NCBI GenBank assembly: GCA_040752915.1
Contig: JBFMHB010000029.1
Span: 1 to 37,093 of the forward strand
Reading direction: 5' to 3'
Source of the DNA: Acidobacteriota bacterium
Lineage (GTDB): Bacteria > Acidobacteriota > UBA4820 > DSQY01
DNA: 37,093 bases
Shown piece after piece: positions 1 to 37,093 of the stretch (positions are counted from its first letter, which is position 1; every line of letters begins with the position of its first letter). The position numbers were made by a program, and so were the translations under genes. Under the pieces are notes generated by a model that was not told where the DNA came from, made no database searches, and saw only the letters and a program-made list of their open reading frames with translations.

Positions 1-1097
1 AGGCGGGCGCCGCCCTTGTAGTTGCCCTCGTCGTCGATGACGGCCTTGCTCTCGTGCGGGCAGGTCTTCATGGAGGCCATGGTGCCGCACTCGTAGCAGT
101 AGAAGGTCCAGTCCATGCAGAGGGGCTTGAGCTGGAGAGCGTCCTGGGGGATTTCGAGGAAGATCTTCTGGGCGTCGAAGGGGCCGTAGTAGTCGCCCAC
201 TCCGGCGTGGTCGCGCCCCACGATGAGGTGCGAGCAGCCGTAGTTCTGGCGGAACACGGCGTGGAGCAGGGCCTCGCGGGGGCCGGCGTAGCGCATGTCG
301 AGGGGATATCCGGCCATGGCCACGCGCTCCTTGCGGAAGTACTTGTTCACCAGCGCGTCGATGGCCTTCACGCGGACGTCGGCCGGAATGTCGCCCGGCT
401 TCAGCTTGCCCACGAGCTGGTGAATGTACACGCCGTCGCAGACCTCGATGGCCACCCAGGCGAGGTAGGCGTGGGACCCGTGCATGGGGTTGCGGAGCTG
501 CAGGGCCGCGACGGTGCTCCAGCCGCGCTCCTCGAACATCTTCCTGGCCTCGGCGGGACGCTGGTAGAGGCCCTTGAACTGCTCGGGGAAGTACGATTCG
601 GAGAGGACCTTCACGGGGCCGGCCAGGTTCACGTCGGCCTGCTCCATGACCATCTTCACGCCGGGGTGGGCCATGTCGGTGGTGCGGAAGACCTTCTCGC
701 ACTCGTAGGCCTTGTCGATGGTGTACTTCTCGGTGACCTTCATGGTGGCCATGAGGGTGTTGGTCTCCGAGTCCCACAGGGCCACTTCTTCGCCCAGAGA
801 GATGGAATCGGCCAGGTCCTTCTTGGCGGAGAGGGTGATGGGAATGGGCCAGAAAAGGCCGTTCTTGGAGGGCATCGTGTAGGCATCGCAGACGCCCTTC
901 CAGTCGTCGTGGCCCATGAAGCCGTCCAGGGGGGTGAAGCCGCCGATGCCGAGCATGATGAGGTCGCCGGTCTCGCGGCTGGTGATGGGGACCTTCTTCA
1001 GGCCCTGGGCCTTCTTGATCTCTTCGTCCTTGGCCTTCCCTTCGAGCAGAAGGCACTTGAGTTCCTTGCTACCATGCGGGGGTACCAGCTTGCTCAT
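1..1097 (-). CDS. sat: Sulfate adenylyltransferase (dissimilatory ATP sulfurylase), partial
   Basis: Activates sulfate with ATP to adenosine 5'-phosphosulfate (APS) in the cytoplasm, the first step of dissimilatory sulfate reduction. The 365 visible codons match the Sat family used by sulfate reducers: the nucleotide-binding stretch [10 protein letters not shown] (the RNP and HxxH elements), then [11 protein letters not shown], then [10 protein letters not shown], and a C-terminal zinc-type Cys cluster in [17 protein letters not shown]. The ATG at 1097 has an AGGAGG-like ribosome site 6-7 bases upstream. The gene leaves the window at its 3' end, so perhaps 40-60 C-terminal residues are missing compared with the usual 420 or so. 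It lies 221 bp downstream of a dsrN-like gene on the same strand. The dissimilatory role is inferred from sequence resemblance and from its dsrD neighbour; no APS reductase gene is in the window. Confidence 0.95.
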
Positions 1098-1318
1098 CGA
1101 CAGCCTCCTCTCAATGCACGCACCTTGAAATCCCTGACGGAAACCGCTTTGGCGGGAAGATCCCCCCTCCCGCAGACGGGGCCCCGGAAAGACCGTTCCG
1201 AGCTGAACGGAGGTCCCCTCTCCAGGCATCATAGGAGGTCGGTCCCCTTCCAGGTATGGAGAATCGAGAGATTCGGCCGCCCTGGGCCAAATCCCGCAGG
1301 CACGGAAGGGGCCTTCAA
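1098..1318 (-). other. sat upstream region
   Basis: Non-coding gap between the dsrN-like gene and sat, long enough to hold a separate sat promoter and leader. On the minus strand there is a -10-like TATGAT at 1233-1228, but no convincing -35 box. A GC-rich inverted repeat (GCGGGA/TCCCGC) lies in the presumptive leader. I see no sigma-54 motif and no recognisable riboswitch. Confidence 0.25.
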
Positions 1319-2830
1319 TTAAACGGAGGGCGTGCGTGTCTTTCGTATGTGGGCGAAATCGCCAGCCGCGCGCAGTAACGAAATGGTCCACTCCGGGCAT
1401 CCCAGGGCGTGCAGGTGCGTGTACGCGGCCCACACCGGTCCTTCCACGAGGCCGTCCCGCCCGTTGAAGGCGCCCGTGCCCCGGCGAACGGCGGCGGCCG
1501 TTCCGGCGGCGGCGGGAAGGACGATTCGGCTGTAATGGAACTCGTGGCCCCTCAGCCGCATGCCCACCTCGAAGAAGGGATTGGGACGGTCCACCTCGAG
1601 CTCCGCGTATCCGTGGCCCTGCGGGTCCGGGAGAACCTCCACGTCCACCGCGAGGACTCCGGCCATGGGGTACGACCTGCCCTCCCAGCGAATGGACCGG
1701 GACAGGAGCATCAGGCCGCCGCACTCGGCGTAGACCGGAAGTCCCGCTCCCACCGCCGCCCGCAAGCCCTCCATCCACCCGCGGGCGGCGGTGAGCTCGG
1801 GCCCGTGGGTTTCGGGAAAGCCGCCGCCGATATAGAGGGCGTCGAGGTCCTGGGGAAATCGCCCGTCCGAGAGGGGCGAGAGGAAGATCAGCCGGGCGCC
1901 CCCCCGTTCCAGGCCCTCGAGATTCTCCGGATAGTAGAAGGTGAAGGCCGAATCCCTCACGACGCCGATGCGGAGGCCGGCTTCGGGCTGGGCGTCGGAA
2001 AGCGTGCCGGTCGGTTCTGGCGCGGGGGCCGCCTGGGTCCGCCGGGCGGCAAGGAGCAGGGCTTCCCAATCCAGGTGGCCGTCGAGGAGGCGCCGGACGT
2101 TGCCCTCCAGCTCCCGGATGTGTGGGTGTTCGCTGGGGGTCACGAGCCCGAGGTGCCGTCCCGGGAGGAGATCACCGGAGGAGGCCCTGGGAAGGACGCC
2201 AAGGACCGGAAGCCCGGTCGTCTCCTCCACCGCTTGCCGGGTCACCCGGGCGTGGCGGGAGCCCGACACCTGGTTGAGCACGACCCCCGCAAAGGACACC
2301 CCGGGGTCCATTTTTTGGCACCCGAGGACCATCGCGGCCGCCGTGCGCGTGACCTTGGTGCCGTTCAGGACGAGTAACACGGGCGCCCCGAGGGCCTTGG
2401 CCAGCTCCGCCGTGCTGTGGGTTCCGCGGGCGTCCGACCCGTCATAGAGCCCGCGGTTTCCCTCGATCACGCTGAGGTCCGGGGAGGCGTGCCGGAAAAA
2501 GGAGGCCCGGGCGCCATCAAAACCCATCAAGTAGGTGTCCAGATTCCGGGCGGCCGTCCCGCAGGCCCAGGTGAGCCATGCGGCGTCGATGTAATCGGGC
2601 CCCTTCTTGAAGGCCGCCGGCTTCAGCCCCTTCTCGCGGGCGAGAAGAAGCAGGCCCAGGGAAACCAGCGTCTTGCCCGAATCCCCCCCCAGTCCGGCGA
2701 TCGCCAGTCGGGGGAGGCATCGAGGCCCGGACCCCCTGGTTGCCCGTGGGGCCAATCCGCGGTCGGTGGGCCGAGGGCCGCGGCGAACCGGCGGCCGCCC
2801 CGCCCCGTCAGTCGTTGGCGGCGCCTTCAC
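1319..2830 (-). CDS. dsrN: CobB/CbiA-family glutamine amidotransferase, probable DsrN siroheme amidase
   Basis: Members of this family amidate side-chain carboxylates of tetrapyrroles using glutamine and ATP (cobyrinate a,c-diamide synthase). The DsrN branch, encoded beside dsrD in sulfate reducers, is thought to make the siroheme amide cofactor of DsrAB. A P-loop variant GLGGDSGKT sits near residue 48, followed by FKKGPDYID, typical of the N-terminal synthetase domain. The C-terminal class I glutaminase domain has its nucleophile Cys in YAECGGLML, with a late EFHYS segment. The 503 codons begin at a GTG that overlaps the last codons of dsrD by 23 bp, so the two are translationally coupled. 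The first 40 residues are Arg/Pro-rich and outside the domain, so a later start is possible. The DsrN call rests on the dsrD linkage; plain CobB/CbiA remains an alternative, although no other cobalamin gene is present. Confidence 0.8.
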
Positions 2831-3056
2831 GGTGGGGAAGGGTGATGTAGCTGCCCCCGAAGTAGCTGTAGACGCATCGTCCCGAGTCCATGAGGAGGCG
2901 GATGGCGGCCTTGCAGTCGTCCTTGCTGACCTCGCCCTCGCCGAATTGGGCGATCATGGCCTTGGTCAGGTCGCCGGCCTTCAGGTTCTTCTTTCCCATG
3001 GTCTCTTCGACCAGTTTGAACATGGCTTCCGCGAGCTGTTCGGTCGGAATCGGCAT
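2808..3056 (-). CDS. dsrD: DsrD-like winged-helix protein
   Basis: DsrD is a small winged-helix protein of reductive-type dissimilatory sulfite reducers, reported to activate DsrAB rather than act as a classical DNA-binding regulator. The 82-residue product has the family size (about 78). It has the expected helical N-terminal part with an aromatic/Gly-rich wing near the C-terminus (CVYSYFGGSYITLP). I chose the ATG at 3056 because AGGAGGG lies just upstream; an in-frame extension to 3104 has no such site and would duplicate the promoter region. It overlaps the start of the dsrN-like gene. What is odd is the absence of dsrA and dsrB immediately upstream, where they normally lie; that position holds a sigma-54 activator. 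The call is from similarity of length, composition and wing sequence and is supported by the neighbour. Confidence 0.75.
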   Translation of the reverse strand: MPIPTEQLAEAMFKLVEETMGKKNLKAGDLTKAMIAQFGEGEVSKDDCKAAIRLLMDSGRCVYSYFGGSYITLPHREGAAND

Positions 3057-3074
3057 CAGTGCCCTCCTGGTGTC

Positions 3075-3104
3075 AGGGTAGGAGCGGGGGACGTCCGGGG
3101 TCAA
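3075..3104 (-). promoter_or_regulatory. Putative sigma-70-type promoter of dsrD-dsrN
   Basis: Minus-strand TTGACC (3104-3099) is separated by 18 bp from TACCCT (3080-3075), and the dsrD ribosome site follows. The -35 is good and the -10 weak. It lies in the 63-bp gap after the sigma-54 activator gene, so dsrDN may be transcribed independently of that gene. Confidence 0.35.
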
Positions 3105-3119
3105 GCCCGGGGGGTGAGG

Positions 3120-4463
3120 TCATCGCTCCCCGGTCTCGTCCGGCATCGCTTTCAGCTTTCGAATGAGGGTGGTCCGGTGGATGCCCAGGTCCCGGGCGGC
3201 CCGCGTCCGGTTGCCCCTGTTTCTCGCCAGGGCGGCGCGGATGGCCTCGGCCTCCAGGATATCGAGGCTCCCCCTGGAGCCGGTAAGGGCCGAGGAGGGA
3301 TACCCCGCCAGATTGTCGCGGAAGGGGAGGTGCTCGATGCCGATTTCCCTTTCCCGGCAAAGGATGAAGGCGCGCTCGATGATGTTCTCGAGTTCTCGGA
3401 TGTTGCCCGGGAAATCATGTCGGAGCAGCGCCGCCATGGCTTCGGAGGAGGCGCTCTCGATGGGTTTTCCGGTGGCTTCCCTGTAGCGCTGGATGAAATG
3501 GCGCGTGAGGAGGGGGATGTCCTCGGGCCGTTCCTTGAGCGGGGGAAGCTGGATCTGCAGGACGTTGAGCCGGAAGTAGAGGTCCTCCCGGAAGGTCCCC
3601 TGGCGGACCATGGAAGCCAAATCCCGATGGGTGGCCGTGATCACGCGGACATCGGCCCGTATCGGCACGCTCGAGCCCAGGGGCTCGTAAGTCTTTTCCT
3701 GGAGGAACCTCAGGAGCTTCACTTGAAGGGTCATGGGCAGGTCCCCCACCTCGTCGAGGAAGAGCGTGCCCATCTGGGCCTGGGCTACCCGGCCGAGTCG
3801 ATCGTGGCGGGCGTCGGTGAAGGCCCCCTTGCGGTAGCCGAAGAGTTCGGACTCGAGGAGGGTCTCCGGCAGGGCGGCGCAGTTCAGGGCCACGAAGGGC
3901 CTTCGCTTGCGCGGCCCGTGGTTGTGGATGGCCTTGGCGAGGAGCTCCTTTCCCGTTCCGCTCGCGCCCGTGATGAGGATCGTGCTCGAGCTTTCGGCCA
4001 CCAGCGGCAGGATGGCGAAGATCCGGTGCATCTGCGGGTTTCGGCTGACGATGTCTTCGAACTGGTACTGGCCGTCGATCTTGCGGCGAAGGTCCACGAT
4101 GTGGCTGAGGTCCTTGAAGACCTCCACGCCCCCGAGGAGCTTGCCGGAGGCCGTGGCCAGGGGGGCGGTGCTGATGGAGATGGGAATGGTCCGGCCGTCC
4201 TTGACGTGGATCCGGACCTCCCGGTTCTGCAAGCGCTCCCGGCTGGCGATGCTCCGCCTCAGCGGGCAGACCGTATGGCAGAGGTCGGTCTTGAAAACCG
4301 CCGAGCACTGACGCCCCAGGACTTCTTCCTCCGCATAGCCCGTGATGGACTGCGCGGCGCGATTGAAAGAGGTGATGCGCCCTCCCTGGTCCACCGTGAA
4401 AATCCCCTGGTCCACCACGTCCAGGAGGAGGGGAAAGTAACGGGCGTCCAGCTTGCTGTTCAT
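3120..4463 (-). CDS. Sigma-54-dependent transcriptional activator with N-terminal PAS domain
   Basis: An enhancer-binding protein of 447 residues that uses ATP to remodel RNA polymerase-sigma-54. Order: PAS domain (about 5-120), AAA+ domain (about 138-365), Fis-type helix-turn-helix near the end (RAARDLGIHRTTLIRKLK). Visible motifs are Walker A GASGTGKE (near 167), the sigma-54 contact loop written GAFTDA instead of GAFTGA (near 213) and Walker B GTLFLDEVGD (near 232). The PAS domain carries three Cys (C53, C62, C66; CX8CX3C) resembling, but not identical to, the CX10CX2C motif in the kinases of this window. That makes a redox or metal signal plausible. The ATG at 4463 has GGGAGG upstream; the open frame further 5' is GC-rich read-through. 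It sits 63 bp upstream of dsrD and diverges from the Hmc-like operon, so either may be a target; a sigma-54 promoter at 12629 is a third candidate. Confidence 0.9.
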   Translation of the reverse strand: MNSKLDARYFPLLLDVVDQGIFTVDQGGRITSFNRAAQSITGYAEEEVLGRQCSAVFKTDLCHTVCPLRRSIASRERLQNREVRIHVKDGRTIPISISTAPLATASGKLLGGVEVFKDLSHIVDLRRKIDGQYQFEDIVSRNPQMHRIFAILPLVAESSSTILITGASGTGKELLAKAIHNHGPRKRRPFVALNCAALPETLLESELFGYRKGAFTDARHDRLGRVAQAQMGTLFLDEVGDLPMTLQVKLLRFLQEKTYEPLGSSVPIRADVRVITATHRDLASMVRQGTFREDLYFRLNVLQIQLPPLKERPEDIPLLTRHFIQRYREATGKPIESASSEAMAALLRHDFPGNIRELENIIERAFILCREREIGIEHLPFRDNLAGYPSSALTGSRGSLDILEAEAIRAALARNRGNRTRAARDLGIHRTTLIRKLKAMPDETGER

Positions 4464-4526
4464 GTGCGCCTCCCGGGAGGGGGGCGCCCCGGCGGCGGCC
4501 CCCGCAAGCCCCGACCCTACGACGTG

Positions 4527-4575
4527 TTGCAGGATAATGCAATAGTGACGCGCGACGGTGTTGCAAGCCGCGTCA
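4527..4575. repeat. Inverted repeats in the divergent regulatory region
   Basis: Two nested dyads lie between the divergent sigma-54 activator (start 4463) and the two-CW protein gene (start 4758). The first is TTGCA-N6-TGCAA at 4527-4542. The second is TGACGCG (4546-4552) paired with CGCGTCA (4569-4575) across 16 bp. A further GTGTTGCA copy lies at 4558-4565, and TGACGCG recurs at 4587. This arrangement looks like operators for a dimeric regulator, for instance either flanking gene product. Binding is not shown by the sequence. Confidence 0.45.
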
Positions 4576-4757
4576 TTTCTCGCCCGTGACGCGCGCCTCT
4601 CCGGCAGGGCGGGGAGCGCTCTTCGGTCGGGTTCCCCTTTTTTCTTCAGCCGCTTGCGGAGAAGCGCCCGGAGGCGCGGCGGGATGGTACGAAGACTGCG
4701 TACCCACGGACGGGGGAAAGGGCGAAACCCGCCGATTTCCCCCAAGGAGCGAAAGGC

Positions 4758-5228
4758 ATGGCGGGCCGGCGAATCGGGGTTGGGGAGAGGGTCTTCACGA
4801 CAGGTCAGGCGGCCCGCCTCTGCTTCGTGACGCCCGAGACGATCCTGAACTGGATCCGCGGCGGTCGCCTCAGGGCGTACCGCACGGCGGGCGGGCAGTT
4901 TCGGATCCTCCGGCCGGACCTTCTCCGGTTCATGGTGGAAGAGGGGATGGCCGCCGAGCTCGTGGACGGGGAGGCCGGGCGGAGGCCCACCTGTTGGGAA
5001 TTCCACGAGGAGGAGGACGCCCGATACGGAAGCGTCCTCGGCGAACGCTGCCGGGAGTGCCTCGTCAGGCGCTCCGAGACGTTGAACTGCTGGCAGCTGC
5101 ACGGATTGGTCCCCTTGACCGTCCGCCGCGTGGATCACTGCAAGGACTGCGCCTATTTCCAGAAGTACGGGGAACGGGGCCCGGGGGGGGCCTCGGACCC
5201 GACTTCCGGATGGAGCGCCGAGGATTGA
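4758..5228 (+). CDS. Excisionase/MerR-like helix-turn-helix protein with C-terminal two-CW Cys-rich domain
   Basis: A 156-residue putative regulator. The N-terminal part (about 11-60) is a helix-turn-helix of the excisionase/MerR-like class: FTTGQAARLCFVTPETILNW followed by the wing-like GGRLRAYRTAGGQFRI. The C-terminal half contains two Cys-Trp pairs (CWEF and CWQL) plus CRECL and CKDCAYF. This is the pattern of the 'two-CW' domain seen in proteins of sulfate and metal reducers, and could bind zinc or an Fe-S cluster. AAGGAG precedes the ATG at 4758. It ends 17 bp before the HmcF-like gene, so it is probably the first gene of that operon and a candidate redox-responsive regulator of it. The family assignment of the N-terminus is firm; the ligand and targets are inference. 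Confidence 0.8.
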   Translation: MAGRRIGVGERVFTTGQAARLCFVTPETILNWIRGGRLRAYRTAGGQFRILRPDLLRFMVEEGMAAELVDGEAGRRPTCWEFHEEEDARYGSVLGERCRECLVRRSETLNCWQLHGLVPLTVRRVDHCKDCAYFQKYGERGPGGASDPTSGWSAED

Positions 5229-5245
5229 TGAAAGGGGAGTGCCGA

Positions 5246-6682
5246 ATGGCCCAGGAGTCCGCATCGAGAGTGGAAAACGGGCAACCCGCGCCGGGAGGAG
5301 GGGCGGCGGTGATGCCGAGGCCGAAACTCCTGCCCCACGAAATCTTGGGGCTCAGCTACTACCTTGAGCGGGTGTACCCGGGTGACAAGGTCCGGCGCTT
5401 TCTGGAGATCTTCGCCGCGGTTCTCCAACACAGCAACTACGGACCTCTCGTGGACACGTACTCCCGGGTGGGGGCCAAGTGCGGGAACTGCGCGTGCGCC
5501 TGCCAGATCTACCTGGCCACGAAGGACCCGAGAGACGTCCCGTGCTACCGCTCCAACCTCCTTCTCGAAATTTACCGGAGGCATTTCACCCTGCGAGGGG
5601 TTCTCGGGAGCAAGCTCAGGGGGACCGGCTACCTCACGGAAGAGAAGATCGTCGAACTCGCCGAATCGGCCTACCACTGCACGGGATGCCGCCGGTGCTC
5701 CTTCGAGTGTCCCATGGGCATCGATCACGGCCTGCTGACCCACCTGAGCCGCTACATCCTGAGCGAGATGGACATTGCCCCGAAGGCGCTGGTGGTGGCC
5801 ACGCGCGAACAGCTCGAGGGCAAGACGGGAAACACCTCCGCCATCCCGGTGCCCGCCCTCCTGGACACCCTCGAATTCCTCGAGGACGACATCCGTGACG
5901 AGAAGGGCGTGGACGTGAAGTTCCCCGTGGACCAGCCGGGGCGCGATTTCGTGTTTTTCCCCGCCGTGAGTGATTACCTCCTCGAGGCCGAGACGCTGAA
6001 GGGAATCGCGCTCACCTTCCACGCCGCGGGGGAGACGGACCGGTGGACCATCGGGACCGGGTACTACGACGGGATCAACTACGGGCTCTTCTACAGCGAC
6101 TGGTGCGCCGAGCGCATCATCGAGAAGGAGATCGCCGAAACCAAGCGGCTCGGCGGCCGGACGATCCTCATCGGGGAGTGCGGCCACGCCTCGCGCAGCG
6201 CCAAGGTCTTCGTGCCCTCCTTCGGCGGGGGAAGGGAGGCCCTGCCCGTCCAGAACATCATGGAGATCACCTTCGACATGCTCCGCAGGGGCCGGCTGAA
6301 GCTGAACCCCGAAGCCGTTCCCGAGCGCGTCACCTACCACGATCCCTGCAACATCGCGCGAACCGGGTGGATCGTGGACCAGCCCAGGGAGATCCTGAAG
6401 TCCTTCTGCAAGAACTACGTGGACATGGAGCCCAAGGGAGAGAAGAACTACTGCTGCGGCGGCGGCGGGGGGACGGTCTCCGTGGACGAGATCCGGGCCT
6501 ACCGTACGGGGGTGACCGGCAAGCTCAAGGCGGACCAGATCCGCGCCACCGGGGCCAAGTACGTCGTGGCGCCCTGCGCCAACTGCAAGAAGCAGCTGAG
6601 AGAAGTCTGCGAGGACCACGGGCTGAAGGACGTGGAGGTGGTGGGTCTCCACGACCTCCTGTACAAGGCCATCGTGCTCTGA
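5246..6682 (+). CDS. hmcF: HmcF/HdrD-like Fe-S electron-transfer subunit with CCG domain
   Basis: A cytoplasmic-side Fe-S subunit (478 aa) of a membrane redox complex, in the family of HmcF, TmcB, DsrK and heterodisulfide reductase HdrD. An N-terminal Cys group (C79, C82, C86, C100) is irregular. A canonical cluster follows, CTGCRRCSFECP (from C145). The C-terminal half carries a cysteine-rich CCG domain: DPCNIAR, then NYCCGGGGG, then CANCKKQ, which in HdrB/HdrD binds a non-cubane cluster. No signal peptide is present. The ATG at 5246 follows GGGGAG; an ATG at 5228 overlapping the previous stop is less well spaced. Followed after 17 bp by a cytochrome b-like membrane gene, HmcB-like and HmcC-like genes, it is the expected HmcF of a reduced Hmc complex, although the gene order is inverted relative to Desulfovibrio hmcABCDEF. 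The gene symbol is by homology class only. Confidence 0.88.
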   Translation: MAQESASRVENGQPAPGGGAAVMPRPKLLPHEILGLSYYLERVYPGDKVRRFLEIFAAVLQHSNYGPLVDTYSRVGAKCGNCACACQIYLATKDPRDVPCYRSNLLLEIYRRHFTLRGVLGSKLRGTGYLTEEKIVELAESAYHCTGCRRCSFECPMGIDHGLLTHLSRYILSEMDIAPKALVVATREQLEGKTGNTSAIPVPALLDTLEFLEDDIRDEKGVDVKFPVDQPGRDFVFFPAVSDYLLEAETLKGIALTFHAAGETDRWTIGTGYYDGINYGLFYSDWCAERIIEKEIAETKRLGGRTILIGECGHASRSAKVFVPSFGGGREALPVQNIMEITFDMLRRGRLKLNPEAVPERVTYHDPCNIARTGWIVDQPREILKSFCKNYVDMEPKGEKNYCCGGGGGTVSVDEIRAYRTGVTGKLKADQIRATGAKYVVAPCANCKKQLREVCEDHGLKDVEVVGLHDLLYKAIVL

Positions 6683-6699
6683 GGGGGGAGGAAACGGAC

Positions 6700-7404
6700 A
6701 TGGAATCCTGGATCGAGTTTCTCAGAGGGCCCGGGCTCGTCTTCGCCTTCGCGCTCCTCTTCCTGGGATCCGCGCGGCAGGTGGCCTTGACGGTCGTCGA
6801 GCTGGTTCGGGCCCACCGCAGGGCCGGGGACCCGTCGATCCCTTGGCGGTGGATGTTCAAGAAGAGCCTCGGCTGGATCTTCCCGGTGAACGCGCTGAGG
6901 GGCCGGCGAATCCCCTACACCGTCGCTTCCGCGGTCTTTCACGCCGGAATGCTCCTCGTGCCGGTCTTTCTCGCGGGCCACGTGGCCCTCGTGGAAAAGG
7001 GGACCGGCCTCGCGTGGCCCACTCTCCCCGCCTCGGCGGCCGATGGGCTCACGCTGGCGGCCTTGGCGGCGTTGGCCGTGATCGCGGGCTTCCGCCTCCT
7101 GGAGCGCTCCTCCCGCGAGCTCTCCGGGTTCCAGGATTGGTTTCTCCTGGTCCTGTGCATGGCCACCTTCTTGACCGGCTACTGGGTGGCCCATCCGGAG
7201 GGAAGCCTCCTGCCTTTCTCCCTCGCCTACCTGATCCATCTGGCCGGGGCGTTGCTCGTCATCGCCCTGCTTCCCTTCACGAAGCTGGCCCACGCGCTCC
7301 TTTTTCCCTTCACGCGGATCACGTGGGAGCTCGGCTGGCATTTCGTTCCCCGGGCCGGTGAACGCGTCCGCCTGGCTCTCGGAAAGGAGGGAGAGGGCGT
7401 ATGA
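6700..7404 (+). CDS. hmcE: HmcE-like cytochrome b membrane subunit
   Basis: A 234-residue integral membrane protein of the HmcE/TmcC/NarI-gamma type, near the size of HmcE (about 226). Five hydrophobic segments are visible, roughly residues 9-28, 70-95, 110-128, 145-162 and 172-200. They contain His residues in FHAG, GHVAL, YLIHLAG and KLAHALLF that could ligate heme b and build a quinone site. The ATG at 6700 is preceded by GGGGGGAGGAA. It is 17 bp after the HmcF-like gene and overlaps the HmcB-like gene at ATGA. Its likely job is to pass electrons between membrane quinone or the NrfD-like subunit and the HmcF-like Fe-S subunit. Identification is by topology and gene order more than by conserved sequence. 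Confidence 0.8.
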   Translation: MESWIEFLRGPGLVFAFALLFLGSARQVALTVVELVRAHRRAGDPSIPWRWMFKKSLGWIFPVNALRGRRIPYTVASAVFHAGMLLVPVFLAGHVALVEKGTGLAWPTLPASAADGLTLAALAALAVIAGFRLLERSSRELSGFQDWFLLVLCMATFLTGYWVAHPEGSLLPFSLAYLIHLAGALLVIALLPFTKLAHALLFPFTRITWELGWHFVPRAGERVRLALGKEGEGV

Positions 7405-8210
7405 CCCAGAATCCCTGCATCCTGACGGACGTCACCCTCTGCATCGGCTGCGAGGAATGCGTCGCCGCCTGCCAGAAGATCAACGGCCTGGAGGGGACCG
7501 AGGTCCCGCCCCGTCCCGGCGCCAGCCCCGACGGGCTCTCGGCGTCCCGCTGGACCACCGTGGTGCGGCGACCCGGAAATCGGTACGTCCGCAAGCAATG
7601 CCAGCATTGCGACGATCCGGCTTGCGTCTCCGTGTGTCCCGTGGGCGCCCTCGTCAAGACCCCCGAGGGGCCCGTGATCTACGACAAGTCGGTCTGCATG
7701 GGCTGCCGCTACTGCATGCTCGGCTGTCCCTTCGGCGTGCCTCACTACGAGTGGAGCTCCGCGGCCCCGTCGGTGCGCAAGTGCATCCTGTGCTACGACA
7801 ACCTGAAAGCCGGCAAGGTCCAGGCGCCCGCCTGCGTGACGGCCTGTCCCAAGAAGGCCACGATCTTCGGCACACGGGAGGAGATGCTGGCGGAGGCTCG
7901 GCGCCGGCTGGCGGCCGAACCCGCCAAGTACGTTCAGAAGATCTGGGGGGAACGCGAGGCGGGAGGCACCTCCGTGCTCCTCATCGGCGACATCTCCCTT
8001 GACTTCCTGGCCTGGAACGAGAACCGGCTGACGGGGGACAGACCTCTTCCCGAAAAGACCTGGGCGGCTCTTTGGCCGGTCCCCCTGGAATTCCTGGGCA
8101 TGGGCGCCCTCATGGGAGGCATCTACTGGGTGATCGACCGCCGGCGTCGCCTCGCGGCCGAAAGACAACAGGAACCGGTGAACGGGGAGGGGGGCGGCCA
8201 TGGAAAATAG
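7401..8210 (+). CDS. hmcB: HmcB/HybA-like ferredoxin subunit with four [4Fe-4S] motifs and C-terminal anchor
   Basis: A 269-residue polyferredoxin that should relay electrons inside the Hmc-like complex. Cys motifs for four [4Fe-4S] clusters appear in the DMSO-reductase-B order: CIGCEECVAAC (from C14), CQHCDDPACVSVCP, CMGCRYCMLGCP, and CILCYDN...ACVTACP. A single hydrophobic stretch near residues 230-248 (LEFLGMGALMGGIYWVI) followed by RRRR acts as a membrane anchor, like HybA. Unlike HmcB and HybA there is no twin-arginine signal peptide: the frame starts at the ATG overlapping the previous stop. So its side of the membrane is uncertain. The end overlaps the NrfD-like gene by 11 bp. The ferredoxin call is certain; the complex assignment comes from context. 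Confidence 0.88.
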   Translation: MTQNPCILTDVTLCIGCEECVAACQKINGLEGTEVPPRPGASPDGLSASRWTTVVRRPGNRYVRKQCQHCDDPACVSVCPVGALVKTPEGPVIYDKSVCMGCRYCMLGCPFGVPHYEWSSAAPSVRKCILCYDNLKAGKVQAPACVTACPKKATIFGTREEMLAEARRRLAAEPAKYVQKIWGEREAGGTSVLLIGDISLDFLAWNENRLTGDRPLPEKTWAALWPVPLEFLGMGALMGGIYWVIDRRRRLAAERQQEPVNGEGGGHGK

Positions 8211-10032
8211 GCGGGCTTTCATCGTCAAGGCCATTTTGTGGTTGATCGCGGGGCTGGGCGCCGCCGTCGCGGCGCTCCGGTTCACGCTGGGGCTGGGCAC
8301 GGCCACGGCGTTGTCGGACACGACACCGTGGGGCCTGTGGATCGGGTTTGACGTCATGGGGGGGGTGGCCTTGGCGGCGGGAGGATTCGTCATGGCCGCC
8401 CTCGTGCATATTTTTCAGAGAGAGAAGTACCACGCGGCGGCCCGCCCGGCCATCCTGACCGCCTTCCTGGGCTACGGCGCGGTGGCCGTGGGTCTCCTGT
8501 TCGACTTGGGTCTTCCCTGGCACATCTGGCACCCCATTCTGTTCTGGAACATTCGCTCCCCCCTCTTCGAGGTGGCCTGGTGCGTCATGCTCTACCTCAC
8601 GGTCCTTTCCCTTGAGGTGGCACCGGTCATCCTGGAGAAGACGCCTTTCCAGAAGGCATACCGGATCCTGACGCGTTTCGGGCTCCCGGTGATGATCCTG
8701 GGCATCATGCTTTCCACCCTACACCAGTCCAGCCTCGGGTCCATGCTGCTCATCATGCCCTTTCGCGTGCACCCCCTGTGGTACACGCCCATCCTTCCCG
8801 AGGTCTTCTTCGTCTCCGCCATTTGCCTCGGGCTCACGATGGTGATGTTCGAGTCGTCCACCACCTCCTGGATCTATCGTCGCGAACCCGAAGGGCCCAT
8901 GCTCGAAGGATTGGCTCGAATCGCCTCCTTCGCGCTGGGTTTCTACCTGTTGTTGAGGCTGGGCGACCTTGCCTGGCACGGCAAGCTGGGCCTCGCCTTC
9001 GACGGCACGTGGATGGCCAATCTCTTTCTCGTGGAGATGGCCTTCTCCACCGTCCTTCCCATGGTGCTCTTCGCCATCCCCAGGATCCGCCGCTCACCCA
9101 ACGCGGTTTGGTTCCTGGCTTTTCTGTCGGTCTTCGGCTTTGTCCTGAACCGCATCAATGCCTCCGGGCTCAGCCAGGTTTGGGCTACCGGGATCTTCTA
9201 TTTCCCCGCCTGGATGGAAATCGCCATCAGTCTCGCCATCGTGGCCGCCTGCGCCCTGGTCTTTCTGTTCATCCAGGAGCACTTCCCCGTGGATCCGCAC
9301 CACCTTGCCGAGGAGGAAAAGCGCCGGGAGGAGGAGGCCCGGTCCACGCCGGTCTTTCCTTCCCTGACCCAGGTATGGCTCGGTCACGGGTGGCGCAAGT
9401 CGGCTCGGGTCTATTCCATGTGCTTCGTCGTGGCCGCGGCCCTGGGCCTGACGCTCGCGCCCAAGAGCGAGCCCATTGCGGACACGGCCATTTCGCGTTC
9501 CCGCGGCGGCGACGTCCTCCGCGTGGGGGGCGGGCCTCGCTACGTCTTCTTCGACCACAAGAAACACGCGGACGCGGCCGGAGGCCCTCCCGGCTGCGGC
9601 ACCTGCCACCACCTTCACAAGCCTGGGGACGTGGGAACGCCGTGCAGCGAATGCCACAGGACGCGGTACGCGGCCAGCGCCGTCTTCGACCACGACCTGC
9701 ACGTCTCCCGCCTCAAGGGAAACGACTCCTGCAAGGAATGTCACGGGAGCGCGCCCAGGAGCCTGAAGGCCATCAAGTTTTGCGGAGAGTGCCACAAGAA
9801 AGACATGATGGCCCCGAACGGGCGAGTGAAACCATTCGAGACGGCCCGGGCCGTCGGCTTCAAGGACGCGATGCACCGGTTGTGCGTCCCGTGCCACAAG
9901 GAGAAGGCCTCCGACGCGGCCGTGAACCGGCCCGATCTCGGCCGGTGCGGGACGTGCCACGATGAAGGCACGAGTTCCGAGGCGGCCTATCGCAAGGCGA
10001 CGGGCGCTTCGGGTGGGGAGGGGAAAACGTGA
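8200..10032 (+). CDS. hmcC: NrfD/HmcC-like quinone-interacting subunit fused to a hexaheme cytochrome c
   Basis: A 610-residue fusion. Residues 1 to about 375 form ten transmembrane helices of the NrfD/HmcC/PsrC family, which carries a quinone site without cofactors. The family signature region includes TPWGLWIGFDVMGG and the LSTLHQSSLGS turn. After a charged linker an eleventh helix (near 407-424, CFVVAAALGLTLAP) leads into a C-terminal domain with six CXXCH heme sites: CGTCH, CSECH, CKECH, CGECH, CVPCH, CGTCH (about 467-590). It also has FDHKKH and FDHDLH, typical of class III/c7 cytochromes. An odd helix count with a positive N-terminus puts the hemes in the periplasm, as heme attachment requires. 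In Desulfovibrio the HmcA cytochrome (16 hemes) is separate; here no free cytochrome gene is present, so this domain probably replaces it. The 3' end overlaps the next gene at GTGA. Confidence 0.92.
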   Translation: MENRRAFIVKAILWLIAGLGAAVAALRFTLGLGTATALSDTTPWGLWIGFDVMGGVALAAGGFVMAALVHIFQREKYHAAARPAILTAFLGYGAVAVGLLFDLGLPWHIWHPILFWNIRSPLFEVAWCVMLYLTVLSLEVAPVILEKTPFQKAYRILTRFGLPVMILGIMLSTLHQSSLGSMLLIMPFRVHPLWYTPILPEVFFVSAICLGLTMVMFESSTTSWIYRREPEGPMLEGLARIASFALGFYLLLRLGDLAWHGKLGLAFDGTWMANLFLVEMAFSTVLPMVLFAIPRIRRSPNAVWFLAFLSVFGFVLNRINASGLSQVWATGIFYFPAWMEIAISLAIVAACALVFLFIQEHFPVDPHHLAEEEKRREEEARSTPVFPSLTQVWLGHGWRKSARVYSMCFVVAAALGLTLAPKSEPIADTAISRSRGGDVLRVGGGPRYVFFDHKKHADAAGGPPGCGTCHHLHKPGDVGTPCSECHRTRYAASAVFDHDLHVSRLKGNDSCKECHGSAPRSLKAIKFCGECHKKDMMAPNGRVKPFETARAVGFKDAMHRLCVPCHKEKASDAAVNRPDLGRCGTCHDEGTSSEAAYRKATGASGGEGKT

Positions 10033-10442
10033 CGCGATCGGGCGGGCCGGCCTCGGTCCTCGTCGTGGACGACGAGGAAGACATCGTGGAATACCTCTGC
10101 GCGGTCCTGGAGGACCACGGATACCGGGCCCTGCCGGCCACGGGCGCCCGGGAGGCCCTGTCCCTGGCCGGCCGGGAGCGCCCAGACCTGGTGGTCCTGG
10201 ACATCATGATGCCTGGCCAGACGGGTCTCTCCCTCTACCGTCAGTTACGCGCCCTGCCCGGAATGCGGGACACGCCCGTCCTCATTCTGAGCGGGGTGGC
10301 CAGGGCCGAGGATTCGGAGCCGTCGGGCGCGCCATCCTGGCTGGACACCACCTTGGAAGGCCCGTACGTCTACCTGGAGAAGCCCATTCAGCCAAACCGC
10401 CTGCTCGCGCGTCTGGCGGAGCTCCTCCCCAGCGGAGGGTAG
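10029..10442 (+). CDS. Receiver-only response regulator (Rrf1-like)
   Basis: A CheY-type receiver of 137 residues without an output domain. The acidic pair sits at D14-D15, the phospho-acceptor at D58 (VVLDIMMPG), then Ser in ILSG and Lys in YLEKP. The stretch between the Ser and the Lys is about 8 residues longer than in CheY, altering the alpha4-beta5 surface that receivers use to bind partners. The GTG start at 10029 overlaps the stop of the NrfD-cytochrome fusion (GTGA), so it is translated with the complex. Receiver-only Rrf1 is part of the Desulfovibrio hmc operon, and this gene occupies an equivalent position. The likely partner kinase is encoded 4 bp downstream. Confidence 0.9.
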   Translation: MTRSGGPASVLVVDDEEDIVEYLCAVLEDHGYRALPATGAREALSLAGRERPDLVVLDIMMPGQTGLSLYRQLRALPGMRDTPVLILSGVARAEDSEPSGAPSWLDTTLEGPYVYLEKPIQPNRLLARLAELLPSGG

Positions 10443-10446
10443 GGCC

Positions 10447-11955
10447 GTGGACGGGATCCGAGAACTCCTCCGGGAACACCTCTTCGAGCGAGCGCCCATC
10501 GCCATCGCGGTGATGGACCCGGACCACCGGATCGTCCTGGCGAACGAGGCCTTCGAATCCCTGTTCGGGGATCCGAAGGGGCGTCTGTGCCACGAGGTCA
10601 TGAAGGGCCGCGGGGAGTCCTGCGAGCGGTGCACCCTGGACTGGACCTTCGCCGACGGCAAGGTAAGGGTATGCGACGACCGGCTCCTGATTCAGGGAGG
10701 CATCTCGTCCCACTTCGTGATCCGGGTGGCTCCGCTTTCCACAGAGGGCGAAGGAAAGGACTACTGCCTTTGGGTCGCGTCCAACGTGAACGAGGCCAAC
10801 AGCCTGAGGCGGGAGAACGAGCTGCTTTTCGAAAAGACCCCCTGCTACGTGACGGTGCTGGACCGCGACCTCCGGATTGTGAGGGCCAACCGGCGCATGC
10901 GTGAGGCCTTCGGGAAGGCCTGGGGACACCCCTGCTACACCGTGTACAAGCGCCGCCACAAGCCTTGCCGGGAATGTCCCGCCCTCAAGGTCTTCGAGGA
11001 CGGTCAAGACCACACGTCGACGCAGGTGGGGATCAAGTCCAACGGGGAGGAGGCCCACTATGTGGTGACGGCCTCGGCGCTCTCCCGAGAGGGCGGCGGG
11101 CCGGAGGGCAGGGTGAACTTCGTCATCGAAATGGCCACCGACATCACCCACCTCCGTCTGCTCGAGCACGAGAAGCTGGAGGCGGAGCGCCTCGCCGCGG
11201 TGGGCCAGACCGTCGCCGGGCTGGCCCACGGCATCAAGAACATCCTCATGGGGATGGAGGGCGGGATCTACGTGATGCAGTCGGGGCTCGAAAAAGGGGA
11301 GGGGAAGAAGGTCGACCGGGGAATGCAAATGCTCGGCCGGAACGTGGAGCGCATCTCCAATCTCGCCAAGAATCTCCTCAGCTTCTCCAAGGGATCGGTG
11401 CCGAAAGTCGCCCTCGAGGATCCGAACCGGGTGGCGAGGGAGGTGGTGGACCTCTACTCGGACATGGCCGCGGCGGCGGGAGTGCGCCTTGAGGCGGAAC
11501 TGAAGGAGGGGCTTGCGCCGGCGGCCCTGGACCGGGAGGGAATGCACACGTGTCTGGCCAATCTCGTGTCCAACGCCATCGATGCGTGCCGGGCCGGCGA
11601 AACCGCGGGCTGCCGGGTGCTGGTGCGCAGCGGCGAGGACCGGGAGGTCCTTCATTACGAGGTCTCCGACAACGGATGCGGCATGGACTACAATGTGAAG
11701 AGCCGCATCTTCACGACGTTTTTTACGACCAAGGGAACCGGAGGAACCGGATTGGGGCTGCTCACGACGCGCAAGATCGTCCAGGAGCACGGAGGGCGCA
11801 TCGAAGTCGAGACGGCCCAGGGTAAGGGGACTACTTTCCGGATCCTCCTTCCCCGCAAGCGGCTGCCCGCCCTCACGACGGCGGGCGAGGACGACGAGCC
11901 AGACGGCGGCGAAGAGCCGGTCAAGGAGGGGGGACATGCCCATGACGTCGGATAA
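10447..11955 (+). CDS. Cytoplasmic PAS-PAS histidine kinase with CX10CX2C motifs and HGIKN H-box
   Basis: A soluble sensor kinase of 502 residues without membrane segments or signal peptide. PAS 1 (about 12-118) and PAS 2 (about 128-235) each carry the same Cys motif: C48-X10-C59-X2-C62 and C163-X10-C174-X2-C177, each followed by an FxDG segment (TFADG, VFEDG). Such Cys could hold a metal, heme or Fe-S centre or act as a thiol switch. The dimerisation/phospho-acceptor region has H261 in AHGIKN, where Gly replaces the usual Glu or Asp, then the GMEGGIYVM signature shared with the other kinases of the window. The ATP-binding domain is intact: NLVSNAIDAC (N-box), DNGCGM, GTGGTGLGL. The GTG start at 10447 lies 4 bp after the receiver gene; the end overlaps the next receiver gene by 20 bp. 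Confidence 0.9.
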   Translation: MDGIRELLREHLFERAPIAIAVMDPDHRIVLANEAFESLFGDPKGRLCHEVMKGRGESCERCTLDWTFADGKVRVCDDRLLIQGGISSHFVIRVAPLSTEGEGKDYCLWVASNVNEANSLRRENELLFEKTPCYVTVLDRDLRIVRANRRMREAFGKAWGHPCYTVYKRRHKPCRECPALKVFEDGQDHTSTQVGIKSNGEEAHYVVTASALSREGGGPEGRVNFVIEMATDITHLRLLEHEKLEAERLAAVGQTVAGLAHGIKNILMGMEGGIYVMQSGLEKGEGKKVDRGMQMLGRNVERISNLAKNLLSFSKGSVPKVALEDPNRVAREVVDLYSDMAAAAGVRLEAELKEGLAPAALDREGMHTCLANLVSNAIDACRAGETAGCRVLVRSGEDREVLHYEVSDNGCGMDYNVKSRIFTTFFTTKGTGGTGLGLLTTRKIVQEHGGRIEVETAQGKGTTFRILLPRKRLPALTTAGEDDEPDGGEEPVKEGGHAHDVG

Positions 11956-12475
11956 GCGCGTGCTGGTGGTGGACGACGAAGAGGACGTAGTGTACTTCTT
12001 GTGCACCGCGCTGGAGGACGCCGGTTTTCAGACCGATTCGGCCTCCAGCGTGGACGAGGCCCTGCGGAAGATCGCCGAGGCCCCGCCGGACGCCATTTCG
12101 CTCGACATGGTCATGCCCGGAAAATCGGGCATCGTGCTCTTCCACGAGCTCCACCGCCATCCGGAGTGGAGGAAGATCCCGGTTCTCTTCGTCACCGGCC
12201 ACGCCAAGGACGAGCGCGTCAAGAAGGACCTCGACGCCGCCTCGGCCCTCGCCGCGAGCACCCTGAGCGGTCCGGCCACGTATCTGGACAAGCCCGTCAC
12301 CGCCGAGAAGTTCATCCAGGCCGTGGCCGGGATCCTGAAGGTGGACCTTCCCACGCGGGCGCCGGCGGGGAGGACGGACGCGGAAGACCTGCGCCGCCAG
12401 GTCAAGGGCCTGCTCGAAGGCGCCGACGAGGAGGCGCTCCGGGAGGCGCTCCGCCTGCTCAAGTCCAGGGAGTAG
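11936..12475 (+). CDS. Response regulator receiver protein with charged C-terminal tail
   Basis: A CheY-like receiver (D13-D14, phospho-acceptor D57 in ISLDMVMPG, Thr in FVTGH, Lys in YLDKP) of 179 residues. It has no DNA-binding or enzymatic output, but a tail of about 45 residues rich in Arg, Glu and Ala that is probably helical (RTDAEDLRRQVKGLL and on). The segment between the conserved Thr and Lys is about 10 residues longer than in CheY. AAGGAGG precedes the ATG at 11936, which lies inside the end of the kinase gene. It appears to be the last gene of the Hmc-like operon. Two receivers flanking one kinase suggests either a branched relay or a phosphate sink; that is inference. Confidence 0.88.
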   Translation: MPMTSDKRVLVVDDEEDVVYFLCTALEDAGFQTDSASSVDEALRKIAEAPPDAISLDMVMPGKSGIVLFHELHRHPEWRKIPVLFVTGHAKDERVKKDLDAASALAASTLSGPATYLDKPVTAEKFIQAVAGILKVDLPTRAPAGRTDAEDLRRQVKGLLEGADEEALREALRLLKSRE

Positions 12476-12628
12476 CGCGTGGGGATGCCGTCCCGATTGG
12501 TGTAGCGTAGGGCGACAGGCAGGATTCCCTCAAGCGAAGCAAGGTGCGTCGTCTTTCACGGGCCGGTTTCCGCCCGGTCCTTCCGCAAGTCCTTGTCTCT
12601 CAGGTGATTGGTCCGGAGCGGACCCCGG

Positions 12629-12645
12629 TGGCATTCTGCTTGCAT
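12629..12645 (+). promoter_or_regulatory. Sigma-54 (-24/-12) promoter
   Basis: TGGCATTCTGCTTGCAT matches the TGGCAC-N5-TTGCW consensus, with GG and GC at the required 10-bp separation. Transcription would begin near 12655 and run rightward. A ribosome-site-like GGAAGGAG and an ATG at 12673 follow. It is the only strong match I found in intergenic DNA, and the window encodes one sigma-54 activator (3120-4463). Confidence 0.65.
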
Positions 12646-12672
12646 AAATCGGATCTGGAAGGAGCCGCTTCC

Positions 12673-12864
12673 ATGAAAGCCGTCGGGTTGAACCCTCCGA
12701 ACGCCCCCCCCTCCGAAGTCCCCGCGTTTCCCCCTGCCCCCTCGGCGTTCGGCGCGAGGAGACCCGACCGGCCGGAACGCGGCGGCTCCTTCCTCCGTCT
12801 CCGCCCTGCGGATGCCCGGCGACGGGCCGTGGACCCGAGGCTGAATCCGGCGCTTCTTGGGTGA
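12673..12864 (+). CDS. Small Pro/Arg-rich ORF downstream of the sigma-54 promoter, unrecognised
   Basis: A 63-codon frame beginning MKAVGLNPPNAPPSEVPAF and rich in Pro, Ala and Arg, with no domain or membrane segment I recognise. In its favour, it sits about 18 bp after the expected sigma-54 start site and has GGAAGGAG 9-10 bases before the ATG. Against it, the composition is what random GC-rich DNA gives, and a second possible message, reaching the TrmO-like gene at 13042, could be the true target of the promoter. Low confidence as a protein. Confidence 0.3.
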   Translation: MKAVGLNPPNAPPSEVPAFPPAPSAFGARRPDRPERGGSFLRLRPADARRRAVDPRLNPALLG

Positions 12865-13041
12865 GGACCGCCGGGCGGCTCTCCCGTTGAGGGAAGACGG
12901 ATTGGCAAGGGAAGGGAATGGCTGATGCGAGGCCGGCCGGGAGAGAGGGAAGGAAGGTCCGAGGGCCTGCGGGGTTCCTCCGGCGTGCCCGGAGCGAATC
13001 GGACCCGTCCAGTTCGGTCCAGTTGCGGGCCGTTTTGGCGG

Positions 13042-13485
13042 GTGTTCCCCATTGGCATCATTCGTACGCCCTTCCCCCGAATCGAGTCGGTGCCGGAATC
13101 GGGGAGTGAGCCGCGGACCGCCGAGGGACAGGTGGAAGTCTTCCCCGAATTCGAGGAGGGCCTGGAAGGCATCGAGCGACACACCCGCCTCTGGCTCCTA
13201 TTCCTCCTGCACTGCAGGGAGGGCTTCGACCTCACCGTCCGCCGGCGCGGCTCGGGCCCGCTCACGGGCCTCTTTTCCACGCGGTGCCCGTGCCGCCCCA
13301 ACCCCATCGGGATCACCCTCGTGCGACTCCTGGGCCGAAGCGGCCGGACCCTTCGGGTCGTTGGGGTCGATATGGTGAGCGGAAGCCCTTTGCTGGACAT
13401 CAAACCTTTCGTCGTGTCCTCCGATGATCCATCGGGTGGTCGCACGGGAGTCGAGGCCGAGGCGAAGTGGGAGGGAAAACGGTAG
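13042..13485 (+). CDS. trmO: TrmO/TsaA-like tRNA N6-methyltransferase (UPF0066)
   Basis: The TrmO family uses S-adenosylmethionine to methylate the t6A37 base of certain tRNAs. The 147-residue product shows the family pattern: FPIGIIRTPF at the N-terminus, a central HTRLWLLFLLHC strand region, the hallmark TGLFSTRCPCRPNPIGIT loop, and DMVSGSPLLDIKPF near the end. It is close to the size of short bacterial and archaeal members. The start is uncertain: I place it at GTG 13042, immediately before the conserved first strand, because upstream residues are low-complexity. A longer in-frame form from ATG 12925 is possible. The hallmark loop has CPCR where many homologues have SPHR or STFR. It precedes the CGGC-domain gene by 128 bp and may share the sigma-54 transcript. 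Confidence 0.78.
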   Translation: MFPIGIIRTPFPRIESVPESGSEPRTAEGQVEVFPEFEEGLEGIERHTRLWLLFLLHCREGFDLTVRRRGSGPLTGLFSTRCPCRPNPIGITLVRLLGRSGRTLRVVGVDMVSGSPLLDIKPFVVSSDDPSGGRTGVEAEAKWEGKR

Positions 13486-13613
13486 CGGGACCGGAAGGGG
13501 ATGCCGTCCGCGGCGCCCGGGAGCGGCCGGCCCCACCTCCAGGCTCCACGTGGAAAGGCGCGACCGGGTGGAGGAACCCTCCTCGGGTTCCGCACGATCA
13601 GCAGGAGGGTGCG

Positions 13614-13967
13614 ATGGCGAAGGTGGCGATTCTCTACTGCAAGCGGGTCAAGGACCATTCGTGCGTGGCCTGCGCCAAGTGTTTCAAGGCCATTTCCGAA
13701 CGCGCGGGGGAGTTCGCCCGCTTCGATTCCGTGGACCTTTGCGCCATGACGGACTGCGGGGACTGCCCGGGGCTGGTCGTGCCCAGGGTGAAACTCCTGA
13801 AGGAAACCGGCAAAGGGTTGGAGCGCGGGTTCGACGTTCTCTACCTCGGCACCTGCATGAGATTGGCCATGGAAACCGCCGGTTGCCCCATCGATTTCGA
13901 TGCGCTGAAGCCCACGCTGGAGTCCAAATTTGGGATCCAGGTCATCCTCGGCACCCACGCCTACTGA
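13614..13967 (+). CDS. CGGC-domain (Cys-rich putative metal-binding) protein
   Basis: A 117-residue cytoplasmic protein of the CGGC family, found mainly in anaerobes and suspected to bind a metal or participate in redox chemistry; its biochemical role is not established. Cys residues lie at C9, in CVACAKC (C17, C20, C23), in DLCAMTDCGDCPG (about C43-C51), and later in TCMRLAMETAGCP. The name-giving CGGC appears here as CGDC. The C-terminus ends in the typical GTHAY. CAGGAGGG precedes the ATG at 13614. It is separated by only 13 bp from a methyltransferase gene, suggesting co-transcription. Confidence 0.8.
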   Translation: MAKVAILYCKRVKDHSCVACAKCFKAISERAGEFARFDSVDLCAMTDCGDCPGLVVPRVKLLKETGKGLERGFDVLYLGTCMRLAMETAGCPIDFDALKPTLESKFGIQVILGTHAY

Positions 13968-13980
13968 CGGGGAAGCGGCA

Positions 13981-14736
13981 ATGGACAGAAGGGGGAGCGG
14001 TGAGATCAATCCCTTGACGGCCTCGGGGCAGGCTCCGCAGGGCGGAGACCGGGCTCGGTCGGAAGCCGTACCCCCGTCGGTCCTTTCCCTGGAGAAGCGC
14101 CGCGCCGCATTCCTCTCCCGCACGGAGCAGTACCTCCGTCTCGGCCACGACCGCCTGGCGGCGGCGGCTTTCGTGGCCTCGGCCGGGGGGGGATGGGCGG
14201 GAAAGGCCCTGGATGTGGGAACCGGGAAGGGCCTTCTGGCCGTGGCCCTGGCCCGGCTCGGGATGGAGGTCTGGAGCGTGGACATGGACCGGGGAGAGAC
14301 CGAACTGGCCAGCTATCTCGCGGGGCGCGAAGCATTCTCCGGGGTAATCCGCTTTGCGGTCCTCGATGCAGGGAGCCTGCCCTTCGCGGACGGTTCCTTC
14401 GAACGGGTGGCCTCCATGGATTGTCTCCACCACCTCCTGCGGCCGGAGGAGGCTCTTCAGGAAATGGCCCGGGTCCTCTCCGACGGGGGCACCCTGGTAT
14501 TGGCGGACTTCTCGCCGGAGGGGTTTGATTTGGTGTCCCGGGTGCACCGGGCGGAAGGTCGCGAACACCCCGTGGCCGGCATCTCCGTTCGACGAGCAAC
14601 GGCCTTCCTGGAGAAGGCCGGCCTGCGTGCCGTCGGCGCCGCCCAGGCTCATCTCCACGAGGTCTCCTGGATGGCCAAGCCTCCCGGGAATCGGGTGGTG
14701 CCTCCGGCCCACGGCGGGGGGGCGGGTGTCCGATGA
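13981..14736 (+). CDS. Class I SAM-dependent methyltransferase
   Basis: A soluble 251-residue enzyme with the Rossmann-like methyltransferase fold. Motif I is ALDVGTGKGLLA (about 77-88), the acidic residue ending strand 2 is in VWSVDMD, motif II-like is VLDAGSLPFADGSFE, and the post-motif segment is SMDCLHHLLRPEEALQEMARVL. This is the Methyltransf_11 pattern shared by ubiquinone/menaquinone-type and small-molecule methyltransferases. The first 40 residues are disordered-looking and variable. The ATG at 13981 follows GGGGAAG. The substrate cannot be told from sequence; pairing with the CGGC protein is the only clue. I see no arsenite-methyltransferase Cys set. Confidence 0.85.
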   Translation: MDRRGSGEINPLTASGQAPQGGDRARSEAVPPSVLSLEKRRAAFLSRTEQYLRLGHDRLAAAAFVASAGGGWAGKALDVGTGKGLLAVALARLGMEVWSVDMDRGETELASYLAGREAFSGVIRFAVLDAGSLPFADGSFERVASMDCLHHLLRPEEALQEMARVLSDGGTLVLADFSPEGFDLVSRVHRAEGREHPVAGISVRRATAFLEKAGLRAVGAAQAHLHEVSWMAKPPGNRVVPPAHGGGAGVR

Positions 14737-14971
14737 GGCCTCGGTCGAACTCGATAGTCCGGCGTTGTGGGGCATATCCCTCACCGCCGGAGAGACGGGC
14801 ACGAAATGCCGGTTTTTTCCGGGTCCGCACGCTAATCAAAGAAAGGCCTGGGACCGGGGCGGCCGGGTCTCGCCATCCGAAGGGGGACGCCGGCCACCCA
14901 TTCGAGAGTCCCCGCGCGGCATCGAAGCCGCCGGCGGCCTGTCAGGGCCCCTTCGAGGAGGAGTGCCAAAG

Positions 14972-16960
14972 ATGAACGGAAAACCCACCGGGAAACGACG
15001 ACCGCTTCTCTGGATCCTCTTGGGGACTCTGCTCGTCTGCGGGGCCTCCTCCCTCGTGCGGGCCGAGGAAGCGGAGAAGATCGACTCCAAGTCGTGCATC
15101 AATTGCCACGAGGAAAGCGCTCACAAGAGCAAGATCGCCGACGACCTCCGGTTATCCATCCACAAGGACCTGGGGTGCCAGGACTGCCACGCGGACAAGA
15201 CCGTGTTCCCCCACGCGGCGCCGGAGAAGAAGTTCTCGGCCGGCTGCGAGGGGTGCCGCTCCTGCCACACGGAGGAGGCGGACCAGTACAAGAGGCACGG
15301 GCGGCTCAACGTGGGCGAATGCGGCGATATCCCCACCTGCGCCGCGTGCCACGGCACCCACGAGATCCTCCCCGCTTCGGCGAAGGCCTCGACCACGCAC
15401 CCGGCGAACCTCCCTGCAACGTGCGGGAAGTGCCACGAGAACATCGACCTCGTGAAGAAGTACGACATCCGGATCCAGCACCCCGTGGACATCTACACGA
15501 GTTCGGTCCACGGACAGGCGGCCAAGGGCGGCGTGTACGTGGCGGCGACGTGCATCGACTGCCATTCGACGGAGGCCTCGGCCCACCAGATCCTCTCCCC
15601 GGGCGATCACGACTCCTCCATCAACCACTTCAACATTCCCAAGACGTGCGGCAAATGCCACAAGGGAGTGGAGGGGGACTACTGGGAGGGCATCCACGGA
15701 AAGCTCGCCTCGCGCGGCGAGACGGACGCGCCGGTCTGCACCACCTGTCACGGTGAGCACGGCATCATTCCGCCCTCGGATCCCCGGTCGCCGGTTTCCC
15801 GGTCCAGGGTGGCCGAGGCCACGTGCTCGCCCTGTCACGAGTCGGAGGTGCTCAACGCGAAGTACGGCCTGCCCCCGGGTCGCCTGATCACCTTCATCGA
15901 CTCCTACCACGGCCTCAAGAGCAAGGCCGGGGACGTCCACGTGGCCAATTGCGCCTCCTGCCACGGAGTCCACCGGATCCTGCCCAGTTCGGACGTCACC
16001 TCCACGGTCAACCCCAAGAACCTGAGGGCCACCTGCGGCGAGTGCCACCCGGGCATCTCGGAGGCCCTCGCGGCCACTCCGATCCATGGCGTGAGAGGGG
16101 GCCTGCAGACCCGGGCGGCGGACATCGTCGAGAAGCTCTACATCGTCGTGATCGTGGTGATCATCGGCCTGATGGTCATCCACTGGCTCCTGGACCTGTG
16201 GCGCCACATCCAGGGCCTCTTGCGGCGCAAGCCTCAGGTCATCCGCATGCGGCCCGACGAGGTGGCCCAGCACGCCCTGCTCATGGTGAGCTTCATCACG
16301 CTCGTGATCTCGGGCTTCGCCCTCCGCTTCAGCGAGAGCTGGGTCTCCACGCTGTTCTTCGGCTGGGAAGGTGGGTTCGCGCTGAGGGGAACGGTCCACC
16401 GCGTCGCCGCCGTGGTGTTCGGCGGGGCCATCCTCTGGCACGCGGTTTTCCTCTTCACCCCGCGGGGGCGCAAGTTCGTCCGGGACATGTGGCCCAAACC
16501 CCAGGACTTCCGCTTCTTTCTGGATCGCATCCTCTACAACCTGGGGAAAAAGGAGAACGCGGCCTGCATCCAGCGCTTCTCCTACGTGGAAAAGGCCGAG
16601 TATTGGGCCCTGGTCTGGGGCACCGTCGTGATGGTGGCCACGGGCCTTCTGCTCTGGTTCGACAACTGGTTTATCCACTTCCTTCCCAAGGGGGCCCTGG
16701 ACGTGGCCCTTGTCGTCCACTATTACGAGGCATGGCTCGCCACGCTGGCCATCGCCGTCTGGCACCTCTATTCCACGGTGTTCAGCCCCCACGTCTACCC
16801 CATGAATCCCAGCTGGATCACCGGGTACATGCCTGAGGAGATGTATCACCACGAGCACCCCGGCTATCTGGAGGAGGCGAAGAAAGAGACGGCTGAATAC
16901 CTGAGAAGGGAGATCGACCGCCTTTCCCCGCACGGAGGGGACAAGAACGGGGCCGAGTGA
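14972..16960 (+). CDS. Eleven-heme cytochrome c fused to a cytochrome b membrane domain (CbcL-like)
   Basis: A 662-residue exported membrane oxidoreductase. Residues 8 to about 31 are a signal peptide (LLWILLGTLLVCG, cleavage near VRA-EE). The periplasmic part (about 42-380) has eleven CXXCH sites: CINCH, CQDCH, CRSCH, CAACH, CGKCH, CIDCH, CGKCH, CTTCH, CSPCH, CASCH, CGECH, plus several free His for bis-His ligation. From residue 386 come about five membrane helices with His pairs (VIHW, QHALL, VHRVAA, LWHAVF, VVHYYEA, VWHLYS), the diheme cytochrome b fold of formate dehydrogenase gamma/HydC. Geobacter CbcL has the same architecture and passes menaquinol electrons to periplasmic cytochromes. 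The ATG at 14972 follows GAGGAGGAG. An equivalent quinol-to-cytochrome role is inferred; direction and partner are unknown. Confidence 0.9.
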   Translation: MNGKPTGKRRPLLWILLGTLLVCGASSLVRAEEAEKIDSKSCINCHEESAHKSKIADDLRLSIHKDLGCQDCHADKTVFPHAAPEKKFSAGCEGCRSCHTEEADQYKRHGRLNVGECGDIPTCAACHGTHEILPASAKASTTHPANLPATCGKCHENIDLVKKYDIRIQHPVDIYTSSVHGQAAKGGVYVAATCIDCHSTEASAHQILSPGDHDSSINHFNIPKTCGKCHKGVEGDYWEGIHGKLASRGETDAPVCTTCHGEHGIIPPSDPRSPVSRSRVAEATCSPCHESEVLNAKYGLPPGRLITFIDSYHGLKSKAGDVHVANCASCHGVHRILPSSDVTSTVNPKNLRATCGECHPGISEALAATPIHGVRGGLQTRAADIVEKLYIVVIVVIIGLMVIHWLLDLWRHIQGLLRRKPQVIRMRPDEVAQHALLMVSFITLVISGFALRFSESWVSTLFFGWEGGFALRGTVHRVAAVVFGGAILWHAVFLFTPRGRKFVRDMWPKPQDFRFFLDRILYNLGKKENAACIQRFSYVEKAEYWALVWGTVVMVATGLLLWFDNWFIHFLPKGALDVALVVHYYEAWLATLAIAVWHLYSTVFSPHVYPMNPSWITGYMPEEMYHHEHPGYLEEAKKETAEYLRREIDRLSPHGGDKNGAE

Positions 16961-16987
16961 CGAAACGGGTTCGGGTGTAAAATAGAT

Positions 16988-17003
16988 AGTGGCTTAGTAG
17001 GAG
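16988..17003 (+). promoter_or_regulatory. Possible Rrf2 operator upstream of the first rrf2 gene
   Basis: AGTGGCTTAGTAGGAG matches the element before the second rrf2 gene (17788-17803, ACTGGACTAGTATGAG) at 12 of 16 positions; the shared core is TGG-N2-TAGTA. It follows a TAAAAT -10-like hexamer at 16977-16982. Shared upstream elements of paralogous regulators are often their own operators; this is inference. Confidence 0.35.
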
Positions 17004-17101
17004 AGGCGGCGGCCCGTAGAGGCGCCGCCGGCCCGCAGCGGAGGGAGGAATCCTGCCGGCCCTGCGTTCGGACTTCGGATCGGCCCCGGGGAGGAGAGCC
17101 C

Positions 17102-17593
17102 ATGTCCTTTAAACTGTCCACGCGAGCCCGCTACGCCCTTCGCATGATGCTGGACATTGCGCGGAACGGGGGCGAGAGCGAGCCGGTCAGTCTGTCCGGG
17201 GTTTCCGAGCGGACCCGAGTCTCCCGCGGATACCTGGAGCAGCTGGCCATCGTGCTGAGGAACCACAATCTCCTGAGGGGAGTCCTCGGAAAGCAGGGAG
17301 GATACCGGCTCGCGCGTCCGGCGCAGGAGATCACCCTCCGGGAAGTCGTGGAAGCGTCCATCGGTCCCATCGCCATTCTGGATTGCGTCTTGGAGCCGGA
17401 CCACTGCGCCCAGTCCGAAGCCTGCGAATGCCGATTCCTCTATCTCCTCATCAACCACCGTGTCGTGCAAGTATTTGAAGACTACTCCCTGGCCGACCTC
17501 ATCCGGCCGGGGTGGGCCGCCACGGTGAAGCGGGCCCTCGAAGAGGGAGACACCCTGGTGCTGCCCAAGGTCGCGGAGGGTAAGACCGGGTAG
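17102..17593 (+). CDS. Rrf2-family transcriptional regulator, first copy
   Basis: A winged-helix regulator of 163 residues in the Rrf2/IscR/NsrR family, which often senses redox state, NO or iron through an Fe-S cluster. The N-terminus reads LSTRARYALRMMLDIA. The recognition helix region is RVSRGYLEQLA, and the wing GKQGGYRLARP. The cluster-ligand candidates are C102, C108 and C110 (CX5CXC), with C95 nearby; the spacing differs from the IscR/NsrR CX5CX5C pattern. GGGGAGGAG precedes the ATG at 17102. It is monocistronic-looking, with 232 bp to the second copy. Rrf2 was first described from the Desulfovibrio hmc operon, so regulation of one of the redox operons here is a reasonable guess. Confidence 0.92.
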   Translation: MSFKLSTRARYALRMMLDIARNGGESEPVSLSGVSERTRVSRGYLEQLAIVLRNHNLLRGVLGKQGGYRLARPAQEITLREVVEASIGPIAILDCVLEPDHCAQSEACECRFLYLLINHRVVQVFEDYSLADLIRPGWAATVKRALEEGDTLVLPKVAEGKTG

Positions 17594-17747
17594 AGCCGCG
17601 CCCTGCATCTGTGTCGAATTGTAACGTTTTGCCTCCCCATCGGGACCTTCGCTCTGCTAACTGCAACACGCTCTATGTGAACGACTTACGTCCGCTTCTC
17701 GTGGAATGCGGACTCTGCAGATGAGGCGGGAAGCCGGCGCCTCAAGT

Positions 17748-17770
17748 GGGCGACTCAACCCGCCCGTTTT
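17748..17770 (+). terminator. Weak terminator-like hairpin after the first rrf2 gene
   Basis: GGGCG (17748-17752) pairs with CGCCC (17761-17765) over an 8-base loop and is followed by GTTTT. The five-pair stem is short, so termination may be partial. Confidence 0.3.
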
Positions 17771-17776
17771 AATCTC

Positions 17777-17803
17777 CTAGTAATATTACTGGACTAGTAT
17801 GAG
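17777..17803 (+). promoter_or_regulatory. Palindromic AT-rich operator/promoter of the second rrf2 operon
   Basis: AGTAATATTACT at 17779-17790 is a perfect 12-bp palindrome in otherwise GC-rich DNA. It is followed directly by TGGACTAGTATGAG, the element shared with the first rrf2 upstream region. TACT/AGTA half-sites recur three times here. TAATAT and TAGTAT could serve as -10 boxes; no clear -35 is visible. It ends 22 bp before the chosen start codon, a position suited to repression, perhaps autoregulation. Confidence 0.45.
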
Positions 17804-17825
17804 TACCGGCCTCAGGATTTCCCCC

Positions 17826-18287
17826 ATGAGGATATCCACGCGGGCACGCTACGCGCTACGCATGATGCTCGACATCGCCCGGAACAGCGAGGACGGCCAT
17901 CCCGTGAGCCTTGCGGACGTGGCGGAGCGGACGGACCTCTCCCGGGGCTATCTGGAACAACTCACGGCGCCGCTGAGAAACCAGCGCCTGCTCAAGGGCT
18001 TCCCTGGAAAGCAGGGCGGATATCGGCTCACTCGGCCGGCCGATGCCATCACCCTGCGCCAGATCATCGAAGCCGCCATCGGACCCGTCGCCATACTCGA
18101 TTGCCTGGAAGATCCCACGACCTGCCTTCGGGCGGGGGATTGCGAATGCCGCATCGTATACGGGCTGATCAACGAGGAGATCCGAAGCGTATTGGAGGCG
18201 TTCACGCTGGAGGACCTGAAGGATCCACGGCTCAAGGGGGAACTCCACGGGAAGCTGGAGGCGCGGAGAAGGGAGGCGAGGCACTGA
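17826..18287 (+). CDS. Rrf2-family transcriptional regulator, second copy
   Basis: A paralogue (153 aa) of the first Rrf2 protein, with STRARYALRMMLDIARN, DLSRGYLEQL and GKQGGYRL almost unchanged. It has the same CX5CXC candidate ligands (C100, C106, C108) and an upstream C93. I prefer the ATG at 17826, which aligns with the paralogue and has AGGA nine bases upstream. The ATG at 17799 lies inside the palindromic operator and lacks a ribosome site. The stop overlaps the macro-domain gene (TGATG). It therefore heads the Tmc-like operon and probably regulates it; the inducing ligand is unknown but an Fe-S cluster is likely from the Cys. Confidence 0.92.
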   Translation: MRISTRARYALRMMLDIARNSEDGHPVSLADVAERTDLSRGYLEQLTAPLRNQRLLKGFPGKQGGYRLTRPADAITLRQIIEAAIGPVAILDCLEDPTTCLRAGDCECRIVYGLINEEIRSVLEAFTLEDLKDPRLKGELHGKLEARRREARH

Positions 18288-18814
18288 TGACCGAGAAGGT
18301 GATACGGGGAAAGACCCTCAGGCTGGTGCAGGGGGACATCACAGATCTGGACGTGGAGTCCTTCGTCTTCTACGCCAGGCCCGACCTCAAGCTGGGAACC
18401 GGCTTCGGAGGGGCCATCGCCCAGCGTGGAGGTCCCTCCATCCAGGCCGAGTTGAACGGTCTGGGCCCGCTGGAACCGGGCGAGGCCGTTGTGACCCAGG
18501 CCGGGAACCTCAAGGCGAAGCGCATCATCCACGCCGTGGGCCCGCGCCATCACGAGCCCGACGAGGAGGCGAAGCTCCGGAAGGCGGTTCGGAGCGCCCT
18601 CGCCGCCGCGGAGGCGGCCGGGCTGAAACAGGTCGCCTTCCCAGCCATGGGTGCGGGATTCTACGGGGTTTCTCTGGACCTCTCCAGCAAAGTCGTCGTG
18701 GAGGAGATCGCGGCCCACCTCGGGAACGAGTCCCGCCTGTCGGAGGTCGTGGTCTGCGTTCTGGACCAGCGCGAACTCAAGCCCTTCGGCGCGCGCGTCG
18801 GCGCCCTCGGTTAG
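18287..18814 (+). CDS. Macro-domain protein
   Basis: A 175-residue single macro domain, a fold that binds ADP-ribose, O-acetyl-ADP-ribose or related nucleotides and sometimes hydrolyses them. Conserved parts are LVQGDITDLDVESFVF at the start, GFGGAIAQRGG (the phosphate loop), KRIIHAVGP, and FPAMGAGFYG with the second loop. The usual Asn-Ala-Ala-Asn segment after the first strand is replaced by FYARPDLK, so catalytic de-ADP-ribosylation of the MacroD type may be absent and simple ligand binding more likely. The ATG at 18287 overlaps the Rrf2 stop and the gene ends 12 bp before the TmcC-like gene, so it is part of the redox operon. A nucleotide- or NAD-derived signal acting on the complex is speculation. 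Confidence 0.85.
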   Translation: MTEKVIRGKTLRLVQGDITDLDVESFVFYARPDLKLGTGFGGAIAQRGGPSIQAELNGLGPLEPGEAVVTQAGNLKAKRIIHAVGPRHHEPDEEAKLRKAVRSALAAAEAAGLKQVAFPAMGAGFYGVSLDLSSKVVVEEIAAHLGNESRLSEVVVCVLDQRELKPFGARVGALG

Positions 18815-18826
18815 AAAGGAACGGAC

Positions 18827-19525
18827 ATGACCGAAAGCACGCTCCTTCACTTCGCCGAGCACCGCCTCCAGGAGATCGCCCTGGTCTTCATGGCGGCCGT
18901 GTACATCCTCCGCCTGAGGTGGATGTTCTCCTTCAAGTTCGGGAAGGAAAGGCAGGCCTTTACGGGAAAGGGGAGCCCGGAGAATCGGAAGAAAGCCATC
19001 GCCTACTCCCTGTTCAACGTGGCCATGCCCTGGGCCATGGAAAGCACGCGCCGGAACCCCGTCTTCTGGATCCAGTTCGTGATCTTCCACCTCGGGGTCG
19101 TCGCGGCCATCACCCTTTCCTTCATCATTCCTTACGCGCCGGGCCTTCTCGAACTCCCCGGAGTGGTGATTTCGTTCCGCGTCTTCATCGCGGCGGCCTT
19201 CCTGGTGGGCTGCATCCGGATCGTAAGGCGGTTGGTGCGGCCGCACATCCGCGCCATCAGCACCCCCGACGACATCTTCTCCCTCGTCCTGCTGACGGTG
19301 TGGTTCCTCTTTGGGGTTCTCGCCGCGCCGAACACGCCCGAGAAGGCCGAGTGGCCCCTCCTGACCTTCTTCCTTCTGACGGCCTTCTTTCTGGTCTATG
19401 TCCCCTTCAGCAAGATCTCCCACTATCTCTACTATCCCTTCGGGCGGTACTTCCTGGGCAGGACCATGGGCCACCGGGGAGTCTTTCCCCTTCAGCGGGG
19501 CGCCGGATCGGCGGCCGCCCGGTAG
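18827..19525 (+). CDS. tmcC: TmcC-like cytochrome b membrane subunit
   Basis: A 232-residue integral membrane protein with about five helices (near 14-29, 85-105, 116-134, 148-165, 180-200) and His in HFAEHRLQE, IFHLGVV and SKISHYLYYPF, consistent with heme b. The PFSKISHYLYYPFGRYF ending is typical of the TmcC/HmcE/DsrM group, as is a large basic loop between helices 1 and 2. AAAGGA precedes the ATG at 18827. It is paired with the Fe-S/receiver fusion gene 39 bp downstream. It should move electrons between the quinone pool or a periplasmic cytochrome and that subunit. No tetraheme cytochrome (TmcA) gene is present, so the electron donor must be encoded elsewhere. Confidence 0.82.
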   Translation: MTESTLLHFAEHRLQEIALVFMAAVYILRLRWMFSFKFGKERQAFTGKGSPENRKKAIAYSLFNVAMPWAMESTRRNPVFWIQFVIFHLGVVAAITLSFIIPYAPGLLELPGVVISFRVFIAAAFLVGCIRIVRRLVRPHIRAISTPDDIFSLVLLTVWFLFGVLAAPNTPEKAEWPLLTFFLLTAFFLVYVPFSKISHYLYYPFGRYFLGRTMGHRGVFPLQRGAGSAAAR

Positions 19526-19564
19526 GGCGGGCGCGCGGCCGTTCACGTCCAAGAGGTGACGCCG

Positions 19565-21295
19565 ATGAGCATGGACAGATCGTACAAGGCGCAGAAGTTC
19601 CTGGAGAGGCTTCCGCAGAAGCTGTCCAGGCCCGTGGTCTCTTCCCTGGTGGGATGCGTCCACTGTGGAATGTGCACCGAATCCTGCCATTACGTGCTGA
19701 CGAATCCGGACGACGTGACCTACGCTCCGGCCTACAAGGCCGACCGCATCCGCAAGATCTTCAAACGCCACGTGGATTGGACCGGGCGGGTCATCCCGTG
19801 GTGGGTGGGTGCCAAGAGCGTCTTCACCGACGAGGAGCTCGAGGAGCTGAAAGACATCGCCTTCGGAAAATGCACCAACTGCCGCCGCTGCACGCTCAAC
19901 TGCCCCATGGGTGTGGACTTCGCGGTGCTGAACCGAATGACCAGGGGACTCCTCGTCCACGTGGGGGTCATGCCCGAGGGCGTGGCCGTCGTGAGCAAGG
20001 ATCAGTGGGAGATCGGCAACCAGATGGGCGTCCTCAAGGAGGACTACCTGGAGACCATCCAGTGGATGTCCGACGAATTGGTGGAGGAGGTGGGCGACCC
20101 CGCGGCCGCCATCCCCATCGACAAGGTCGGGGCGGACGTCGTCTACTCCATCAATCCCCGTGAAGTGAAGTACGATCCCCGGACCATCAAGGACGCGGCG
20201 AAGATCTTTTATTACGCCGGAGAGAACTGGACCATGCCCAGCGAAGGCTGGGACATGACCAATTTCGGCCTCTTTTCGGGGGACGACGAACTCGGGGGGG
20301 CCGTGGCCCGTCGGCTCTTCGAAAAGGTGAAGGAGCTGAAAGGGAAAAAGCTCGTCATCTCCGAGTGCGGCCACGGATACCGGTCCACCCGCTGCGAAGC
20401 GCAAAACTGGGCCGGCATGGACCTCGATTTCGAGATGGAGAGTTCGGTGGTCACCATGCTCCGGTACATCCAGGAGGGGCGCATCAAGGTGGACCGGAGC
20501 AAGAACGCCCTCTCCGCCACCTACCACGACTCCTGCAACAACGCCCGCTCCTGCGGCATGTTCGAGGAGCCCCGCGAACTGCTCAAGCACGTTCTCGGTG
20601 ACTTCCGGGAGATGTACCCGAACCGTGCGGAGAACTACTGCTGCACCGGCGGGGGGGGCGCCATGTCCATGTCCGAATACGCGCCCCGGCGCCTGAAGTC
20701 GGCCAAGGTGAAGGCAGACCAGCTCTCGGCCACGGGGGCCCAGGCCGTCGTGACCTCCTGCCACAACTGCGTGGACGGCCTCACGGATCTCATCAAGCAC
20801 TACAAGCTCGATATGAAGGTCACCCAGCTCGTGAACCTCGTGGCGGACGCCCTCGTTCCGCAGGAGAGGAAGGCGCGCGTGGAAGTCAAGGCGCATGCCC
20901 CGGCTTTCGCCGGGAAGACCGTGCTGGTTGTGGACGACGAGCCCGACATGGTGGCCTTCATCGGCGCCGTCCTGGAAGACAACGGGGCCACGGTCCTGAA
21001 AGCCTCGAACGGCGAGGAGGCCTTGGAGCTGGCCCGCACCCGCCGGCCCGACCTCATGACCCTGGACCTTTCCATGCCCGGGAAGAGCGGGGTGGACGTC
21101 TTCATCTCTCTCCGAGAGGATCCGGATCTCCGGGCCCTTCCCATCTGTGTGATCACGGGCAAGCCCGAAATGCGGAGGCTCATCTACGAGCGTCCCGTTC
21201 CTCCGCCGGAAGGCTTCATGAACAAGCCCGTGGACGAGGAATCCCTCGTTCTCAACCTGAGGAAGATTTTCGAACTGAAGGGAAAGCTCCACTGA
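19565..21295 (+). CDS. tmcB: TmcB/HdrD-like Fe-S protein fused to a C-terminal CheY-type receiver domain
   Basis: A 576-residue cytoplasmic fusion. Residues 1 to about 435 are an HdrD/TmcB/DsrK-type electron-transfer subunit: cluster 1 CVHCGMCTESC (C31-C41), cluster 2 CTNCRRCTLNCP (C103-C113), and a CCG domain with DSCNNAR (near 323), NYCCTGGGG (near 358) and SCHNC (near 398). After a short linker, residues 450-570 are a complete receiver: VLVVDDEPD, phospho-acceptor Asp near 500 in MTLDLSMPG, Thr in VITGK, Lys in MNKP. The linker is in frame and no ribosome site separates the halves, so this is one polypeptide, not two genes. ATG 19565 follows AAGAGGTG; GTG 19556 is less likely. Phosphorylation of an electron-transfer subunit is the obvious implication; it remains inference. 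The partner kinases are probably those encoded downstream. Confidence 0.93.
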   Translation: MSMDRSYKAQKFLERLPQKLSRPVVSSLVGCVHCGMCTESCHYVLTNPDDVTYAPAYKADRIRKIFKRHVDWTGRVIPWWVGAKSVFTDEELEELKDIAFGKCTNCRRCTLNCPMGVDFAVLNRMTRGLLVHVGVMPEGVAVVSKDQWEIGNQMGVLKEDYLETIQWMSDELVEEVGDPAAAIPIDKVGADVVYSINPREVKYDPRTIKDAAKIFYYAGENWTMPSEGWDMTNFGLFSGDDELGGAVARRLFEKVKELKGKKLVISECGHGYRSTRCEAQNWAGMDLDFEMESSVVTMLRYIQEGRIKVDRSKNALSATYHDSCNNARSCGMFEEPRELLKHVLGDFREMYPNRAENYCCTGGGGAMSMSEYAPRRLKSAKVKADQLSATGAQAVVTSCHNCVDGLTDLIKHYKLDMKVTQLVNLVADALVPQERKARVEVKAHAPAFAGKTVLVVDDEPDMVAFIGAVLEDNGATVLKASNGEEALELARTRRPDLMTLDLSMPGKSGVDVFISLREDPDLRALPICVITGKPEMRRLIYERPVPPPEGFMNKPVDEESLVLNLRKIFELKGKLH

Positions 21296-21311
21296 GGCGC
21301 TCCGATCCGAA

Positions 21312-21337
21312 CCCGGCCGGCCCTGCGGCCGGCCGGG
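21312..21337 (+). promoter_or_regulatory. GC-only intercistronic hairpin before the kinase ribosome site
   Basis: CCCGGCCGGCC (21312-21322) pairs perfectly with GGCCGGCCGGG (21327-21337) around a CTGC loop. There is no T-run, so it is unlikely to terminate by itself. It ends just before the GGGAGG ribosome site of the kinase at 21350 and could stabilise the upstream mRNA or lower kinase translation. Confidence 0.55.
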
Positions 21338-21349
21338 CGGGAGGTTCCC

Positions 21350-22381
21350 GTGGGTGAGCTGGAGGAGCGCCTTCTCAACAGAATGGGAGGCTGGGCGGCC
21401 CTGGTCGACGGCCGATTGAAGGTCGTGGCCTCCAGCGCCGCGGCGCGGGAGGCCTACTCCCCCCTCCCGGGGAGCACCTGCTCCCAGACCTTCGGGGTGG
21501 CGGCCGCGGACTGCGTCGATTGCCCCGTCCGCAGGGCCCTGGAGGAAGGCGCCTCCCATACCGTCGAGGAGACCTTCCGAGGCTTGTCCGGAGAGGCCGT
21601 GGAGGTATCCGTCACGGCGGTCCCTCTCCTGGGCGGGCCGGAGGGTCCCCCGCTCGTCCTTCTCCTGGCCCGCCCAAAGGGTTCTGCGGCCTCTCTGCCG
21701 GTCCAGTCTCGGCTGGCTTCCCTGGAGGCCTTCGTGGGGTCCATCACCCACGCTCTGAAGGGCGCCCTCAACTCGCTCGAAGGCGGCGTATACCTCCTGG
21801 AATCGGGCCACCGGAAGGGGGACCCCGAACGGGCGAGGGCGGGTGCGGTCATGGTCCGCCGGAACCTCGCGCGCGTCCGCTCCGTCGTGGGAAACATCCT
21901 GTACTACGCCAGAGACCGGGAGGTGCACTCCGAGACGCTCTCCGCCAGGGAGGTCGTGGAGTCGACCCTGGCCGGTTGCCGGAAGATCTCCGAGGCGTTG
22001 AACGTGGATCTGACCGGCCGTTCCGCCGAGGCTTCCTTTCCGGGCGATCCGAACGCCATCCAGGCCATGCTCGTCAACCTCGTGGAGAGCGCCCTCGACG
22101 CCTGCGGCGGCGAGGAGGCGAACGGAGGCGGGCACGTCGTCCTGGAAGCGCGGAGCGACCCGCCGTGGATCGTGTTCGAAGTCCGCCACGGAGGGACTCC
22201 GATCGATCCGGCCACCCTCGCGGGCGCGCTCGGGGACGTGTACGTTCCCCACGGCGCGGACCGGGCGGGGCTGTGGATTCACGCCGCCTGTCGCGTGGCC
22301 CGGGCCCACGGCGGCACCGTGGCTTTCTCGATGACGGAGGCCGGAGAGGCGCGTTGGGTGGTTCGCCTTCCCGATAGGTGA
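21350..22381 (+). CDS. Degenerate PAS histidine kinase
   Basis: A 343-residue kinase-like protein. The N-terminal PAS-like region holds the CX10CX2C motif (C44, C55, C58) found in the other kinases. The phospho-acceptor region has H134 in THALKG, where Ala follows His, then the shared SLEGGVYLL signature. The N-box is kept (NLVESALDAC), but the rest of the ATP site has decayed: the DxGxG loop reads RHGGTPID, and the second glycine-rich loop reads GADRAGLWIHA rather than GTGLGL. It may therefore bind ATP weakly or serve as a phosphotransfer/dimerisation partner for the intact kinase at 22798. GTG 21350 follows GGGAGG. It sits between the Fe-S/receiver fusion and a receiver-only gene. Confidence 0.82.
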   Translation: MGELEERLLNRMGGWAALVDGRLKVVASSAAAREAYSPLPGSTCSQTFGVAAADCVDCPVRRALEEGASHTVEETFRGLSGEAVEVSVTAVPLLGGPEGPPLVLLLARPKGSAASLPVQSRLASLEAFVGSITHALKGALNSLEGGVYLLESGHRKGDPERARAGAVMVRRNLARVRSVVGNILYYARDREVHSETLSAREVVESTLAGCRKISEALNVDLTGRSAEASFPGDPNAIQAMLVNLVESALDACGGEEANGGGHVVLEARSDPPWIVFEVRHGGTPIDPATLAGALGDVYVPHGADRAGLWIHAACRVARAHGGTVAFSMTEAGEARWVVRLPDR

Positions 22382-22408
22382 AGCGCGGAAGATCAAGTAG
22401 GAGGATCC

Positions 22409-22801
22409 ATGGAGCCTCCCAAGAAGATCATGGTGGTCGACGACGAGCCGGACACCCTTACCTTCCTGTGCGCCTGGCTGGAGGACGAGGGGCACCTTCC
22501 CCGCGCGGTGTCCGACCCGGATGCGGTGCTGGAGGCGGCGCTGAGGGATCTCCCGGACCTCCTCCTTCTGGACGTCCACATGCCCAACCAATCGGGCATC
22601 CAGGTGTACCGGTCGCTCCGGGAAACCCCCGCTCTCCGGGATCTGCCCGTGATCTTCATCACCGGCGCGAGCGACGTCCAGCTCTTCGACAAGTCGTGCG
22701 CGCCCATGCCGCAGCCATCCGGCCGGATCGAAAAGCCCATTGATCTCTCCGCGCTGGCGCGCGCCATTCGGAAGGCTCTCAACGGGGGAGGCGGGCCATG
22801 A
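22409..22801 (+). CDS. Receiver-only response regulator
   Basis: A 130-residue CheY-like protein: D11-D12, phospho-acceptor D55 in LLLDVHMPN, Thr in FITGA, Lys in RIEKP. No output domain follows. TAGGAGG precedes the ATG at 22409. Its last codons overlap the next kinase start (ATGA at 22798), which ties the pair translationally. The sequence between the Thr and Lys contains CAPMPQP, a Pro-rich turn also seen in the receiver of the TmcB-like fusion and in the receiver at 24309. It is likely an intermediate in the relay of the Tmc-like operon. Confidence 0.9.
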   Translation: MEPPKKIMVVDDEPDTLTFLCAWLEDEGHLPRAVSDPDAVLEAALRDLPDLLLLDVHMPNQSGIQVYRSLRETPALRDLPVIFITGASDVQLFDKSCAPMPQPSGRIEKPIDLSALARAIRKALNGGGGP

Positions 22802-24237
22802 AGGGGATCGGCGAGATTCTCTCCCCCCTGCTCCCCGGCGTGGAGGATCTCTTCCGGTCCGCGCCCTGCTTCATGACGGTTCAGGACCGGGAAGGCAGAA
22901 TCCTCGCGGCCAACGAGAACTTTCAGGCCACCTTCGGCGGCTCCGTGGGGGCCTTCTGTTTCGCGGTCTACAAGGGCCGCGGCGAGAAGTGTCGTGACTG
23001 TCCCGTGGACGAGACCTTTGCGGACGGGCGGTGCCACGTGAGTCAGCAGGTCGTCGCCTTGCCGGACGGTCGGTCCATGCCCATCCTCGTCTACACCTCG
23101 CCCGTCCTGGGGCCGGACGGGAGCGTGCGGGCCGTGGTGGAGGTTTCGGCGGATCTCTCTCCCGTCAAGGCTCTGGAGAACAAGCTCCGCCGCAGTCGCG
23201 AGCGCTACCGCGCCTTGTTCGAGGATGTGCCCTGCTACATCTCGGTCCAGGACCGGGACCTGAGGATCGTGGAGTCCAATCGGGCCTTTCGGGAGGATTT
23301 CGGGGACCGCGTGGGGGCCTTCTGTTTCGATGTCTACAAGCACCGCTCGGAGCCGTGCCTCAATTGCCCCGTGGCGCGGACCTTCGAGGACGGAAACGTC
23401 CACCACAGCGAAGAGATCGTCACCGCCCTCGACGGACGTCAGGTCAACACCCTGGTTTCCACCGCTCCCATCCGAAACGGCGACGGCGAAATCGAAATGG
23501 TGATGGAGATGTCCACGAACATCACCGAAATCCGCAGCCTGCAAGGCCAGCTGGCCAACCTCGGCCTCCTCGTCGGCTCCGTATCCCACGGCATCAAGGG
23601 CCTCCTCACCGGGTTGGACGGGGGGATGTACATGATGAACACGGGCATAGAAAGGCAGCGCCCGGAACGGGTGGAAGAGGGCTGGAAGATGATCCGGCGG
23701 AACGTGGAGCAGATCCGCAGCGTGGTTCTCGATCTCCTCTACGTCGCCAAGGAGCGGGAACCCGTCTGGGAAAGCGCCTCCCTCAAGGACTTGGCGTACT
23801 CGGCCCTCGAAGCGGTTCGCCCGCGGGCCGAGAGCCTGGGCGTCCACCTGGAGGCCCATTTGGAAGAGGTGGGACCCTGCGACATGGAGCCGAAGTCGTT
23901 GCACGCGGCCCTCGTGAACCTCCTTGAGAACGCCCTCGACGCGTGCCGGGTCGACCGGAGAAAGGACAGGCACTCGGTCCGGTTCGGCCTGGCCAGGGAG
24001 AACGGGTCCGCGGTGCTGACCGTGGAGGACGACGGCATCGGGATGGACCGGGAGACTCGAGAGCGGATCTTCACCCTCTTTTTCTCCTCCAAGGGGCTCG
24101 AGGGAACGGGGTTGGGTCTCTTCATCTCCCACAAGGTGGTCGAAAAGCACGGCGGGGACATCTCCGTGGATTCGGAGCCGGGGCGCGGAACGCGGTTCAG
24201 GGTCCGGCTTCCCTTCGTGCGGAGCGCACCCCCCTGA
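22798..24237 (+). CDS. Cytoplasmic PAS-PAS histidine kinase with CX10CX2C motifs and HGIKG H-box
   Basis: A soluble sensor kinase of 479 residues, closely built like the one at 10447. PAS 1 (about 18-122) has C54-X10-C65-X2-C68 and PAS 2 (about 138-245) has C176-X10-C187-X2-C190, each in a CFxVYKxR context and followed by TFxDG. H264 lies in SHGIKG, with Gly where Glu or Asp is expected, then LDGGMYMMNTG. The catalytic domain is complete: NLLENALDAC, DDGIGM, GTGLGLFIS. Start ATG 22798 overlaps the receiver gene. It is the last gene of the Tmc-like operon; a strong hairpin follows. It is presumably the active kinase for the local receivers, including the one fused to the Fe-S subunit. Confidence 0.92.
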   Translation: MKGIGEILSPLLPGVEDLFRSAPCFMTVQDREGRILAANENFQATFGGSVGAFCFAVYKGRGEKCRDCPVDETFADGRCHVSQQVVALPDGRSMPILVYTSPVLGPDGSVRAVVEVSADLSPVKALENKLRRSRERYRALFEDVPCYISVQDRDLRIVESNRAFREDFGDRVGAFCFDVYKHRSEPCLNCPVARTFEDGNVHHSEEIVTALDGRQVNTLVSTAPIRNGDGEIEMVMEMSTNITEIRSLQGQLANLGLLVGSVSHGIKGLLTGLDGGMYMMNTGIERQRPERVEEGWKMIRRNVEQIRSVVLDLLYVAKEREPVWESASLKDLAYSALEAVRPRAESLGVHLEAHLEEVGPCDMEPKSLHAALVNLLENALDACRVDRRKDRHSVRFGLARENGSAVLTVEDDGIGMDRETRERIFTLFFSSKGLEGTGLGLFISHKVVEKHGGDISVDSEPGRGTRFRVRLPFVRSAPP

Positions 24238-24250
24238 CGCGGGGGAGCCG

Positions 24251-24285
24251 AAAAAAAGCCGTCCGCGGTTTCTCCGCGGACGGCT
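24251..24285 (-). terminator. Strong hairpin terminator between convergent operons
   Basis: A perfect 12-bp stem (AGCCGTCCGCGG, 24257-24268, with its complement at 24274-24285) has a 5-base loop. On the minus strand it is followed by a run of seven T (24257-24251), so it is a textbook terminator for the receiver gene ending at 24309. In the plus direction it also closes the Tmc-like operon, though the T-tract there is poor. Confidence 0.88.
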
Positions 24286-24308
24286 CCGTTTCTGGGCTTG
24301 GGTGAAGG

Positions 24309-24683
24309 CTAGCCGACCAGCCGCTTCACTTCCGCGACGAGCTCCTCGGGCTTCACCGGCTTCTCCAGATAGCCTTCCGGCGCGGGGACCTGCGTCCGCG
24401 TCGAGATGAACTGTTTGAACTCGTGGGATACGCCCGTGACGATGATCACGGGGATCTTCTTCAGGGCGGCGTCCTCCTTCAAGGTCCGGTACGTGCGCAC
24501 GCCCGTCATCTCCGGCATGGTGATGTCCAGGGTGATGAGGTCGGGCTTGCCGGCGGCCACCTGGGCGAGGGCCTCCTCGCCGTTGGAGGCTTCCAGGGTC
24601 TCGTATCCGGCGTCCTTCAGAACCGTGCTCAGGTAGGTCACCACGTCGGGCTCATCGTCGACGACCAGTATCTTCTTCGCCAT
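24309..24683 (-). CDS. Receiver-only response regulator of the third redox module
   Basis: A 124-residue CheY-like receiver: D9-D10, phospho-acceptor D53 in ITLDITMPE, Thr in IVTGV, Lys in YLEKP, no output domain. The loop PAPEGYLEKP resembles PPPEGFMNKP in the TmcB-receiver fusion, so the two receivers look more like each other than like CheY. It lies 72 bp downstream of an HdrD-like gene on the same strand and ends at a strong terminator. No kinase gene is in this operon, so phosphorylation by a kinase from the convergent operon is plausible. Confidence 0.92.
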   Translation of the reverse strand: MAKKILVVDDEPDVVTYLSTVLKDAGYETLEASNGEEALAQVAAGKPDLITLDITMPEMTGVRTYRTLKEDAALKKIPVIIVTGVSHEFKQFISTRTQVPAPEGYLEKPVKPEELVAEVKRLVG

Positions 24684-24755
24684 GTCGGATCCCCTCTTGA
24701 GTTCCGGACTTGAGACTTGTGCCGCCGCAATCCGGAATCTCCCATACCAAATGGT

Positions 24756-26363
24756 TCAGTGCCACTCCCAATCGATGAAGCCCGGTTTGACATCCAGCAT
24801 GCAATTCACGATCAGTTCCACGAGCCCGCCGTACAGGATCCGGTGCTTCTCCCACATCTGGTAGTACGCCAGCATGTCGCGGAACTGGCCCTTGCAGTTG
24901 CTGCACGGGGCGCAGATGTACTTGTGGATCGAGGGATCGAGGCAGTCGGCGAAGGCGTTGAGGACCTGCTGGAGCTTCTTCCGGCCGGAGACGTGGAAAC
25001 GCCAATCCTGGAAGTTGTTGCCGCTCATGATGGCGAAGCCGGAGCCGCCTCCGCAGCAGTAGTTGTCCACCCCGTGGGGCCACATTTCTCGGAACTGGGG
25101 GCAGATCTTTCGGACGATCTCGCGCTGGGGCTCCACGACCCCCATGAGCCGGACCAGGTTGCAGGGATCGTGAAGGGTCACGGGGAAATCGTTCCGGGAG
25201 GGGTCCAGACGGAGTCGGTCGCCCATCACGATGTCCCGAAGGAGCGTCATGGAGGACTCCCTGGGGATGTTGAGCTCGCCCGTGAGAACCCGGTCGGCGA
25301 TGACCGAGAGGGCCTTGTGGGCGTGGCCGCACTCGCCGAGGACGATCTTCTTGACCTTCAGCTTCTTCGCGGCCTCGGCGTGCTTGATCGCCACCCGGGC
25401 GAACTGCGCGTCGTCGTACCAGAGGCCGTAGTTGATGGAGTCGTAGCCGGCCAACTCGGAGGAGAGCGTCCAGGTGATGCCGGCGGCGTTCAGAATGACG
25501 GCGAAGGCCCCGGGGTTCTCGGGCCACGCCATGATCTCTCCGGCGTTGTGGATGAGGAGGACGTCCGCGCCCTCCACGTCCCACGGCGTCTCCACCTTGA
25601 TGCCGGTCTTCTCCGTCATGTCCTCGTCGATGAACTCGATGTTGTCCTTCACCACCAGGGAGGTCATGCCCGTGGAGGAGCCCACCTTGAGCTGGAGGAC
25701 GGAGCCGTTGTCGTGGCATTCCTTGGCGTTGATCCCCATCTCCATGCTGAAGAGCTTCCGGAGCTCGTGGGCCACGAGGCCGTTGTCCGCGCCGATGGGA
25801 CAGGTCTGGGCGCACCGGCGGCACAGGTTGCACCGGTAGGAGAGTTCGGCCAGCCTGGCCACGAGGGGCCAGTTCAGCTCGATGTCTCCGTGCTGCCACG
25901 CCGAGAGAAGCCCGCCGTGCTTGACGTACTTGAAGTAAAGGCGGCGCATGATCTCGGAGCGGAAGGTGGGCCGGTAGAGCTCGTTCCCGCCGCTGGCCTC
26001 GTAAATGTGGCACGCCTCGGAGCAGGTCTGGCACTTGGCGCAGTGCTCCATACTGAGGACCAGCGGCTGAAGGAAGGTCCAGTTGTTTTCCTTGGTGAAG
26101 AGCTTGTCCAGCCCGGAGAGGAATTTCTGGACGAGGGCGTCCTCCTCCTCCCGGGTCTTGGGCTGGGGGATGTTGATGGCGCAGGTGTCGTCCAGGCCGC
26201 ACTCCACCGCGGCCAGGGTCTTTTCCGCGAGGGGAGTCCAGCTATGGTCCTTGTCCGGGGAGTCCAGGGGGGGCGGGAGGGGCATGAGGTCCCGGTTCTC
26301 CAGGTGGGTCAGGGGATTGCGGTCCCGGCGGGACATGTCGGAGAGGTTGATCTTGTCCTTCAT
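24756..26363 (-). CDS. HdrD/DsrK-like Fe-S subunit with CCG domain
   Basis: A 535-residue cytoplasmic-side electron-transfer protein of the DsrK/HdrD/TmcB family. Two regular [4Fe-4S] motifs are visible: CAKCQTCSEAC (C108-C118) and CNLCRRCAQTCP (C178-C188). A CCG domain follows with DPCNLVR, NYCCGGGSGF and CAPCSNCKGQ. A long N-terminal extension (about 100 residues) precedes cluster 1, as in DsrK, which is longer than HmcF. The ATG at 26363 overlaps the stop of the cytochrome b gene (ATGA) and is preceded by GGGGGAGAAG; the longer frame to 26408 is discarded for that reason. Together they form an HdrDE/DsrMK-like quinone-linked pair. It could be a true DsrMK remnant or a separate lineage; DsrJOP genes are absent. 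Confidence 0.88.
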   Translation of the reverse strand: MKDKINLSDMSRRDRNPLTHLENRDLMPLPPPLDSPDKDHSWTPLAEKTLAAVECGLDDTCAINIPQPKTREEEDALVQKFLSGLDKLFTKENNWTFLQPLVLSMEHCAKCQTCSEACHIYEASGGNELYRPTFRSEIMRRLYFKYVKHGGLLSAWQHGDIELNWPLVARLAELSYRCNLCRRCAQTCPIGADNGLVAHELRKLFSMEMGINAKECHDNGSVLQLKVGSSTGMTSLVVKDNIEFIDEDMTEKTGIKVETPWDVEGADVLLIHNAGEIMAWPENPGAFAVILNAAGITWTLSSELAGYDSINYGLWYDDAQFARVAIKHAEAAKKLKVKKIVLGECGHAHKALSVIADRVLTGELNIPRESSMTLLRDIVMGDRLRLDPSRNDFPVTLHDPCNLVRLMGVVEPQREIVRKICPQFREMWPHGVDNYCCGGGSGFAIMSGNNFQDWRFHVSGRKKLQQVLNAFADCLDPSIHKYICAPCSNCKGQFRDMLAYYQMWEKHRILYGGLVELIVNCMLDVKPGFIDWEWH

Positions 26364-27295
26364 TTCTTCTCCCCCTGCCAAGGGTTGGTGGTGGCCACGT
26401 CCGCCCACGTGCGTTTTCCGTCGGCGGTCACGTGCTCCGCCGACCAGGTGGGACGGTAGGTCAGGTATTCCTGAAGCTTCTTTTCAATGTCGCTGCCGGG
26501 ACGGTTGGGATGGTCCTGCCAGCGGACACTGTGGTAGGTGAAGTACTTGCCCACGAAATGCGACATGTGCGTCAACGGGATGTAGGCCGCCAGGAGCCCG
26601 CACAGGATCAAGCCGACTCCGAAAAGGCCAGGGATGTCCAAGGACAGGTCCGCCCTGAGCAGGCCCATCGTAATGCCCACGACCCCAGGACCTGCCGGGT
26701 CCATGAGGAAGTATCCGGCGGACAGGACGCCGAAGGCCACCACGAAGAAGACGAGGTTAAAGATGTCCCCGGCCGTCGTGTAAGTCTTGAGCGCCGGGTC
26801 CGTCAAGCGCCGGTGCAAGAGGAGCAGGGCCCCGACCATCGAGAGCGTCACGCCGGCGCCGCCCATGAGCAGGCAAGCCCAGTGAAGCAGGGAGCCCAGC
26901 GGACCTCCCAGGGAGGAGGGAAGGAAAACCCCGAGCAGGGCCGAGAAAAGGACGAGTCCCACCGTCCCCATCAGGAGATACAGGCCGAAGTGGAAGGGAA
27001 AGGAGCGGTACCAGAGCTTCCGGTTGAACTCGTGGAGGGCTTTCAGGAAGAGCATCTCTGGGACCATGAAGCTCAGTTCGCCCCAGAGGTTGAAATGGGA
27101 CGGCTTGGTCCACCAGTCCGTCTCCTCGAAGTAAGATCCGCCGTGCTTCACGCGGTGGACCGCCTCATGAGGGACCGGGTACAACTCCCACCGGAGGTGG
27201 ATGGGCTGGCGGGCATAGAGGACGGCCCGCGCCACCGTGGCGATGGCGAACACCGCCGCAGAAAGATACAGCACCGCATAGACTAACGTGGTCAT
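26360..27295 (-). CDS. DsrM/NarI-like cytochrome b membrane subunit
   Basis: A 311-residue membrane protein with about five helices: residues 4-25, then after a long hydrophilic loop 100-125, 135-160, 178-200 and 220-245. The loop segment YPVPHEAVHRVKHGGSYFEETDWW and the following WGELSFMVPEMLFLKALHE and FPFHFGLYLL are distinctive of cytochrome b partners of HdrD-like proteins. His in FHFGLYLL, LLHWACL and PLTHMSHFVGKYFTYH are candidate heme ligands. A basic C-terminal tail of about 50 residues is cytoplasmic. The ATG at 27295 follows GGGGGAGA. As first gene of a three-gene operon with the HdrD-like and receiver genes, it likely exchanges electrons with quinone. Confidence 0.85.
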   Translation of the reverse strand: MTTLVYAVLYLSAAVFAIATVARAVLYARQPIHLRWELYPVPHEAVHRVKHGGSYFEETDWWTKPSHFNLWGELSFMVPEMLFLKALHEFNRKLWYRSFPFHFGLYLLMGTVGLVLFSALLGVFLPSSLGGPLGSLLHWACLLMGGAGVTLSMVGALLLLHRRLTDPALKTYTTAGDIFNLVFFVVAFGVLSAGYFLMDPAGPGVVGITMGLLRADLSLDIPGLFGVGLILCGLLAAYIPLTHMSHFVGKYFTYHSVRWQDHPNRPGSDIEKKLQEYLTYRPTWSAEHVTADGKRTWADVATTNPWQGEKK

Positions 27296-27596
27296 CGGTT
27301 CTCCCCCTGTCCTGAAAAACCTCACCCAGAAAGAAATCAATATAAAGCCAATGGAGCAAAAACCCGAAAAACAACTAGGGGTTTCTCATTCCTGGGGTAA
27401 ATCGCGCACGGCCCGGGCTCTCCGGGGCGCGGACAGTGTAGGCGAGGAGTCCGTTTGGGTGGACCAAAATGTTGCAATCCGGGAACGCGGAGGCCGGAGG
27501 ATTGGGGCCGTGGCGGAGCCAGGCCCTCCTCCGGGTCCCGCTGGGGGGCTTTCGCGGCCCGTTCTTCGTGGTATCGTAAGTCAGGAAAGGCCGGTC
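27296..27596. promoter_or_regulatory. Divergent intergenic region between cytochrome b and diguanylate cyclase genes
   Basis: About 300 bp. The first 80 bases (27310-27385) are clearly more A/T-rich than the rest of the window and contain TATAAAG/TATATT-like hexamers on both strands, so the promoter of the minus-strand redox operon probably lies here. I could not find a well-spaced -35/-10 pair. No RNA gene or repeat is evident. Confidence 0.3.
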
Positions 27597-29840
27597 ATGC
27601 AGGGAAAGCGGCTGCCGCTGACGCTCACCATCCTCTCTCTGGTCCTTCTGGTTTGGATGGGGACTCGCGCCTCGTGGCGCATCCATGACCTCTGGGCCGC
27701 TCCAGCCGTGCTCCTTTTCTTCTTCCTGGCCTACCAGTTTGACGTCCATGTGCCGGGCCTGGGCTATCTCAACCTCGATCACGTCGTGGCCTTCCCCGCC
27801 ATCGTGGTGCTTCAGAACCCCGTGCTGGCCGGAACGCTGGCGGGGGTCGGACTCCTCGTCAGCCGCGCCTACCGACGCGGGTTCGGAGGGTTGGGGCTGG
27901 TGCACGTATGGGGAGCCGCCCTCTCCGCGCTGTCCATCGCTCTGGGGGGGGCCTTCTACCTCGCCCTGTCCCGGGGAGGGCCTGAGCAATCGCTCCTGGA
28001 ATTCGCCATTTTCCTTTCGGCCATGCTGGTGATGACCGGAGCCAACTGGTTCTTCTACGTGGCGGGAAACCCGTCCTCCTTGAAGGCCCCTCTTCGAACC
28101 ACGTTCAAGAAATCGTTCGTCAGCAACCTGGGCTGGGTCCTGCTCTCCTCGCCCCTCGTGGCCCTGGTGGTCGGAGCCACCCGGGAGGAGCGCTACGTTT
28201 CCGTCCTCATGGGCAGCCTGACCCTCCTCATCCTCGTCTGGGCCATGCGGCTGTATGGGGGACTTCAGGAAAAGAACGCCGCGCTCATCCACGCGACGGG
28301 CCGTCAGGAGTTCCTCCAGCAGCTCTCCCTGACGACGGCCGGATCCTTGGAGAACGAGTCCTTCCTCTTGACCTTGCTCTCGGGGCTTCGAGACTTCGTC
28401 CCCTGGGACCGGGGCCTGTTGCTGGTCCTGCCGCCGGGGTCCGCCCGCCAGCCCCTCCTCGTGAGTCTGGAGGGCCTCCCCCTGGATCCCCACGCGGCCA
28501 AGGAGGCCTTGCTGGATCTCCTGGAGGCGCCGGAGCTCAGGGAACCCCGGCTCGTGACCGGCTCCGCTGTGGTCCCGCTCCTCCTGGAAGGGGCGGGATG
28601 TCAGGTCTCGGTGGCCGTGGCGACGACGGAGCTTGCCTTCGGCGTCCTGGTCCTGGAAAGGGGAGCCGGAAAGGACGTGTTCACCGGGAACGAATGCAAA
28701 TTCCTCGAGTTGGCCCTGGCCCAGATCGCCGGCCACGTCCAGGACGAGATTCTCAAGAAGCAGCTCATGGACACCAACCGAAAGCTCCTTCGCCAGACCG
28801 ACTACCTCTCCCAGATCCTCAAAATCTCGAATCTCCTCAAGGTCCACCTCGACGTCCAGACGATCCTGGAGAAGGTGGCGGAGGGGATCCGCGAGGGGAT
28901 GGGGTTCCGGACGGTCCTCGTGAGCCTCTATCGGGAGGACGAGCACCTCTTCGAGAGAGTCGCCCAGGCCGGACTCTCGGACCGGTGGGAGGAGGTGCGG
29001 AAGGCGAGGCCTCCCGCCGAGCAGATCTTCGAACTCATCCATCCGCGCTACCGGGTGGGAAGCTGCTATTTCGTGGGGCACGCCGACGCCGTCATCGGGC
29101 CCTACGACATCCTTCCCCTGAACCCCCGCTTGCCCAAGGAACCGGACGACTGGGACCCCTTGGACACCCTCATCGTCCCGCTGGAGGACAAGGACGGCCG
29201 TCTGCTGGGAATCATCTCCGTGGACGAGCCCGTGGACGGGAAGATCCCCTCTCTGGAGACGCTTCGGGCTCTGGAAGTCCTGGCCAACCAGACCGTGAAT
29301 GCCCTGGAGAGCGCGCAGATCCACGCCCGGACCCGGCGCCAGGCGGTCATGGACGGACTCACGGGATTGTACAACCACGGTTACTTTCAGGAGGTCTTGG
29401 CGAAGGAGGCCCGCGAGCACGCCGAATCCTCGCTGCCCTTCTCGATGCTGATGATGGACCTGGACGGCTTCAAGGTCGTCAACGACACCTTCGGCCACCT
29501 TGCGGGCGACGAGGTGCTCAGGGCCGTCGCGGAGACGGTGAGGGCCCTCATCCGGCGTGAGGACATCGCGGCCCGGTACGGCGGTGAAGAATTCGCCCTA
29601 TTCCTTCCGAGGTGCGATGCTTCCACGGCGCTCACCATCGGCGAGAGGATCCGTAGCGCCGTCGAGGGCCTGCGGGTCCACGTCGGAGGCGGCGGGCAAA
29701 CGGCGTCCGTGACCCTGAGCGTGGGCCTGGCTTCCTTCCCCACGGACGGCCGGGACCACCACGAGATTCTCGACCTGGCCGACCAGGCGCTTTACCAGGC
29801 CAAGCGTCAGGGCAAGAACCGGGTGAATCAGATCGCGTGA
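27597..29840 (+). CDS. Membrane-bound GAF-GAF diguanylate cyclase
   Basis: Makes the second messenger c-di-GMP from GTP. The 747-residue protein has about six N-terminal membrane helices (residues 8-215), a GAF-like domain (about 235-380), a coiled region, a second GAF domain (about 405-570, with the long YDILPLNPRL/TLIVPLEDKDG pattern), and a GGDEF domain (about 585-745). The active site reads GGEEF (near 662), preceded five residues earlier by RRED, the RxxD inhibitory site, so it should be active and feedback-inhibited. The start TGLYNHGYF and LDGFKVVND metal-site segments are intact. ATG 27597 follows GGAAAGG. It lies 88 bp before the giant PAS receptor and is likely co-transcribed with it. 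Confidence 0.92.
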   Translation: MQGKRLPLTLTILSLVLLVWMGTRASWRIHDLWAAPAVLLFFFLAYQFDVHVPGLGYLNLDHVVAFPAIVVLQNPVLAGTLAGVGLLVSRAYRRGFGGLGLVHVWGAALSALSIALGGAFYLALSRGGPEQSLLEFAIFLSAMLVMTGANWFFYVAGNPSSLKAPLRTTFKKSFVSNLGWVLLSSPLVALVVGATREERYVSVLMGSLTLLILVWAMRLYGGLQEKNAALIHATGRQEFLQQLSLTTAGSLENESFLLTLLSGLRDFVPWDRGLLLVLPPGSARQPLLVSLEGLPLDPHAAKEALLDLLEAPELREPRLVTGSAVVPLLLEGAGCQVSVAVATTELAFGVLVLERGAGKDVFTGNECKFLELALAQIAGHVQDEILKKQLMDTNRKLLRQTDYLSQILKISNLLKVHLDVQTILEKVAEGIREGMGFRTVLVSLYREDEHLFERVAQAGLSDRWEEVRKARPPAEQIFELIHPRYRVGSCYFVGHADAVIGPYDILPLNPRLPKEPDDWDPLDTLIVPLEDKDGRLLGIISVDEPVDGKIPSLETLRALEVLANQTVNALESAQIHARTRRQAVMDGLTGLYNHGYFQEVLAKEAREHAESSLPFSMLMMDLDGFKVVNDTFGHLAGDEVLRAVAETVRALIRREDIAARYGGEEFALFLPRCDASTALTIGERIRSAVEGLRVHVGGGGQTASVTLSVGLASFPTDGRDHHEILDLADQALYQAKRQGKNRVNQIA

Positions 29841-29928
29841 GTCCGGGGGCGGGAGGGCCCCCTTGAACCGGAGAGGCACGGGCGCCCGGAACCGCGGGAG
29901 CGGGGGCGTCCCATCGGAGGCCGTGGCC

Positions 29929-32900
29929 ATGCGAGGGTGGCTAAGGATCTGCGCATTCTGTGCCATGGTCGTGATCCCCGTGGCCGCGGGGACCCAGACC
30001 GGGCGGGCATCCGGAGGCGTCGAAAGGGGAAAGACATTTCACCTGAGAGTCGCGGCCTCTCCCTACGAGCCCTTCGCCTATCGGGAGGGCGGGGAGGAAC
30101 GCGGGCTCGACGTGGATCTCCTTCGCCTGCTGTGCACCACCCGCGGGTGGACGTACGAGATCACGTGGACCTCCTTCCCCGAGATATGGACCCTGCTGGA
30201 GGAGGGAAAGGCCGACATGGCCATCGGGGCGATCTATCGATCCCCCGATCGCGAGCGCCGATTCCTCTTCACGGAATCCTACCTTGAAACGGGCCTCGTC
30301 GTGGCCCACCGGATTCAGCAGGAAGTCGGATCCAAGAGAGACCTGAAAGGGCTCCTCCTTGGGGTCAAGCGGGGCGCCACGGGAGAGGGACTGGGTGCCC
30401 GCCTGGCTCCGGAGGTGGGGCTGGCCGGATTGAAGGTGTACGACGACACGACAGCCAGCTTCGAGGCGCTCCGCCGGGGCGAGGTGGACGCGGTCCTGAA
30501 CGACTACCTGAACACCCTCTTTCTCATCAGCAAGGAGTACAGCGGGGAAGTGGCGGTCGCCCGGGGTCGGTTCGGCGTCCTGTTCCTGTCCCGGGACCGG
30601 CTGGCCTTTCCCCTGCGGAAGGGCCTCGAGGGCAACCGGGACGAAATCGACGCCACCCTCCGCCAGCTGGCGGAGGGCGGCGTTCTCGCCGACCTTCAAA
30701 CCAAGTGGCTCCCCGTCCAGCCGCCGGGTGACTGGAAACGGCTGGCCGTCTTCACCGTCTCGCTCGTGGCGCTCGCCGTGGTCTGGGCGGTCCTGGCCGT
30801 CCGCACCTCCCGACGAAAGGCCCGTTTCGAGAGCCTGAAAGACTCGGAGAAGCGCTACCGGCACCTCATCGAGCAGGCGCCGCTGGGCGTAGCCCTCCTG
30901 AAGGCCGGGGTGGTCACTTTCGCCAACGAGGCCTTTCTCCACCTGTTTCGGAGGCTCAGCCTCGCGGAAGTGATCGGCAAGCCCTTCCTGGATTGCGTGG
31001 CCGCCGAAAGCCGGGGTCAGGCCGAGGCGTGCCTGGGCAGGGGCAGGCGCGCCGTGCTTCCCGAAACCGGGGCCGAGTGGCAGTGCCTGAAATCCGACGG
31101 GACCCGCTTCCTGGCCCGGGTGCGTCCCGTTCGGGTGGAAGGGCCGGAAGGACTCATGGACCTGCTCTTTCTGGAGGACGTGACCCTATCCAGAGAGGCG
31201 GAGCGAGCCCTCAAGGAGAGCCGGGAGGCCTACCGGCTCCTCGTGGAGAACCAGACGGACCTCGTCGTCAAGGTGGACACGGAGGGCCGGTTCCTCTTCG
31301 TCAGCCCGACGTATTGCCGGCTGTTCGGCAAATCGGAGGAGGAACTCCTGGGGCGCACCTTCATGCCCCTGGTGCACGAAGAGGACCTTCGCAAGACGCT
31401 CGAAGCCATGAAGGACCTCTACCGCCCGCCGTACACCTGCTATGTAGAGCAGCGGGCTCACACGGCCCAGGGGTGGAGGTGGCTCGCCTGGTCGGACAAG
31501 GCCGTCCTGGACGCCGAGGGCCGGGTGCAGGCCATCGTGGGAGTCGGCCGGGACGTCACCGACCGGGTCGAGGCGGAGCGCCGCCTGCGGGAGAGCGAGC
31601 GACGCTTTCGCACGCTCATCGAAAACACCCACGACGTCGTGATCGTGTTCAGCGCGGAGGGGCGCGCCCTGTACATCACGCCGTCCGTGACCACATGGAC
31701 CGGTTACTCAGTGGAGGAACTGCTCGGGAACCTGGCCACCGATTACGTCGCCCCGGAAGACGTCGGGGTGATCCAAGACGTGGTCAGGCGGTCTCTCCGG
31801 GCGCCCGGCGTTTCCCTTCCCGCCGTGGAGTACCGGGTTCGTCACAAGAACGGGAGCCTTCGCATCTTCTCCGCCATCGTGACCAACCTCCTGGGGGACC
31901 CGGCCGTGGGCGGGATCGTCGTGAACTGCCGCGACATCACCGAGAGGCGTTTGGCGGAGCTGGCGGTGAAGGAAAGCGAAGCGCTCTTCCGGGGCCTGGC
32001 CGAGAGCACCGAGGCGGCCATCATGATTTACCAAGGGGAGAACCTGCGGTACGTCAATCGGACCACGGAGTTGGTCAGCGGATACAGCCGGGAGGAATTG
32101 CAGAGGCTGCGCTTCTGGGATCTCGTCCACCCGGACCACCGGGAAATGGTCCGGGAGAGGGGGTTGGCCCGGCAGCGGGGCGAGCCGGTTCCGCGTCATT
32201 ACGAGTTCAAGGTCGTCAAGAAAACGGGGGAGGTGCGATGGCTCGATTTCACGGCCGCGGTCATCCAGTACAACGGCCGGCCGGCGGGCCTGGCCACGGC
32301 CATCGACGTGACGGACCGGAAACGCGTGGAGGAGGAGCTTCGCCGGCGGGAGGCCCAGGTGAGCCTCATCCTTCAAAACGTGAGCGAGGTCATCTACTAC
32401 AGCTCCCTGGAGGGCGATCCGCCGGTTCCACGGGTCCAGTTCGTGAGCCACAAGGTCCGGGAAATCCTGGGTCTTTCCCAGGAGGAGATTCAAGCCCAGG
32501 ATGGGCAGTGGCTTCTCGGCGTACACCCCGATGACGTCGGAATGGTCAAGCGGGCCGTCCAAGCCCTGCGGGAGGAGGGGCGGCCCTTCACGATCGAATA
32601 CCGCTTCCTGCACGGGGGGACCCAGACGTACCGGTGGCTGGAGGACCACGCCGTCCCCGAGGCGGACCCCCTCGGCCGGGTGCTCGGTTTCTTCGGGGTG
32701 GTGCGCGATGTCACGGACCGTCACGAGGCCGAGGAGGCCCAGCAGCGGACGAACCGCCAGCTCCTGGCCCTCCTGGCCTCGTCCCAGGCCATGGCGGGTT
32801 CCCTGGACATGGGCGAATCCGTAAGCCTGATGTGCCGCGTAGCCGTGGAGATCTTCGGAGTGGATCTGGTCTGGATGGGGCTCGTGGTGCCCGAGAGCAC

Positions 32901-34485
32901 CGAGGTCCAGATCCTGGCATCCGCCGGCCGAGACGAGGGATATACGGAGAGCGTTCAGGTCCGCTGGGACGAATCCGCGCGGGCCCAGGGACCCGCCGGG
33001 CGGGCCATCAAGCTCCGCCGGCCCGTCATCATGAGGACCGAAGAGCCCGACTTCGCCCCCTGGCGGGAGGAGGCCGAGAAGCGCGGCTTCCGGTGCGTGT
33101 GCGCAGTGCCCATGCTCCATGAGGACGCGGTGCGCGGCGTCGTCACCTTCTACTCGGGCGAATCGGAGGCCTTTTCTCCGGAGGAGGTGGAGGTCCTCGA
33201 AATCTTCGCGCGCCACGCCACGATGACCGTCGTGAACGCCGCCCTGTACGAGGAGGCGAGGCGAAGCATCGAGGATCTTCACAAAACGCTGACCGAATTG
33301 GAAACGAGCCGGGACGCCCTTCAGGCGAGCGAGAGCAGGTACCGCGCCCTCGTGGAGAATGCGCGCGGGATCGTTCTCACCTTCACGCCCGATCTCACCG
33401 TCACGTACTGGAACGAGTTCGCGGAGGAGTTCTTCGGGTACAGGAAGGAAGAAATCCTCGGCCGGAGCCTCATCGGTACCATCGTCCCCAAGGAAGATTC
33501 CACCGGACAGGACCTGGAGGACCTCCTCAAGCGGATCGCCGCGGATCCCAACGCCTTCGCCTCCAACATCAACCAAAACGTGCGAAAGGACGGGCGGAGG
33601 GTCTGGGTGGCCTGGACCAACCGGCCGGTCCTCGACGCGCACGGCCGGGTGAGCGTGGTCCTTTCCCATGGGACGGACGTGACGTCTTTGAAGGAAGCCG
33701 AGATCAGTCTCCGCGGGCAGGAGTCCCGCTACCGAACCCTGTTGGAGTTGTCTCCAGGGGCCACCGTCGTGGCGGACCTCACCGGCCGGATCACCATGGT
33801 CAACCGCCGCACAATGGAGATCTGGGGCGCCCGCGCCCACGAGGAACTGGTGGGCCGTTCCGTCTTCGAAATGGTCTCCGAACAGGAGGGGGGAGCCGTG
33901 CGGCAGGCCATGGAGCAGGCCCTGCGGGGCGAGGAGGTTCGGAACTTCCGGGCCAACGTCCTTCGGAAGGACGGGCAGCCTTTTCCCGCGGAGATCAACG
34001 CGGCCCTCCTCCGGGACGAGTGGGGGTCTCCGGAGGGTTTTGTGGGAGTCGTCCGGGACGTGAGCGACGAGGTCCGGACGAGGGAGAACCTGGAAAAGAC
34101 GTTGCGGATCTACCAGAGCCTGGCCGAGTCGGCCAGGGACTTCATTTTCATCGTGAGCCGCGAGGAGAGAGTGACCTTCGCCAATCCCTCCACGGCCGCC
34201 GCCCTGAAGCTCCGGCCCGAGGAAGTGCCCGGAAGCCGCTTGGAAGACCTCTTCGAGGGTGTCACCCTCCGTCGGATGAAAACCAGCCTCGGGGAGGCCT
34301 TCCGGACCGGCGAGGTGCTCGTTCGCGTGGAGGAACTCGATTTCCCCGTGGGGAGGCTGTGGCTCGACACCCAGCTCATCCCGATCCAGGAGGCCGACGG
34401 GACGGTAACCTCCGTCCTGGGGGTGTCCAGAAGGATCCTGGGTGGCCTGGACGGGGCGATGGCCGACGGCCGGACGCGGGAGTGA
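29929..34485 (+). CDS. Periplasmic-binding/multi-PAS receptor without recognised output domain
   Basis: A 1518-residue receptor. Signal peptide (1 to about 24), periplasmic amino-acid-type binding domain (SBP family 3, about 33-262, with YEPFAYREGG and DLLRLL), membrane helix (about 268-290), then PAS domains starting near 308, 432, 558, 684 and 808, a GAF domain (about 944-1104), and PAS domains near 1137, 1266 and 1393. Most PAS units end in the DVTDR-type linker. The chain ends in the last PAS (LWLDTQLIPIQEADGTVTSVLGVSRRIL) with no kinase, GGDEF, EAL or methyl-accepting domain. ATG 29929 has GGAGG eight bases upstream. It could act on the cyclase upstream or on the kinase encoded at 36887-35277. 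I see no in-frame output region downstream, because the next gene is convergent 6 bp away. Confidence 0.9.
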   Translation: MRGWLRICAFCAMVVIPVAAGTQTGRASGGVERGKTFHLRVAASPYEPFAYREGGEERGLDVDLLRLLCTTRGWTYEITWTSFPEIWTLLEEGKADMAIGAIYRSPDRERRFLFTESYLETGLVVAHRIQQEVGSKRDLKGLLLGVKRGATGEGLGARLAPEVGLAGLKVYDDTTASFEALRRGEVDAVLNDYLNTLFLISKEYSGEVAVARGRFGVLFLSRDRLAFPLRKGLEGNRDEIDATLRQLAEGGVLADLQTKWLPVQPPGDWKRLAVFTVSLVALAVVWAVLAVRTSRRKARFESLKDSEKRYRHLIEQAPLGVALLKAGVVTFANEAFLHLFRRLSLAEVIGKPFLDCVAAESRGQAEACLGRGRRAVLPETGAEWQCLKSDGTRFLARVRPVRVEGPEGLMDLLFLEDVTLSREAERALKESREAYRLLVENQTDLVVKVDTEGRFLFVSPTYCRLFGKSEEELLGRTFMPLVHEEDLRKTLEAMKDLYRPPYTCYVEQRAHTAQGWRWLAWSDKAVLDAEGRVQAIVGVGRDVTDRVEAERRLRESERRFRTLIENTHDVVIVFSAEGRALYITPSVTTWTGYSVEELLGNLATDYVAPEDVGVIQDVVRRSLRAPGVSLPAVEYRVRHKNGSLRIFSAIVTNLLGDPAVGGIVVNCRDITERRLAELAVKESEALFRGLAESTEAAIMIYQGENLRYVNRTTELVSGYSREELQRLRFWDLVHPDHREMVRERGLARQRGEPVPRHYEFKVVKKTGEVRWLDFTAAVIQYNGRPAGLATAIDVTDRKRVEEELRRREAQVSLILQNVSEVIYYSSLEGDPPVPRVQFVSHKVREILGLSQEEIQAQDGQWLLGVHPDDVGMVKRAVQALREEGRPFTIEYRFLHGGTQTYRWLEDHAVPEADPLGRVLGFFGVVRDVTDRHEAEEAQQRTNRQLLALLASSQAMAGSLDMGESVSLMCRVAVEIFGVDLVWMGLVVPESTEVQILASAGRDEGYTESVQVRWDESARAQGPAGRAIKLRRPVIMRTEEPDFAPWREEAEKRGFRCVCAVPMLHEDAVRGVVTFYSGESEAFSPEEVEVLEIFARHATMTVVNAALYEEARRSIEDLHKTLTELETSRDALQASESRYRALVENARGIVLTFTPDLTVTYWNEFAEEFFGYRKEEILGRSLIGTIVPKEDSTGQDLEDLLKRIAADPNAFASNINQNVRKDGRRVWVAWTNRPVLDAHGRVSVVLSHGTDVTSLKEAEISLRGQESRYRTLLELSPGATVVADLTGRITMVNRRTMEIWGARAHEELVGRSVFEMVSEQEGGAVRQAMEQALRGEEVRNFRANVLRKDGQPFPAEINAALLRDEWGSPEGFVGVVRDVSDEVRTRENLEKTLRIYQSLAESARDFIFIVSREERVTFANPSTAAALKLRPEEVPGSRLEDLFEGVTLRRMKTSLGEAFRTGEVLVRVEELDFPVGRLWLDTQLIPIQEADGTVTSVLGVSRRILGGLDGAMADGRTRE

Positions 34486-34491
34486 GAAACG

Positions 34492-35268
34492 CTATCCGCC
34501 TTCGGACGGTGGGTTCACCTCGTCCCACTCCAGCGCCGGCTTGTCCCCCTCCAAGCCGGAAAACCCGGCTTGGGCGAATTTCTCCTCGAACCTGGAGCGC
34601 AAGGTTTGTGCTTCGGAGGGGTGTAGGACGATCCAGAACCGGTCGTCGGAGGTCTGCCCCACCGCCCCGGCCGCGGCGCATTCCTGCACCGTCTCGTGCA
34701 GGAGCCATGCGGTCCGGTGGACAAGGTCCTTGAGGCGGGAGGATCCCGCTCGCAGCGCGAAGCCCTCCGAAAAAGCCGGAGCGAGGCGAACCTGGAGAAG
34801 GAGGCATGGGGCCCCGGCCTCCAGCCTCGCCCGGAACTCGCTCTCCATCCGCGAGGCATCGGGAAGTCCCGTCCACGCCGTGGAGCGCTGTCCGGAGACG
34901 GCCTCGCGGATGAGCTGGTCCACCAGCAATTCGAGCTGGTGGGGGTCGTAGGGCTTGGTGACGTACGCGTCGGCTCCGCAGTCGTATCCCCAGTACACGT
35001 CTTCCCTCAGGCTCTTGGCCGTGAGGAGGATGATGGGGATCCGGGCCAGCTCCGAATCCCGTTTGAGATCCCGGCACACCTGGTAGCCGTTCTTCTTGGG
35101 CATCATGACGTCGAGAATCATGAGATCGGGCCGCATGCGGCGGAAGATCGCTTCGGCCTCCTCCCCGTCGGAGGCCACATGCACGTCGTAGCCAAGAAGG
35201 TCGAAGTTGAGCTTCAGGACTTCGGTGATGGCCCGGTTGTCGTCGGCGATGACCAGTCTCTGGCGCAT
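34492..35268 (-). CDS. Response regulator with degenerate GGDEF-type output domain
   Basis: A 258-residue protein. The receiver (1-120) is canonical: D9-D10, phospho-acceptor D53 in MILDVMMPKK, Thr in LLTAKS, Lys in VTKP. The second half (about 135-250) keeps the GGDEF-domain outline, beginning TGLPDASRMESEFRARL, but the metal-site Asp segment is gone. The signature position reads TSDDRF, so no cyclase activity is expected; such domains can still bind GTP or c-di-GMP or act as interaction modules. GGAGATG precedes the ATG at 35268, and the kinase gene ends 8 bp upstream, so the pair forms an operon. The likely phospho-donor is that kinase. Confidence 0.85.
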   Translation of the reverse strand: MRQRLVIADDNRAITEVLKLNFDLLGYDVHVASDGEEAEAIFRRMRPDLMILDVMMPKKNGYQVCRDLKRDSELARIPIILLTAKSLREDVYWGYDCGADAYVTKPYDPHQLELLVDQLIREAVSGQRSTAWTGLPDASRMESEFRARLEAGAPCLLLQVRLAPAFSEGFALRAGSSRLKDLVHRTAWLLHETVQECAAAGAVGQTSDDRFWIVLHPSEAQTLRSRFEEKFAQAGFSGLEGDKPALEWDEVNPPSEGG

Positions 35269-35276
35269 GGCATCTC

Positions 35277-36887
35277 CTACTCGGTTGCGGGGAGCACGGC
35301 CTCGAAGGCCGTGCCCGGACGCGAGGGCACAGTGCTTCCGAGAAAGGCCCGGTCCTCCTCGGTGAGCGGGGAGTCGCATTCCAGGCGGCCCCCCAGTCTC
35401 TCGGCCACGTTCTTGGCGATCACGAGGCCGAGGCCGGTTCCACCCACGAGATTGCGGACGTTGCTCGCCCGGAAGAAGGGCGTGAAGATGGAAGCCCTTT
35501 CCGAGGCCGGGATTCCCGGTCCGTCGTCGAGGATCCGCAGGGCGATCCGCTCCCCGTCACGGCGAAGGCGTACGCCCACACACCCCCCTATGACCGAATA
35601 CTTGATGGCGTTTCCCAAGAGATTGGCCACGAGGTTTTCGAGCATGCGTCCGTCGCAGGTGACGTGGACGTCCTGCAACTCTTCCTTCCAGGTGAGGAGC
35701 TTCCCCTGGATCGTGTCCCTCGCGCCGTCCCGCAGGCGCTCGATGAGGCCTTTCACGTCCACGCTCCCGGCCTGTCCCTGGGCGTAGTGGACTCGACTGA
35801 GGCGGACCACGTCGTCCAGCAGATTGCGGATGTTCCGGCCGTTTTCGAGGATCAGGGCGGCGATGCGGGCCTGGTGTTCGGTGAGGGGGCCCGGCCGCCC
35901 GCCCGCAAGGAGATCGGCGGCGTTGATGATGGCGGCGAGGGGGTTCTTGACCTCGTGCGAGATGATGGAGATCAGGTCTTCACGCGACCGATTGAGGCCC
36001 ACCCACTCCTGGATGTCCTGCGTGACCACGAGGAAGAGGTTCCCCCCGGGCCAGGGCTGAACCTGGACCTGGTACCATCGCCCCTCCACCTCGTACGGGG
36101 TGGACACGGTCTTCCCCTCGGCCTGGGCTTTTCGGAGGAGCCCGAGGATGACCTGGCCCGCCGGGCGGCTCCCGAAAATCTTGTTTTCCCGGACCTCGAC
36201 GGGGGAGAGGCCGAGGGCCCGAGCGGCCGCGTCATTGATGAGGGAAATGGACCCCGAAAGGTCGGTGAGGAGGAGCCCCACGGGGACGCTCCTCATGACG
36301 TTGTCGAGACGCTCCTTCTCCTGGGCGAGGAGAACGAAGAGGTCGGCCACCTGCCGGGATTTTCGGCGGACCCCCTCCACCTGCTCCCAGCGGGCCAGGG
36401 CGGTGAACAGGAAGTCGGCCATCCTCGCGAAAAGGCCCTGCTCGAGGTCCGAAAAAGGGTTGGGCCGGAGGGCCACCAGCTGGGCCCCCGGAATGCCCGG
36501 GGCCCCCAAGCTTCGGACCATGCCCGCGGAGGGCGGCGCGCCGAGGAGGGCCGCCACCCGGGCGGACGGAGGCTCCCCCCCCGACCACTGGGCTCGCTCC
36601 CCGGGGAAAAGGGAAAACCACTCCTCCGCCGGGACCGCCACGGATGTCGACTCGGGTGTCTCGCGGCAGAGGAAGGCGCGGGCACCTTCGGTTCCGAGGA
36701 GGACCAATCCCGTGCAGGTGACGGACAACACCCTTCTGGCCACCTCGTGGGTGGCGCAGGCCATTTCGCCGGGCCCCCCGGCCTGTCCGACGGCGTGCCC
36801 CAGGCCGAAGACCGCCCAGAGGGCCTCGTTGGCCTCCCTCAGGCGTCGGATCTCCTCGGGCGCGGGTGGTGCTTCGTGGTCCATCAT
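35277..36887 (-). CDS. Soluble GAF-PAS histidine kinase
   Basis: A 536-residue sensor kinase without membrane segments. A GAF-like domain (about 25-185), a short coiled coil, a PAS domain (about 205-300), then a classical HisKA with H in SHEVKNPLAA (near 308) and an intact ATP-binding domain: NLLGNAIKYS, DDGPGIP, GGTGLGLVIAKN. Unlike the three kinases of the redox operons it has the normal Glu after His and no CX10CX2C motif, so it belongs to a different lineage. The double ATG at 36887/36884 follows AGGG. Its natural partner is the response regulator 8 bp downstream; the multi-PAS receptor that converges on this operon could feed into it. Confidence 0.92.
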   Translation of the reverse strand: MMDHEAPPAPEEIRRLREANEALWAVFGLGHAVGQAGGPGEMACATHEVARRVLSVTCTGLVLLGTEGARAFLCRETPESTSVAVPAEEWFSLFPGERAQWSGGEPPSARVAALLGAPPSAGMVRSLGAPGIPGAQLVALRPNPFSDLEQGLFARMADFLFTALARWEQVEGVRRKSRQVADLFVLLAQEKERLDNVMRSVPVGLLLTDLSGSISLINDAAARALGLSPVEVRENKIFGSRPAGQVILGLLRKAQAEGKTVSTPYEVEGRWYQVQVQPWPGGNLFLVVTQDIQEWVGLNRSREDLISIISHEVKNPLAAIINAADLLAGGRPGPLTEHQARIAALILENGRNIRNLLDDVVRLSRVHYAQGQAGSVDVKGLIERLRDGARDTIQGKLLTWKEELQDVHVTCDGRMLENLVANLLGNAIKYSVIGGCVGVRLRRDGERIALRILDDGPGIPASERASIFTPFFRASNVRNLVGGTGLGLVIAKNVAERLGGRLECDSPLTEEDRAFLGSTVPSRPGTAFEAVLPATE

Positions 36888-36938
36888 GGGCCCTCTCGGG
36901 GCGAGGACCTCGGTCCTCCCCCTATCTAAGGCACGCCC

Positions 36939-36967
36939 ATTGTACGTCCAGGCCGGGGCCGAGCCAA
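36939..36967 (-). promoter_or_regulatory. Putative sigma-70-type promoter of the kinase/response-regulator operon
   Basis: Minus-strand TTGGCT (36967-36962) and TACAAT (36944-36939) are separated by exactly 17 bp, about 45 bp before the kinase start. The -10 matches five of six positions and the -35 four of six. Confidence 0.45.
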
Positions 36968-36987
36968 ACCCCTCGGGTGGGCGTGAT

Positions 36988-37010
36988 AAGCCCCACCGTA
37001 CAAGGGGCTT
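36988..37010. repeat. Inverted repeat in the divergent region at the right edge
   Basis: AAGCCCC (36988-36994) pairs with GGGGCTT (37004-37010) over a 9-base spacer. It lies between the minus-strand kinase promoter and the plus-strand start at 37074. It could be an operator or a leader hairpin. Confidence 0.35.
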
Positions 37011-37073
37011 GGGATCAAACCTTGTGGGTCGGGGCCGGGGCCCTTACCATCATCCCTTGCGCAGGAGACTGCG

Positions 37074-37093
37074 ATGGCCGAACTGTACCGTGT
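37074..37093 (+). CDS. Start of an unidentified gene, cut by the window edge
   Basis: An ATG with a well-placed GCAGGAG opens a frame reading Met-Ala-Glu-Leu-Tyr-Arg before the window ends. The ribosome site and the divergent layout support a real start; no function can be assigned from six codons. Confidence 0.45.

Follow-up and report, generated by a model that had tools for sequence, protein, structure and literature searches.

What can a kinase control when its receiver is part of a respiratory protein? The usual targets of two-component systems are transcription and dedicated signalling enzymes. In a 37,093-nucleotide stretch of DNA from an Acidobacteriota bacterium (the window), one gene joins a receiver domain to an Fe-S protein of the type found in membrane redox complexes. 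The original prediction was that phosphorylation of this receiver could switch electron flow, a post-translational control of respiration.

Architecture of the fusion protein

The fusion gene is a single uninterrupted frame on the forward strand, running from an ATG at 19565 to a stop codon that ends at 21295 and encoding 576 aa; a Shine-Dalgarno-like sequence, AGAGGTGA, lies immediately 5' of the ATG. The protein has three parts.

19565-20860 (+): Fe-S/CCG core, residues 1-432 (Pfam Fer4_8, CCG)
20861-20914 (+): linker, residues 433-450, variable (24% identity) and predicted disordered
20915-21295 (+): receiver domain, residues 451-576, phospho-acceptor D501 (Pfam Response_reg 1e-18)

Pfam matches fell at residues 30-117 (Fer4_8, 2e-10), 319-402 (CCG, 5e-12) and 453-563 (Response_reg, 1e-18). 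The ligand cysteines of two [4Fe-4S] motifs can be read from the sequence (C31/34/37/41 and C103/106/109/113). The CCG site is a full Cx(n)CCx(n)CxxC arrangement, C324-x34-C359C360-x38-C399xxC402; its five cysteines, like all ligand cysteines of the core, are invariant among relatives of the fusion. The PF02754 match (46.1 bits; cut-off 20.6) makes the protein a member of the CCG superfamily (HdrB/HdrD/DsrK), and cluster binding is predicted from the ligand residues. A flexible linker leads to one complete receiver (PF00072, 68 bits; cut-off 30.2) with all of its phosphorylation-pocket residues: D457, D458, D501, T531 and K554. By profile and pocket this is a two-component receiver, and its adjacency to a kinase predicts that it would accept phosphate from that kinase. 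The open reading frame, Pfam and the visible ligand residues thus agree with the architecture first described: one frame, two [4Fe-4S] motifs, a CCG domain and a complete CheY-type receiver.

An AlphaFold2 model built with 72 relatives was confident in both parts (mean pLDDT 86, pTM 0.70), with pLDDT below 50 only at residues 436-444, within the linker. Foldseek searches with this model returned EtfD of mycobacteria first (9ojn, 9e-14) and after that mainly solved receivers. EtfD, an Fe-S/CCG respiratory oxidoreductase, was also the best solved structure by sequence (4e-11), the match lying in the fusion core and not in the receiver. It differs from the fusion in being a longer single chain (1042 aa) and in its link to beta-oxidation.

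Conservation of the fusion among relatives

A scan with one genome per species gave 211 stretches, and the best 80, at 66-85% identity over nearly the whole query, were analysed. These loci were ranked on whole-query match, which favours fused forms, so counts from them are not a frequency. Core and receiver were in one open frame in 80 of these 80 loci, among them L039, which ends at a contig edge, and three loci from records whose titles describe whole chromosomes (CP070813, CP070717 and CP070812). The junction was also open in genomes G007 (85% identity) and G001 (56% identity). A sequencing error joining two genes, with a stop or frameshift near 20880, had been named as a possible refutation; the open junctions rule out such an assembly or frameshift artefact. 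In a less biased sample, drawn from the window's phylum (199 genomes), seven of the ten top matches were fused proteins and three consisted of the core only.

The best 80 relatives, all from other species, span at least 14 phyla by deposited names, which for metagenome-assembled genomes can be outdated or wrong. By these names they include Zixiibacteriota, Acidobacteriota, Myxococcota, Thermodesulfobacteriota, Planctomycetota, Calditrichota, Gemmatimonadota, Ignavibacteriota, Elusimicrobiota, Bacteroidota and several candidate phyla.

Loss of the phospho-acceptor in homologues was the second possible refutation, and it failed as well: D501 was kept in 81 of 81 sequences. D457, D458, E459 and K554 were conserved in every alignment row reaching them, and position 531 was always T or S. 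This invariant pocket rules out a degenerate receiver. Mean identity to the query was about 79% in the core, 57% in the receiver and 24% in the linker. Within the receiver, mean entropy was lower in the fused domains than in standalone receivers of the same loci, both for alpha4 (0.89 versus 1.59) and for beta5 (0.55 versus 1.32). Such a conserved alpha4-beta5 face is compatible with a dedicated protein contact, although it is no proof of one.

In a tree built without the closest unfused proteins, the fused proteins formed one clade. Including the closest unfused proteins separated the G001 fusion from the main fused clade by three unfused proteins; a single fused clade was not rejected (AU p 0.257). 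The main fused clade had support of 99/97 and its phyla were intermixed, indicating horizontal transfer. Long-branch distortion affected a further tree that included distant DsrK proteins.

The operon and its kinases

The genes flanking the fusion lie on the same strand.

17799-18287 (+): Rrf2-family transcription regulator, an optional part of the module (Pfam Rrf2 6.5e-32)
18287-18814 (+): macro-domain protein (Pfam Macro 3.6e-27)
18827-19525 (+): NarI-type membrane cytochrome b, HmcE/TmcC-like, partner of the fusion (NCBIfam HmcE 8e-17, under cut-off)
21350-22381 (+): kinase-like protein with an H box and without the DxGxG motif, found only in the window and G007
22409-22801 (+): receiver-only protein (Pfam Response_reg 1.7e-17)
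22798-24237 (+): soluble PAS-PAS histidine kinase (HATPase_c 1e-25)

With a second Rrf2 gene at 17102-17593, the genes from 17102 to 24237 comprise solely Rrf2, macro, cytochrome b, fusion, kinase and receiver genes. Pfam found no DNA-binding output on the receivers of this operon, fused or standalone.

The order macro gene, NarI-type cytochrome b, HmcF-like-receiver fusion, PAS kinase and, usually, receiver-only gene was conserved. Among the 61 loci with enough flank, the macro gene was upstream in 61 and the HmcE-like cytochrome b in 57, and the PAS kinase was downstream in 59 and the standalone receiver in 52. The adjacent kinase of the original prediction is real and kept across many phyla. 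Rrf2 was less constant: the gene lay upstream of the fusion in 20 of the 80 loci, with three conserved cysteines (C95, C102 and C108), and was present in 17 of the 61 with enough flank. The macro-domain gene, with its ADP-ribose-type domain, was the most constant neighbour of the fusion, yet it was absent in G001 and from the surroundings of unfused pairs. The cytochrome b has hydrophobic segments, and its H88 and H199 were invariant among relatives.

The kinase at 22798, originally proposed as the phosphodonor, proved a sound choice: the kinase found downstream of the fusion in other loci is its ortholog. It has no transmembrane or hydrophobic segment and keeps the phospho-acceptor H264, and a Cys-x10-Cys-x2-Cys set is conserved in each of its two PAS domains. 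These cysteines make a redox, sulfur or metal cue plausible. The 21350 protein retains an H box and an N box but has lost the DxGxG of the ATP domain; it is probably inactive, and could possibly be a pseudokinase that modulates the real kinase. Gene order in G007 was the same as in the window, with the 21350-type protein first and the conserved kinase second. The G001 module consists of Rrf2, cytochrome b, fusion and kinase. No further receiver was found near the G001 fusion, so the fused receiver is the obvious partner of that kinase.

Comparison with known redox complexes

The closest curated models were those of HmcEF and TmcBC of Desulfovibrio, in which, as in the fusion module, a NarI-like cytochrome b is paired with an Fe-S/CCG protein. 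Identity with these proteins was rejected on score: the fusion reached 317 bits for HmcF (NF045711, cut-off 750) and 302 bits for TmcB (NF045724, cut-off 735), and the cytochrome b reached 62 bits for HmcE (cut-off 275). DsrK was rejected at 242 bits (NF045796, cut-off 400). The 16-heme HmcA and the HmcB, HmcC and HmcD subunits of Hmc were absent between 17102 and 24237, and Pfam found no tetraheme TmcA and no other periplasmic cytochrome or cytochrome c gene in the operon over the same interval. With scores this far under the cut-offs and no periplasmic cytochrome subunit, the module belongs to neither the Tmc nor the Hmc complexes. It is further unlike both in the fusion of a receiver to the Fe-S subunit and in the operon kinase. 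The earlier label of an HdrD/TmcB-type subunit needs correcting accordingly.

DsrMK likewise combines a cytochrome b with a CCG Fe-S subunit; it differs in lacking a built-in receiver and an operon kinase, and the host has a separate, true dsrMKJ. DVU0259-family receivers were the best non-enzymatic NCBIfam match for the fused receiver and for the standalone receivers at 24309 and 22409. They stand alone, unlike the fused receiver, which at 74 bits (NF045717, cut-off 160) was not assigned to the family.

Receiver genes beside such redox complexes were already known: the hmc operon contains the receiver and Rrf2 genes rrf1 and rrf2, described as regulators of hmc expression (PMC10924467). Paralogs named dsrM2K2 have also been reported, in sulfite and sulfate reducers (PMC6018796). 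In the full-text literature searched, which included dsr surveys and few subscription journals, we found no description of the fusion, of its kinase-bearing operon or of its place inside dsr clusters. Each part is of a known type; what is provisionally new, as far as checked, is their combination.

Linkage to dissimilatory sulfite reduction

Among 40 carrier genomes, DsrC was present in 39 and dsrA scored above its curated cut-off in 37. G007, included in the dsrA search in addition to these 40, had a partial dsrA just under the cut-off. The three carriers without dsrA above cut-off were L096, L097 and L113; either their genomes are incomplete or they use the module independently of Dsr. In the 199-genome sample of the phylum, dsrA was found in 19 genomes, and all seven fusion carriers were within those 19 (P about 2e-8 on the assumption of independent genomes, an assumption that related genomes violate).

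Gene order gave stronger evidence for a Dsr link than co-occurrence in genomes. The operon directly followed dsrC in six loci, and dsrMKJ followed the operon in five of the six. In L045, L076, L087, L094 and L104 one strand reads dsrA, dsrB, dsrC, macro, cytochrome b, fusion, kinase and then dsrM, dsrK and dsrJ, which places the operon between dsrC and dsrM; four of these five insert a receiver, a cytochrome b and a DsrK-like gene between kinase and dsrM. L105 carries dsrABC immediately before the operon; in L042, aprA and dsrA lie upstream, on the opposite strand. By co-occurrence and co-localisation, the fusion operon is a candidate component of the Dsr pathway, and electron exchange with DsrC is predicted from this genomic setting.

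The host genome itself carries, on another contig, aprA, qmo genes, dsrAB, a DsrL-like gene and dsrC with both C-terminal cysteines. On that same dsr contig, dsrM and dsrJ flank a DsrK-like gene, with an NrfD-type gene at the dsrP position. Pfam DsrD, considered as a marker of direction, matched in only 6 of 41 genomes. Directly after the host dsrB lies an 82-aa gene with no Pfam match (L132:10601-10849); it has homologues in L045, L071, L079 and L118, one of which also sits after dsrB. Possibly it encodes a diverged DsrD, in which case the scarcity of Pfam DsrD matches would be accounted for.

Unfused homologues and other redox modules

Genomes G116, G183 and G207 have a cytochrome b/Fe-S pair 57-61% identical to that of the window and without a receiver. 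These three lack dsrA and the macro gene, and no kinase-receiver pair follows the unfused pair. More distant unfused proteins (41-43% identity) occur in G027, G032, G040, G044 and G056, all genomes without dsrA. Since unfused forms sit in genomes lacking dsrA, the receiver package is associated with the Dsr setting.

The window holds an unfused parallel to the fusion on the reverse strand, 24309-27340.

24309-24683 (-): separate receiver gene directly after the DsrK-like gene (Response_reg 8e-26)
24756-26408 (-): DsrK-like Fe-S/CCG protein without a receiver (NCBIfam DsrK 323 bits, cut-off 400)
26360-27340 (-): NarI/DsrM-like cytochrome b, partner of the DsrK-like protein (Pfam Nitrate_red_gam 1.7e-8)

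The DsrK-like protein is 30% identical to the fusion core. Its pairing with a receiver was kept in G001, G006 and G008 (88% and 78-83% identity), and in other genomes this module often adjoins the fusion operon. A third redox cluster, 5252-12475 (+), encodes a CCG Fe-S protein, a NarI-like protein, an Fe-S protein and a protein in which NrfD is joined to a multiheme domain of c3 type (8200-10032), and ends with a receiver, a PAS kinase and a receiver. All three redox complexes of the window are thus accompanied by receivers, fused in one.

Elsewhere in the window, 14969-16960 (+) encodes a single protein that joins a multiheme cytochrome c to a membrane domain of cytochrome b561 type. A 1540-aa open reading frame at 29863-34485 (+) has, by eye, a solute-binding-protein-like start followed by many PAS-like repeats, and adjoins a GAF-GGDEF protein at 27288-29840.

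Proposed mechanism and alternatives

In complexes of the HdrDE type, a cytochrome b on the quinone side is coupled to a CCG Fe-S subunit that handles disulfides. We propose that the fusion and the cytochrome b at 18827 would form a two-subunit membrane oxidoreductase of the HdrDE/DsrMK/HmcEF type. The cytochrome b would exchange electrons with menaquinone, and the Fe-S/CCG core with a thiol/disulfide carrier, to judge from the neighbourhood most plausibly DsrC. DsrC-trisulfide is an established substrate for reduction by DsrMK(JOP) (PMC10504309).

The cysteine-rich PAS kinase at 22798 may sense a cytoplasmic redox or sulfur cue and would phosphorylate D501 of the fused receiver. Phosphorylation might then alter the contact made by the alpha4-beta5 face and turn electron flow up or down, either sign being conceivable. 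We give even odds to the reading in which the fusion serves as cytoplasmic Fe-S subunit of an enzyme like DsrMK or HmcEF, an oxidoreductase that is linked to menaquinone, works on DsrC or another thiol carrier of that sort, and is tuned by phosphorylation of its receiver.

Architecture, conservation, operon and gene order, and Dsr linkage are established directly here. Gating by phosphorylation would fit the fused frame of the best 80 loci, the invariant phosphorylation residues, the conserved alpha4 and beta5, and the kinase in 59 of 61 loci. It would also fit the G001 module, where the fused receiver is the only one found beside the kinase, and the operon receivers without DNA-binding output. 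Against it, a flexible, variable linker and a rate difference between core and receiver would be expected also of a merely tethered domain, and the kinase may serve mainly the standalone receiver that usually follows. The three carriers without dsrA, whose genomes may be incomplete, count against the Dsr link.

The main rival reverses the direction of information. The redox state of the Fe-S core would control how the tethered receiver takes up phosphate from the kinase, or inhibits it, so that signals run from respiratory complex to kinase to standalone receiver and electron flow is ungated. The standalone receiver in 52 of 61 loci gives the kinase a second target, and there is a precedent in FixT of Caulobacter, an Fe-S-binding single-domain receiver that inhibits the kinase FixL as feedback (PMC7078487). 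FixT and the fusion both place a receiver and an Fe-S centre in one polypeptide linked to a redox-sensing kinase (PMC7078487); in FixT, however, the single receiver binds its own cluster, and there is neither a CCG domain nor a respiratory subunit. Against this rival, the G001 locus has the fusion and the kinase but no second receiver was found in its vicinity, and the receivers of the window's operon have no DNA-binding output. We consider feedback or a phosphate sink unlikely.

The receiver might instead be a scaffold that docks or dimerises, recruiting the kinase, the standalone receiver or a second redox complex (the neighbouring DsrK-like module) to the membrane, or that controls assembly. 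The alpha4-beta5 face would suit this role, as would the DsrK-like module adjoining the operon in many loci. A pure scaffold, however, need not keep the D, D, K and T/S residues kept here, and we judge this account rather improbable. Very improbable is a circuit that ends in gene expression, as proposed for rrf1 and rrf2 of hmc, with no direct role of the fusion in electron-transfer control: the hmc precedent (PMC10924467) and the upstream Rrf2 genes favour it, but neither type of receiver has a DNA-binding domain and most loci with enough flank have no Rrf2. An erroneous join or functionless passenger receiver draws on nothing except receiver and linker identities below that of the core and, against the same frame in 80 of 80 loci, the invariant pocket and the conserved kinase neighbour, has a next to negligible chance.

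Post-translational control of the redox complex is the best reading of the Dsr genomic link together with the conserved architecture, residues and kinase. The original prediction of such control is partly supported: its HdrD/TmcB label needed correcting, and phosphotransfer and gating are predictions from the genomic context. The fuller account, a Dsr-pathway oxidoreductase through which a cysteine-rich kinase would switch electrons to DsrC without transcription in mostly uncultured sulfate and sulfite reducers, we hold tentatively, at somewhat below an even chance.

In these organisms an intact receiver is built into a respiratory Fe-S subunit, an arrangement conserved across many phyla and encoded within dsr gene clusters or adjacent to them. 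Homologues with and without the receiver offer a natural comparison for any effect of it on electron-transfer rates. If phosphorylation gates the fusion, a kinase would directly control anaerobic respiration, a globally important process. The finding suggests that in many uncultured sulfate reducers a signalling system may control respiration directly, and not only through gene expression.
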